The notes below the pieces were generated by a model. The model had not been told where the DNA came from. It searched no databases and saw nothing but the letters and a program-made list of their open reading frames with translations. Position numbers and translations under genes: made by a program. This document shows positions 1-64,000 of a DNA stretch of 64,000 bases, piece by piece. This DNA comes from Streptomyces albogriseolus (GTDB lineage: Bacteria; Actinomycetota; Actinomycetes; Streptomycetales; Streptomycetaceae): positions 1 through 64,000 of the forward strand of contig BMVA01000026.1 of the NCBI GenBank assembly GCA_014650475.1, written 5' to 3'. The first letter of the stretch is position 1. Each line of letters opens with the position of its first letter.

Positions 1-835
1 GATGTGGGAGGCGAACGCCAAGGCCGGGTACGCCTCCCTGTCCTGGGACAAGCCTGGCGTCGCGGACCGCTTCGCGTGGCGGCGGGCAGGGGTGTCGGCC
101 TGGTCGAACGCTCCCGCTGAGCTCACCGGCGGCGGTGCCGCTTCGGCTTCGGGCACTGCGGCGGACAGGCAGCCGCGGTGAGCGGCAACCATTTCCCCGA
201 TGCGTTTCGACAAGCCCTGCCACAAGTGCAAGCGGTCGCTGACCTGCACCGCGTCCGGGGCGCCATTCGGCATGCCCTGTCGGTAGACCAGCGAGCCGTC
301 CCGGCAGACCACCTCAACACCGGGGTGCGCCCGCAGCCAGGTGCTCGGTATCGCGCCCAGCCCACGGCTCGATCGGCAGCCGGGTGTCGGCATCCACCAG
401 CAGGGTTCCGTAGACGTCCGAGTACAGCGCGAAGTCGTCCACGCCCAACACCCGCGGGGTCACTGCCGACGGAAGCGGTAGGCGCGTCAAGTGGAACAGC
501 ACGCTGGTCCGCGACAGCGGCGCCTGCAGGATCCGCAGAAGCCGAGCGCCGCCACGGCCTGCGAGAAGGACTCCGGCCATCTCCACCAGGTGCTGCAACA
601 GTGGGCTGCGGCGCTGGTAACGCACCGCCAGCCCTTCGACCTGCTCCACGAACGTCCGCCGACCGCAGCCCGGGCCGTCACAGAACAAACCCGCACTATA
701 TCAAGGTGCGGGGACATGATCCATCTGAAGTCATCACACTCGCCGACAGTGCCGCTGCCCGTGACGGAACGTCACCGGCCACGTGAACCGCGCGGAACCG
801 CGACCGCAGTCGGGACACGCCACCGTCAACTCCTG
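1..835 (-). pseudogene. ISL3-family transposase remnant, frameshifted, cut by the left edge
   Basis: Read on the minus strand, this stretch gives ISL3-transposase-like blocks in order but in different frames. An N-terminal CPDCGRGSARF zinc-finger-like piece lies near 790-830. The block containing RRTFVEQVEGLAVRYQRR, then RVLGVDDFALYSDVYGTLLVD with its DDE-type Asp, covers about 314-688. Near 200-320, in another frame, comes a stretch like VEVVCRDGSLVYRQG followed by AVQVSDRLHLWQGLSKR. The order and spacing match ISL3 transposases, but at least two frame changes break the gene, so it cannot make an active enzyme. It continues past the left end of the window. The apparent plus-strand reading frame at 2-181 is its shadow. 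Confidence 0.7.
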
Positions 836-904
836 GGTGCCGACCGCGATGCGATCACGCCGGAAGGCCTGCAACAAGGCCCTGCCAACAGCGAGCCGAA
901 ACTG

Positions 905-1620
905 CGGGCCGTCTTCGAGAAAAAGTGACCGTGAAGTTCGACACCGTCCAGACGCCCGCGAAGCTGCGGTGCTCGCGGCCTGGCTGTTGGAACGCTACGG
1001 ATGCCCCGCCGCTCTGCGCAAAGCCAGCCGTCGCAGACTCGTCGAGCTGATCCACCCCAAGGCCCCACGCATGACCACCTGGCTGATCGACGACGTCTTC
1101 GACGCGCTCGACGAACAGACCGTCGTCGTTCCAGGCACCGGCCACCCTCGACGTGGTCATGCCGTCCCTGGCCCGCTCACTCGCGGTCGCCACCAACAAC
1201 GCCGAGCTCTGGAAGCTCAGATCAACGAGTTGCTGGAGGGCCAGCCTTGCCCAGGTCCTGCTGCCCAGCGTCGGCGTCCGATCGCCGCAGTCCTCCTGGT
1301 TACCGTCAGCGACGGGCGCCGGCTTCCCCACAGCCAAGCACCTCGTCTCCTACGCCCGGCCTCACCCCGACTAGGAAGCAGTCGGGTACCTCGATCCACG
1401 GCGAACACTCGCTCAGAGGCGTCAACCGGCAGTTCAAACGCGCGATGTTCCTCTCCGCGTTTGCCTTGCACCACACGGCCTCCCGTGGCTATGCGACCGC
1501 TGCCGGAACCGCGGCAAGGCCTACGCACAAGTCCTCCTCCGCCGGGCCCGCCAAAGACACAAAAGCACCTCGCTCCACCAGGGGAGGCCGACGAGCAGCA
1601 GATAGATTCCGTCCGCCATT
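905..1620 (+). pseudogene. IS110-family transposase remnant, frameshifted
   Basis: Three consecutive IS110 blocks appear in different plus-strand frames. The first is LLERYGCPAALRKASRRRL with PKAPRMTTWLIDDVFDALDE near 970-1130. The second is a middle piece, ALEAQINELLEG and AAVLLVTVSDG, near 1210-1310. The third is the C-terminal transposase_20-like piece GTSIHGEHSLRG...NRQFKRAMFLSAFALHH near 1385-1475. Intact IS110 transposases are about 400 aa, and here only the C-terminal half survives, with at least two frame changes. Next to the ISL3 remnant it marks the left border of the accessory island as an insertion hot spot. Confidence 0.7.
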
Positions 1621-1690
1621 AAGCCGTCCGACCAGGAAGTATCACCACATCCGGCCAACCCTCCCTTCGGAGGGGCGACCCAGAGGCTTG

Positions 1691-1706
1691 CTATGTAACA
1701 TGTCAC
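1691..1706 (-). promoter_or_regulatory. GTGACAT box 1, upstream of the secreted protease
   Basis: On the minus strand this reads GTGACATGTTACATAG. The first 12 bases form a near-dyad (GTRAC-N2-RTYAC). It lies about 105 bp before the protease start in a locally AT-richer stretch. The GTGACAT core recurs upstream of the collagenase, the ALDH-like gene, the GntR gene and the hydroxyproline genes. Binding by the local GntR regulator is inferred. Confidence 0.5.
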
Positions 1707-1811
1707 CCTCCATATTGTTCCCTGTCATGTCCCCGACGCCGGGCGTTCATGGCCGCGTCGAGTAAGGCGCTCCCTCCGTTCGGCGTTTGTTCCATTACAG
1801 GGAGGTGCTCC

Positions 1812-3041
1812 ATGCACGGTGCTCCATTACGGCTGTCAGGGCCGATAGGAGCGGCGGTGACTGCTCTGATCGCTGCGCTCCTTCTCGCACCGGTGGCTTC
1901 GGCCCGTGAAGATGTCCCGGCCCGGCCGGGCCCGAACGCGCAGCAGAAAGCCGCGGTGGCCCAACTGGTCAAGGACTATGGCGTCTCAACCCAGGAAGGG
2001 GAGCGACGCATAGCGCGGCAGGACGAGCAGGCCGCCCTCGCGACCAAGCTGCGTGAGAAGCTCGGCGCACGATTCGGTGGGGCGTGGGTAGATCATGAAC
2101 GAGGGGGGAGACTGAGGGTCGCAGTGACCGAGAAGTCCTCAGCATCGGTCGTGAACACCTCGGCTCCGGAGCAGGCGGCGGTCGAGGCCGTGCTCGTCGA
2201 ACGCAGCATGGCCGAACTGCAGAAGATGTCGGACATGCTGGGCAAACGAATCGCCAAGGCGAACGAGGGGGCGCAGCATGGTCTCCAGTCCGCCGTGGTG
2301 ACCGAGAAAAACGTGCTGCGGCTGGATCTCCCGCGAGGAAAGAAGCTGACGGACAAGCAACGGCGCGTCGTGCGCTGGGCCGAGCACACGTTCGGAGATG
2401 CACTGGTCGTCGACAGCTACCGACACGCCTCCCGGCCGGTGTACTGCGGTGGCCAGTATTCGTGCGACCCACCGCTGCGCTCGGGACTGGCCATCTACGG
2501 CGGCAACACCCGTTGCACCAGCGCCTTCATGGCCTATGACCGCTACGGCTACTACATGATGACCGCCGGGCACTGCACCGAAGCCGCCTCCTACTGGGAG
2601 GTGCCGACCTACAGCTACGGCTACCAGGGCGTGGGTAGCACGGCGGACTACCACTTCGGCTACTACGGCGACTACGCCGTAGTGCGGATCAGCGACACCG
2701 CGTTCTGGCAGCCGCGGGGCTGGGTCTACACCACGCAGCCCATCCGGAGCTGGGACTACGACTATGTGGGCCAGTACGTCTGCAAGCAGGGTTCCACCAC
2801 CGGCTACACCTGCGGGCAGATCACGGACACCAACGCCACCGTCCACTACCCCGGACGCACCCTGACCGGCATGACCTGGAGCACGGCGTGTGTGGCACCG
2901 GGAGACAGTGGCAGCGGTGTCTACGACGGTTCCACTGCCCATGGCATCCTCAGTGGTGGCCCCAACAGCGGATGCGGCATGATCCACGAGCCGATCAGCC
3001 GTGCCCTGTCCTCCCTGGGAGTCAGCCTGTTGGCCGGCTGA
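1812..3041 (+). CDS. Secreted chymotrypsin-fold serine protease (S1 family, streptogrisin/alpha-lytic type)
   Basis: The product is a 409-aa pre-pro-protease. An ATG at 1812 follows a GGGAGG ribosome site and starts a signal peptide (residues 1-31, hydrophobic core, cleavage after VASA). A long charged pro-region (about 32-205) is typical of alpha-lytic-type proteases that need a chaperone segment. The mature domain shows the catalytic triad: His254 in MMTAGHC, Asp287 in GDYAVVRI and Ser366 in GDSGSG. Paired cysteines (Cys235/Cys255 and others) fit an extracellular, disulphide-bonded enzyme. It is rich in Tyr. It lies just upstream of a collagenase in the same direction, with a shared GTGACAT box before it, so a role in digesting collagen or gelatin peptides is likely. 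The exact cleavage preference cannot be told from sequence. Confidence 0.9.
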   Translation: MHGAPLRLSGPIGAAVTALIAALLLAPVASAREDVPARPGPNAQQKAAVAQLVKDYGVSTQEGERRIARQDEQAALATKLREKLGARFGGAWVDHERGGRLRVAVTEKSSASVVNTSAPEQAAVEAVLVERSMAELQKMSDMLGKRIAKANEGAQHGLQSAVVTEKNVLRLDLPRGKKLTDKQRRVVRWAEHTFGDALVVDSYRHASRPVYCGGQYSCDPPLRSGLAIYGGNTRCTSAFMAYDRYGYYMMTAGHCTEAASYWEVPTYSYGYQGVGSTADYHFGYYGDYAVVRISDTAFWQPRGWVYTTQPIRSWDYDYVGQYVCKQGSTTGYTCGQITDTNATVHYPGRTLTGMTWSTACVAPGDSGSGVYDGSTAHGILSGGPNSGCGMIHEPISRALSSLGVSLLAG

Positions 3042-3141
3042 CCAGGAAGGCGCTGTCGCACGAGATGCGGAACGTGTGACAGCACGCTTGACCGACGAGC
3101 CAGACAAGCGTGAGTTCCTGCATTCCGCACCCATTCGGAGC

Positions 3142-3172
3142 GACCATGCAATGTCACCTGTTGCATTGCATG
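3142..3172. promoter_or_regulatory. GTGACAT box 2 within an inverted repeat, upstream of the collagenase
   Basis: The plus strand reads ATGCAATG, ten bases, then CATTGCAT (3147-3172): an exact 8-bp inverted repeat. The ten-base spacer begins with TCAC, so the left arm and spacer together hold ATGTCAC. On the minus strand this is GTGACATTGCATGGTC, the shared box. It is about 110-140 bp before the collagenase start, a plausible place for a regulator to act. I see no obvious -10/-35 pair. Confidence 0.5.
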
Positions 3173-3280
3173 TCGCGCTGCTGGCGCCCGGAGGAGTGCC
3201 CTCCGGAGTTCCTCCGGGTTGCCGGGACCACAAGCCGGCCGTGTCTTCCGCACGGCCGCTCCTCTTCCAGGAGGCAGTGA

Positions 3281-5881
3281 GTGAAAAGAAGTCTTGAGCG
3301 ACCACATCTCGTGAGGCTGAGCGGGCTGATATTGACGCTGTGTCTCGGGACTGGGCTGCTCACCGCTCCGAGTTACGCCGCTTCGGCTCCCGCGGTCCAA
3401 GAGGCGACCGGACAGCACGCTCGCGAGGATGTGCCGCCGCCACAGGCCTCGCTGCAGACAGACGCGGGCGAAGACCCTGAGCATGTATGGGGCAAGCCAC
3501 TGAAGGTCGAGGAGCGGGCACCGCTTCCGTCGACCACGGACGCGCTGCGGCGGGACTACGACGACCCGGCCTCTCCCACACCGCTTCAGAGGCCCTCCAT
3601 GCAAGCACACCCTGAGAAGGCTGGGGGCAAGGCGAAGGTTGCCGCTGCCGCGGACTGCCACCCGAAGGATTTCACCAGCCGTTCGGGGCACGCCCTGATC
3701 CAGCAGATCAAGGCATCCACAACCGACTGCATCAACACGCTGTTCAACCTCAGCGGGAGCGAAGCACACCGAGCCTTCCGCGAAGACCGGATGACGAGCG
3801 TCGCATACGCCCTGCGTGACGACTCCGCCTCCTACCCAGGCAACAGCAGCACCGGCACACCCCAGCTCGTGCTCTACCTGCGCGCCGGCTACTACGCACA
3901 CTGGCACAACGAAGCCACTGTGGGTGCCTACGGCCCGAAGCTGCGCACTGCCATCCGTGCTGGACTCGACGCGTTCTTCGCCAGCCCCCGCTCCCGGGAC
4001 GTCACCGACGCCAACGGCGAAACCCTTGCCGAAGCGATCACCCTGATCGACAGCGCCGAGGAGAATGCCCGTTACCTGTACGTCGTCAAGCGTCTGCTGA
4101 CGGACTACAACTCCTCGTGGAACTCCTCTTGGTGGATGCTCACCGCGGTCAACAACGTGCACACCGTTCTCTTCCGCGGCCACCAGGCGCCCGGCTTCGT
4201 GAACGCGGTGTCCTCCGACCGGAGCACCCTCAACGCCCTGTACGAGTTCGCCTCCTCACACAGGAAGCTCCTCGGCACCGACCAGAGCTATCTCGCCTCC
4301 AACGCCGGACGTGAGCTCGCCCGGTTCCTGCAGCACGACTCAATGCAGAAGACGGTCCGGCCGCAGGTGGCCGCGCTGTTGAGCAAGAGCTCTCTCAAGG
4401 GGGTCACCGCTCCGCTGTGGGTCGGCGTCGCCGAAATGACCAACAGCTACGACAATGCCAAGTGCGGCTACTACGGCACCTGCAACCTCCAGCAACGCCT
4501 GACGGCCAGCGTACTGGTGATCAATCACACCTGCAGCGCCAGCCTCCGCATCCGCGCCCAGGAGATGACTTCGGCGCAACTGGCATCCACCTGCCGCAGC
4601 CTGGCCAACCAGGATGCCTACTTCCACAGCGTCGCCAAGGACAGCGGGCCTGTCGCGGGCGACCGCAACACAAGCCTCGAAGTGGTCGTCTACAACAGCA
4701 GCACCGACTACCAGACCTACGCCGGGGCCGACTGGGGCATCAACACAAACAACGGTGGCATGTACCTCGAGGGCAACCCCTCTGCGGCCGGCAACCAGGC
4801 CAGGTTCATCGCCTACGAGGCCGAATGGGTGCGCCCGGACTTCGAGATCTGGAACCTCAACCACGAGTACACCCACTACCTCGACGGCCGCTTCAACATG
4901 TACGGCGACTTCAACGCCAACGTCTCGACACCGACCATCTGGTGGATCGAGGGCTTCGCCGAGTACGTGTCCTACTCCTACCGCAACCTGCGCTACGACG
5001 CCGCCATCACCGAGGCCGGCAAACGCACCTATGCGCTGAGCACACTGTTCGATACCACTTACAGCCACGACAGCACACGCGTGTACCGATGGGGCTACCT
5101 CGCCGTGCGCTACATGCTCCAGTCCCATCGAGCCGAACTCGACACCGTCCTGGGTTACTACCGCACCGGTAGCTGGAACACTGCGCGCTCCTACCTCACT
5201 GGCAGCATAGGCACACGCTACGACAGCGACTGGTACAACTGGCTGTCACGCTGCGCGGCCGGCGATTGCGGGGGCTCCACCAACCCGCCAGGCAACCAGG
5301 CACCCACCGCGGCGTTCGACGTCTCCGTCAGTGGCCTGACGGCCAACTTCACCGACCGCTCCACAGACTCTGACGGCACCATTTCCTCACGTTCGTGGGA
5401 CTTCGGCGACGGCACGACCTCCACCGCGGCCAACCCGGTCAAGAACTACCCAGCCGCCGGCACCTACACCGTGACGCTGAAGGTCACCGACGACAAGGGC
5501 GCCACCGGCACCGCGACCCAGAGCATCGCCATCGGCGGCGCCGATGCCACTCCGGAATGCACGGGCACGGACACCCGGGAACTCAACCGCAACTGCAAGC
5601 GAAGCAACCTGTCCGCGACTGCGGGAAACTACGCCTATCTCTACATCTACATCCCTTCCGGCGTCCAGCAGTTGAAGATCACTTCGTCTGGTGGCACCGG
5701 CAACGCCGACCTCTACTACAGCAACAGCACCTGGGCCACCACTTCCAGCTACACCAGCAGGTCCACAGGCGCAGGTAACAGCGAAATACTCAGCATCACC
5801 AACCCGGTCGCCGGCTGGAACTACATCAGCTTGGCTGCCGCGACGGACTTCTCGGGAGTAACCGTCAAGACCGAGTACTGA
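3281..5881 (+). CDS. Secreted M9-family collagenase with PKD and PPC-like domains
   Basis: This 866-aa protein starts with GTG after a GGAGG site. Residues 1-35 form a signal peptide (Lys/Arg start, hydrophobic core, ASA). Residues about 110-400 resemble the collagenase activator domain. The zinc-peptidase domain has HEYTH (HExxH, near residue 528) and a downstream Glu in WWIEGFAEY about 28 residues later, the arrangement of M9 gluzincin collagenases. A PKD domain follows (about 670-755, with SWDFGDGTTS) and then a PPC-like domain (about 760-866) with Tyr-rich strands, both usually used to bind or swell collagen fibres. The length fits actinobacterial M9 enzymes. It should cut native or denatured collagen outside the cell. 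Hydroxyproline-degrading genes downstream support that substrate. Confidence 0.93.
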   Translation: MKRSLERPHLVRLSGLILTLCLGTGLLTAPSYAASAPAVQEATGQHAREDVPPPQASLQTDAGEDPEHVWGKPLKVEERAPLPSTTDALRRDYDDPASPTPLQRPSMQAHPEKAGGKAKVAAAADCHPKDFTSRSGHALIQQIKASTTDCINTLFNLSGSEAHRAFREDRMTSVAYALRDDSASYPGNSSTGTPQLVLYLRAGYYAHWHNEATVGAYGPKLRTAIRAGLDAFFASPRSRDVTDANGETLAEAITLIDSAEENARYLYVVKRLLTDYNSSWNSSWWMLTAVNNVHTVLFRGHQAPGFVNAVSSDRSTLNALYEFASSHRKLLGTDQSYLASNAGRELARFLQHDSMQKTVRPQVAALLSKSSLKGVTAPLWVGVAEMTNSYDNAKCGYYGTCNLQQRLTASVLVINHTCSASLRIRAQEMTSAQLASTCRSLANQDAYFHSVAKDSGPVAGDRNTSLEVVVYNSSTDYQTYAGADWGINTNNGGMYLEGNPSAAGNQARFIAYEAEWVRPDFEIWNLNHEYTHYLDGRFNMYGDFNANVSTPTIWWIEGFAEYVSYSYRNLRYDAAITEAGKRTYALSTLFDTTYSHDSTRVYRWGYLAVRYMLQSHRAELDTVLGYYRTGSWNTARSYLTGSIGTRYDSDWYNWLSRCAAGDCGGSTNPPGNQAPTAAFDVSVSGLTANFTDRSTDSDGTISSRSWDFGDGTTSTAANPVKNYPAAGTYTVTLKVTDDKGATGTATQSIAIGGADATPECTGTDTRELNRNCKRSNLSATAGNYAYLYIYIPSGVQQLKITSSGGTGNADLYYSNSTWATTSSYTSRSTGAGNSEILSITNPVAGWNYISLAAATDFSGVTVKTEY

Positions 5882-5902
5882 GCCCTGACCCACCGCCGAC
5901 TG

Positions 5903-5938
5903 CCGGGGCGGGCGCGAGGATCCTCGCGCCCGCCCCGG
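5903..5938 (+). terminator. Perfect 18-bp palindrome after the collagenase
   Basis: The 36-nt segment is an exact inverted repeat with no spacer (16-bp stem and GATC loop if folded as RNA), starting 21 nt after the collagenase stop. There is no U-run, which is usual for Streptomyces terminators. It probably ends the collagenase transcript. Confidence 0.75.
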
Positions 5939-6000
5939 CCTCTGCGTCTACTCCAGGACGAGGGTGCGGCCTTCGAAGCACCCGGCTAGCTCGGCGGCAT

Positions 6001-6016
6001 GTGACATATTACTGTG
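6001..6016 (+). promoter_or_regulatory. GTGACAT box 3, upstream of the ALDH-like gene
   Basis: It reads GTGACATATTACTGTG, with the dyad form GTGAC-AT-ATTAC, about 240 bp before the start of the ALDH-like gene. It shares GGCATGTGACAT with the divergent hydroxyproline promoter box on its minus strand. The stretch 5939-6258 holds nothing else I can identify. A short minus-strand tail at 5948-6003 ending GRTLVLE may be an oxidoreductase scrap. Confidence 0.45.
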
Positions 6017-6258
6017 GTTTCCGAAAAAACCCCCTCGACGAGGCGCCATCCGTCCGAGGAGCGTCGGCACTGCGGAACTCCATGACGCGGGCTTCGCCCC
6101 CACGGGGTGCAGGAGCGAAGGCCGCCCGCAGGCTCCTGTGAGCACCGACGGAAGCAGACGGCCCCACCTCCGGCTGCGACGCAAGCGCAGGCACCAACAG
6201 ACGCCCCCCACGCTGGTCAGGCCCCTCTGCACCACGACTTCACTCCGGAAGGCCCCCT

Positions 6259-7677
6259 GTGAACATCTCCCCCGGCCTGGTGGCCGACAGCGTGGTGATC
6301 TCCCACAATCCCTCCGACCCCGGTGACGTGCTCATTGAGCTGTACGGCTGCAGTCCTGAGACCGTCACACGAGCAGTGCAGCGGGCCGCGCGTGCCCAGA
6401 CCGCGTGGCTCGCCGCGGGCGCGGCCGCGCGATCTGCGGCCCTGCACCGTGTCGGGGACGCCTTGGACGCCGCGCATGAAGAGCTGACGGGACTCCTGGT
6501 TCGAGAGGTCGGCAAACCGCTCATGGAGGCCCGCGAGGAACTCACACGCGCGGTGGCGATCTGGCGCTACTACGCCCAGCTACCCCAGGACGCCCCGAGA
6601 GCGGTCCACGAGCCGACCTCTGGACCCGGGCTCCTGCTTACTCGTCGTCGTCCGCGCGGTGTCGCCGGACTGATCACCTCCTGGCAGTTCCCGCTGGCCG
6701 GGCCGTCCTGGAAGGCAGCTCCTGCTCTGGCGGCCGGCAACACCGTGATCGTCAAACCTGCACCGGAGGCCACCGCGTGCGCTCTGCGCCTGGCGGAGAT
6801 CCTGAAGGGAGTCCTCCCCCCGGACGTCCTGCAGGTCGCCCCCGGAGGCCCTAAAATCGGGGCCACTCTGGTCAGCCTGGCTGATGTGGTGTCCTTCGCC
6901 GGATCGCCCGCGGTCGGTACTGCGGTGGTATGTGCCGCAGCATCCCGCGGCGTGCCTGTACAAACGGAAATGAGCGGACAAAGCGCTGCCGTGGTGCTAC
7001 CGGATGCCAACGTGGCACGCGCCGCCACAGACATCGCTGCGGCGATCGCCGGCTACGCGGGCCAGAAACGCACCACTACCAAAAGAGTGATCGCCGTAGA
7101 GAGCGTTTTGCCCAAGCTGCGCGAGGCGTTGCGGCAGGCTTTCCACACCTTGTCTGCCCGCGATCCGAATAGGGCCGATGCGGTGTGCGGCCCTGTCATT
7201 TCGAAGGCGGCTCGTGACCGCGTCATCCACGCCAGGGACAGCGCTCTTGCTTCTGGGGCACATGTGCTGGCGGGGGCACCCCAGGGCGGTTGGAAGCAGA
7301 CACCGGGCTGGTTCATCGACCCGATCTTGCTGGAGAACGTGCCCGGCGATCACGCCCTCAATCATGAGGGCATTTGCGGTCCTGTCGCGGTGCTGTCAAG
7401 GGCGGCGAGCTTCGACGAGGCGATCCGGGCTGCGAACAGTGGCCGCTGGGGGGTGGTGTCCTCACTGCATACAAGCGATCTGGAGAAGGCACTTTCGGCG
7501 GTCGACCGCCTGAACACGGAAATGGTGCGGGTGAATGCGCCAACCACCGGTGTCGAGTTCCTTCTCCCCTTCGAACGGGAGAAGGAACCCGGCAAAGTAC
7601 GAGAGAAGGATCGCGCCACGATGGAGTTCTACACCTCCACCCGAACAGTGTCCCTTCTGCCCACCACATCTGCTTGA
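6259..7677 (+). CDS. Aldehyde-dehydrogenase-like protein lacking catalytic Cys
   Basis: This 472-aa protein has the full length and fold signatures of the NAD(P)-dependent aldehyde dehydrogenase superfamily: PALAAGNTVIVKPAPEA, the Glu base in QTEMSG (residue 237), HEGICGP and MVRVNAPTTGVE. Key residues are replaced. The catalytic Cys in the usual GQ(K)CT block is Arg271 (GQKRTTTKR, codon CGC at 7069-7071). The oxyanion Asn of WNFP is Gln (SWQFP). The ExFGP Phe is Cys, and the PFGG motif reads PFERE. The frame is nonetheless open from a GTG start to the stop. By similarity it is closest to 2-oxoglutarate-semialdehyde or related dehydrogenases. It is either a decaying duplicate replaced by the intact enzyme at 15267, or a non-catalytic protein. 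Dehydrogenase activity is not expected. Confidence 0.8.
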   Translation: MNISPGLVADSVVISHNPSDPGDVLIELYGCSPETVTRAVQRAARAQTAWLAAGAAARSAALHRVGDALDAAHEELTGLLVREVGKPLMEAREELTRAVAIWRYYAQLPQDAPRAVHEPTSGPGLLLTRRRPRGVAGLITSWQFPLAGPSWKAAPALAAGNTVIVKPAPEATACALRLAEILKGVLPPDVLQVAPGGPKIGATLVSLADVVSFAGSPAVGTAVVCAAASRGVPVQTEMSGQSAAVVLPDANVARAATDIAAAIAGYAGQKRTTTKRVIAVESVLPKLREALRQAFHTLSARDPNRADAVCGPVISKAARDRVIHARDSALASGAHVLAGAPQGGWKQTPGWFIDPILLENVPGDHALNHEGICGPVAVLSRAASFDEAIRAANSGRWGVVSSLHTSDLEKALSAVDRLNTEMVRVNAPTTGVEFLLPFEREKEPGKVREKDRATMEFYTSTRTVSLLPTTSA

Positions 7678-7750
7678 GCCCGCCACGAGGAGGGGGCCTG
7701 CCGGGTGCGACCTTGCCGGCCGCACCCGGCTGGGCGCGCAGTCGAGCAAC

Positions 7751-7773
7751 GTGACATTGTATAGTGGGGTAAC
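7751..7773 (+). promoter_or_regulatory. GTGACAT box 4 in the GntR gene promoter
   Basis: GTGACATTGTATAGTG followed by GGGTAAC lies 20-42 bp before the regulator start. It sits on top of a likely -10 (TATAGT). This placement suits autoregulation by the GntR protein. A GTGAC...GTAAC pair 22 bp apart could be the two half-sites. Confidence 0.5.
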
Positions 7774-7792
7774 AAATCCACGGAGGGATCCC

Positions 7793-8509
7793 ATGAGCGA
7801 GCTGAAGCCGCGCACACTCATCTCGGTACAGAAGCACCTGCGTGACCAGGTGGCCAACGCCCTCCGCGCAGCACTTATCGCAGGCGACCTCAAGCCCGGA
7901 GTGATCTACTCCGCCCCCACCCTTGCGGCCGAGTATGGCGTCTCCGCGACTCCTGTACGCGAGGCCATGCTGGACCTGGCGCGCGAAGGTCTGGTTGAGG
8001 CTGTACGCAACAAGGGGTTTCGCGTCACCGAACTGTCCGAGCGCGACTTGGACGAGTTCACCGAGATTCGCTCCCTCATCGAGATCCCGACCGTCGGCCG
8101 GGTCACACGGTCGGCCTCACGGGAAGAGCTGGAGGCCCTGCGCCCCGTGGCCGAGGAGATCGTGGCCGCCGCAAGCACTGGCGACCTCATCGGCTACTTG
8201 GAATCGGACCGTCGCTTCCATCTCGATCTGCTCGCCCTGGCCGGCAATTCCCGCCTCGTCGAGACTGTGGCCGACCTGCGCAAACGCTCCCGACTGTACG
8301 GTCTGACAGAGCTCGCGGAAGCCGGGGCGCTGGTGGCCTCCGCACAGGAGCACACCGCATTGCTCGACCTCATGCTGTCCGGTGACGCCGCAGCAGCCGA
8401 GGAGCACATGCGCCATCACCTTGCCCACGTTCGAACCTTGTGGGCAGCCCGGAAGCAGGAGAAGGCCACGGGACGCAACCTCTCCAAGCGGAAGCTGGGT
8501 ACCCGTTGA
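7793..8509 (+). CDS. GntR/FCD-family transcriptional regulator
   Basis: This 238-aa protein starts at an ATG 6 nt after GGAGGG. Residues 12-78 form a GntR winged helix-turn-helix, with the recognition region APTLAAEYGVSATPVREAM. Residues about 90-225 form an FCD ligand-binding helical bundle, with its typical metal/ligand residues in RRFHLDLLALAGN and the late His in MRHHLAHV. FCD regulators sense carboxylic acids, and many govern amino acid or sugar-acid catabolism. Between the ALDH-like gene and the hydroxyproline genes, with a GTGACAT box over its own promoter, it is the best candidate to control the collagen/hydroxyproline set. The inducer could be hydroxyproline or a pathway intermediate (inference). 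Confidence 0.88.
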   Translation: MSELKPRTLISVQKHLRDQVANALRAALIAGDLKPGVIYSAPTLAAEYGVSATPVREAMLDLAREGLVEAVRNKGFRVTELSERDLDEFTEIRSLIEIPTVGRVTRSASREELEALRPVAEEIVAAASTGDLIGYLESDRRFHLDLLALAGNSRLVETVADLRKRSRLYGLTELAEAGALVASAQEHTALLDLMLSGDAAAAEEHMRHHLAHVRTLWAARKQEKATGRNLSKRKLGTR

Positions 8510-9235
8510 TTTCCCTACGCAGTCGGCGATCTGACGGGATCAAGTGACCAGCGAGAACACTTCAGCACTCCTCCGGGAGTGCCTGCCCCGTCGAGCCGCA
8601 TGCGTACGCCCCGACGCGCGCAGGGAGCCCTCTGTTGACGGCGGGTCGTCACTCTCCCATCCGAAACGCGCGCATGCCCTGATCGACATTGCCGTCCGCG
8701 TCTTGGACGATCAGTAACGTTCGGCAGGAGCCTCCCCCACGCAGCAGCGCCTTGTGCATGGCCAGGCGAGGCGGCCCAGCCTTCGCCCGTGAACCGCTCG
8801 CTGGGATCAGCGGACCAGGGGTGCCGCAGAATACGAAGGATGACTTCCAGTTTCCCCTCAGTGCAATTTTACATTATTGTGTAACACGTCACTTGAAGAA
8901 GGGGTGCTCCTTACCCCTGAGCGAGGTAGACATGGGCCTGCTTCCCGCTATCGGCCTCCCACGCGGGATGACGCAAGCACGAAGAGCAGTTCGACTCGCC
9001 CTTGAACGGACGGCACCCCCCCTTCAGAAGGGCGCGCCCTGCCCTTACTTGGGTGGACGACTGAGTCAGCCAGAACAGTCCGAAGGAAAACTACGCCCTC
9101 GATGCACAGGATCCTCGTCAGCTCACAGGACGGAGTGCAACGACGACCGACGTCGACTCGAGCCCAGGTCATCAGGAGTGGAAACCCTTAACAGGTCATG
9201 GAACCGCGATCCACAGCGCGTACGGAGGAACCCAC
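8510..9235. other. Intergenic stretch with one AT-rich box, no gene
   Basis: I find no convincing coding region here. The plus-strand open frame at 8689-9249 has no family features or good ribosome site. The notable part is an AT-rich island at 8860-8895. It contains, on the minus strand, GTGACGTGTTACACAA (8877-8892), a variant of the shared GTGACAT box with the same GTGAC-N2-GTTAC dyad. It may be the control region of a gene since lost, or a distant site of the regulon. Confidence 0.4.
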
Positions 9236-9784
9236 ATGTCACCGGCTGACGCCACTGCACCGCAGCGGAATCTGCCAGCGCATCGCGACCCTTCCCCCAA
9301 GAAGGGCTACGGGGAGGTTTCTGCTACAGAATCCACTGGCGATCCGGCACCTCACTGTCGCGTCACAGAAGGTGACACAGGTATCAAAGTGAGTAGCCCT
9401 CTTCCGTATACCGAGCAGGCACCTAGCTTGGCCCGTCGGCACATACGTACAGCTTTGAGAGGGCACACGGACGCCCTACTGCTTGACGACACCCTCCTGG
9501 TGGTCACGGAGTTGGTCACCAATGCCGTCCGGCATGCGTTGCCACCTATCCTCCTGGAGGTGCAGTACGCCAAAGGTAGCCCTGGGACTGTTCACGTCGA
9601 AGTTGCGGACGCAGGGCCTGCTCCACGTCCCCAATGCCCGACAGAACCCACTTCACCAAGGGAAAACGGGCGCGGGACCAAGATCATTACGGCCTTGTCC
9701 ACCAGTCATGGAGCTCGCTTCCGGGGCGAAACCGCCATCAGGTGGGCCACCCTGCCCGCCATGACACAGCCGCCACAAATGTAA
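9236..9784 (+). CDS. RsbW-like ATP-binding protein (HATPase_c_2)
   Basis: This 182-aa protein has an ATG 6 nt after ACGGAGGAA. The first 60 residues are variable and low in structure. Residues about 65-175 form a small GHKL ATPase domain: TELVTNAVRHA (N-box Asn/His), VEVADAGPAP (G1 box, Asp-x-Gly) and ENGRGTKIITALS (G2 box). It lacks the histidine-kinase phosphoacceptor part, so it belongs with the many Streptomyces anti-sigma-factor-type or RsbW-like serine kinases. The partner cannot be told from the neighbourhood. It separates the regulator from the hydroxyproline genes and may be unrelated to them. Confidence 0.8.
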   Translation: MSPADATAPQRNLPAHRDPSPKKGYGEVSATESTGDPAPHCRVTEGDTGIKVSSPLPYTEQAPSLARRHIRTALRGHTDALLLDDTLLVVTELVTNAVRHALPPILLEVQYAKGSPGTVHVEVADAGPAPRPQCPTEPTSPRENGRGTKIITALSTSHGARFRGETAIRWATLPAMTQPPQM

Positions 9785-10379
9785 CTCAGTAGAATGCCAC
9801 CGATCCGAAGCGTAACAGCCGCTCCGGGGTGAGCGTCAGACCGTCTACATAAGGCAATGCTCGCTCAAGTCTCGGACCACTGAACGGTCGGGTTGCTTCA
9901 CGTTCCCCCGGTGCACCGCGTGGCGATCGCCAGCGCTCCCACTACGCAACTGTGCCAACGGCGTTGAACGTTGCGACTGGCCCGGCTGGACTCACAGGCT
10001 TAAGCGCCTCCATCAGCATGGCTGACACCGCGCCTACCAAGGCGATGGCTATCGAGACGGTCCTGCGAGACGTATTCGTTCTGCCAGCATAAACGCGGTT
10101 CGCGAAGACTACGGTCCTCGGCCCGCCCCCACTGGTGTGGACACCCGTCGTGACACCACCCGAGGGGGTGTCGATCACGACCTCGTCACGCCGCCGGTGG
10201 GGGCCGGCATTTGGCTACACCCCGAGGGCCTATCGAGTCATGGCCGCGCGCGGTCGAGAACCCGTCCTTGTGCCGATAGGACACGCAGAAGGACTCCGGC
10301 AGCGTCTGGTCGACCCAGAAAGCCACCACACGTGTCCGCGCGACCCAGGGGGTCTCAGCGCAGGTGGCGTACCGGGGGC
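9785..10379. other. Gap downstream of the epimerase gene; imperfect hairpin only
   Basis: No supported gene. At 10146-10185 GTCGTGACACC and GGTGTCGATCACGAC form an imperfect hairpin with a 4-nt bulge, which could end the leftward hydroxyproline transcript. A 78-codon minus-strand frame (9942-10178) has one hydrophobic segment but no clear ribosome site or relatives that I recognise. Confidence 0.4.
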
Positions 10380-11381
10380 TCAGAGGGTGAAGCCAGCCGG
10401 GTAGGGATCCGATGGATCGAGCAGGTACTGCGCGGTGCCCGTGATCCAGGCGCGGCCGGTGACGGAGGGCAGGACGGCTGGCCGGCCTCCGACCATCGTC
10501 TCCCCCAGCACCCGTCCGACGAACCGGGAGCCGATGAACGACTCGTTGACGAAGTCCTGGCCGACCGGCAACTGCCCACGAGCGTGCAGCTGTGCCATCC
10601 GGGCACTAGTGCCCGTGCCGCAGGGCGACCTGTCGAACCACCCCGGATGGATCGCCATGGCATGCCGTGAGTGCTCCCCGGTCGATCCGGGAGCCTCAAG
10701 ATAGACGTGATGACACACGTTGATCTCGGGGTTCTCCGGGTGGGACACCGGGTTCTGCTTGTTGATCGCCTCCATGACGGCCAGCCCGGCGTCGAGCAGC
10801 CGCTGCTTCTGCGCCCGATCGAAGGGGATTCCAAGATCCTCGGTCCGAACAAAGGCATAGAAGTTGCCGCCGTAAGCGATGTCGTAACGCACCGCCCCGT
10901 ATCCCGGCACGTCGACGACTTGGTCGAGGGCGTGGCAGTACGATGCGACATTCTCCAGAGTTACCGATTCGGCATGGCCGTCGCGCACTCGCACCCGCGC
11001 CGTGACCAGTCCCGCCGGTGTGTCGAGCCGCACCAGCGTCTCCGGCTCGACGACCTCGACCATGCCCGTCTCGACGAGGACCGTCGCGACGCCGATGGTC
11101 CCGTGCCCGCACATTGGCAGGCAGCCGGAGACTTCGATGAAGAGCACACCGTAGTCGGCGTCTGGCCGGGTCGAAGGCTGCAGGATGGCCCCCGACATCG
11201 ACGCGTGCCCGCGCGGCTCGCACATGAGCAGGGTGCGCAGGTGGTCGCGTTCCGCGACGAACCGCTGCCGCCTTTCGAACATCGTCGCACCGGGAAGGAC
11301 GCCCACACCCCCCGTGATCACGCGGGTGGGCATCCCCTCGGTGTGCGAGTCGACGGCGTGATAACACACGGTCGAGCGCAT
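10380..11381 (-). CDS. 4-hydroxyproline 2-epimerase (proline racemase family)
   Basis: This 333-aa protein of the proline racemase/hydroxyproline epimerase family is expected to turn trans-4-hydroxy-L-proline into cis-4-hydroxy-D-proline without a cofactor. Both catalytic thiols are present: Cys91 in MCGHGT and Cys254 in SPCGTGTSA. The trans-3-hydroxyproline dehydratase variants replace one of them with Thr or Ser. The start chosen gives MRSTVCYHAVDSHTEGMPTR, the usual N-terminus, and leaves 2 nt to the upstream deaminase gene. An in-frame extension to 11546 would overlap that gene and is rejected. It is the last gene of a five-gene leftward operon that holds the rest of the pathway, which favours epimerase over proline racemase. 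Confidence 0.9.
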   Translation of the reverse strand: MRSTVCYHAVDSHTEGMPTRVITGGVGVLPGATMFERRQRFVAERDHLRTLLMCEPRGHASMSGAILQPSTRPDADYGVLFIEVSGCLPMCGHGTIGVATVLVETGMVEVVEPETLVRLDTPAGLVTARVRVRDGHAESVTLENVASYCHALDQVVDVPGYGAVRYDIAYGGNFYAFVRTEDLGIPFDRAQKQRLLDAGLAVMEAINKQNPVSHPENPEINVCHHVYLEAPGSTGEHSRHAMAIHPGWFDRSPCGTGTSARMAQLHARGQLPVGQDFVNESFIGSRFVGRVLGETMVGGRPAVLPSVTGRAWITGTAQYLLDPSDPYPAGFTL

Positions 11382-11383
11382 CG

Positions 11384-12280
11384 TCAGTTCACCCCGGCTT
11401 CGATGAGGGCCTGGGTGGCGGCGCGCACGACAGCCTCCGTCTCCGGGCTGAGCGGCTGCCGCGGCGGGCGGCAGCCGCCTCCGCGGCGGCCAATCATCTC
11501 CTGGCCGAGCTTGATGGCTTGGATGAACTCGGTCTTGCTGTCCCACCGCAGAACCGGGTGCAGCTGACGGTAGAGGGGCAGCGCCGTCTCCAAGTCACCC
11601 GTGACGGACGCCTCATACAGTGCGAGGCAGGCCCGGGGGAAGACCTGGGGGTAACCGGCGACCCAGCCCTTGGCGCCGGCGATGCCGACCTCCAGCACGG
11701 TGTCGTCGGTACCGATCATGAGGTCGAGGCCGGGGGCCATCTCAGAGATCTCGTAGCAGCGCCGCACATCGCCTGAAAACTCCTTGACTCCAACGATGAA
11801 CCCTTCGGCGTGCAGCTTGGCCAGCAGCTCCGGACGCAAGTCCACCTTGGTGTCGATGGGGTTGTTGTACGCCGTGACGGGCAGGCCGACCGAAGCCACC
11901 AGTTCGAAATGCTCGAGGACCGCGCGATCGTCGGCGCGGTAGGCATTGGGCGGCAGGCACATGACCGCCTGACAGCCGGCGTCCTTGGCGAACTGGGCGT
12001 GCCGCCTGGCCTCCCCACCGCTGTAGGCACCGACGCCCGGCATGACGGTGAACCCTGCGGGGGCGCTGGCTACTGCCGTTTCGACAACACGATCGCGCTC
12101 CTCGTACGTCAGCGTCTGGTACTCGCCCAGCGACCCGTTCGGCGCGACACCGTGCATCCCCTGCTCCGCGAGCCAGGCGACGCTCTCGCCGTATGCGCCG
12201 AAGTCGACCGTGAGATCAGCGTTGAACGGCAGGCTCGTTGCGACGATGACTCCGTGCCAGGGCATGCGGTTCTCTCTCAT
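11384..12280 (-). CDS. Delta1-pyrroline-4-hydroxy-2-carboxylate deaminase (DHDPS family)
   Basis: This 298-aa protein is a class I aldolase-fold member of the dihydrodipicolinate synthase family. Visible are the Schiff-base Lys166 (IVGVKEFSG), Tyr138 (PVTAYNNP) and the carboxylate-binding APNGSLGEY block. The start is the ATG 5 nt after AAGGAG (12280); a GTG two codons upstream is less well placed. Within the hydroxyproline operon its role should be to deaminate and dehydrate Pyr4H2C to 2-oxoglutarate semialdehyde, not lysine biosynthesis. Alternatives within the family (N-acetylneuraminate lyase, KDG aldolase) are not supported by the neighbours. Confidence 0.87.
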   Translation of the reverse strand: MRENRMPWHGVIVATSLPFNADLTVDFGAYGESVAWLAEQGMHGVAPNGSLGEYQTLTYEERDRVVETAVASAPAGFTVMPGVGAYSGGEARRHAQFAKDAGCQAVMCLPPNAYRADDRAVLEHFELVASVGLPVTAYNNPIDTKVDLRPELLAKLHAEGFIVGVKEFSGDVRRCYEISEMAPGLDLMIGTDDTVLEVGIAGAKGWVAGYPQVFPRACLALYEASVTGDLETALPLYRQLHPVLRWDSKTEFIQAIKLGQEMIGRRGGGCRPPRQPLSPETEAVVRAATQALIEAGVN

Positions 12281-12326
12281 GAACACTCCTTGTCAGTATT
12301 TCGCTGCTGTCCGTCGCTGTCGACGG

Positions 12327-13742
12327 TCATTTATCGAGGTCGGCGAGCGCCCCGAGGGTGAGGGGCGTCGCGACAAGCCGTTCTGCGGGTTCGTAGACCT
12401 GCTTCGATGCCGCAAGGCAGTGCACGGCCGGTCCGCACATCCGCCCCTGGCACCAGCCCATCCCGGCGCGGGTCAGTTGCTTGACCTGGCGGTGATCACA
12501 TGCACCCTCGGCACGAGCACTCCGGATCACACCGGCGGACACTTCCTCGCATCGGCACACGACGGTCTCATCGGTCAGCCACGAGGACCATGCCGGAGGA
12601 ATCGGGTGGGCAAGAGCCAGCGCTCGGGCGAAGGCACGCTGGGCCGCGACCGCGGAGCGCACCGCGGCCAGGCGCTTCTTATCCAGTACGGGAGCGGCAC
12701 CCGAGTCGGCGAGGACCGACTCCGCGGCCAGTCGGCCCTCGAGCACCGCGAGTGCCGCCCCGCCCACACCGGATGTCTCCCCCGCGGTGTAGAGGCCGAA
12801 AATGGTGGTGCGCTGGCCCTTGTCTACTGCTACCACCGCGTTACCGTCCACCGAGTCGGTGAGTGCGCAGCCTAGGGTGACGAGCAGGTCGAGCTGGGGT
12901 GCGAAACCCCAGCCGACGCCGACGGCGTCGACCTCGATGCGTCGTTCCGTACCCGGCCGCGGGCTGCCGTCCGACGTCAGCGAGGCGATCTGGACTGATG
13001 TCACGCGCGCGCCTCCTTCGGCGCTGATGATCGCCGTGCGTGGACGGACCGGAATGCGGTGGCGCATAAGCGCAAGGGCGTACCCGGCTCCCTCGGCCCA
13101 CTTGCCGGGGCTGCGCAGCAGCGGACCGGGGTGCCGCAGCCACGCCCGTGGGTGGGCCGCCTCACACACCGTGACCACCTCGACCCCACGCGCGGCGAGA
13201 CCCGCGGCGACCGGTAGCAGGAACGGACCGGTGCCGCCCAGTGCCACGCGGCTCCCAGCCGCGACTCCACCACTCTTGAGGAGAGCTTGGAGACCGCCGA
13301 TGGTGAGCACGCCCGGCAGGTCCCACCCCGGGAACGGCAGTTGACGGTCATAGGCGCCGGTTGCCACGAGGAGCCTCGGCGCACGCAGAACCACGGCGAT
13401 CTCCTGCGGCGCCCTCTGCCGGTCGACGGCATGGACCACGAATCCGTCGTCCTCGCGGACCGCGGACCACGCGTGGTGATGCAGGCGCAGGTCGAGCTGC
13501 CCTCTATGCGAGTGCGCCGACAACGTTTCAGAGAGAGCGTGGTATTCGCGCAGTCCGTGGTGCAGATCCTCGGTCGGAATGACCGATCGCGCATGTTCCG
13601 GGGGGTGTCGCCAGAACTGACCGCCGATGGCGGTGCCCGAGTCGATGAGCACCACGCGCAGCCCACCGGCCAGAGCCGTGACCGCCGCGGCCATGCCGGC
13701 CGGGCCCGCTCCCACAATGATGAGGTCTGCTGGCTCACTCAT
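12327..13742 (-). CDS. D-hydroxyproline dehydrogenase, alpha-type FAD/NAD subunit
   Basis: This 471-aa flavoprotein has a Rossmann FAD motif at its start (IIVGAGPAGMAAA) and a second nucleotide-binding segment (VALGGTGPFLLP). A C-terminal BFD-like [2Fe-2S] domain has VVCRCEEV near residue 398 and WCQGRMCGP about 35 residues later, giving the four cysteines. This is the HcnB/OoxA/LhpB-like subunit that joins a DadA-like subunit and a small ferredoxin in heteromeric amine dehydrogenases. Its start overlaps the ferredoxin gene by 8 nt, a sign of coupled translation. It probably passes electrons from D-hydroxyproline oxidation to the respiratory chain. Confidence 0.85.
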   Translation of the reverse strand: MSEPADLIIVGAGPAGMAAAVTALAGGLRVVLIDSGTAIGGQFWRHPPEHARSVIPTEDLHHGLREYHALSETLSAHSHRGQLDLRLHHHAWSAVREDDGFVVHAVDRQRAPQEIAVVLRAPRLLVATGAYDRQLPFPGWDLPGVLTIGGLQALLKSGGVAAGSRVALGGTGPFLLPVAAGLAARGVEVVTVCEAAHPRAWLRHPGPLLRSPGKWAEGAGYALALMRHRIPVRPRTAIISAEGGARVTSVQIASLTSDGSPRPGTERRIEVDAVGVGWGFAPQLDLLVTLGCALTDSVDGNAVVAVDKGQRTTIFGLYTAGETSGVGGAALAVLEGRLAAESVLADSGAAPVLDKKRLAAVRSAVAAQRAFARALALAHPIPPAWSSWLTDETVVCRCEEVSAGVIRSARAEGACDHRQVKQLTRAGMGWCQGRMCGPAVHCLAASKQVYEPAERLVATPLTLGALADLDK

Positions 13743-13989
13743 CGGTACTCTCCTCAGTCGTGACGGTCATACCCTCACGTGCCGGAACCAGGCAGGCGCG
13801 CTGCCCGCCGACTCCGTCGATCGTCACGAGACAGTCGAAGCAGACGCCGATCCCGCAGAAGACGCCACGCGGGCGGTGCCCGAGGCGGGTGGTGCGCCAG
13901 GAGACTCGTCCCGCCGCCACGAGGGCTGCGGCGACGGTCTGCCCCTCGACAAACGCCAGTGGCTTGCCGTCGATGATGAGCTCACTCAC
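13735..13989 (-). CDS. D-hydroxyproline dehydrogenase, small [2Fe-2S] subunit
   Basis: The 84-aa protein starts at GTG (13989) after CTGGAGG and overlaps the stop of the upstream DadA-like gene. It carries the plant-type ferredoxin-like cysteine pattern FCGIGVCFDCLV and a later RACL, as in HcnA/LhpE-type gamma subunits. A longer open frame reaching 14382 lies inside the DadA-like gene and is not real. It should form the electron-transfer link between the two flavin subunits. Confidence 0.87.
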   Translation of the reverse strand: MSELIIDGKPLAFVEGQTVAAALVAAGRVSWRTTRLGHRPRGVFCGIGVCFDCLVTIDGVGGQRACLVPAREGMTVTTEESTDE

Positions 13990-15152
13990 TTCGGCGCACC
14001 TCCAGAGGTGAAAAAGCGGTCGGGCAGGAGCCCGGTGTGCGCTGCCGGGTCGGCGCCGCGCCAGGGGCGGCCGAGCAGGTGGGCCGTCACGAGTGCCCCG
14101 GTTGCGGGGGCGAGACCGATGCCCGCGCCCTCGTGACCGCATGCATGGATGACCTCTGGGGCCCTCGGATCCGGTCCGATGACCGGGAGGTGGTCCGGGC
14201 AGTACGGCCGGAATCCGCGGTAGGTGCGGATCAGATGGGCCCCCCGCAGGAAGGGGAACAGCCGGCAGGCCTGCGCGGCGAGTCTGGCGACCAGGGCGGG
14301 GTTCATCGTCGTGTCGAAGCCGACGCGTTCCCGGCTGGCGCCGATGAGGATCGTGCCGCCGCGGGTACCTTCGACAACGCATGAGGTCTCCAGCCCTTCA
14401 TCGGACGAGGCGACGTTGGCAACGTAGTCGGACGAGTAGACCTTGTGCCGGATCATCGGTGGCAGCGGTTCGGTCACCAGGACGAATCCCCGGCGCGGTA
14501 GGACCTCGATGGGCGCACCGAGCCGACGGCCGACTTCGCCGCCCCACGTGCCGGCAGCGTTCACGACGGCATCGGCGGACAGTACATCGCCGGCGGCAGT
14601 CCGGACGCCGGTGAGCCCCCCTGCCCGACCCGTTACCGCAGCGGCGATCTCACCCGTGTGAAAGCGTGCGCCACGTGCCACGGCAGCATGCAGCAGCGCG
14701 GCCGCCGCCAGGACGGGCTGTACCTGAGCGTCCTGCGGATAGTGGACGCCACCGGGCAGCCCGGGCGCAAGGTGGGGTTCGATGTCACGAACACGCTCGA
14801 TCGGTTCAGTACGGACCCCGGCCATCGCCTGCCGCACGGCGAACTCTCGGAGTGCCGTGAGGCCTTCGGCGGTGCTTGCGACAACGAGGCCGCCTTTCGC
14901 CTCGAGCTCGAGGGAGTCAGACCCGAGCTCTTCACCGGCCTCCTCCCACAGGGCGCGGCTCAGACGAGCCAGATCGAGTTCGGGACCCGGCTCCTTGTCG
15001 GAGAGGAGAACATTGCCTTCCCCACGACTGGTCGTCCCAGCGCCGACGGCCCCGCGGTCGACGACCGTGACGTCCAAGCCTGCCGAGGCGGCGTGGAAGG
15101 CGCACGCGGCCCCAACCACGCCCGCGCCTACGACGACAACCTTCAGAGTCAT
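13986..15152 (-). CDS. D-hydroxyproline dehydrogenase, DadA-like catalytic subunit
   Basis: This 388-aa FAD-dependent amine oxidoreductase (DAO superfamily) has the dinucleotide motif VVVVGAGVVGAACAFHAA at residues 5-22. It also has the substrate-domain segment YRGFRPYCPDHLPVIGP and the C-terminal GHEGAGIGLAPATG typical of DadA/HcnC. The start is the ATG at 15152 after GGGAGGG; the frame opens 11 codons earlier. It oxidises cis-4-hydroxy-D-proline to Delta1-pyrroline-4-hydroxy-2-carboxylate with the two following subunits. It is the first gene of the leftward operon, with a GTGACAT box 11-26 nt before its start. Confidence 0.87.
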   Translation of the reverse strand: MTLKVVVVGAGVVGAACAFHAASAGLDVTVVDRGAVGAGTTSRGEGNVLLSDKEPGPELDLARLSRALWEEAGEELGSDSLELEAKGGLVVASTAEGLTALREFAVRQAMAGVRTEPIERVRDIEPHLAPGLPGGVHYPQDAQVQPVLAAAALLHAAVARGARFHTGEIAAAVTGRAGGLTGVRTAAGDVLSADAVVNAAGTWGGEVGRRLGAPIEVLPRRGFVLVTEPLPPMIRHKVYSSDYVANVASSDEGLETSCVVEGTRGGTILIGASRERVGFDTTMNPALVARLAAQACRLFPFLRGAHLIRTYRGFRPYCPDHLPVIGPDPRAPEVIHACGHEGAGIGLAPATGALVTAHLLGRPWRGADPAAHTGLLPDRFFTSGGAPK

Positions 15153-15162
15153 CAACCCTCCC

Positions 15163-15266
15163 CCCTGTGCAATGTCACATGCCATTGCCTAGGCTATACA
15201 TCCCATCGACGTAAAGACAACGCCAAGAGCGATACGACTTTTGGCGGGGTAAGGAGAGAGAGCACT
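15163..15266. promoter_or_regulatory. Divergent promoter region with GTGACAT box 5
   Basis: This 114-bp gap serves both the leftward hydroxyproline operon and the rightward semialdehyde dehydrogenase. On the minus strand 15178-15163 reads GTGACATTGCACAGGG. AT-rich words nearby (GGCTATACATCC at 15193-15204) could hold the -10 elements. AAGGAGAGAG at 15251 is the ribosome site of the rightward gene. One bound regulator here could silence both directions. Confidence 0.5.
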
Positions 15267-16847
15267 GTGCATCTGACTGGAACCTCAATCGTGGCCGGCC
15301 GTGACATCCCTGGCACGGGCGAGCCGTGGCGCGGCATCGAGGCAGCAACGTCCAAGCCTCTGGGCCCCCCGCTACGGGATGCCTCACCGGACCACGTTGC
15401 GCAAGCAGCCCGACTGGCTGCCTCAGCCGCCCGCGAGTACCGCACCATGCCCGGGCACCGCCGGGCCGCTTTCCTCGATGCCTGCGCGAACGGGATCGAG
15501 GCACTCGGCGACAGTCTCCTACAACTCGCGGCAAGCGAGTCGGGACTGCCACTGGACCGCTTGACCGGCGAACGCGGACGCACCTGTGGACAACTGCGTA
15601 TCTTCGCAGACCTGGTCCGGAGTGGGGACGCGCTCGGCGTCCGCGTGGACTCCGCGCTTCCCGAACGCCTGCCCCTCGCGCGAGCGGACCTGCGCCTGCG
15701 CAAAATCCCCGTCGGCCCCGTCGCCGTGTTCGGTGCGAGCAACTTCCCACTGGCCTTCTCGGTCGCCGGCGGCGACACAGCATCCGCACTGGCCGCGGGC
15801 TGTCCCGTCATAGCCAAGGCACACCCGGCCCACCCCGGCACCAGCGAGCTCGTCGCCCGCGCCATAGTCTCTGCCGCCGAACACACCGGCATGCCAGCCG
15901 GCGTCTTCTCGTTGCTCGTCGGCCGCGGCACCGAAGTCGGTCAGAACCTCGTTCGCGACCCACGGATCATGGCAGTCGGATTCACCGGCTCACGGGTCGG
16001 TGGAATGGCGTTGATCAAAACTGCGAACACTCGGCCTGTGCCCATCCCGGTCCACGCCGAAATGTCGGCGGTCAACCCCGTGATCGTCCTTGACGGAGCC
16101 CTATCCGACCCTGCCGCCCTCGCCACCGCTTATGTAGCGTCGCTGACCAACGGCTCAGGTCAGTTCTGCACGAATCCCGGGCTCCTGCTGCTGCCGACAG
16201 GTGCGGCAGGCGACGCCTTCCGCTCAACCGTAGCTCAGACGGTGGCCGACACGACAGGACGGGTCATGCTGACCCCGGGCATCACAGAAGCCTACATCGA
16301 GGGGTCGAGGCGGTGGGCGGCCGTCGACGGAGTCTCCATGCTGGCACAGGGAATGCCCGGGGAGAGCCCATACGCGCCGAGCCCTGTAGTCCTCGAATGC
16401 GACGTGGCGACCTATATGGCCCACGAGGACCTCTCCGGTGAGGTCTTCGGTGCCGCTGGCCTCCTCGTGCGGTGGTCTGGGGTCGAAGAACTCCTCGGCC
16501 TGCTCGAGGGCATGGATGGACAATTGACGGCCACGATCCACGGTACCGACGCAGACCTGACAACAGCCATGCGTCTCCTGCCCGTCCTAGAGGAGCTGGC
16601 GGGACGCATTCTGTGGGGTGGCTGGCCAACAGGGGTCGAGGTCTGCCACGCCATGGTGCACGGCGGCCCATGGCCCGCGACGAGTTCACCCGCTACGACC
16701 AGTGTCGGAACGCTGGCCATCGAACGCTGGCTCCGCCCGGTCTGCTACCAGTCGTTTCCCGACGCTCTGCTTTGCGAGGAGCTCCGCACCGACAACCCGT
16801 TGGGAGTCACTCGACTCATCGATGGCAGGCTCGAGCCGAGGTCTTAA
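15267..16847 (+). CDS. 2-oxoglutarate semialdehyde dehydrogenase
   Basis: This 526-aa aldehyde dehydrogenase starts at GTG 15267, 7 nt after AAGGAGAGAG; the frame is open far upstream but only inside the opposite gene. Catalytic residues are intact: Asn in GASNFP (about residue 158), Glu in HAEMSAVNP (about 264) and Cys in GSGQFCTNPG (about 301). The ESGLPLDRLTGERGRT block and C-terminal TSVGTLAIERWLRPVCYQ are typical of the 2,5-dioxovalerate dehydrogenase type. It completes hydroxyproline use by making 2-oxoglutarate for the TCA cycle. Divergent to the other pathway genes, it shares their promoter region. Confidence 0.9.
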   Translation: MHLTGTSIVAGRDIPGTGEPWRGIEAATSKPLGPPLRDASPDHVAQAARLAASAAREYRTMPGHRRAAFLDACANGIEALGDSLLQLAASESGLPLDRLTGERGRTCGQLRIFADLVRSGDALGVRVDSALPERLPLARADLRLRKIPVGPVAVFGASNFPLAFSVAGGDTASALAAGCPVIAKAHPAHPGTSELVARAIVSAAEHTGMPAGVFSLLVGRGTEVGQNLVRDPRIMAVGFTGSRVGGMALIKTANTRPVPIPVHAEMSAVNPVIVLDGALSDPAALATAYVASLTNGSGQFCTNPGLLLLPTGAAGDAFRSTVAQTVADTTGRVMLTPGITEAYIEGSRRWAAVDGVSMLAQGMPGESPYAPSPVVLECDVATYMAHEDLSGEVFGAAGLLVRWSGVEELLGLLEGMDGQLTATIHGTDADLTTAMRLLPVLEELAGRILWGGWPTGVEVCHAMVHGGPWPATSSPATTSVGTLAIERWLRPVCYQSFPDALLCEELRTDNPLGVTRLIDGRLEPRS

Positions 16848-17058
16848 GTAGATGCTCGCGCTATCGCTCAAGGCCGACCAGGACCCGCCCGCCACCGACG
16901 CCCACTGCCGCTACATCACCGACTGAACCGGTACCAAACCCCGCTGGAACCTGACCGCTGGCACCCCTGAGCACACCGCCCTGGGCGACCTGACCTGCCC
17001 CGACCAGCAGGTCGACTACGAACCGGCCGCCTAGGTGGTCGGGTGGGCTTTCGGAAAA

Positions 17059-17079
17059 GCTGACCGAGGCTCGGTCAGC
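17059..17079. terminator. 9-bp perfect stem-loop
   Basis: GCTGACCGA, GGC, TCGGTCAGC forms a perfect 9-bp hairpin with a 3-nt loop. It lies about 210 nt after the semialdehyde dehydrogenase stop and may end that transcript. Confidence 0.5.
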
Positions 17080-17353
17080 ACCGAATGGGGGGGAAAGGCC
17101 TGGATCCGCCGGGTACGGATCATCTGGTCCAACCGCTGGTCGGGGGTCATCTCCCGGATATTCGGGCAGATGAGGGTTCATACGCAGGCCGGCGGGGCGG
17201 CCAGTGAAATATATGAGGGCGTCGCTTTGTGCGGGGCCCGGTCGGCCCAGCCGTGCGGTAGCCGTGGGTGCTGACACTGTAAATGTCCTTTCCCTCGTGT
17301 CGCGTGGCGGTTCGTGACGCGGCGGCACAGGGCCTGACACCACACGTCACCGC

Positions 17354-17388
17354 GACTGCCCGTACCCGATCACCGGGTGCGGGCAGTC
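17354..17388. terminator. 15-bp stem-loop upstream of terB
   Basis: GACTGCCCGTACCCG pairs with CGGGTGCGGGCAGTC around a 5-nt loop, with one G-T wobble. It sits 139 nt before the TerB start, so it is either a terminator of upstream transcription or part of a leader. Confidence 0.5.
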
Positions 17389-17527
17389 ACCGTTTCGGGC
17401 ACCGGAGAAACAGGTGATGAGAGAGGTGCGCGCTTTGCGGAACCTTTGCCCGGGGGCGGGCGTTGGGCCAGTGAGCGCGCGGGAGCGGGTTCGCGAGATG
17501 ACTTCCGACGATGACCGAGGTGACTCA

Positions 17528-18076
17528 ATGGCAGTCTGGGACAAGCTCAAGGACCAGGCCAAGGCTCTCCAGCAGAATCAGGGCGGGCGTGGCGCCACCG
17601 GTGGGCAGAGCGGGGGGACGAGGTCCGGCGGTGGCAGCAAAGCCCAGCTGATCGGTGTGCTGAAGACGCAGCTCGGCTCGCTGAAGACCGAGTTGAAGAG
17701 CGGCGCCTACCGGGACGCGAGCATGGCGGTGTGCGCGCTGGTCGCGGCGGCCGACGGGCAGGTGGACCCGGCCGAGCGGCAGCAGGTCGAGTCGATGATC
17801 CTCAGCAACGATGTGCTCCAGAACTTCCCGCCGGAGCAGCTGCGGCAGCGTTTCAACAAGCATGTCGACCAGCTCACGATGAACTTCCAGCACGGCAAGG
17901 CCGAGGCCATGCAGGAGATCGCCAAGGCCGCCAAGAAGCCCACCGAGGCCCGGGCCGTGATCCAGACCGGCATGGTCATCGCCGGCGCCGACGGCCACTT
18001 CTCCCAGGCAGAGGCGACGGTCCTGCGCGAGGCCTGCGCGACGCTGGGGCTGTCCCCGGCCGAATTCCAGCTCTGA
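17528..18076 (+). CDS. TerB-like tellurite-resistance/stress protein
   Basis: This 182-aa cytoplasmic protein has a TerB domain over residues about 45-180. It is all-helical, with the acidic repeats VAAADGQVDPAERQQV and VIAGADGHFSQAEATVL that form the metal-coordinating halves of the fold. The N-terminal 40 residues are a Gly/Gln-rich linker. The start MAVWDKLKDQAKALQ (ATG 17528 after GAGGTG) is preferred over the earlier in-frame ATG at 17414. TerB usually works with TerD-type proteins near the membrane in stress or phage-defence functions. TerD and vWA proteins lie 2.2-5 kb downstream. Confidence 0.85.
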   Translation: MAVWDKLKDQAKALQQNQGGRGATGGQSGGTRSGGGSKAQLIGVLKTQLGSLKTELKSGAYRDASMAVCALVAAADGQVDPAERQQVESMILSNDVLQNFPPEQLRQRFNKHVDQLTMNFQHGKAEAMQEIAKAAKKPTEARAVIQTGMVIAGADGHFSQAEATVLREACATLGLSPAEFQL

Positions 18077-18309
18077 AACCCGGCTCTGATTCGACGCCTG
18101 GTTCCGCTCTGATCAGCGATGCGGCCAGGGTCTGTGTGAGGTCGTGATCAATCTCAGGTTCTGATCCCTTGCGGGGGCAAGACTCGGCACGCCCCGTCCG
18201 GCGCCGTGGTCGGGGGTCGCACTCGGCGTGGTCGACCTCATGGTCGGGGCGAGCACGCGGGCTCAGCGGCGGCGGAGTTCCCCAGCCCAGTTCCGCAGCG
18301 GTCCTTCGA

Positions 18310-18815
18310 GGACTGGTCGCCCGTACGCCGCGATCCACGACGACCAGCGGATCCCGGGGGCTTTCCGGCTCTACCTGACCGCCACGCCACGCCTCCTCGC
18401 TGCGGCCTGCCGCAGAAGGACGCGAACGGCCAGGAGTTGGAGATCGCGTCCATGGCCGACGCACCCGGAGGACCACGCACGGCGCGTGGCTCGCGGAGCT
18501 CGGGGTGTCGGAGGCGATCGAGCGCGGGATCCTCGCCGGGTTCGAGATCGACGTGCTGGAGATCCGCGATCCCTCCCCCGTCTTCGGATCCGAGGAAGCC
18601 CGGCGCGGCCGGACACGGAGTTCTGAAAACTCGAGGCCGGTCGCCGCGTCCCGCCGGACCGGGTGTGGTCGGCGTGGCTGTGCGGCGACCGCCTCGTGGC
18701 CGAACGGCGCGAGCTGCTACGCCAGTTCGCCCACGGCATCGACGCGGCCGGACGCCGGGTGCACCGGGCCTTCCTCGCCGGCGTTCGCGTGCTCGGGGAA
18801 GGCGTCGATATCTGA
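18310..18815 (+). pseudogene. SF2 helicase fragment, frameshifted
   Basis: Helicase motifs are recognisable but spread over several frames. IHDDQRIPGAFRLYLTATPRLL (motif III region, about 18335-18400) comes first. LGVSEAIERGILAGFEIDVLEI follows (about 18500-18560). In a third frame comes HRAFLAGVRVLGEGVDI with a stop (motif V region, to about 18813). This matches the C-terminal part of the large Streptomyces DEAD/DEAH helicases linked to mobile elements. Large parts between the motifs are missing. The following 290 bp continue as unrecognised scraps. Confidence 0.6.
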
Positions 18816-19102
18816 CCTGGCCCTGGTGGCGACGACGCCACCAAGCCACCGCCAGACGATGCCACTGTCGAAGACGAACCAGCTCAGGACACGCATTCTG
18901 ACTGGGGCACTGAATTCCCGGACCAGGGCCATGCCACCCCACGCAGCCTGTAGCTCGTGGCGATGGCGATGCTGTTGGTGGTCGCTGCCCCCGTCTTCGG
19001 AGGGGATGCGCGTCAGCCAGCGCTTGGTCAGATGAGTGGGAAGAGGGGGTATCCGGAAGGCGACAACGCTGTCCCCGACTCCCTCTCGAGGAGGCCTACG
19101 CT

Positions 19103-19630
19103 GTGCTTCCGCTCAAGCGCTTACTCGACCGCAGCGTGACCGCGCAGGCAATCCTGGTGTTCCTGCTGGGACTGGGCATTACGGCCCTGATCCGCAGGGA
19201 CGAGCACCCGGCCATGTGGGTGCTCCACAGCGCCCTCTACACCGGGATCGCCGTTACGTTTCTGGCCGTACAGGGCCACCGGGCCGCCCGAGCCGTGGGC
19301 ACCGACGCGGGCGGACTCGCCGAGCTGAACCGGAAAATCCGCCACCATGAGGTGCCGCAGGACCCCAGAAGCACAACGCGACCATGCCGAGCGCGAAGAG
19401 AAGGGGAAAGGCCAGCGACCCGCTGACGGCCCCCAAGGACGAACATGCCGACCGCGAGGAGGCCCATGGCGCCGAGCCAGTACGGCAGCCACATGCCCGC
19501 CCGCTCCGATGAGCGGGCGGCCGTACGACGGCTGGTCGCCGAGCAGCTCGGCCAGATGTGGGTTGTGTGGAGGCGCCGCCGCTCCTTGGACCGCCTCCGC
19601 TGGATGCGCCAGGCCCTGCGACCTCAATGA
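19103..19630 (+). pseudogene. Small membrane-protein gene broken by an inverted internal piece
   Basis: A plus-strand frame opens at GTG 19103 after GAGGAGG and encodes two hydrophobic helices (AILVFLLGLGITALI and VLHSALYTGIAVTFLAV), then ELNRKIRHHEVPQDP at about 19365. From there to about 19505 the sense information is on the other strand: minus-strand reading gives ERAGMWLPYWLGAMGLLAVG, a further hydrophobic segment of the same style, then SGSLAFPLLFALGMVA in a shifted frame. Plus-strand coding then resumes with DERAAVRRLVAEQLGQM to a stop at 19630. A 9-bp inverted repeat (CGCCCGCTC/GAGCGGGCG, about 19497-19518) lies at the right junction. I interpret this as an inverted segment plus decay. 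The protein family is not identified. Confidence 0.45.
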
Positions 19631-20272
19631 GCGGCCAGGCAGGGAGAGGGCGCCCCTCCGGGGCGGCGCCTGAGCAGACCACCAGCCCGGCGGGCGGTTC
19701 CGCTTCAACCCGCCTACTCCCGCACCCGAACCACCCCGTGCAGACCCGGGCACCGCACGCCTACCTGCGCCGGCGCAACGCCAATGCCCGCCACTGTGAC
19801 GTCCTGGCCGCCGAACGCAGAGAACGCGCCGACATCCGAAGTGAAGGGGGCATCCGCTGGGCGGACGCCCCGCTCTCGCCGCGTGCTCAGGCAACCGTGG
19901 GAACGTCACCGATCACAGCGCCACCTCCGGCGCGAATCCGTCAGGGCTACCTGACCAGGAGGTGTTGCCCGCCAACTCGATCACCAACGTCGGACCAGAC
20001 ATGCGGGGAGCCTAGTGTGATCGGCTCCGCCACCGCTCGGTTTGTTCCCGCACCGAGCCCAGCCGGCCCGAGCACCGGCTCCGGCTCCGCCAACCCGGCG
20101 GACCTATGCGGTCAGAGCACTGGTTGCCGTGCTTCACGGAACCTCCACGATCGGGCTCGGTGCGCATTACAGTTATCTGCGCGCGGCTCGTCATCTTGTG
20201 TCGTGCAAAGGATGAATGGGGCGGAATCTTCCGCATGCCCATGGTGTGCCGCTGGGGGGCTTTGTGCAGGAA
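19631..20272. other. Gap with short remnants, no intact gene
   Basis: I see only scraps. A plus-strand stretch around 19760-19890 reads YLRRRNANARHCDVLAAERR, the style of a transposase C-terminus, but it is too short to assign. Around 20255 GCTGGGGGG precedes the TerD-fusion start and may be its ribosome site. No terminator or operator is evident. Confidence 0.3.
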
Positions 20273-22312
20273 ATGATCAAGGGTGCGAATGTGGCCCTGG
20301 CGGATCTGAGCGACAGTGTCGGTTCGGTCATCGTCAGTCTGGGCTGGGTCAGCCCTACCGGCGAGGGCGACGCGGATGTGTCGGTCCTGCTGCTGGACGC
20401 GAACGGCAAGGTGCGCAGCGACGGCGACTTCTACTTCTACAACCATCCGGTGGCTGCTGACGGAAGTGTGCAGCTTCTGGGCAAGACGCCGACGGCGGAC
20501 GGCAGTGAGGACCGGATCAGCTTCGATCTCACCGCGGTGCCGTCCGGGATCGACCGGATCGTCGTCGCTGCGAGCAGGTACGGCGAAGCCCGCTTCGGCG
20601 AGTTGGAGGATGTGCGGATCACGCTGGCCGACGCAGCCGGTGCGAGCCTCCTGCGGTTCGCCGTCGACGATGCCGACTCGGTGACGGCGGTCATCTTCGG
20701 TGAGCTGTACCGGCGGGGCGAGGGATGGAAGTTCCGTGCCGTCGGGCAGGGCTACGAGACCGGGCTTGCGGGGCTGGCGACGGACTTCGGGGTCGACATC
20801 GAGGACGACGCGGCTGCGGAAGCCGAAGCGGCGCTCGACGGCGCGGAAGCCGACGAGCAGGCGGATGCAGCGGCTCCGGCGCCGGCCGGGACGCCGGTCC
20901 GGCAGACGGCGCTGGGGGCCATCCCCGCTCCTCGCCCTCCTGAGGGCGAGGCTGGTGAGCCGAGGAAGCCGGCCGCCCGTCCTCGCACCGCGAAGAAGAA
21001 GGTCACCCTTCCCAGGACGGTCAAGAAGACCCTGGCGGAGAACGACTCCTGGAAGTCGGCCAGGCTTTTCCCTGTCTCGGTGCTCAAGAGCGACCGGGAC
21101 CGGGAGATGCGTGCCACCTCGGTGCTGCTGTCGGTGATGGCGCAGGTGCCGGAGTTCAGCAGGAGGCTCACCGCGGGGTTCGGGGCTCCGGCGGGCCGTA
21201 TGGAGACGTTCACGGAGGTCTCCCTGCCCCACGGGGACAGTCCGCGGCGCCCGGACGGGGTGATCCGGGTGGAGCGGGCAGGCAAGCTGTGGACCGCGCT
21301 GGTCGAGACGAAGACCAACGGCAACGCGCTCAAGGCCGACCAGGTGCAGGCGTACATGGACATCGCCGCGCGCCGCGGTTACGAGGCCGTGATCACGCTG
21401 ACGAACGACGTGGCGCTGGAGGGCAGTCCGCTCGTCGACGTCAAGATCGACAAGCGGCGCAAGCACAAGGTAGCCCTCTGGCACCTGTCCTGGGCGGAAG
21501 TCGCCCACCAGGCGCAGATGCTGATCAGGCACGAGGGGGTGGGCAACGCCGCGCACGCCTGGCTCTTGCAGGAACTGCTGCACTACTTGCAGCACGAGAA
21601 CTCCGGCTGCCACGGCTTCCAGAACATGGGGCCGGCCTGGGTCCCCGTGCGCAACGGCATCGACGACGAAACCCTCTGCCAGGGCGACGCCCGGGCACTG
21701 GAAGTGGTCGAGAACTGGGAGCGGCTCATCCGCCAGGTCTGCCTCAGACTGGGCGGCGAACTCGGGCAGAAGGTCCTGCCCGTGCAGCGCGCCAAGCGCG
21801 GAGCGGATCCCAAGGAGCGCCGAGACCGCCTGGCCGACCGACTCTGCCTCGACGGGCGGCTCCAGGCGGAGCTGCGTATCGACGGCATGCCCGGCGTCCT
21901 GACCGTCAGCGCCGACCTGCGCACCGGCAAGCTGCGCACCGGTATCGACATCCCGGCCCCTGCACAGGGCTACCCCCTGAGCTGGGCCAAGCGACTTGTC
22001 CGGCGCCTGGCCGATGCACCGGCGGACCTGCATGTCGAGACCCTCGTCGACGGCGAAGCCGCAGGCCCGCGCGGAACCCTGGAGCGTCTGCGCCCCGAAC
22101 CGGCGGACCTGCTGCCCAAGGACAACGCCAGAATCACCGGATTCCGCCTGTCCCTGCTCAAGAGCATGGGAAGCGGCCGCGGCAACGCCGAGACCGGCTT
22201 CATCCGCAGCGTCGACAACGCCGTGCACCGCTTCTACACCACCGTCGTCGTTCACCTGGACACCCCGACAACACGCCGGACACCGTCCAAGGAACGCACG
22301 GCAGCCGAGTGA
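20273..22312 (+). CDS. TerD domain fused to a PD-(D/E)XK nuclease-like domain
   Basis: This 679-aa protein starts at MIKGANVALADL (ATG 20273), the normal TerD N-terminus; an in-frame start at 20216 adds 19 unrelated residues. Residues 1-185 are a TerD calcium-binding stress domain: DADVSVLLLDANGKVRSDGDF, then RYGEARFGELEDVRITLAD. A Pro/Ala/Asp-rich linker follows (about 190-265). The C-terminal 400 residues include RRPDGVIRVERAG and LVETKTNGNALKADQ (about residues 325-350), the Asp...Glu-x-Lys layout of PD-(D/E)XK nuclease folds, then a basic region of unknown role. TerD fusions to nuclease-like domains are known in Ter-linked defence or stress systems. Catalytic activity is inferred from motif spacing only. 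Confidence 0.75.
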   Translation: MIKGANVALADLSDSVGSVIVSLGWVSPTGEGDADVSVLLLDANGKVRSDGDFYFYNHPVAADGSVQLLGKTPTADGSEDRISFDLTAVPSGIDRIVVAASRYGEARFGELEDVRITLADAAGASLLRFAVDDADSVTAVIFGELYRRGEGWKFRAVGQGYETGLAGLATDFGVDIEDDAAAEAEAALDGAEADEQADAAAPAPAGTPVRQTALGAIPAPRPPEGEAGEPRKPAARPRTAKKKVTLPRTVKKTLAENDSWKSARLFPVSVLKSDRDREMRATSVLLSVMAQVPEFSRRLTAGFGAPAGRMETFTEVSLPHGDSPRRPDGVIRVERAGKLWTALVETKTNGNALKADQVQAYMDIAARRGYEAVITLTNDVALEGSPLVDVKIDKRRKHKVALWHLSWAEVAHQAQMLIRHEGVGNAAHAWLLQELLHYLQHENSGCHGFQNMGPAWVPVRNGIDDETLCQGDARALEVVENWERLIRQVCLRLGGELGQKVLPVQRAKRGADPKERRDRLADRLCLDGRLQAELRIDGMPGVLTVSADLRTGKLRTGIDIPAPAQGYPLSWAKRLVRRLADAPADLHVETLVDGEAAGPRGTLERLRPEPADLLPKDNARITGFRLSLLKSMGSGRGNAETGFIRSVDNAVHRFYTTVVVHLDTPTTRRTPSKERTAAE

Positions 22313-22530
22313 CACCCGGGCGCAGGCGGCGGCAACGCCGCCTGCGCCCGCCCCGCAACGGCCCCCCTGCACGGGCCCGCACCCGGCCCTGCTCTCCGCA
22401 AGAGGACGCTCGCATACCCGGGGCACCACACCACCCGTTACCGCCCGGTCATACCGTCTGAACCGCACTGGTCGCAGCCCACGAGGCAGCCACCGGCACC
22501 TGCTGAGAAGCGGGGGACAGCCAAGAAGGA

Positions 22531-23277
22531 GTGATCCCGACGAACGGCATGGAGCACGCTGCGGCCATCAGCCTGACCAAGATGCAGGAAAAGGCGCCCG
22601 ACCTGGTCAGCCTGTACAAAACGGCGGGCGCCGGCGTACGCCGTCACGGACTGGAGGACGTGCGGGTTGCGGTGTACCTCGTGCTGGACCGCTCCGGGTC
22701 AATGCGGTCCTACTACCAGAACGGGACCATGCAGCACTTGGCCGAACAGGTCCTGTCACTGTCGGCCCACCTCGATGACGACGGCACCGTTCCGGTGGTG
22801 TTCTTCTCCACCGACGTCGACGGAACCACCGACCTGATCCTCGGCAGTCACCGCGGACGCATCAACAAGCTGCACGAGAACCTCGGCCACATGGGACGCA
22901 CCAACTACCACTGGGCCATGGACGAGGTCATCGACCACTACGTGGAATCCGGCAGCCACTGCCCCGCCCTGGTCATCTTCCAGACCGACGGCGGCCCCAC
23001 CAACAGGCCGGCTGCCGAACGCTACCTGTGCAAAGCCGCCCGCCTCCCCCTGTTCTGGCAGTTCATCGGCTTCGGCGACCCCGACGACAACGAATTCACC
23101 TTCCTGCGCAAGCTCGACACCCTCGCCGTCCCCGGCCGTCGCATCGTCGACAACGCGGGCTTCTTCCACGCCGGCCGCACCCCGCAGACCATCCCCGACC
23201 ACCACATCTTCGACCAGTTGCTGCAGGAGTTCCCCGACTGGCTGGCCGCCGCCCGCACCGCCGGCATCGTGCGGTGA
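22531..23277 (+). CDS. TerF-like von Willebrand A-domain protein
   Basis: This 248-aa protein has a vWA domain with an intact MIDAS start LVLDRSGSM (about residues 51-59), a Thr in GRTNYHWAMD and the FQTDGGPTN Asp. Its N-terminal AAISLTKMQEKAPDLVSLYK is shared with TerF/TerY-type proteins of tellurite-resistance clusters. The GTG at 22531 sits almost against AAGGAG; the ATG at 22549 gives the more usual N-terminus MEHAAAISLTKM, so the start is uncertain. It follows the TerD fusion by 218 nt in the same direction and likely works with it, binding metal ions and a protein partner. Confidence 0.85.
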   Translation: MIPTNGMEHAAAISLTKMQEKAPDLVSLYKTAGAGVRRHGLEDVRVAVYLVLDRSGSMRSYYQNGTMQHLAEQVLSLSAHLDDDGTVPVVFFSTDVDGTTDLILGSHRGRINKLHENLGHMGRTNYHWAMDEVIDHYVESGSHCPALVIFQTDGGPTNRPAAERYLCKAARLPLFWQFIGFGDPDDNEFTFLRKLDTLAVPGRRIVDNAGFFHAGRTPQTIPDHHIFDQLLQEFPDWLAAARTAGIVR

Positions 23278-23278
23278 G

Positions 23279-23435
23279 ACGCGATGCCGGCACGTGACCG
23301 GCGCCAGGACGTCACACCGGAGCGACCCACGGCGGTTCTCGGAAACACGCCAGGCCACGCCTTTACGCAGGACGTAGATGATGCCTGCCAGTGCGCCCCG
23401 GTCCGACAGTTCGTCGGGGACAAATCCGGTTGAGC
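23279..23435 (-). pseudogene. IS5-family transposase N-terminal scrap
   Basis: The minus strand reads GFVPDELSDRGALAGIIYVL, then RKGVAWRVSENRRG. In the next frame it reads GRSGVTSWRRSRAG. This is the start of IS5-group (DUF4096-type) transposases, where DVSDRAAFAGILFVLRTG and GCSGVTCWRRLRDW are usual. Only about 50 codons survive, with one frame change and no ends visible. Confidence 0.55.
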
Positions 23436-23464
23436 CCTCGGGGACAGCTCGCCATACTCCCCGC

Positions 23465-23839
23465 ATGACCAGTAACGGGGCCGAAGCCGCTGAGCAGGGA
23501 TGGGACGGTCCCTGGTATCGCGTCCGAACAGAACGGTTCGAGGCGTCCTTCCTGCCCAGCGAGGGTGAGCCCTTGGACGCCGTCTGCAACGTCGATGTTG
23601 AGGTCCGGCTGACAGCGGACGCATCACGCTGGAGCGCAACCGTGTTCACTCTTGCTGAGGTCGAGCGCCTCATGGAAAAGGACTCCCGAACCGGCGAGTC
23701 CCTGAACGGCCGCTACTTCTGGTGCTCCGACGGCCTCATCGTCCGAGACGCAGGCATCGACAACATCACGCACGTGCTGACCGGCCTGCTCGATGGTGGT
23801 GACTTCACGCAGGTCCTTCAGCGGCTCGACGACGACTGA
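23465..23839 (+). CDS. Conserved hypothetical protein, 124 aa
   Basis: An acidic soluble protein of 124 aa without signal peptide or membrane segment. The start ATG (MTSNGAEAAEQGWDGPWYRV) is chosen over an earlier in-frame ATG at 23378, which lies in the IS5 scrap. The ribosome site is weak. The middle has alternating hydrophobic strands (FEASFLP, VDVEVRL, SATVFTL) and the end a helix (HVLTGLLDGG...QVLQRLDDD). I do not recognise the family. The shape resembles small immunity-type or stress proteins, but nothing proves it. Confidence 0.6.
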   Translation: MTSNGAEAAEQGWDGPWYRVRTERFEASFLPSEGEPLDAVCNVDVEVRLTADASRWSATVFTLAEVERLMEKDSRTGESLNGRYFWCSDGLIVRDAGIDNITHVLTGLLDGGDFTQVLQRLDDD

Positions 23840-24147
23840 CCGTCCGCCCCCTTCTGCAGCGTCGGCGCGGCCCTTGTCCACGGCGCCGTCCCAACAGCAT
23901 CCCCGCTCGTGGTCCTCGCCCTCGGCGCGATGGCGTACGACGTCGGGCTCCATGCCCTGCGCCGCCGCGACGGCTGACCACGCTGCCTGTTTCCGGGCGG
24001 CGCTCTGGCTCGGGTGCCCGGGGCGGCACCGGTGGCCTCCCGGTTGCGGACGCCGGCCGGAGGGAAGCGGGCGCGTGACGCGCCCACAGCCCGCGCAGCT
24101 CAGGTGGTGCGCGGGCCGTGCGAAGGCCGGGACGTCGCCCGGGACGC
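23840..24147. other. Gap of about 300 bp with a short membrane-protein-like tail
   Basis: A plus-strand reading at about 23860-23980 gives SPLVVLALGAMAYDVGLHALRRRDG and a stop, like the C-terminal helix of a small mobile-element membrane protein. No start is visible, so I do not call a gene. Confidence 0.3.
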
Positions 24148-24741
24148 TTACGCGGCCGTCGTGGTGGGTGCGGTATGAGCGAGGACGGCTGCCCGTGCGG
24201 ACGTTCTGGCGGCGTCGACCACCGCTCGGTCCTGCAACAGTCGTCCGGAGGCCAGGGCTCCGTCGATCAGCAGTCCGAGATGTGCGGCCAGCGCGGCCGG
24301 TTGTGCGGCTCCCGCGGCTCCGGCGAGGCCGGTCAGCCACTCCTGGCGGCGCCGGGTGTGGGCGACGGTGGCCGCGTGGGCCTTGGAATCGAGCTCGGCC
24401 TCCACAGCGGCGCTGACAAAGGGGCAGCCGAAGAAGCCGTGGCGGTCGAAGGAGGCCGGCAGCGCGTCGAAGAGGCCCACCAACTGCTCGGCGGGGTCGG
24501 ACCCCGTGGCGTCGGCGGCCTCCCGCAGCCGCCCCATCCACAACTCGTCCGTGCGCCGCAGGTAGGCGGCGATGAGGTCGTCCTTGGTGCGGAAGTGTGC
24601 GTACAGGGTGGACTTCGCCACCCCGGAGTGGGCGATGACCTGGTCCACGCCCACTCCCCTCAGTCCGTGCCGGTGGAAGAGGGCTGCCGCCGAATCAAGG
24701 ATCCTCTGCTCGGTGTTCGTCTTCCGTACGCGCGTCGCCAT
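24148..24741 (-). CDS. TetR-family transcriptional repressor
   Basis: This 197-aa protein has residues 11-57 forming a TetR helix-turn-helix (RILDSAAALFHRHGLRGVGV, then SGVAKSTLYAHFRTKDDL). The C-terminal ligand domain carries GFFGCPFVSAAVEA, common in TetR regulators of oxidoreductase genes (TetR_C_33-like). It is divergent from the quinone-oxidoreductase-like gene, with 128 bp and two copies of a palindromic operator between them. It most likely represses both genes and lets go on binding an electrophilic or small aromatic ligand (ligand inferred). Confidence 0.9.
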   Translation of the reverse strand: MATRVRKTNTEQRILDSAAALFHRHGLRGVGVDQVIAHSGVAKSTLYAHFRTKDDLIAAYLRRTDELWMGRLREAADATGSDPAEQLVGLFDALPASFDRHGFFGCPFVSAAVEAELDSKAHAATVAHTRRRQEWLTGLAGAAGAAQPAALAAHLGLLIDGALASGRLLQDRAVVDAARTSARAAVLAHTAPTTTAA

Positions 24742-24744
24742 GCG

Positions 24745-24820
24745 AGACAGACTAGTCGTTCCGATTTGAGTCCCGGACGTGTTCGCTGCCTCCGCTATAA
24801 AGACGGACTAGTCTGTCCGA
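24745..24820. promoter_or_regulatory. Twin operator for the TetR regulator
   Basis: Two related 20-mers with a GACTAGTC core, at 24745-24764 (AGACAGACTAGTCGTTCCGA) and 24801-24820 (AGACGGACTAGTCTGTCCGA), are 56 bp apart. The first sits 4 nt before the TetR start. The second follows a TATAAAG word, a likely -10 for the oxidoreductase gene. The layout suits repression in both directions. Confidence 0.7.
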
Positions 24821-24869
24821 TTAACCAGGCACACTCTGGTGTCGGAGCGATGTGGGAGCGGGTGCTGTG

Positions 24870-25856
24870 ATGCGTGCGATGGTTCTCGAGGAATTCGCCG
24901 GTCCGCTTGAGGTGCGGGAGATCGACCGGCCGACGCCCGGGGAAGGACAGGTGCTGGTGCGGGTCCACGCCAGCGGGGTGAACCCGCTGGACACGAAGAT
25001 CCGGGCGGGCCGGGCGGCCCACGCCCGCGTGCGGCCACCGGCCGTACTGGGCATGGACCTGGCCGGCCAGGTGGTGGAGACGGGAGCCGGAGTGAGCGGC
25101 TTCACGCCTGGGGACGAGGTGTACGGCCTGACCGGCGGCGTCGGCGACCTGCAGGGATCGCTCGCACAGTTCGCGGCGGTCGACGCCCGTCTGCTGGCCC
25201 GCAAGCCCGCCACGCTGTCGATGCGAGAGGCGGCCGCGCTGCCGCTGGCCGTGATCACGGCATGGGAAGGTCTGGTGGACCGGGCCGGCGTACGGGCCGG
25301 GCAGAAGGTACTGGTGCACGGCGGCGCCGGCGGCGTGGGCAGCGTCGCGGTCCAGATCGCCGCGGCCAGGGGTGCGGAGGTGTTCGCGACCGCGTCCGCA
25401 GCCAGGACGCCGCTCGTGCGGCGCCTGGGGGCGGTACCGATCGACTACACCTCGGTGCCCGTGGACAGGTACGTCGCCGAGCACACCGGCGGTGCCGGAT
25501 TCGACATCGTCTTCGACACCGTGGGCGGCCCCGTCCTGGACGCCTCCTTCGAGGCGGTGCGCACCTACACCGGCCATGTGGTGAGCGCGCTGGGCTGGGG
25601 CACCCATGCGCTGGCACCCCTGTCGTTCCGGGCAGCCACCTACTCGGGCATCTTCACACTGCTGCCGATGCTGACCGGCCGGGGCCGCGAGCACCACGGC
25701 GAGATCCTGCGCGAAGCCGCTGCGCTGGTGGACGAGGGCAAGCTGCGCCCCCTGCTGGACGGGACCCGCTACACGCTCGCCGACGTGGCGGACGCCCACA
25801 GGTCCGTGGAGAGCGGTACGGCCGACGGCAAGGTCGTCGTCGACGTCGAGCCGTGA
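24870..25856 (+). CDS. NADP-dependent quinone oxidoreductase-like protein (MDR superfamily)
   Basis: This 328-aa zinc-free medium-chain reductase has the N-terminal GroES-like part HASGVNPLDTKIRAG and the nucleotide-binding motif VHGGAGGVGSVAVQIAAARGAEV. The zinc ligand Cys/His set of alcohol dehydrogenases is absent. Such enzymes reduce quinones, enones or alkenals with NADPH. The ATG at 24870 is used; the GTG 6 codons upstream is less likely. It is divergent from its presumed TetR repressor, a common stress-response pair in Streptomyces. Confidence 0.88.
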   Translation: MRAMVLEEFAGPLEVREIDRPTPGEGQVLVRVHASGVNPLDTKIRAGRAAHARVRPPAVLGMDLAGQVVETGAGVSGFTPGDEVYGLTGGVGDLQGSLAQFAAVDARLLARKPATLSMREAAALPLAVITAWEGLVDRAGVRAGQKVLVHGGAGGVGSVAVQIAAARGAEVFATASAARTPLVRRLGAVPIDYTSVPVDRYVAEHTGGAGFDIVFDTVGGPVLDASFEAVRTYTGHVVSALGWGTHALAPLSFRAATYSGIFTLLPMLTGRGREHHGEILREAAALVDEGKLRPLLDGTRYTLADVADAHRSVESGTADGKVVVDVEP

Positions 25857-25986
25857 CCCCGCCCCGCGCCGCTCGCCCCGGCCGCGGACCGTGAGCCGTC
25901 GCCGCATCCGGAGGAACACCCGCGCTGTTCTGCCAGCGGCAGAACAGCGGCCCGACCGGACCCGTCGATCACTACCGTCCGGTCTC

Positions 25987-26712
25987 ATGACGACGATCAC
26001 CACGCGCACGGTCGAGTACCTGGCCGACGGTCTGACGATGATCGGGCACCTCGCCCTCCCGGCCGGTGCCGATCGCCGGCCCGCGGTGCTGCTCGGGCCG
26101 GAGGGCACGGGGCTCAGTGACGTCGAGCGCCGCCGGGCCGACGCGCTCGCCGAGCTGGGATACGTGGCGCTCGCCTTCGACCTTCACGGCGGGCGCTATC
26201 TGGACGACCCCGAGGAGATGCTGGCCCGCTGCCTGCCGCTGCTCGCCGATCCCGACCGGATGCGGGACATCGGCCACGCGGCGCTCGACACGTTGCGCGC
26301 CGAACCACGGACCGACCCCGACCGGATCGCCGCCGTCGGCTACGGCACCGGCGGCGCGATCGCGCTGGAACTCGGCCGCGCCGGCGTCGACCTGCGCGCG
26401 ATCGGGACGGTCAACGGACTGATCACAGGCCGGCCGGGCGAGGCAGCGCGCATTCGCTGCCCTGTGTGGGCCGGGGTCGGATCGGAGGACCCGATCATGC
26501 CGCCCGCGCAACGGGAGGCGTTCACCGCCGAGATGCAGGCCGCGGGCGTCGACTGGCGCCTCGTGGTCTACGGCGGCGCCCTGCACGCCTTCCACCACCC
26601 GCCGGTCGACCACACCACGCTCCCCGGCGTCGGCCACCACCCACGGCACGCGCAGCGCGCCTGGCACGACGTCGTCGGCCTCCTCAGCGAATGTCTGACC
26701 TCAGCGGAGTGA
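25987..26712 (+). CDS. Dienelactone-hydrolase-family protein with Gly at the nucleophile position
   Basis: This 241-aa alpha/beta-hydrolase of the DLH family has the usual strand/turn blocks (VALAFDLHGGRY, CPVWAGVGSEDPI) and the late His in GGALHAFHHPP. The nucleophile elbow reads AVGYGTGG, with Gly120 where DLH has Cys and other hydrolases Ser. Acid Asp (SEDP) and His remain. It may therefore not act as a normal hydrolase; I believe related Streptomyces proteins show the same change, so it may define a subgroup. It converges on the LanB-like gene with a 12-nt overlap of the two stops. Confidence 0.8.
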   Translation: MTTITTRTVEYLADGLTMIGHLALPAGADRRPAVLLGPEGTGLSDVERRRADALAELGYVALAFDLHGGRYLDDPEEMLARCLPLLADPDRMRDIGHAALDTLRAEPRTDPDRIAAVGYGTGGAIALELGRAGVDLRAIGTVNGLITGRPGEAARIRCPVWAGVGSEDPIMPPAQREAFTAEMQAAGVDWRLVVYGGALHAFHHPPVDHTTLPGVGHHPRHAQRAWHDVVGLLSECLTSAE

Positions 26713-29049
26713 CGCCGTCGCCCACCACGCTTCCGAACCGCGAGCCAGGGCCGCCCCCTCCGCCTCACTCCCCTGCGTGTCGAACGCGACGAACCTCAGC
26801 TCCGAGGTGTAGCGGTGGCCCTCGTCGTCCGTGAGCCAGGTCTGTTCCGGGGTCGGGAGCATTTCCGTGAACGTCGCCGTGGCCGACGGGTCCTTGCGGG
26901 CGAGTCGGCGCAGGGCCTTGGCCAGGATGGTGACGTAGACCGGGCTGTCGAAGTCGACGTAGAACGGACGGGACTCCGTCGGGGAGACGACGAACACGAA
27001 GCGGGGCAGGCCGAGGCGGGTGCGCCAGTGGCGGGCCCGCACGAAGCGCCGGGCCTCGTCCTTGTCGTCGGCGAACGTGGCCTCCGCGGCGGGCAGTTGC
27101 CAGGCCTCGCGGGCGATGACCAGGCGATCGACCGTGACCCGGGGTGTGTGGGCGGCCGGCCGCAGCGGCTGGAAGAGGTCCATCGACAGCGTGGTCAGGA
27201 CGTGGGAGAAGACGTCGATCGCGGGGAAGACCGCGCCGTCGGGCAGCCGGACCACGAGGGCGCCGTTCCGTTCCTCGACCAGGGCGTCGGCGCTGCGGAC
27301 GGCGCGGGGGCGGGCCGGGTCGGCCGTGAAGTCGGTGAGGGCGACCTGGTAGTCCTCCGGTCGTACCAGCGTGTGCCGGACGCGGGCGGAGAGCCGGGCC
27401 CGGTGCTCCTTGGGAATGAGCGGCATCAGTCGGGGGCCGGGGTGGTCCTGGTCGGTCAGGGCGAACAGCTCGTCGACGTCGGGGTGTTGATGGGTGAAGA
27501 GCGAGGCGCCCAAGGTGTTGGCGGCCAGGTGGAGTTCGCCGAGGACCAGGGTGAGGTCACCGCGCGCGGCGGCCTCGGGGCCGTCGGCGGCCATCATGAT
27601 GTCCGGGCTGAGATAGCGGGCCGCCGTCCAGCCCCCGCCGCCCTCGAACTCCCGCCGCACGGACTCCTCGATGTCGACGGCCCGCCGAGTGACCCTGCGC
27701 GCGTCGTCCGGGACCGCGAGGATCCGCTGCCAGCGCTCGGCGAACTCCCGCTGCACCTCGCTCGCCGCCGTACGGGCGGTGCCGTGCAGCACGGGCAGGC
27801 ACGCGAACCAGAAGGAGGCCAGGTCGACCGGGTCGCCGCCGGCGGCGAGGCGGTGGTGCACCGTGCGGATCTCGGTCTCCACGACGGCGGCAAGCCGGGC
27901 GGTGAGCCAGCCCGCGCTGTCCATCAGGAGGCGCAGCGGGGACAGTGCCTCCACGACGGCCGGGCCGAGGCGCGCCGTGGCCGAGCGCCGGGTGTCGCTG
28001 TAGACGAGGGCGCGGCAGGGGGCGGTGGAGGCCGACTTCTCGCGGGTCGCGGCCGTGTCGGTGAGTGCGGTGAAGTCGCGTTCGAGGTCCTGGAGTGCGG
28101 TGAGGAGGGTGGTCTCGTCGGTGGCCGCCGCCACCTTCGCCCTGCCCCGCTCCAGGAGGTCGAGGGCGTCCAGGCCGCGTCGCCTGAGGTCCGGGTCGCC
28201 GACGGTCGACAGCCAGCCGCGCAGGGCGCGTTCGGGGTGGGTGCCGGCCGGGACCTCCAGTCGCCAGGTCACCCAGCGGCGGGCGACCAGGTCGTGCAGC
28301 GTCCGGGCCACGTCGGTGCCGGGGAGGTCGGCGGCGATGTCGCGGGCCGGACGCACCCCGTCGCAGCGGGCGAGGACCGCTGCCTCGGCGTCGGACACCG
28401 TGGTCGGACGGCGGCCGGGCACGCGTGCCTCGTTCCCGTTCAGCACGACGAACGGGACCGGTCTCGGGGCGATCCACTCGCGCAGCGCCGGGTCCGCGTC
28501 CAGCATCCTGGCCACCGCGTCGATGCCCCAGCTCGCCCAGTAGACGGTGGAGTCGGCGATCAGCCCGGTACCCGGGTCGACGTGTGCGCCGGATGCCGCG
28601 GGGTCCCAGCGGCCCCAGCCGACGGGGCCGAAGAAGCCGATGGTGTCGTTCTTCACGCAGAACCGCTGCCAGTAGTGCGCGACGAGCTCCTCGCGCTGGC
28701 GGGGCATGCTGCTGCGCTTGTCGGTGTCGGGGTCCCAGCGCAGGAACGGGGCGATGCCGGAGTCGAGCAGCGGGCGGTTCTGCCAGGCCAGGGCCTCGCG
28801 GAACGCCGGGGTGCGGGCGATGTCCTGGAGGACGTGCGCGGTCTCCACTGCGGCGGTGCCCAGTTCGGCGGCGAAGGCGTCCCAGTCGGGGCCGGACAAC
28901 GGCGTGTCCGGGACGAACGTGTCGGCGGCCTCTGCGAGTCCGGGCGGGGCGAGGCGGAGCACGCCGTCGGCCGGGAACCCGGGCCCGCGCAGCGCGAACT
29001 GGTTCCACAGCCGCCATCTGCCGAGGAACGGCACGAGGTCTTCGGACAT
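26701..29049 (-). CDS. LanB-like protein 1 (lantibiotic dehydratase N-terminal/glutamylation domain only)
   Basis: This 782-aa protein starts at an ATG 6 nt after AAAGGAG. It matches the Lant_dehydr_N family along its whole length: an N-terminal WRLWNQFALRGPGFPADGVLR block, a central helical part, and the end block RFVRARHWRTRLGLPRFVF followed by SRPFYVDFDSPVYV. The separate elimination domain (SpaB_C, about 300 aa) of full LanB enzymes is absent, as in split thiopeptide dehydratases. Where canonical LanB has an R-x3-R-P-T-P-F-G-type tRNA-binding motif, this protein has RFCVKNDTIGFFGPVGW. It is close to LanB-like protein 2 and is the last gene of an operon with a carrier protein, a PLP enzyme and an adenylation enzyme. 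Its substrate is unknown. Confidence 0.82.
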   Translation of the reverse strand: MSEDLVPFLGRWRLWNQFALRGPGFPADGVLRLAPPGLAEAADTFVPDTPLSGPDWDAFAAELGTAAVETAHVLQDIARTPAFREALAWQNRPLLDSGIAPFLRWDPDTDKRSSMPRQREELVAHYWQRFCVKNDTIGFFGPVGWGRWDPAASGAHVDPGTGLIADSTVYWASWGIDAVARMLDADPALREWIAPRPVPFVVLNGNEARVPGRRPTTVSDAEAAVLARCDGVRPARDIAADLPGTDVARTLHDLVARRWVTWRLEVPAGTHPERALRGWLSTVGDPDLRRRGLDALDLLERGRAKVAAATDETTLLTALQDLERDFTALTDTAATREKSASTAPCRALVYSDTRRSATARLGPAVVEALSPLRLLMDSAGWLTARLAAVVETEIRTVHHRLAAGGDPVDLASFWFACLPVLHGTARTAASEVQREFAERWQRILAVPDDARRVTRRAVDIEESVRREFEGGGGWTAARYLSPDIMMAADGPEAAARGDLTLVLGELHLAANTLGASLFTHQHPDVDELFALTDQDHPGPRLMPLIPKEHRARLSARVRHTLVRPEDYQVALTDFTADPARPRAVRSADALVEERNGALVVRLPDGAVFPAIDVFSHVLTTLSMDLFQPLRPAAHTPRVTVDRLVIAREAWQLPAAEATFADDKDEARRFVRARHWRTRLGLPRFVFVVSPTESRPFYVDFDSPVYVTILAKALRRLARKDPSATATFTEMLPTPEQTWLTDDEGHRYTSELRFVAFDTQGSEAEGAALARGSEAWWATASLR
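28602..28760. repeat. Near-identical 159-bp segment shared by the two LanB-like genes, copy 1
   Basis: This segment matches 33894-34052 at a constant offset of 5292 bp with only a few differences. It encodes the same residues, through the NDTIGFFGPVGWGRW and DTDKRSSMPRQREELVAHYW blocks. The surrounding gene parts differ much more. Gene conversion or strong selection on this part is likely. Confidence 0.75.
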
Positions 29050-29199
29050 GACGGCACTCCTTTGACGCGTGTACGGGACGAGGGAGGTGTGGTCGTGGAG
29101 GGGCGTGTGCGGTGGGTCCTGAGGTGTCGGTCGGTGTCTGTGGCCGACAGGGTCGGCGGGCGGCCCAGGCGCCGCGGGGCCGCCGCGCCGGCCCTCCCC

Positions 29200-29457
29200 T
29201 CAGTCGCGGCCGAAGTCCGCGTCGACGACCTCGGCGAGGTCGCGCGGGGTCGGGTAGGCGAAGACCAGGGAGACCGGGATGTCGTCGCAGCCCAGCGTCT
29301 CCTGGAGGCGGCCGATGACCTGAAAGGCCGCCAGGGAGTCGCCGCCGGCCTCGTAGAAGTCGGTGTCCGCGGTGAGGCCGGGACAGCCGAGGACGTCGCG
29401 GAAGATGTCGACGAGCAGGTCGAGGGTGCTGACGGCGGTGGCGGTGTTCTCGGTCAT
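29200..29457 (-). CDS. Stand-alone peptidyl carrier protein
   Basis: This 85-aa acidic carrier protein has the phosphopantetheine site Ser41 in FYEAGGDSLAAFQ. The four-helix pattern continues with the PVSLVFAYPTPRDLAEVV segment. Its ATG overlaps the PLP-gene stop (ATGA), so it is translated together with the PLP and adenylation genes. It is the natural acceptor of the free adenylation enzyme at 30497 and would be primed by the Sfp-type transferase at 34851. The loaded residue may be passed to the starter condensation domain of the NRPS, or be worked on by the LanB-like proteins (inference). Confidence 0.93.
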   Translation of the reverse strand: MTENTATAVSTLDLLVDIFRDVLGCPGLTADTDFYEAGGDSLAAFQVIGRLQETLGCDDIPVSLVFAYPTPRDLAEVVDADFGRD

Positions 29458-30500
29458 GGCGTGTCCTTCCGGAGGATGGTGGTTGCGGTGAGGGTGTGGA
29501 GTCGGGCGGTGGTGTTGCCGCCGGAGACGACGGCCACCGCGGCTTCGCGGCGCCGGGCGGCCCGCAGGGCTCCGGCGAGGGCGACGGCGCCGCTGGGTTC
29601 GGCGTCGACGCCGTGGCGGTGCAGCAGAGCCGCCGCGGCGAGGATCTCGGCCTCGCCGACGGCGACGAGGTCGTCGACCCGGTCGCGGATGATCGGGTAG
29701 GTGAAGTGGCCGGGCCGCTGCCCGCGCAGGCCGTCGGCGACGGTCCGGGTCGGCGGCAGCTGGACCGGGCGTCCGGCGGCCAGGGAGCGGGCGTAGCGCG
29801 GGGTGAGCGCGGGTTCGACGCCGACGACGCGGACGGGGTGTCCGGCGGCGGCGAGGCAGACGCCGGCCAGGAGGCCGCCGCCGCCGACGGGGACGTAGAC
29901 CGTGTCGGTGTCGGGGGCGTCGGTGAGGACTTCGGCGCCGACCGTGCCCTGGCCGGCGATCACCAGGGGGTGGTCGGAGGAGGGGACGAGTGCGGCGCCG
30001 GTCGTCTCGGCGATCGTCCGGGCACGTTCCTCGCGTTCGGCCACTCCCCCGCCGGCCTGGACGACCCGTGCGCCCAGGGCGCGGATGGCGGCGGCCTTGG
30101 CGGGGGCCGCGCCGGCGGCCAGGACGACGGTCAGTTCCAGGCCGAGGGTGCGGGCGATGCGGGCGAGGGCGATGCCGTGGTTGCCGGAGGAACCGGTGAC
30201 GACGCGGTCGGCGGCGAGGGCGAGGACGGCGTTGGCGGCGCCACGTGCTTTGAAGGAGCCGCCGGTCTGGAGGTGTTCGGCCTTCAGGAGCAGGCCTGGA
30301 CCGCAGACGGTGGTCGTCGGGCCGGGCAGCAGGGGGGTGCGCACGGTGTACGGGGCGATGCGGGCGGCGGCGACGGCGAGGTCGGCGGGCCCGTGGACGC
30401 CGAGCGCGGAGTGCGGGACGGCGGCCGGCGTGGCCGCACGGACCGTGGTCGGCGGGCGGACCGTGGCGGCCGGGCGGCCCGTCGTGGTCGGTGTGCTCAT
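29454..30500 (-). CDS. Fold-type II PLP enzyme (threonine dehydratase/serine racemase family)
   Basis: This 348-aa protein starts at ATG 30500 after AGGGAGC, overlapping the adenylation gene stop. The PLP lysine is in GGSFKARGAANAV (Lys84). Other signatures are SSGNHGIALA, the glycine loop VPVGGGGLLAG and the C-terminal SGGNT. No ACT regulatory domain is present, unlike biosynthetic IlvA. The family includes threonine/serine dehydratases and Ser/Thr/Asp racemases. Here it may supply 2-oxobutyrate or a D-amino acid, or act on the carrier-bound residue. Sequence alone does not separate these. Confidence 0.85.
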   Translation of the reverse strand: MSTPTTTGRPAATVRPPTTVRAATPAAVPHSALGVHGPADLAVAAARIAPYTVRTPLLPGPTTTVCGPGLLLKAEHLQTGGSFKARGAANAVLALAADRVVTGSSGNHGIALARIARTLGLELTVVLAAGAAPAKAAAIRALGARVVQAGGGVAEREERARTIAETTGAALVPSSDHPLVIAGQGTVGAEVLTDAPDTDTVYVPVGGGGLLAGVCLAAAGHPVRVVGVEPALTPRYARSLAAGRPVQLPPTRTVADGLRGQRPGHFTYPIIRDRVDDLVAVGEAEILAAAALLHRHGVDAEPSGAVALAGALRAARRREAAVAVVSGGNTTARLHTLTATTILRKDTP

Positions 30501-32029
30501 GCGGTGCTCCCTGCGACCAGGCGTCCGCGGTCCGCCTTGCCCCCACGGGTGGTGGGCAGGGCCGTGTGGCGCAGGAAGCGGCGCGGCATCAGGTGCGGGG
30601 GCAGGGTGCGGGCCAGGTGGCGGCGCAGGGCGGCGTCCGGCGTGGTGTGGTCGCCGGTGACGTGGGCGGCCAGGTACACGCGGCCCCGGTCGTCGGTGTG
30701 CGGGGTGACGACGGCTCCGCTCACGGCGGGGTGGGTGAGCAGCGCGCCCTCCACCTCGGCGGGGTCCACGCGGTAGCCGCGGATCTTGATCTGGCGGTCG
30801 CCGCGGCCTTCGTAGCGCAGCCCCTGCGGGGTCCACCGGCCCAGGTCGCCGGTGCGGTACATGCGGGAGCCGGGCGGACCGTAGGGGTCGGGGAGGAACG
30901 CGGCCGCCGTGCGGGCCGGGAGCCCTCCGTACCCGCGGGCGAGGCCCGTGCCGCCGATGTAGACCTCGCCCACGGTTCCGTCGGGGACGGGGGTCAGGTC
31001 GGGGCCGAGGACGCGGACGGTGGCGCCGGTCCGGGGCAGGCCGACCACGTCGTGGGCCGGGTCGGGGTCCGCCGGGACGTCGTGGCGGGTGGTCGTCATG
31101 GTGCACTCGGTCGGCCCGTACTGGTTGACCAGCCGGCCCGGGACGAGGGACCGGCCGCCCGCGGTGAGGAAGGGCCGCAGGGACTCGCCGCTGGACGCGA
31201 CGAGGGTGACGCCGGCCAGCGGGTCGGGCAGGTCGCGCTGTCCGGCGAGGTGGGTGAGGAAGGAAGGGGTGACGCTGAGCAGGGCGGTGACGCCGTGCTC
31301 GCGCACCGTGCGGGCGAAATCGGCGGGGCGCAGCAGCCGCGCGCGCTCCACGAGGACGAGGCGTGCCCCGGCCAGCAGGGGTGCGAAGGTGTCGCGGAGC
31401 GAGGCGTCGTAGCCGAGCGGGGCGGTTTGCAGGACGACGGTGTCCTGGCCGAGCCCGAAGGCGCGGACGGTGTCGCGGAGGTAGGTGTCGAGGGCCTGGT
31501 GCTCGACGAACACGGGACTCGGCTCGCCGGTGCTGCCGGAGGTGTGGCTGACGTAGGCGAGGGCGTGCGGGTCGACGGCCGCCGGGGAGGCGGAGGTGTC
31601 GGCGGCCGTCGGGTGCCACGCGTCGGCGGCCGTCGCGTCCGGGGCATCGGGGCCCGGGCCGTCCAGCTCGATCACGAGCGTGCCCAGGTCGAGGGCGGCT
31701 GCGTGGGCCGTCGTGGTCAGCAGGAGGCGGGCGCCGGCGCTGCGGACGAAGGAGGCCAGCCGGTCCCGGGGCTGGGTGACGTCCAGCGTGAGGAAGGCGG
31801 CGCCGCAGCGCAGGACGGCCGTCATGGCCGCGACGGCGTCCGGGCCGTGTTCCACGGCGACGGCGCAGACGGTCTCCGGGCGTACCCCGTGGGCGCGCAG
31901 CAGCCGGGTCACCTCCCGCGTCCGCCGGTCGAGCTGCCCGTAGGTGACGGGCCCGTCCGGGGTGTCCAGGGCGATCCGGTCCGGGTGTCGTGCGGCGTGT
32001 TCGGCGAGGTCGTCGGCGAGGGTGCGCAT
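30497..32029 (-). CDS. Stand-alone amino-acid adenylation enzyme with atypical motifs
   Basis: This 510-aa free A domain has A3 HTSGSTGEPSPVFVEH, in which the usual Lys-Pro-Lys-Gly is changed, A5 QYGPTECT, A7 YRTGDLGRW, A8 GRGDRQIKIRGYRV and a final GGKADR Lys. Reading the binding-pocket positions by eye gives about D-A-R-S-A-S-Q-M-T-K. The Asp235 equivalent suggests an amino acid. Arg at the 239 position is unusual and could pair with an acidic side chain. No carrier domain is attached; the partner is the free carrier protein two genes on. It overlaps both neighbours by ATGA-type couplings. An MbtH protein is encoded nearby. Confidence 0.87.
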   Translation of the reverse strand: MRTLADDLAEHAARHPDRIALDTPDGPVTYGQLDRRTREVTRLLRAHGVRPETVCAVAVEHGPDAVAAMTAVLRCGAAFLTLDVTQPRDRLASFVRSAGARLLLTTTAHAAALDLGTLVIELDGPGPDAPDATAADAWHPTAADTSASPAAVDPHALAYVSHTSGSTGEPSPVFVEHQALDTYLRDTVRAFGLGQDTVVLQTAPLGYDASLRDTFAPLLAGARLVLVERARLLRPADFARTVREHGVTALLSVTPSFLTHLAGQRDLPDPLAGVTLVASSGESLRPFLTAGGRSLVPGRLVNQYGPTECTMTTTRHDVPADPDPAHDVVGLPRTGATVRVLGPDLTPVPDGTVGEVYIGGTGLARGYGGLPARTAAAFLPDPYGPPGSRMYRTGDLGRWTPQGLRYEGRGDRQIKIRGYRVDPAEVEGALLTHPAVSGAVVTPHTDDRGRVYLAAHVTGDHTTPDAALRRHLARTLPPHLMPRRFLRHTALPTTRGGKADRGRLVAGSTA

Positions 32030-34350
32030 CACCGGTCCCCCTCGGCGGTGACGGTCTGGTCGACGGCGACGAAGCGGAGTTCGGAGGTGTAGCGCCGGCC
32101 GTCGGTGTCGGTGAGCCAGGCCTGTTCGGGGGTGGGGAGCATCTCGCTGACCTTCAGCCGGGCGTCCGGGTCGGTACGGGCGAGGCGGCGGGCGGCCTTG
32201 GCGAGGATGGTGGTGTAGACGGGGCTGTCGAAGTCGACGTAGAACGGGCGGGGTTCGGTCGGGGAGACGACGAAGACGAAGCGGGGCAGGTCGTGGCGGC
32301 GCTGCCAGTGGCGGGCGCGGACGAAGCGCGCGGCCTCGGACTTCTCGTCGGCGAAGTCGAGCTCCGCGACGGGCAGTTGCCAGGTCTCGCGGGCCAGGAT
32401 CATGCGGTCGACGCTGATGCGGGGGGTGTGGTCGCCCTCGGGGCGCAGGGTGAAGCGGTCCATCACGCGCTGGGTGAGGGTGTTGGCGTAGGCGTCGAGG
32501 AGGTCGTAGCGGGTGCCGTCGGGGAGCCGGACGGTCAGCCTGCCGTCGACGTCCTCCACCGGGACGTCGGCGCCGAGCGCGGTGCGGGGGCGGTGCGGGT
32601 CTCCGGTCTGGTCGACCAGCGCCACGTAGTGGTCCTGGTCGCGGTCGAGGGAGGGGCGGCTGCGGGTGGACCACTTCAGCGGCAGTTCCTTGGCGAGCAT
32701 GGGCAGCAGCCGGGGGCCGGGGAAGTCGCGGCCGGTCTCGGCGATCAGCTCGTCGCGGTCGGGGTGCTGGTGGACGAAGAGGGAGGCGCCCATGGTGTTG
32801 AGGGCGCTGTGCATCTCGCCCAGGACCAGTTCCACGTCCCCGCGGGCCAGCGCCGCCTCGTCCTCGGCGACGACGAGGACGTCGGGGCTGAAGTAGCGGG
32901 CGAGCGACCAGCCGTCGCCGGGCTCGTCGAACTCCTCGCGGACGCGGGCGGCGAGTTCGGCGGTGGTCAGCCGGACACGGCGGGCGCCGGGCGGGATGTC
33001 CAGCAACCGGGCCCATTTGGCGCGCAGTTCGTCCTGGACGGCGTCGATGAGGGCGCCGGCCTCGGGGTGCGGGGAGGGCAGGGTGTGCAGCCACAGGGCG
33101 GCGAGGTCGACGGGGCCGTCGGCGGCGAGCCGGTCGTACACGGCGCGCAGCCGGGCACGGATGCCGTCGGCGAAGCGGTTGGTCATCCAGCGGGCGGCGG
33201 TCAGGCACAGCTGGAGGGGTTCCAGGTGGGCGAGCAGGCCGGGCCCGGCGGTGGCGGTGGCGGCGCGGCGGGTGTCGGAGTAGACGAGTCCGCGGCAGGG
33301 GGCGGTCCGGGCGCCCTTGGCGCGCTGGGCCTCGGCGTCGGTGAGGGCGGCGAAGTCGGCTTCCAGGGCGCCGATGGCGCAGGTCAGCGCCTCGGCGTCG
33401 TCGCCCGCGCCGGCGACGGCGTCGCGCCCGCGCTCCAGGACGGCGAGCTTGGCGAGGGCGCGGTCGCGGGCCTCCTCGTCGGGGACCCGTTCCACGATGG
33501 CGCGCAGGGCGCGGTCGGGGTGGGTGGCCGCGGGCACCTCCAGACGCCAGTGGACCCAGCGCCGGCGGACCAGCTCCCGGACGAGCGCCTCGGTCTCGTC
33601 CTCGGTGAGGTCGCGGGCGGCGGCGATCTCCGGCACCGGGCGGGTTCCGTCGCAGAGCTCCAGGACGGCCGCCTCGCGGTCCGTCATCTGCCGCGCGGGC
33701 CGTCCGGGCACGCGCACGGTAAGGCCGTCGGTGCGGACGAGGGAGACGCGGCGCGGCGGGATCCAGCGCATCAGTGCGGGGTCCTCGGCGAGCACCTTGG
33801 CCAGGGCGTCGATCGCCCAGCCGGAGAAGTACACGGCGCTCGCGGCGAGGAAGGTGTCTCCGGCGCGGGTGGCGACGGCGTCCGTCGCGGCAAGGTCCCA
33901 GCGGCCCCAGCCGACAGGGCCGAAGAAGCCGATGGTGTCGTTCTTCACGCAGAACCGCTGCCAGTAGTGGGCGACGAGTTCCTCGCGCTGGCGGGGCATG
34001 CTGCTGCGCTTGTCGGTGTCGGGGTTCCAGCGCAGGAACGGCGCGATGCCGGTGCGGAGCACGGCCGGGTTCTGCCAGGCCAGGGCCGCCTGGAAGCGGG
34101 GCCGGGCGGCGACCTCCTGGAGGTGGCGGGCGGTGTCCACGGCGGCGGCGGCCAGCTCCTGGGTGAAGCCGTCCCACTCGGGGCCGGTGAGCGGGGCGCC
34201 GGGGGTGAACTTGTCGGCCGCCTCGGCCAGTCCGGGAGGGGCGAGGCGCAGCACGCCGTCGGCCGGGAAGCCCGGACCGCGCAGCGCGAACTGTTCCCAC
34301 AGCCGCCAGCCTCCGCCCGGCAGCAGGACAGGTGCGTGCTCGTCCGACAT
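32029..34350 (-). CDS. LanB-like protein 2 (lantibiotic dehydratase N-terminal/glutamylation domain only)
   Basis: This 773-aa protein starts at an ATG 6 nt after AAGGAG. It is a paralogue of LanB-like protein 1, sharing WRLW.QFALRGPGFPADGVLR, IAPFLRW, RFCVKNDTIGFFGPVGW, the ARHWQRRHDLPRFVFVVSP block and the end SELRFVA. It too lacks the SpaB_C elimination domain and has the altered N-terminal basic motif. It is the first gene of the operon LanB2-A-PLP-T-LanB1; its stop overlaps the adenylation start. An in-frame extension to 34953 would run through MbtH and is not real. Two such proteins might form a heterodimer or act on two positions. Confidence 0.82.
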   Translation of the reverse strand: MSDEHAPVLLPGGGWRLWEQFALRGPGFPADGVLRLAPPGLAEAADKFTPGAPLTGPEWDGFTQELAAAAVDTARHLQEVAARPRFQAALAWQNPAVLRTGIAPFLRWNPDTDKRSSMPRQREELVAHYWQRFCVKNDTIGFFGPVGWGRWDLAATDAVATRAGDTFLAASAVYFSGWAIDALAKVLAEDPALMRWIPPRRVSLVRTDGLTVRVPGRPARQMTDREAAVLELCDGTRPVPEIAAARDLTEDETEALVRELVRRRWVHWRLEVPAATHPDRALRAIVERVPDEEARDRALAKLAVLERGRDAVAGAGDDAEALTCAIGALEADFAALTDAEAQRAKGARTAPCRGLVYSDTRRAATATAGPGLLAHLEPLQLCLTAARWMTNRFADGIRARLRAVYDRLAADGPVDLAALWLHTLPSPHPEAGALIDAVQDELRAKWARLLDIPPGARRVRLTTAELAARVREEFDEPGDGWSLARYFSPDVLVVAEDEAALARGDVELVLGEMHSALNTMGASLFVHQHPDRDELIAETGRDFPGPRLLPMLAKELPLKWSTRSRPSLDRDQDHYVALVDQTGDPHRPRTALGADVPVEDVDGRLTVRLPDGTRYDLLDAYANTLTQRVMDRFTLRPEGDHTPRISVDRMILARETWQLPVAELDFADEKSEAARFVRARHWQRRHDLPRFVFVVSPTEPRPFYVDFDSPVYTTILAKAARRLARTDPDARLKVSEMLPTPEQAWLTDTDGRRYTSELRFVAVDQTVTAEGDR
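33894..34052. repeat. Near-identical 159-bp segment shared by the two LanB-like genes, copy 2
   Basis: Second copy of the segment at 28602-28760, in the same orientation and same reading frame. Confidence 0.75.
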
Positions 34351-34392
34351 CGCGTGCTCCTTCCGGAAAGGGGGTGCGGGGAGGCGACCGGC

Positions 34393-34420
34393 CCCGGGGC
34401 GGACGGTGGTCCGCCCCGGG
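34393..34420. promoter_or_regulatory. 12-bp perfect hairpin in the LanB2 leader region
   Basis: CCCGGGGCGGAC and GTCCGCCCCGGG around GGTG form a perfect stem-loop 43-70 nt before the LanB2 start, in the divergent gap with the MbtH gene. It may be an attenuator or operator. A role as terminator for MbtH is excluded by direction. Confidence 0.4.
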
Positions 34421-34606
34421 CTCGCCGGGTTCTCCGGCCGGACAGCACGGTCCCGCGCGGCGGGGGCGGGCCGACAGAGAAGATCCGGCAGCAACACGTG
34501 CCGCAGGGTCGGCGTGTTCGTCCCTGACCTCGGTGTGCGGGCCCGGTGCACGCTGTCGGCGCCGGCCGTGACCTGCGGCCGGCCCATCACCCGCGGGAGG
34601 TTCACC

Positions 34607-34858
34607 GTGACGCAACCCGACTTCGCGAACGGCGCGGACGCCGAGGAGGCCCGCCCGGACACCGACGAGGAGTACCTCGTGGTGCGCAACGACGAGGAGC
34701 AGTACTCGATCTGGCGGGCGGACCGTGAGCTGCCCGCGGGCTGGTACCAGGAGGGGGTGCGCGGCGGCCGGCAGACGTGCCTGGACCACATCGGCGTGAT
34801 CTGGACGGACATGCGTCCGCTGAGCCTGCGCCGGCGGCTGGCCGGGGCAGATGCCTGA
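34607..34858 (+). CDS. MbtH-like protein
   Basis: This 83-aa MbtH-family protein starts at GTG 34607 after CGGGAGG. The conserved features are EEYLVVRNDEEQYSIW, LPAGWYQ, the Cys in RQTCLDHI and the end IWTDMRPLSLR. MbtH proteins bind adenylation domains and are often needed for folding or activity. It can serve the free A domain and the four NRPS A domains of this locus. Its end overlaps the transferase start by 8 nt. Confidence 0.93.
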   Translation: MTQPDFANGADAEEARPDTDEEYLVVRNDEEQYSIWRADRELPAGWYQEGVRGGRQTCLDHIGVIWTDMRPLSLRRRLAGADA

Positions 34859-35738
34859 GGGGCTCCCGGGCAGGCTCCCGGGACCCTCGGCCCACGACCC
34901 GCCACCAGGGGGCCTGACGCCCGGCACCCTGATGTCAGGAGTCCAGCCGGCACGAGCCCCGACGACGGCCGCCGCGCCGCCGGGAGCGCCGCTGGCCGGG
35001 TCCGCCGCGCCGCCGGTGCTGCCGCAGCGGCTGTGTCCGGCGGTGCTGGACCTGTCGGGACTGCGGGACGGACGCGCCGCGCGGGGTCCGCGGGCCCTGC
35101 GGGCCCCGGTGGAGCTGTATCTGGCCCGGGTCGCGGAGCAGGACGCGCAGACCCTGCGGTACGCCCGCGAGGTCCTCGACGCGGAGGAGCGGGCCCGTGC
35201 CCGCGCCTTCCGGCACGGCCGGGACCGCGACGCCTACGTGGTCGCCCACGCGGCGCTGCGGAACGTGCTGAGCGTCGTGACGGGGGTGCGGGCCGACGCG
35301 CTGGCGCTGACCCGTGAGCCCTGCGCGGGCTGCGGCGGGCCGCACGGGCGGCCGGTGCTGTCCGCCTCGGGGGTGCACTTCTCCCTGTCGCACAGCGGCG
35401 GTCTGGTGCTGGTGGCGCTCGCGCCGGCGCCGGTCGGGGTCGACGTGGAGGAGCTGGCCACCGTCAAGGTCATGCTCAGCGCGCAGTCGGCGCTGCACCG
35501 GGCGGAGGCGGAGGAGCTGGCGCGACTGCCCGCCTACGGCAGGCCGGCCGCGTTCACCCGTGCCTGGGTGCGCAAGGAGGCCTACCTCAAGGGTCTGGGC
35601 ACGGGTCTGGTGCGCAACCCCGCGCTCGACTACCTGGGCACGGGTCCGTCGCCCGCGGACCCGGCGCCGGGCTGGGCGGTGCGCGACGTCCTGGTGCCCT
35701 CCGGCTACGCGGCCGCGGTGGGACTGCGCACGTGCTGA
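34851..35738 (+). CDS. Sfp-type 4'-phosphopantetheinyl transferase
   Basis: This 295-aa enzyme attaches phosphopantetheine to carrier proteins. It shows HFSLSHSGGLVLVAL, the magnesium motif VGVDVEE and FTRAWVRKEAYLKGLGTGL. The ATG at 34851 overlaps the MbtH gene; residues up to about 55 are Pro/Ala-rich, so a later start (ATG 34932) is possible. Alongside MbtH it should prime the free carrier protein and the four NRPS carrier domains. Confidence 0.93.
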   Translation: MPEGLPGRLPGPSAHDPPPGGLTPGTLMSGVQPARAPTTAAAPPGAPLAGSAAPPVLPQRLCPAVLDLSGLRDGRAARGPRALRAPVELYLARVAEQDAQTLRYAREVLDAEERARARAFRHGRDRDAYVVAHAALRNVLSVVTGVRADALALTREPCAGCGGPHGRPVLSASGVHFSLSHSGGLVLVALAPAPVGVDVEELATVKVMLSAQSALHRAEAEELARLPAYGRPAAFTRAWVRKEAYLKGLGTGLVRNPALDYLGTGPSPADPAPGWAVRDVLVPSGYAAAVGLRTC

Positions 35739-35748
35739 CCGCGCACGG

Positions 35749-35792
35749 CAGCGCGGCGGGGGAACGGACAACTCCGTTCCCCCGCCGCGCTG
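35749..35792 (+). terminator. 20-bp perfect hairpin after the transferase gene
   Basis: CAGCGCGGCGGGGGAACGGA, loop CAAC, then its exact complement. Starting 10 nt after the transferase stop, it is a strong terminator for the MbtH-transferase transcript. Confidence 0.85.
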
Positions 35793-35915
35793 TTGGCATC
35801 TCCTCGGAGCCGTGCGCAAGCGCCCGGGCGCCGCTCCCCGAGAGGTCCGGCCCGCGCGCCGCCTTCACGGACAACGCACGCCTTCCACCGTGGCGACCGG
35901 GATACGATCACGCCC

Positions 35916-36650
35916 GTGACAGCGCCCGAACCCACCATCGTCGCCACCTCAGGCGGCTTCCGCCCCGGCCGACGTACACGGGTGCTCTTCGACGCCCTGG
36001 TGCACCACGCGGTCGACCTCTCCGGCGTGCACGGCCGACGGCCGCGCGTCCTCCATGTAGGGACGGCGGCGGGCGACGCCGAGATGGTCGCGGCACGGGT
36101 CTCCGAGGCGGCCCGGGTGGCGGGCTACGACCTCACTCCGCTCCAGCTGTTCCCCATGCCCAACGTCGAGGACGTCGAGGCCACGGTGCTCGACCACGAC
36201 GTGGTGTGGGTGGGGGGCGGTTCGGTGGCCAACCTGCTCGCCGTGTGGCGGGTCCACGGCCTGGACGCGATCATGCGGCGCGCCTGGCGGTCCGGGGTGG
36301 TGCTCGCCGGGGTGAGCGCCGGCTCCATCTGCTGGTACCAGGGCGGCACCACCGACTCCTTCGGCCCCGACCTGCGCGCCGTCACCGACGGACTCGCGCT
36401 GCTCCCCTACGGCAACGGCGTCCACTACGACTCCGACGAGGGCCGCCGCCCGCTGCTCCACCGGCTGGTCGCCGACGGCACGTTCACCGAGGCCCACTGC
36501 ACCGACGACGGGGTGGGCCTGGTCTACCGCGGCACCCGACTCGTCGAGGCCGTGGCGGAGTTGCCGCGCAAGGCGGCGTACGTGGTGCGGCGGGAAGACG
36601 GCCGGGCCGTGGAGGAGCGGATCGAGCCGCGTCTGCTTCCGTCGGCGTGA
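35916..36650 (+). CDS. Peptidase S51-family protein (dipeptidase E/cyanophycinase-like)
   Basis: This 244-aa cytoplasmic protein starts at GTG (VTAPEPTIVATSGGF). The nucleophile elbow is GVSAGSICWYQGG, where the middle Ser is the expected S51 nucleophile. VWVGGGSVANLL and DGLALLPYGNGVHYD are further family blocks. These enzymes split N-terminal Asp dipeptides or similar small peptides. Related genes occur widely in Streptomyces outside clusters, so a role in this pathway (trimming or self-protection) is only possible, not shown. Confidence 0.82.
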   Translation: MTAPEPTIVATSGGFRPGRRTRVLFDALVHHAVDLSGVHGRRPRVLHVGTAAGDAEMVAARVSEAARVAGYDLTPLQLFPMPNVEDVEATVLDHDVVWVGGGSVANLLAVWRVHGLDAIMRRAWRSGVVLAGVSAGSICWYQGGTTDSFGPDLRAVTDGLALLPYGNGVHYDSDEGRRPLLHRLVADGTFTEAHCTDDGVGLVYRGTRLVEAVAELPRKAAYVVRREDGRAVEERIEPRLLPSA

Positions 36651-36808
36651 CCCCGGCCCCGTACCGGCCACCGCCGCTCGCACGACCGCGCGGGGCGACG
36701 GGCGGTCGGCCCCCGGCGCCCCCGCACCGGGTCCGCGCATTCCCGTGCCCCGCGTCATGAGCCACCCCGTCCCCCCGACGGGGTTCGGAGACCGGGATCG
36801 GACCGGGA

Positions 36809-37453
36809 TCAGACCAGGCCCTGGCGAACCGCGTGGGCGACCGCGTGGGCGCGGTTGCGGGCCTGGAGCCGGGTCATCAGCTCGTAGATGACGTTCTTGA
36901 CGGTGTGTTCGGAACAGCCGAGGAGCAGCGCGATGTCCGCGTTGCCGTGGCCCTCGGCCATGAGCCGCAGGACGGACGTCTGCCGTGCGGTCAGGACCGG
37001 CGGTCTCCGGCGGGCCGGACCGTCCGCACGGCCTCGGGTGCTCAGCGCTCCGGACAACTCCGGGTAGGGGATGCTCGGATGGGGGTACGCGGCCCGGTGG
37101 ACGGCCCTGAGCAGGCTCTCCTCGTCCAGTTCGGCCGCGCCGATGACGACCGCTCCGGCGCGCAGGATCCGCCGCCGGTCCTCGGGGGCGACGCTGTCGC
37201 AGACGAACAGGACGGGCCCGGGCGGGCGCGGCGCGCGCAGCGCCTGGTCCGCGTCGGCGGCGACGAGCACGGTGACCGTGGCGCAGGGGGCCGGCTCGTC
37301 GGCGGCGGACCGGAGGCCGGCGCGTTCGGCGAGCGCGCGGACCCGTTCCGCGCCCGGCGCCGGCACGACCCGCACCACGACGGCGGGGGCGGTCGTGACC
37401 GTGGCGCCGGAGGACGTCGCGGTGACGGGCGACGCCGTCAGGGTGGCGGTCAC
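36809..37453 (-). CDS. LuxR-type regulator, small, without clear receiver (second of a pair)
   Basis: This 214-aa protein has a C-terminal LuxR helix-turn-helix: LTARQTSVLRLMAEGHGNAD, then LLGCSEHTVKNVIYELMTRL. The N-terminal half is a degenerate receiver-like fold (VTVLVAADADQAL, PGPVLFVCDSVAPEDRRRIL) without an evident phospho-Asp pocket. The GTG at 37453 overlaps the stop of the upstream LuxR gene. The two proteins are similar and probably arose by duplication; they may act together. Confidence 0.85.
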   Translation of the reverse strand: MTATLTASPVTATSSGATVTTAPAVVVRVVPAPGAERVRALAERAGLRSAADEPAPCATVTVLVAADADQALRAPRPPGPVLFVCDSVAPEDRRRILRAGAVVIGAAELDEESLLRAVHRAAYPHPSIPYPELSGALSTRGRADGPARRRPPVLTARQTSVLRLMAEGHGNADIALLLGCSEHTVKNVIYELMTRLQARNRAHAVAHAVRQGLV

Positions 37454-38064
37454 AGCAGGCCCGCCCGGAGCGCGTAGGCGACCGCGTGGGCGCGGTTGCG
37501 CAGCCGGAAGCGCTGGGTGATGTCGTGCACGACGGTGGTGACGGTGCGGGGCGAGTAGGCGAGCCGCTGGGCGATCTCCGCCGTCTCGTGGCCGTCGGCC
37601 ACCAGACGCAGCACCGACCGTTCCCGCTCGGACAGCATGCCCTCGCTCCAGCCGCCGCCGGAGCCGCGCACGGGAGCTTCCGGCTGGTCCAGCAGCTCCT
37701 CCAGCAAGCCGGGGGGCAGGGTGCAGTCGTCGCGCGCGGCCGCCAGCACCGCGTGGGCGAGGCGGGAGGCGTCGGCCTCGCGGCGCAGCAACAGGCCCCG
37801 GGCGCCGGCGGCAAGGGCGTGCAGGACGTCTCCGGAGGCGAGGGCGCCCGCGACCAGGACGACGGCGGGGCGGTGGGGCTGGGTGCGGGTGGCGCGCACC
37901 GTGTCCAGCTCGGCGGGGCCGAGGCGGTCGACGGTGAGGACGGCGACCCGCGCGTCGGCGGGCTCGCACACGGTCAGTTCGGGCCGGACGAGCAGGGTCG
38001 CGCGGATGCCTGCCTCCAGCACCGGGTCGAGTGCGACCACACTGACAGGTACGGGTGCTCCCAT
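37450..38064 (-). CDS. LuxR-type regulator, small, without clear receiver (first of a pair)
   Basis: This 204-aa protein starts at ATG 38064 after AAGGAG. The C-terminal LuxR domain reads LSERERSVLRLVADGHETAE, then RLAYSPRTVTTVVHDITQRF. The N-terminus (VSVVALDPVLEAGIRATLLV, VLTVDRLGPAELD) resembles a receiver lacking the phosphorylation site, as in several Streptomyces antibiotic-pathway regulators that respond to small molecules. It is divergent from the LanM-like gene and so probably controls it. Confidence 0.87.
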   Translation of the reverse strand: MGAPVPVSVVALDPVLEAGIRATLLVRPELTVCEPADARVAVLTVDRLGPAELDTVRATRTQPHRPAVVLVAGALASGDVLHALAAGARGLLLRREADASRLAHAVLAAARDDCTLPPGLLEELLDQPEAPVRGSGGGWSEGMLSERERSVLRLVADGHETAEIAQRLAYSPRTVTTVVHDITQRFRLRNRAHAVAYALRAGLL

Positions 38065-38468
38065 CTGCTGCTCCTTGGAGGTTCGTGCGCCCCTTCGACT
38101 GAGCGGGCGGTCTGGCGTGGGGACTCGGGAACACCGTGCCGCCCCCGTGACCGCCGGGGCATCGGTAGACGGACCCCACATTTGCGCGCCGGGCGCGCCC
38201 GGGTCGTGGGGGTGGGGCGGGCGGTCGGGCGGGGAGCGACGGCCCGGTGGGGGCCCAGAGGCGGCGCCGACCGGCCCTCCGGGGTGGGCATGGGGGGCGC
38301 GCACCCCTCCGGGTACCCGTCCCGTGCCCGCACGGCCCGTCGCGTCCGCGGGCCGCGCGTCACGCGTGCCCGTAGGGGATGCCCTCCCCTCCGCGGTTTC
38401 TCGTGCCGTCCCCCATGCCCCCCGCCCGTGGGGAGGGGGCCGGGGGAGAATATGGGGGACGGTTACCC
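38065..38468. other. 404-bp divergent gap between the LuxR pair and the LanM-like gene
   Basis: No gene or clear operator. The stretch is very GC-rich, with several near-repeats of CCCCATGCCC-type words. It must hold promoters for both directions, but I cannot point to them. Confidence 0.4.
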
Positions 38469-41400
38469 ATGTGGGGGGCGCGGGAGGTCTGGGACCTTTT
38501 TCCCGTGACCGACACCGCCAGCCTCCCGACCTCCCGGAGCACCGGACTCCCCGCCGCCTGGTGGGCCCCGGCGCTGACCCTCGCAGAGCGGCTCGCCGCC
38601 CCCGGGCTCCCCGGGCCGGCCGCCGCGACCGGCGCCGCCGGGCCGCTGCCCTGGACGGTCGGCGACGCGGAGGGCTTCGCCCTGCGGCTGGACCGGCTGG
38701 GTGTGGACGGCGCCACGGCGGCGGCCCTGGCCGCCGAGCCCGCGGAGCGTCTGGCGGAGCGGGCCGTCGAGCCCGACTGGGCGTCGTACGCGGAGGAGGT
38801 GCTGGCCGCGGCCCCCGAGGGGCTGCCGGAGGTCGAGGTCGGCGGCGAGGGTCCCGACGCGTTCGCGCCGGCCGTGCGCCCGCTGGTCGCCATGGCCGCC
38901 GCCCGCCTCGCGGACCGGACGGCCGGCGTCCCGGACGCCGAGGCCACCGTGTGGCGGGACGCGTTCACCCGCCGTCTGACCCACCAGCTGGTCCGGCTCG
39001 CCGCCCGCACGCTGGCCCAGGAGCTGCACCGGGCCCGGCGCTCCCGGCGCCTGGCGGGCGCCGGCCCGCGCGAGCGGTTCGCCTCCTTCGTCGCGGCGGC
39101 CGGCACCCGGCGCGGACTGTCGGACCTGTTCACCGCCTACCCGGTCCTGGCGCGGATGCTGAGCCGGACCGCGCTGGACGCGACGGAGGCCACGGCCGAA
39201 CTCGTCGCCCGCTTCCGGTCCGACCGCGCGGACCTGGTCGCCGCTCTCCTCGACGGCCGGACGCCGGGCCGGCTGGTCCGCGTCGACCTCGGCCGCGGCG
39301 ACGCCCACCAGGGCAACCGGTCGGTGGCGATCCTGCACTTCGCGGACGGCCGCCGCCTCGTCCACAAGCCCCGTCCGCTCGACCAGCACGCCCTCCTCGA
39401 CGACCTGGTCTGCTGGCTCAACGCGAAGGTCCCCGGTCTGGGCCTGCGCACCCCGCGCACGCTGCGCCGGGAGTCCCACGGCTGGCTGGAGTTCGTCGAG
39501 CACCGCTGGTGCTCCTCGGTGACGGAGACCGACACCTTCTACCGCCGCCAAGGCGCCCTGCTGGCCCTGCTGTACGCGGTGGACGGCGCCGACATGCACT
39601 ACGAGAACGTCATCGCGTACGGCGACCAGCCGGTCCTGGTGGACGCCGAGACGCTGCTGCACACCGGTCTCGGCCAGGCCCTCACGGCGGGCGCCGACCC
39701 GGCGGCGGACGCGCTGGCCGCCTCCGTCCACCGCACCTGCCTGCTCCCGCACCTGCTCATCGGGGAGCACGGCGCGCTGGACATCTCCGCGCTCGGCCGG
39801 GACACCGACGGCACCTTCCCCAGCGAGGGCCTGCGCTGGGAGGACAGCGGACTGGACACCATGCGGGCGGTGCGCGGGCCGCTGGCCAGCCCCGCCGCCC
39901 AGAACCACCCGCTGCCGCACGGCACTTCCCTCTCCGTCACCGACCACACGGCGGCCCTGCTGGAGGGGTTCCGCGCCGCCTACGCGGCGATCGCCGCCCA
40001 CCGCGGCGAACTGGTCGGCGATGACGGCCCGTTGACCCGCTGGGGCGACCGTCCGGCGCGGCTCATCGCCCGTGCGACCCGGCTGTACGCCACCCTGCTG
40101 GAGGAGTCCACCCACCCCGCGCTGCTGGGCGACGCCCTGGCCCGGGAGGGGGTGTTCGCGGTGCTGTGGTCGGAGTCCGCGCAGGACCCGGCGCGCGAGC
40201 GGCTCATCGAGCACGAGACGGCGGCGCTGTGGCGCGGTGACGTCCCCTTCTTCACCCACCGGCCCACCGGCACGGCCGTGATCGCCGACGGCGGTGCCCG
40301 CGTGCCCGACCTCCTGCCGGTGGCCGCCGTGACCGCGGTGCGCGAGAAGATCGGCCGCATGGACGAGGTCGACTGCCTCGACCAGGAGTGGATCATCTCG
40401 GCCACCCTCGCGGTGCGCGGGGCGAGTTCCCCGCCGGACCGCCCCCGGTCGGAGCTGGCACCGGCCCCCGTGCCGCCGGTGGCGCCGGACCCGTCCCGGC
40501 TGCTCGCCGCCGCCTGCGGGATCGCCGACGAGATCGCGGCCCGCGCGGTCCGCGGCGGCACCCGCACCAACTGGATCGGTCTGGAACGGGTGTCGGGCGA
40601 CCACTGGGCCGTCCTGCCGATGGGGGCGGGCCTGGCCCAGGGCTACTGCGGAGTCGCCCTGTTCCTCGCCCACACCGAGGCGCTCACCGGCTCGGGACGC
40701 TACGGCGCGGCGGCCCGCGAGGCGGTGCGTCCGCTGCCGGCCCTGCTCAAGGCGCTCGCCGAGGACCCCCAGCTGAGCGAGGCCGCCGGCCCCGGCGCCT
40801 ACGACGGACTCGGCGGGATCGTGTACGCCCTGGTCCGGCTGGCGGGGCTCCTCGACGAGGGACTGCGGGCGTGTCTGCCGGACGCGCTCACCGCCCTGGG
40901 ACACGCGGCGGCGGCCTGCGCCGACCCCGGTCTGGCCCAGGGGCGGGCGGGAGCCCTGGCCGCCTCGGTCGCCGCGTACGAGGCCACCGGTGATCCGGCG
41001 GCGCTGCGGCTGGCGGACCAGGTCGCGGACCTGCTGCTGGTGCAGGCGCTCGGGGAGGGCCCGGTCACGCCCGGCGTGGCCGGTTCCGGCCTCCCGTCGT
41101 CCGCCGGTTTCGCCGACGGCGCCGCCGGCATCGCCTGGGCGCTGCGGCGCTACGCGGGCCACCGCCCCGAGCGCGCCGCCCACGCCGAGCGCACGGCCGT
41201 CGCCCTGCTGGACTCCGGTGCGCGCCACGGCGATCCGGCGGACCTGTCCTGGTCGCACGGGCTGGCCGGACGGGCCGTCGCCGGGCTGCCGAACCCGGTC
41301 GGACCGCCGGACGACGCGAGCCTGTTCGAAGCCTCCGTGCGGCTCGCGGACGCGCCCATCGGTCCCGACCTCAGCCTCGCCCAGGGCGTCCTCGGCCGGC

Positions 41401-41639
41401 TGGAGGCCCTGACCGTCCTGGCCGGGCAGGGCGACAGCACGGCCCGTTCGGCGCTGCGACGGCACACCGGTCACGTCCTCGCCCTCGTCGAGGCACAGGG
41501 CCACCGCTGCGCCACCCCCGACCACGTCCCCTCCCCCGGTCTGCTGACCGGCCTCGCCGGCATCGGCTACGGACTGCTCCGCCTGGCCCACCCCGGGACC
41601 GTCCCGTCGGTCCTGCTCCTGCACCACCCGGACCACTGA
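38469..41639 (+). CDS. LanM-like synthetase with intact dehydratase and zinc-less cyclase half
   Basis: A protein of about 1056 aa. The start is uncertain: ATG 38469 lies after GGGGGAC, and GTG 38505 is an alternative. The N-terminal DUF4135 dehydratase half keeps the known active-site blocks: GRGDAHQGNRSVAIL, LVHKPRPL, GADMHYENVIA and PVLVDAETLLH. The C-terminal half has the LanC-like GxxG repeats (GLAQGYCGVAL, GFADGAAGIAWAL, GLLTGLAGIGYGLL). The zinc ligands are gone: the WC-x-G Cys is Ser (LSWSHG, codon 41253-41255), and the Cys-His of CHG is Ala-Gln (SLAQGVLG, 41379-41384). It should dehydrate Ser/Thr by phosphorylation and elimination but not close thioether rings by the zinc route. Confidence 0.87.
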   Translation: MWGAREVWDLFPVTDTASLPTSRSTGLPAAWWAPALTLAERLAAPGLPGPAAATGAAGPLPWTVGDAEGFALRLDRLGVDGATAAALAAEPAERLAERAVEPDWASYAEEVLAAAPEGLPEVEVGGEGPDAFAPAVRPLVAMAAARLADRTAGVPDAEATVWRDAFTRRLTHQLVRLAARTLAQELHRARRSRRLAGAGPRERFASFVAAAGTRRGLSDLFTAYPVLARMLSRTALDATEATAELVARFRSDRADLVAALLDGRTPGRLVRVDLGRGDAHQGNRSVAILHFADGRRLVHKPRPLDQHALLDDLVCWLNAKVPGLGLRTPRTLRRESHGWLEFVEHRWCSSVTETDTFYRRQGALLALLYAVDGADMHYENVIAYGDQPVLVDAETLLHTGLGQALTAGADPAADALAASVHRTCLLPHLLIGEHGALDISALGRDTDGTFPSEGLRWEDSGLDTMRAVRGPLASPAAQNHPLPHGTSLSVTDHTAALLEGFRAAYAAIAAHRGELVGDDGPLTRWGDRPARLIARATRLYATLLEESTHPALLGDALAREGVFAVLWSESAQDPARERLIEHETAALWRGDVPFFTHRPTGTAVIADGGARVPDLLPVAAVTAVREKIGRMDEVDCLDQEWIISATLAVRGASSPPDRPRSELAPAPVPPVAPDPSRLLAAACGIADEIAARAVRGGTRTNWIGLERVSGDHWAVLPMGAGLAQGYCGVALFLAHTEALTGSGRYGAAAREAVRPLPALLKALAEDPQLSEAAGPGAYDGLGGIVYALVRLAGLLDEGLRACLPDALTALGHAAAACADPGLAQGRAGALAASVAAYEATGDPAALRLADQVADLLLVQALGEGPVTPGVAGSGLPSSAGFADGAAGIAWALRRYAGHRPERAAHAERTAVALLDSGARHGDPADLSWSHGLAGRAVAGLPNPVGPPDDASLFEASVRLADAPIGPDLSLAQGVLGRLEALTVLAGQGDSTARSALRRHTGHVLALVEAQGHRCATPDHVPSPGLLTGLAGIGYGLLRLAHPGTVPSVLLLHHPDH

Positions 41640-41772
41640 CCCGCCCGCACCTTCCGTGCCGCTCGCTCCACCCGTCACACCCGCACCACTCGCACCGCGC
41701 TCGTCAGCACCACGGCACCTCCCCGGATCCGAACCCGCGCGCCCACACGGGACACCAGAAGGGACCACCGTC

Positions 41773-41985
41773 ATGGACCAGCACCTCGCCGCCGCCGACT
41801 CCGCCGAGTTCACCGCCGTCGAGTCCGCCGAGACGCACACCGAGCGGGACGTCGTGGGCGGCATCACCCTCTCCGGCCGCAACCGCGCCTGCGCCCGCGC
41901 CCGGGTGCTGGCCGGCATGGTCCTCACCAGCGGCATCGTCATCACGCTGAGCAGCCTCGACACCTCGGTCTCCGCCCCCAACTGA
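41773..41985 (+). CDS. Candidate precursor peptide of the LanM-like enzyme, 70 aa
   Basis: This small gene starts 133 bp after the LanM-like gene, same strand, with a GAAGGGA site before ATG. The first 30 residues are acidic and end in DVVGG, a double-glycine leader site. The remaining 40 residues (from ITLSGRNRACARARV) hold one Cys and ten Ser/Thr, seven of them after the hydrophobic VLAGMVLTSGIVITL part. One Cys and many Ser/Thr suit a dehydrated but little or not cross-linked product, in line with the zinc-less cyclase. No C39-peptidase transporter is nearby to cut it. A non-precursor small protein remains possible. Confidence 0.6.
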   Translation: MDQHLAAADSAEFTAVESAETHTERDVVGGITLSGRNRACARARVLAGMVLTSGIVITLSSLDTSVSAPN

Positions 41986-42116
41986 CCCCGCTTCCACCGG
42001 CTGTTCCCCGTGATGGCGCGGGCTCGCCACGGCGGGCCCGCGCCGCGGCGTCGCGGTCGACCTCGACCCCGGCGCCACCTGCCCCCGGCCGACTCGGCCG
42101 ATTATCATCAGCGTTC

Positions 42117-45032
42117 ATGCGTTCCCATGCGCCTTCCCTGGTCGGGCGGGACCTCCACCTCACCCAGCTCGAGCGCTCCCTGGCCGACGCCAGGCAGGGC
42201 ATGGGCAGCGTCGTCTTCCTGGTCGGCGAGGCCGGGGTCGGCAAGTCCCGGCTCGCGGCGGAGGCGGTGGGCCAGGCCGTGGGCTCCGGGATGCGGGTGC
42301 TGCGCGGCCGGAGCAGCACCACCGGTCCCGCCGTGCCGTTCCGGCCGCTCACCGAGGCGCTGATGTCGCTGTTCCGCGGCGGCGATCCCATGGACGACCT
42401 CGCGCTCGGCCCCTACCGTCCGGTGCTGGGGCGGCTGATCCCGGACTGGGACACCGGGGAACGCGACAGCACGTCCATGGTCATCCTCGGCGAGGCCGTG
42501 CTGCGGCTGCTCATCGCGGCCGGCCGCGGCCAGGGGCAGCTGCTGCTCCTGGAGGACCTGCACGACGCCGACCCCGAGACGCTCGGCGTCCTGGAGTATC
42601 TGGTCGACAACCTGGCCTACACGCCCGTGCTGCTGGTGGCGACGGTGCGCACCGACATCAGCGACGCGCTGGACCTCGCGCAGTCGGCCCGCCGCCGCGG
42701 GGCCGCCACCGTGGTGGAACTGCCGCCGCTGTCCCGGCCGCAGGTGCACGAGATGGTCGCCGCCCAGCTCGGCGTGGACAGCCCCGGCGACGTCCCCGCC
42801 GAGGTCCTCGACCGACTGTGGGAGGACAGTGCGGGCAGCCCTTACCTCGTCGAGGAACTGCTCCAGTCCATGATCGGCTCGGGCACCCTGGTGCAGGGTC
42901 CCGGTGGCTGGCGTGCCGTCGGCGATCCGCGCCGTGACGTTCCCTCGACGCTGGCGCGCGGCATCCTGCGCCGGATCGACCGGCTCGGCGCACAGGGGCT
43001 GACGCTGATGTCGGCCGCCGCGGTCCTGGGCCGCCGTTTCCCGCTCTCGGTGCTCCAGCGTGTCACCGGGGTCGACGACCGGACCCTGCTCGGCCATCTC
43101 CACGCCGGTGTCGCCGCCCGCCTGGTGGTCCCCGACGAACCCGCGCCCGACTGGTACTCCTTCCGCCACTCCCCCACGCTGAAGGCCCTGTTCACGCACA
43201 TGACGCCGGGCCGGCGCGCGGAGCTGGCCCGGCGCGGCGCCCAGGCCGTGGAAGAGCTGCACCCGGCGCTGGAGGGCGACTGGTGCGCGCTGGCGGCCGG
43301 TCTGCGCTGCGAGGCAGGCGACCGGGTCGAGGCGGGGCTGCTCTACGCCGACGCCGGTGGTCGCGCCCTGGCCGCGGGCGCCCTGAACTCGGCGGTGACC
43401 CTGCTCAGCCGGGCCGAGTCGCTGCTCGCCGAGGGCGGCGATCCGCAGGCGCGGGCCGCCGCCCTGGAGAACCTGCTCCCCGCGCTCGCCGAGGCCGGCG
43501 ACTTCGCGCGCGCCTTCGACCTGGCCGACGACCTGCACGCGCTCGGCGGCGAAGGGCTGAGCCCCGTCCGGCTGGCGACGCTGCACGCCCGGCTGGCCAA
43601 GGTGGCGCACACGGCGGGGCGGTGGAGCGACGGCAACCGGCAGGTCGACCGCGCCCGCGAGGTGCTGGCGGGCACCCCCGACGAGGCCACCGCGGCGGCC
43701 GTCGACGTCACCGCCGCCTACCTCGCCCTGGACACCCCCGGCCCCGACCGGACCCAGCACGCGGAGAAGCTGGCACGTTCCGCCGCCGACACGGCCGAGC
43801 GCCACGGGCTGCCGATCGTCGCCTGCCAGGCCTGGGAACTGCTCGCCACGGTCGCGCGCGAGCGGGATCCGCAGGAGTCGGAGGCCATGCTCGGACAGGC
43901 GATGTCCGCGGCCGAGCGGCACCGGCTGCCGTTGCAGCGCATGTACGCGGCGACCCGCATGGGCGGCAACGCCTGGCTGGCCGAGGGCGACACCGGCGGG
44001 CTGCTGTCGGCCCGTGCGGAGGCGCTGCGGCTGGGCTCGGTGAACATCGTGCACACCGTCGACGGCATCCTCGTCCTGGACGCCGTGCTGCGCGGCCGGG
44101 ACGACGTGGCGCGTTCCGCCGCCGCGGAGTGCCTGGCCGTCGTGCGCCGGCTGCGGATGGCCCCGGCCGTGCGGTACGTGGTGATGGCGCAGGCGACGCT
44201 GGAGGCCCACCGCGGTGACCGGCAGGCCATGGAGGCGACGCTGGCGGCGTTCACCGAGTGGGACGGGGCCGGTTCGCAGGAGGAACCGCTCACCCGGGGC
44301 CTGGCGGGCGCGTTCTGCGCGCTGCTCGAGGAGAACCGGGAGCTGGCCCGCGAGGAGCTGGCGGCGGTGCAGGCCATGGAGGCGGACAACCCCTCCACCT
44401 ACCATCTCGGCGGCACCCACGGACTGGGGCTCCTGCTGGACGTGCTGGAGGGTGACGCCGACCGGGCCCGGCACGCGGAGATCACGGCGACGGCGATGGC
44501 CCGCATGCGCTGGAACCGGCAGTTCGTCCACCTCGCCGAGGCGGTCCTGCTGGGCCGGGAGGGGGCCGGCGCGGACGCGGCGGCCGCCGTGGAGCGGGCG
44601 CTGGCGGCGGCGGAGCCGTATCCGCTGGCCCAGCACCTGGGGCTGCGGCTGGTCGCGGACGCCGCGCACCAGGACGGCTGGGGCGATCCGGTGGGCTGGC
44701 TGCGGCGCGCCGAACACCACTTCCACGAGCGGGACATCGCGGCCGTCACCGGCGCCTGCCGGGCGGGGCTGCGCCGTCTGGGCGCCCCGGTGCACCAGCA
44801 CCGCAGCGGCACCAGCGGCATTCCCGAGCAGCTGCGCACGCAAGGGGTGACGGTCCGGGAGTTCGACGTGTTCCGGCTGCTGGCGGAGCGGCTCAGCAAC
44901 AAGGACATCGCGGACCGGCTGTTCATCTCGCCCCGGACGGCGGAGAAGCACATCGCCAGCCTGATCACCAAGACGGGGGCGGCCAACCGCGCGGACCTGT
45001 GCGCGCGGTCGGCCGCCCTGCGCTCGGGCTGA
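42117..45032 (+). CDS. LAL-family regulator (AAA ATPase plus LuxR domain)
   Basis: This 971-aa regulator has an N-terminal P-loop ATPase: FLVGEAGVGKSRLA, with Walker B LLLLEDLHDADPE. A long helical TPR-like middle follows (about 400-880). The C-terminal LuxR domain reads VREFDVFRLLAERLSNKDIA, then ISPRTAEKHIASLITKTGA. The Walker sites look intact. Such large ATP-binding regulators commonly activate secondary-metabolite operons. It converges with the MFS gene, with only 17 nt between the stops. Confidence 0.93.
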   Translation: MRSHAPSLVGRDLHLTQLERSLADARQGMGSVVFLVGEAGVGKSRLAAEAVGQAVGSGMRVLRGRSSTTGPAVPFRPLTEALMSLFRGGDPMDDLALGPYRPVLGRLIPDWDTGERDSTSMVILGEAVLRLLIAAGRGQGQLLLLEDLHDADPETLGVLEYLVDNLAYTPVLLVATVRTDISDALDLAQSARRRGAATVVELPPLSRPQVHEMVAAQLGVDSPGDVPAEVLDRLWEDSAGSPYLVEELLQSMIGSGTLVQGPGGWRAVGDPRRDVPSTLARGILRRIDRLGAQGLTLMSAAAVLGRRFPLSVLQRVTGVDDRTLLGHLHAGVAARLVVPDEPAPDWYSFRHSPTLKALFTHMTPGRRAELARRGAQAVEELHPALEGDWCALAAGLRCEAGDRVEAGLLYADAGGRALAAGALNSAVTLLSRAESLLAEGGDPQARAAALENLLPALAEAGDFARAFDLADDLHALGGEGLSPVRLATLHARLAKVAHTAGRWSDGNRQVDRAREVLAGTPDEATAAAVDVTAAYLALDTPGPDRTQHAEKLARSAADTAERHGLPIVACQAWELLATVARERDPQESEAMLGQAMSAAERHRLPLQRMYAATRMGGNAWLAEGDTGGLLSARAEALRLGSVNIVHTVDGILVLDAVLRGRDDVARSAAAECLAVVRRLRMAPAVRYVVMAQATLEAHRGDRQAMEATLAAFTEWDGAGSQEEPLTRGLAGAFCALLEENRELAREELAAVQAMEADNPSTYHLGGTHGLGLLLDVLEGDADRARHAEITATAMARMRWNRQFVHLAEAVLLGREGAGADAAAAVERALAAAEPYPLAQHLGLRLVADAAHQDGWGDPVGWLRRAEHHFHERDIAAVTGACRAGLRRLGAPVHQHRSGTSGIPEQLRTQGVTVREFDVFRLLAERLSNKDIADRLFISPRTAEKHIASLITKTGAANRADLCARSAALRSG

Positions 45033-45049
45033 ACGGGCCGAGGGCGGGT

Positions 45050-46297
45050 TCAGCGCATCTCCCGCACCGCCCGGGATCCGAGCACCGCGAGCCCGGTGAC
45101 CGCGAGGACCGCGGCCACGACCCCGAACAGGGCGAGGTGCCCCGTCCCGGCGAGGGCGCCGCACAGGATCAGCGACAGGGGGGCGGCGGCGTAGCCGAGG
45201 ACCATGTCGACGGAGACGACGCGGGTGAGGACGTCCTGCGGGATGTTGCGCTGGATCCAGCTCAGTCCGAACACGCCCTGGTAGCCGATGGCGAAGCCCA
45301 TGGCGAGGACGGTCGCGATGACGACCGGGGTGTTCTGGGCGAGGCCGAGGACGGCCATTCCGGCGCCCAGCCAGCCGGCGAGGCCGGCGACCAGGAGGCC
45401 GACGCGGGGCCGTCCGCCGACCGCCCCGCCGACGAGGGTGCCGAGGACAGCGCCGCCGGCCAGGGCGCCGTTGAGGACGCCGAGGGTGGCCGAGCCGCCG
45501 CGCAGCACCTGGTCGGCGAGGGTGGCGAAGCCGACCGTGAAGGGGCCCGCGTAACAGAAGTTGACCGCGGTGTCGAGGGCGACGACGGTGCGCAGACGCG
45601 GGTCGCGCAGCGTGAAGGTGACGCCTTCGCGGATGCGGGCGCCGAGGGAGGGCCCCTTCTCCTCCGGCGTGGCCTTGGGCGCGTCGGGGCGGGGGCGGGT
45701 GCGGATGCGGGCGACGCACAGTCCGCACAGCGCGAAGCAGACGGCGTCGACGAGGAAGGCGACCGGCGCCTCGGTGAGTGCGATGACCGTGCCGCCGACG
45801 GCGGGGCCGAGGACGGCGGCGGTGCGCGCGCCGGCGCCGAGCAGGGCGTTGGCCGGGGCGAGCAGGTCCTCGTCGACGACCGACGGCAGGATGGAGACGC
45901 GGGCGGGCTGGAAGAAGGCGTCGACGGCGCCGAACGCGGCGGCCGCCGCGCACAGCATCCACACGGTGAGGTGTCCGGTGAGTCCGGCGATGCCGACGGC
46001 GGCCATCAGGGCGCTGCGGGTCCAGCTGGAGGCCACCATGAGGGTGCGGGTGGACCAGGTGTCGCCGAGGGTGCCGCCGACCAGGGTGAGCAGGGCGCGG
46101 GGCACGGCCTGGAAGGCCAGGACGTAGCCCAGGGTGAGGGTGGAGCCGGTCAGGCTCAGGGTGATCCAGGAGAAGGCGACGACGGTGAATCCGTCGCCGA
46201 GCAGGGAGAGCGCCTGCCCCGTCCACAGCAGGCGGAAGGAACGGTGCCGGGCGGGCGCCCACAGCCGCGGGCGGTCCGCGGCGAGGGTCGTGGCCAT
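45050..46297 (-). CDS. MFS transporter (probable product exporter)
   Basis: This 415-aa membrane protein of the major facilitator superfamily (MFS_3/EntS-like) has about 12 hydrophobic segments. The first is FRLLWTGQALSLLGDGFTVV, and the cytoplasmic loop DTWSTRTLM follows helices 2-3. It starts at ATG 46297 after GAGAGG and follows the P450 by 35 nt on the same strand. It is thus the last gene of the NRPS-NRPS-P450-MFS operon and probably exports the product. Confidence 0.9.
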   Translation of the reverse strand: MATTLAADRPRLWAPARHRSFRLLWTGQALSLLGDGFTVVAFSWITLSLTGSTLTLGYVLAFQAVPRALLTLVGGTLGDTWSTRTLMVASSWTRSALMAAVGIAGLTGHLTVWMLCAAAAAFGAVDAFFQPARVSILPSVVDEDLLAPANALLGAGARTAAVLGPAVGGTVIALTEAPVAFLVDAVCFALCGLCVARIRTRPRPDAPKATPEEKGPSLGARIREGVTFTLRDPRLRTVVALDTAVNFCYAGPFTVGFATLADQVLRGGSATLGVLNGALAGGAVLGTLVGGAVGGRPRVGLLVAGLAGWLGAGMAVLGLAQNTPVVIATVLAMGFAIGYQGVFGLSWIQRNIPQDVLTRVVSVDMVLGYAAAPLSLILCGALAGTGHLALFGVVAAVLAVTGLAVLGSRAVREMR

Positions 46298-46332
46298 GGG
46301 GTGCCTCTCTTCGGGGGACGTGTGCGGTCCGG

Positions 46333-47558
46333 TCAGTAGTGGACGGGCAGGGCGGTGAGGCTGCGGTTGAGCAGGGACGGCTGCCAGGAGAGCCGTGCGG
46401 GGTCGGCGAGGGCCAGGCCCGGCCGCTCGCACACGAGCGTGCGCACGGCGCACACGGCGACGAGGCGGGCGAGCGCGGCGCCGATGCAGAAGTGGGCGCC
46501 GAAGCCGAAGCCGAGGTGGGTCGCGCCGCCGCGGGTGACGTCGAAGCGGCCCGGGTCGGGGAAGCGGGCGGGGTCGCGGTTGGCGGCGGCGGTGACGAGG
46601 AAGATCCGGTCGCCCGCGCGCAGGGTGTGGCCGCCGAGTTCGAGGTCCTGGGCGGCGGTGCGGATGGACATCTTCGACGGCCCGTCCAGGCGCAGGGTCT
46701 CCTCCACGGCGCCCTGGGCCAGGTCCGGTTCGGCGCGGACGGCGGCGAGCTGGTCGGGGCGGGTGTGCAGGGCCAGGACGGTGTTGGCGATGAGGTTGCT
46801 GGTGGTCTCCCCGCCGGCGAAAGCCATCTGGGTGAGCATGCCGACGAACTCCTGCTCGCTGACGGTGTCGCCGACGCGGCCCTCGGCGAGGACCTGGCTG
46901 ATCAGGTCGTCGCCGGGCTCGGCGCGCCGCCGTCCGACGAGCGCGCCGAGGTAGTCCTCCAGGCTCACCAGGGCCTGGAGGGAGGCCCGGTACTCGCTCT
47001 CCTCCTGGGCGGTGCCGAGCACGAGGTCGGCGACGCGGGCGTTCCAGTACCAGAAGGAGGGGCCGTCGGTGGGCGGGATGCCGAGCCAGCGGGCGAAGAC
47101 GAGGGCGGGCAGCGGTTTGGCGACGTCGGCCATGAGGTCGCCGCTGTGGCCGGGAGCCGCTTTGCGGGTGAGGACGGCCCGGGTGACCTTCTCGGTGAAG
47201 GCGCTGTAGCGGGCGACGGCGCGGGCGGCGAAGGCCTCCTGGAAGACCTGGCGCAGCCGGCGGTGCTGGGGCGGGTCGTTGAAGACCATCCAGCGGGACA
47301 GGATGGAGAAGGCGCGCTCGGCGTCCTCGCGGGCTCCTTGCGGCACGGCGTCCATCAGGGGGCGGACCCGGTCGGCGGAGACGGCGCGGTCGCGCAGGCA
47401 GCGCATGACCTCGTCGTAGCCGGTGACGAGCCAGGCGTGGTGGAGCGGGCTCCACTGCACGGGGTCGCTCTCGCGCAGGGCGTCGAGGTGGCCGTAGGGG
47501 TCGGCGACCAGGTCGGGGGCGAGGAGATGGCGCTCGGTGGGGGCGGGGGCGAACGTGG

Positions 47559-47562
<4 letters not shown>
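46333..47562 (-). CDS. Cytochrome P450
   Basis: This 409-aa bacterial class I P450 has the I-helix AFAGGETT, the ExxR in VEETLRLDG and the haem Cys in [16 protein letters not shown] (about residue 359). It has no membrane anchor. Its ATG overlaps the NRPS stop by 4 nt (ATGA), showing close coupling. It is expected to hydroxylate or cross-link the NRPS product or a carrier-bound residue; a ferredoxin partner is not encoded here. Confidence 0.94.
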
Positions 47563-54866
<7,304 letters not shown>

Positions 54867-55013
54867 GAGGGCACTCCGAATCTCAGGGTCTGGGGCAGAG
54901 CTGCGGGCCGGGCGGCGAACCGGACGGGCGTCGGCGGGCGGCCGTCCGGGTTCGGCGGCGGAGTCCGGTGGTCAGAGTTCGACGGGCAGAGTCCGGTTGT
55001 CAGAGTTCGGCGG

Positions 55014-61307
<6,294 letters not shown>

Positions 61308-61435
61308 TGTGAGCCTCCAAGCCGTGTTTTCCAGCAGACTGCCGCCGGCGGGGCGGGGCTCCATAGGGAAGAAGACGCAGCACCGGACGCAGACCGGGTT
61401 GCCGGAGCGGGGTCTGGTGGGCGGCAGGGGGGTTG

Positions 61436-61456
61436 CATGTGCCGTAGCGGCACATG
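61436..61456. promoter_or_regulatory. 21-bp palindrome in the NRPS/MerR divergent region
   Basis: CATGTGCCG, TAG, CGGCACATG: a perfect 9-bp dyad with a 3-bp centre, 42 bp before the MerR start and about 130 bp before the NRPS start. It is the natural operator for the MerR protein and could regulate both directions. Confidence 0.65.
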
Positions 61457-61497
61457 GTCCAGTAGGCGGCACGTACGACATGGAGAGGTTCCCTCGC

Positions 61498-62355
61498 ATG
61501 CCCCTTCCTGCGATTCCCCGCCGGGTCAAGATCGGCGATGCTGCCGCGTTCGCCGGGACCACACCCCGCGCCATCCGCCACTACCACGCCATCGGGCTCC
61601 TCGCCGAACCGGAACGCGGCAGTGACAACCGCCGCCGCTACGGATACGACGACATGATCCGCCTGCTGTGGATCCGCAAGATGGCTGATGCGGGTGTCTC
61701 CCTGGACGACATCCGGGCCGGCTTCGAGGGCGCCACCGGCATCGAGCAGTCCCTGGCCCGGCTGGAGGAAACCCTCGCCTCCAAGGCGGCCGCCATCGCA
61801 GCCCAGCAGGCCGCCGTGCACCGCCTCCGCGAGGCGGGCAGCCCCTTGGGTCTGCTCTCACCGCTGGTCAGTGGCCGCCTGCATGATCTGCCACCCGGGT
61901 CCCTGCGCCAGGCCGATCTCGACACCCTCCTGGTCACGGAGCGTGTCTTCGGCCCCCAGGGGGCCGCCACCCAGGCCAACCGGTTCATCGCCCTGGCCAC
62001 CCACCCCGAACTGCGGGCCGAGGAAGACCGCCTGGCCGAGGCCGAGGAGGCCCTGGACGACACCATGTCCCCCGACGACCCCGGCATCGACGACCTGGCT
62101 GCCCGGCGCTGTGCTCATGAGACCGCCTTGGGAGCCGCCATCGACAGATCCGGCCTGGACGAGGCCCTCGACGACCTCCTGGACCAGGACGACGAGCACG
62201 CCGGTGAGGAGGAAGGCGAGGCGAGGACGAGCGTGGTGGAGGCCATCGGCAAGATGCCGTACGACTTCTCCCCGGCCCGCGTCCGGTACGAGGAACGCGT
62301 CATCGAGCTGCTCCACCCGGCCGATCAGGACGGCGATACCCCACGGACCTGCTGA
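61498..62355 (+). CDS. MerR-family transcriptional regulator
   Basis: This 285-aa protein has an N-terminal MerR helix-turn-helix (KIGDAAAFAGTTPRAIRHYHAIGLLAEPER) followed by the wing RRYGYDDMIRLLWIRKM. A coiled-coil helix (about 75-110) comes next, then a roughly 170-residue acidic helical domain (DDLAARRCAHE, DEALDDLLDQDDEHAGEEEG) without metal-binding Cys or a TipA-like drug pocket that I recognise. It starts at ATG 61498, 9 nt after GGAGAGG. Divergent from the NRPS operon with a palindrome between them, it probably regulates that operon. Confidence 0.87.
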   Translation: MPLPAIPRRVKIGDAAAFAGTTPRAIRHYHAIGLLAEPERGSDNRRRYGYDDMIRLLWIRKMADAGVSLDDIRAGFEGATGIEQSLARLEETLASKAAAIAAQQAAVHRLREAGSPLGLLSPLVSGRLHDLPPGSLRQADLDTLLVTERVFGPQGAATQANRFIALATHPELRAEEDRLAEAEEALDDTMSPDDPGIDDLAARRCAHETALGAAIDRSGLDEALDDLLDQDDEHAGEEEGEARTSVVEAIGKMPYDFSPARVRYEERVIELLHPADQDGDTPRTC

Positions 62356-62515
62356 CCGGCATCGGCGCTCGGGGCGAGCCCGACACGAGCGGCCTGGAAC
62401 GGTCGCATGACGCGGACGCCGAGGCGGCGGCAGCAGCGCCTCCACAACCGAGCCGTGAACGGCGGACTCATCCTCTGAACTCGACGGCACAGCACCGTGA
62501 GGCGGGCCACCAGGG

Positions 62516-63928
62516 TCAGTAGGCGCGTGCCACGACGGCGATGTTGCCAGGCTGGTCGTCGCTGTCGGGAACGGAGCCGTCCGCGGCGACCAGGCACCGC
62601 ACGGTGACGCCCTGTTCGGCGAGCTTGGCCTCACCCTCCACGCCCAGCGTTTCCCAGGCAATGCGCGCCCAGCCGGTGCTCGCCGCCTCCGCGGCGTCCT
62701 CGACCGTGGTCACCTCGACGGTGCGGTCGTTGCGACGCTTACGGGACTGCGCCAGCAGAAGCGCCTGGTCGTCCTCCAGTACCGTGGGCAGGATCTCGGG
62801 CAGTGCCCCGACCGGCGTCGGCTCCTTGCTTCCCGCTACGCGGCGGACCAGCACGGCCGTCCCGTTCTCCACGTCACGTGGCCCGACCTCGATGCGTACC
62901 GGCACCCCCTTGAGCTCCCAGTCGACCACGCGGCGGCCGAACGGCGTGTCGGTGCGGTCGTCGACGTGTACGCGGACACCGGCCGCCTTCAGCCGGTCAC
63001 CGATCCTGCGGACCGTGTCCAGGACCGCGTCGTCGCCCTTGACGGCCACGACGACCACCTGAACCGGTGCCAGACGCGGCGGGACGCGAAGGCCGTCATC
63101 GTCGCCGTGCATCATCACCAGTGCGCCGACCATCCGGGTCGTGGAACCCCACGACGTCTGCCAGACGTATTCCTCACGGCCGTCCTTCGACAGGTAGCGC
63201 GTCTCGAACGCCTTGGCGAAGTTCTGGCCCAGTTCGTGGCTCGTGGTCAGCTGGAGGGCCTTGCCGTCGCCCATCATGCCTTCCAGGGTGAGCGTGTTGA
63301 CCGCGCCGGCGAACCGCTCCCTGACCGTCTTGCGGCCCGGTACGGCATCCATGGCGAGGACGTTCTCCAGGAAGTCGGCGTACACCTCCTGGTGGATGTG
63401 TGCGGCGTAGTCCCGGGCGTCCTCGTAGGTGGCGTGTGCCGTGTGCCCTTCCTGCCACAGGAATTCCGTCGTACGAAGGAACACGCGCGGCCTCAGCTCC
63501 CAGCGGACCACGTTCGCCCACTGGTTGATCAGCAGCGGAAGGTCGCGGTAGCTCTGCACCCACTTGGAGAAGTAGTCGTTGACGATCGTCTCGGACGTGG
63601 GGCGGACGACGACGGGCTCTTCCAGCTCCTTGCCGCCGCCATGTGTGACCACGGCCAGTTCGGGCGCGAAGCCCTCGACGTGCTCGGCCTCCTTCGTCAG
63701 GTACGACTGCGGGATGAAGAGCGGAAAGTACGCGTTCTGCGCGCCGGCCGCCTTGATCCGGGCGTCCAGCTCCTGCTGCATCCGCTCCCACAGGCCGTAG
63801 CCGTACGGTCGGATGACCATGGTGCCGCGCACCGGCCCGTTGTCGGCCAGTTCGGCCTTGCCGACCAGGTCCTGGTACCAGCGGGGGAAGTCGTCCGCCC
63901 GGGGGGTGAGAACGGGTGCTTTTGCCAT
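62516..63928 (-). CDS. proS: Prolyl-tRNA synthetase, short archaeal/eukaryote-type (ProS type 3)
   Basis: This 470-aa class II synthetase charges tRNA-Pro. It shows VVRPTSETIVNDYFSKW, motif 2 VFLRTTEFLWQEGHTAHAT and motif 3 MMHGDDDGLRVPPRLAP, then the anticodon-binding domain and a C-terminal extension ending VVARAY. It lacks the inserted editing domain of the 560-570-aa bacterial type. If the host has a bacterial-type ProS elsewhere, this would be an extra copy beside an NRPS cluster, a known pattern for target-based self-resistance. Otherwise it is simply the housekeeping enzyme at the cluster border. Confidence 0.92.
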   Translation of the reverse strand: MAKAPVLTPRADDFPRWYQDLVGKAELADNGPVRGTMVIRPYGYGLWERMQQELDARIKAAGAQNAYFPLFIPQSYLTKEAEHVEGFAPELAVVTHGGGKELEEPVVVRPTSETIVNDYFSKWVQSYRDLPLLINQWANVVRWELRPRVFLRTTEFLWQEGHTAHATYEDARDYAAHIHQEVYADFLENVLAMDAVPGRKTVRERFAGAVNTLTLEGMMGDGKALQLTTSHELGQNFAKAFETRYLSKDGREEYVWQTSWGSTTRMVGALVMMHGDDDGLRVPPRLAPVQVVVVAVKGDDAVLDTVRRIGDRLKAAGVRVHVDDRTDTPFGRRVVDWELKGVPVRIEVGPRDVENGTAVLVRRVAGSKEPTPVGALPEILPTVLEDDQALLLAQSRKRRNDRTVEVTTVEDAAEAASTGWARIAWETLGVEGEAKLAEQGVTVRCLVAADGSVPDSDDQPGNIAVVARAY

Positions 63929-64000
63929 GACGCCGCAGAGTAGGACGCGGCTCCACCAAGGCGCGACTCGATTACTGCCCAGACGTCAGGACGCCGGCCG

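Follow-up and report, generated by a model that had tools for sequence, protein, structure and literature searches.

In the 64,000-nucleotide stretch of Streptomyces albogriseolus DNA analysed here (the window), five genes follow one another on the minus strand in the order LanB1 - A - PLP enzyme - T - LanB2. LanB1 (32029..34350; 773 aa) was assigned to PF04738 by family match and an AlphaFold2 model and resembles the PEARLs, amide ligases that use ATP and aminoacyl-tRNA. It is followed by A, a freestanding adenylation enzyme of 510 aa with the code DARSASQMTK (30497..32029; family match), a PLP enzyme of 348 aa from the serine racemase / threonine dehydratase family (29454..30500; family match and motifs), T, a freestanding carrier protein of 85 aa with a GGDSL attachment site (29200..29457; family match and motif), and LanB2 (26701..29049; 782 aa, family match), a PEARL-like paralogue 59% identical to LanB1. 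We use the name LanB1 for the upstream copy, which an initial annotation of this DNA had called LanB2. The first four genes overlap: LanB1 and A have one base in common (TGATG), and the A/PLP and PLP/T overlaps are 4 bases each. The spacing between T and LanB2 is 150 bp. The one-strand order and the run of overlaps from LanB1 through T described in the initial annotation agree exactly with the coordinates in our sequence check. Both LanB1 and LanB2 match Lant_dehydr_N (175.7 and 142.9 bits, respectively), and the remaining genes match AMP-binding (A), PALP (PLP enzyme) and PP-binding (T).

The fold of LanB1 and LanB2 is that of the LanB glutamylation domain (PF04738). The LanB1 model has a pLDDT of 89.8, and the best solved structures in a fold search with it are TbtB, GodF, MibB, MadB and NisB. 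Searching PDB sequences with either LanB1 or the A2 profile as query returned no LanB, whereas a canonical LanB query did. We mapped the ATP-site and tRNA-end residues by alignment and by spacing to the published positions of BhaB7, leaving BhaB7 R429, R715, F755 and K763 outside the mapping. In LanB1 numbering, R24, Y129, R132, K136-N-D-T, D490 and G511-E512-x-H514 are invariant in 48 of 48 rows, and E757 and R759 are each present in 46 of the 48. The spacings of the YxxR, ExH and ExR motifs are those given for BhaB7, whose residues at the ATP site and the tRNA 3' end are described in sections of PMC11962472 and PMC12945691; BhaB7 R197 and Q201, placed by spacing, land on Q121 and L125 and so do not match. 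The YxxR pair is also common to canonical LanBs in a profile alignment, and the Glu of ExH is missing from one LanB assigned to a pearlin cluster from its context (L095, ARVH). The terminal ExR is found in all ten LanB1, LanB2 and relative sequences and is absent from both canonical LanBs that reach that far (EIIAP, EIVVP), and the canonical RPTPFGLF aligns to KNDTIGFF, in a profile alignment that is weak (probability 42%, E 2.6e-4).

The phylogeny sets three canonical LanBs apart at 100/100, including the canonical LanBs of the same genome, and groups the LanB of L069 and L071 with LanB2 (97/93), in a tree whose long branches were flagged by the tree program; most rows of alignment A3 are only 25-30% identical to its first row. 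The elimination domain PF14028 has no match on C26, the contig that carries the operon, and the four matches in the genome lie on contigs C5, C6 (two) and C23. On the grounds of the residues, the tree and the lack of PF14028 on the contig we reject a canonical LanB function; the two proteins do not look like ordinary glutamylating LanBs, and key residues match PEARLs. LanB1 and LanB2 look like PEARLs mislabelled as lantibiotic dehydratases and, judged by their sequences, are two old PEARL-like paralogues.

The A enzyme scores 351.5 bits against a TIGR01733 cut-off of 317.4, and its code is nearly invariant among related loci. Codes were scored for 56 of 58 A sequences (those of L058 and L072 are without the exact YGPTE string), and all 56 have Arg at position 239, a position assigned by alignment to one reference domain. 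L075 and L119, whose A enzymes are distant, have the same Arg, and in L075 a methylaspartate mutase adjoins LanB, T and A. Comparison of DARSASQMTK with known specificities gave no confident match; the Arg at position 239 hints at an acidic amino acid as the substrate. Acidic amino acids would not be the rule for such clusters, since the codes of the standalone A enzymes of L117 and L118 begin with Ser and not Asp. The GGDS attachment site is present in all 56 T matches. The PLP enzyme motifs SFKxRGA and GSSGNH occur in 56 of 57 matches, with one match lacking the motif; we take SFKxRGA to be the Lys motif, and SSGNH the loop, of the serine racemase / threonine dehydratase (PALP) family. Among the 25 NCBIfam matches listed for the PLP enzyme none reached its cut-off, and assignment as a 2,3-diaminopropionate synthase of the SbnA type was discarded (score 51.5 versus a cut-off of 349.95).

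A survey of homologues, as advised in the initial annotation, located the complete five-gene set on one strand at 49 of 67 related loci. At 12 of the other 18 the set is truncated by a contig end, and six are otherwise altered: L025 has LanB1 with A absent from the next 2.6 kb, L031 is rearranged, A has relocated within the same contig in L054 and L055 (for L054, both A and T are 20 kb off on that contig, with the A code unchanged), and two lineages, L069 and L071, have only A-T-LanB, with LanB1 and the PLP gene jointly absent alongside. Of 46 loci at which the genes were cleanly called, 44 conserve the LanB1/A overlap, 36 the A/PLP overlap and 30 the PLP/T overlap. NRPS genes lie near the five-gene set, and A, T and a LanB-like gene hold together as a unit in these surroundings, as originally proposed, even in L069 and L071. 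The cassette is conserved over several families of actinobacteria from soil. The operon contains no precursor peptide, as had been noted earlier, and we reject a hidden one because many loci leave no space for it: T and LanB2 are separated by 0-11 bp in 19 of the 46 clean loci, and the end of an OTCase gene lies 20 bp before LanB1 in L049. A lanthipeptide or thiopeptide precursor, as would accompany a class I LanB, is likewise absent from the operon, and the LanA candidate of the window adjoins a class II LanM.

Upstream of LanB1 the plus strand encodes an MbtH-like NRPS accessory protein (34607..34858; annotated homologue in L078), a 4'-phosphopantetheinyl transferase (PPTase; 34851..35738 as the open reading frame is listed, the real start being probably near 34944) and a peptidase E of family S51 (35916..36650; family match). 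Beyond two LuxR-type response regulators on the minus strand (36812..38064; family match), the plus strand continues with LanM, a class II lanthipeptide synthetase (38379..41639; the annotated homologue has its start at the equivalent of 38505), a LanA-like precursor candidate of 70 aa recognised from sequence features including a double-Gly site (41773..41985), and a large AAA/LuxR regulator (42117..45032; family match). The minus strand then carries an MFS transporter (45053..46297) and a cytochrome P450 (46336..47562), both identified by homologue comparison, and two NRPSs. NRPS 2 (47559..54866) has two C, two A and two T domains and one TE, probably in the order C-A-T-C-A-T-TE, and its first A domain has the code DFWNVGMVHK, which we take to be of the Thr type. 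NRPS 1 (55014..61574) has two C, two A and two T domains, probably ordered C-A-T-C-A-T; it begins with a C domain, with HHxxxDG near residue 228. The four C-domain motifs of NRPS 1 and 2 differ from the ureido-forming EHHxxHDG. The finding in the initial annotation mentioned neither LanM and the LanA-like peptide, which lie 4-8 kb upstream, nor the two NRPSs, the MbtH-like protein and the PPTase. The window contains no tRNA gene. A ProRS (62516-63928) was considered as an aminoacyl-tRNA supply or resistance gene of the cluster and rejected, as it lies away from the cluster in Streptomyces sp. CL7 and S. fungicidicus.

In our leading model the substrate of the PEARL-like enzymes would be an amino acid bound to the carrier. 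It starts from what can be read off the locus, namely gene order, protein families, PEARL-type residues, a conserved A code, an NRPS that begins with a C domain and, in two lineages, an A-T-LanB set beside which LanB1 and the PLP gene are both missing, and from these we infer an acidic substrate, the use of aminoacyl-tRNA, a carrier-bound acceptor and an order of steps. The PPTase would arm T, and A, possibly helped by the MbtH protein, would adenylate an acidic amino acid and load it onto T so that the second carboxylate stays free. LanB2, as a PEARL-like amide ligase, would use ATP to phosphorylate the free carboxylate of the T-bound residue and then form an amide with the amino group of an aminoacyl-tRNA, from which the tRNA would finally be cleaved by hydrolysis. 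LanB1 would attach a second residue or work on a related substrate, with the PLP enzyme providing or altering the amino acid used in this LanB1 branch, and NRPS 1 would accept the product from T through its first C domain. That the five genes build and load an unusual starter for the adjacent NRPS is a proposal we find credible but short of probable. We hold somewhat more tentatively its specific form, in which an NRPS-type carrier would replace the ribosomal carrier peptide of the pearlins, A would load an acidic amino acid onto T, and the free carboxylate of that residue would be extended from aminoacyl-tRNAs by two PEARL-like ligases, giving an amide-linked branch before the hand-over to the NRPS. 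The PEARLs treated in the relevant parts of PMC11962472 and PMC12945691 elongate a C-terminal carboxylate, whereas the acceptor proposed here would be a carrier-bound side chain.

The closest characterised precedent, SnaE (as described in PMC11212132), suggests another arrangement, in which the PEARL-like proteins would add a residue from aminoacyl-tRNA to the free carboxylate of an NRPS product or NRPS-bound intermediate and the A-T pair would be an ordinary trans-loading module. NRPS genes accompany the module even where the NRPSs are only ~40-45% like those of the window (L049, L053, L056, L060), and the LanB-like genes of L077, L117 and L118 lie among NRPS genes with no freestanding carrier in view. 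Against this, A, T and LanB are still together in L069 and L071 where LanB1 and the PLP gene are absent alongside, and none of the four C-domain motifs of NRPS 1 and 2 is of the ureido-forming type; we regard this arrangement as somewhat less likely than the leading model. The suggestion in the initial annotation that a T-bound aminoacyl group might serve as amine donor in place of aminoacyl-tRNA draws on the constant company that A and T keep with LanB-like genes, on a window without a tRNA gene and on a ProRS that lies apart from the cluster in both relatives compared. However, cellular aminoacyl-tRNA needs no local gene, and Y129 and R132 form the YxxR pair placed at the tRNA 3' end of PEARLs in the account of PMC11962472; because this pair is invariant in 48 of 48 rows, such a donor looks unlikely, and we give it very little weight. 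Even less probable are true glutamylating LanBs whose dehydration of Ser or Thr would take place on an NRPS peptide or one bound to a carrier: the contig has no PF14028 partner, KNDT stands where RPTP is expected, the terminal ExR is present and the canonical LanBs split off in the tree.

LanB1 and LanB2 might instead modify the LanA peptide (41773-41985), at its C-terminus or by glutamylation, to give a lanthipeptide-NRPS hybrid with LanM. The C-terminus of LanA is conserved, LanM is in view at 24 of the 67 loci, and each of 15 module genomes in which LanM was out of view has a match to it at 44-65% identity, nine of these matches being on the contig of the module. With thresholds set after the lists were seen, a fragment matching LanM at 53% or more was present in 9/9 Streptomyces genomes whose long LanB homologue is 50% or more identical and in 2/141 of the other Streptomyces genomes (150 in total); G111 and G479, which have LanB fragments only, were kept out of the nine, and the counts become 9/11 versus 2/139 when the two are added to them. 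In the remaining six of the 15 genomes, however, the LanM match and the module are on different contigs, and LanM therefore does not accompany the module constantly; the identity in these six is 44-50%, as high as in module-free Streptomyces genomes. Furthermore, LanA relatives with the same C-terminus adjoin LanMs in G437 and G516, two fragmented assemblies with no match to the module, and the contig is without an elimination domain. The LanA/LanM pair is thus linked to the module often but not always, and we consider it improbable that LanA is the substrate.

The initial annotation regarded a link between LanB-like proteins and NRPSs as undescribed. The link as such is not new because SnaE, a PEARL-like enzyme of threopeptin biosynthesis, has already been characterised in an NRPS-PKS cluster; the portion of PMC11212132 that deals with it puts the number of NRPS/PKS clusters in which a lantibiotic dehydratase is annotated at about two thousand, one of them assigned. 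Like the present locus, the SnaE cluster is described there as an actinobacterial NRPS cluster with a 'lantibiotic dehydratase' and no precursor peptide in the cluster, but it differs, comparing by that description, in having one enzyme, a ureido-forming NRPS and a PKS, with no freestanding A-T or PLP enzyme listed. What appears new, judged by the open-access papers searched, is the cassette in which two PEARL-like paralogues are joined by a serine-racemase-like enzyme and by A and T as a freestanding pair; we recognised no description of it there. The cassette points to a novel route by which building blocks of the ribosomal and the assembly-line type may be combined, and it presents the candidate partners (A, T and the PLP enzyme) in one conserved operon compact enough for in vitro rebuilding. 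If the carrier model is true, aminoacyl-tRNA and thioester building blocks would meet on one carrier, a rule for predicting the products of such clusters would follow, and a widespread misannotation would be corrected.

Other known systems share individual features with the cassette. The pearlin PEARLs TglB, AmmB and BhaB have the LanB glutamylation fold and some of the same residues at the ATP site and the tRNA 3' end, but as presented in sections of PMC11962472 and PMC12945691 they use a ribosomal carrier peptide, whereas here the A-T pair is the constant partner and the operon has no carrier peptide. Class I LanBs (NisB, MibB) and the split TbtB share the fold and an RRE-like winged helix, at 197-273 here; unlike them, the present contig has no elimination domain, and KNDT and ExR replace RPTP and EIV or EII. 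The livipeptin system likewise partners a tRNA-using enzyme with an A-PCP protein, but that enzyme is an L/F transferase outside PF04738, and the system also uses a reductase domain (PMC10548850, in the part concerned). In the start of daptomycin-like lipopeptides, as outlined in part of PMC9113097, a separate loading enzyme and carrier also pass a starter to the first C domain; there a freestanding ACP, an acyl ligase and a special C domain handle a fatty acid, with no tRNA enzyme.

The five genes lie in one minus-strand operon running from 34350 to 26701, in the order LanB1 (773 aa), A (510 aa), PLP enzyme (348 aa), T (85 aa) and LanB2 (782 aa), with overlaps between the first four. Family searches confirmed the assignment that the initial annotation had given to each. 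The operon neighbors encode an MbtH protein, a PPTase, a peptidase E, a pair of response regulators, a LanM and a LanA-like peptide, a large regulator of AAA/LuxR type, an MFS transporter, a P450 and two NRPS proteins. The window covers bases 1-64000 of a contig (C26) of 89,713 bases in a genome of 8.07 Mb. LanB1 is matched at 99% on plasmid records from both Streptomyces sp. CL7 and S. albogriseolus and at 82% in S. fungicidicus, and the cluster layout from NRPS 1 to LanB2 is identical in the CL7 and S. fungicidicus loci, both of which we viewed. A family I prolyl-tRNA synthetase gene (62516-63928), whose sole strong match in a genome search is itself, adjoins NRPS 1 and is absent beside the cluster in two plasmid relatives, CL7 and S. 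fungicidicus.

Scanning genome contigs with LanB1 and LanB2 found 129 relatives, the best 80 of which were retained and represent 67 loci, in 49 of which all five genes are present on one strand. Contig ends truncate 12 of the remaining 18. In locus L025 the 2.6 kb following LanB1 (11107-13725) matches none of A, PLP, T and LanB2, reflecting either a module break or an assembly join, and in L031 the module is rearranged; an inverted partial copy of T and LanB2 (15334-18990) lies there beside a long LanB2. Two Amycolatopsis loci (L054, L055) retain a LanB1-PLP-LanB2 row while A lies some 20 kb off on that contig, T being seen next to the distant A in the L054 genome, and two loci from Actinomadura and Sphaerisporangium (L069, L071) have only A-T-LanB. 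Profile matches occur in three of 396 genomes of the phylum, counting our own genome and one 105-residue piece. LanB1 matches at E ≤ 1e-100 are found in 15 of 150 Streptomyces genomes, nine of them with long homologues at 50% identity or more. An ornithine/aspartate carbamoyltransferase gene is immediately upstream of LanB1 in L049, L054, L056 and L060, preceded in L049 by a class III aminotransferase; an ornithine cyclodeaminase family gene is downstream of LanB2 in L054.

In a 60-row LanB tree, in which the tree tool flags long branches, the LanB1 group (100/99) is sister to LanB2 plus two A-T-LanB rows (97/93). Both groups contain Streptomycetaceae, Pseudonocardiaceae and Micromonosporaceae, and thus the duplication predates spread through these families. 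The grouping of the A-T-LanB rows with LanB2 suggests a joint loss of LanB1 and the PLP gene in those loci.

The PLP enzyme is closest among solved structures to threonine deaminase (1ve5) and serine racemases, and 56 of 57 copies carry the SFKxRGA and SSGNH motifs. The A code is DARS[A/V]SQMTK in 53 of 56 scored copies; the A-T-LanB loci have DGRSLSHITK and DARSLAHITK, and one further code is incomplete. Position 239 is Arg in all 56, as it is in the A enzymes of the distant loci L075 and L119. This Arg, together with the methylaspartate mutase adjoining LanB, T and A in L075, points to an acidic substrate. The standalone A in L117 and in L118 departs from this pattern, with a code that begins with Ser rather than Asp. 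Peptidase E prefers N-terminal Asp and would fit an Asp starter, and is seen in only part of the loci. NRPS 1 begins with a C domain and so could accept a T-bound starter there.

The cassette is established at the level of anatomy, conservation, residue signatures and phylogeny. From sequence, we infer that the LanB-like enzymes would use PEARL chemistry, perhaps with an acidic carrier-bound acceptor; the order of steps in the proposed pathway is likewise a predicted one. The LanB-NRPS chemistry link, initially considered undescribed, is already in print for SnaE (PMC11212132). Livipeptin is likewise a published case, in which a tRNA-using enzyme acts together with an A-PCP protein (PMC10548850). 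For the five-gene cassette we found no description in the open-access papers searched, and it merits an in vitro test.

The class II LanM and its 70-aa LanA-like peptide (38379-41985) are read as a linked but separable part, a hybrid product being less likely. The peptide core is strongly conserved among Streptomyces module carriers. The LanM of the LANTHIPEPTIDE pair is within view in 24 of the 67 loci, and a LanM match turned up in 15 of 15 further module genomes probed, nine times on the contig that carries the module and six times on another. Many of the LanMs have adjoining LanA-like peptides. LanM co-occurs strongly with the five genes across the 150 Streptomyces genomes (9/9 versus 2/141, p = 7e-13, with cut-offs chosen afterwards). 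LanA-like peptides also lie beside LanM in two genomes without a module match (G437, G516), both fragmented assemblies.

A Kitasatospora sp. NBC_00039 plasmid (L095, L096) has three annotated lantibiotic dehydratases in a row and several similar-sized hypothetical genes, accompanied by two TldD-type proteases and flavin enzymes, and looks like a multi-PEARL pearlin cluster. L075 (13191-22872) and L119 hold a small cluster of a distant LanB-like gene, an ATP-grasp ligase and an A enzyme, to which L075 adds the methylaspartate mutase, a SnoaL-like protein, a carrier protein, GTP cyclohydrolase II and a freestanding C domain. In L117 and L118 the LanB-like gene, with the standalone A nearby, is flanked by an AMP-ligase/C/two-T protein and a docking-domain C-A-T protein.
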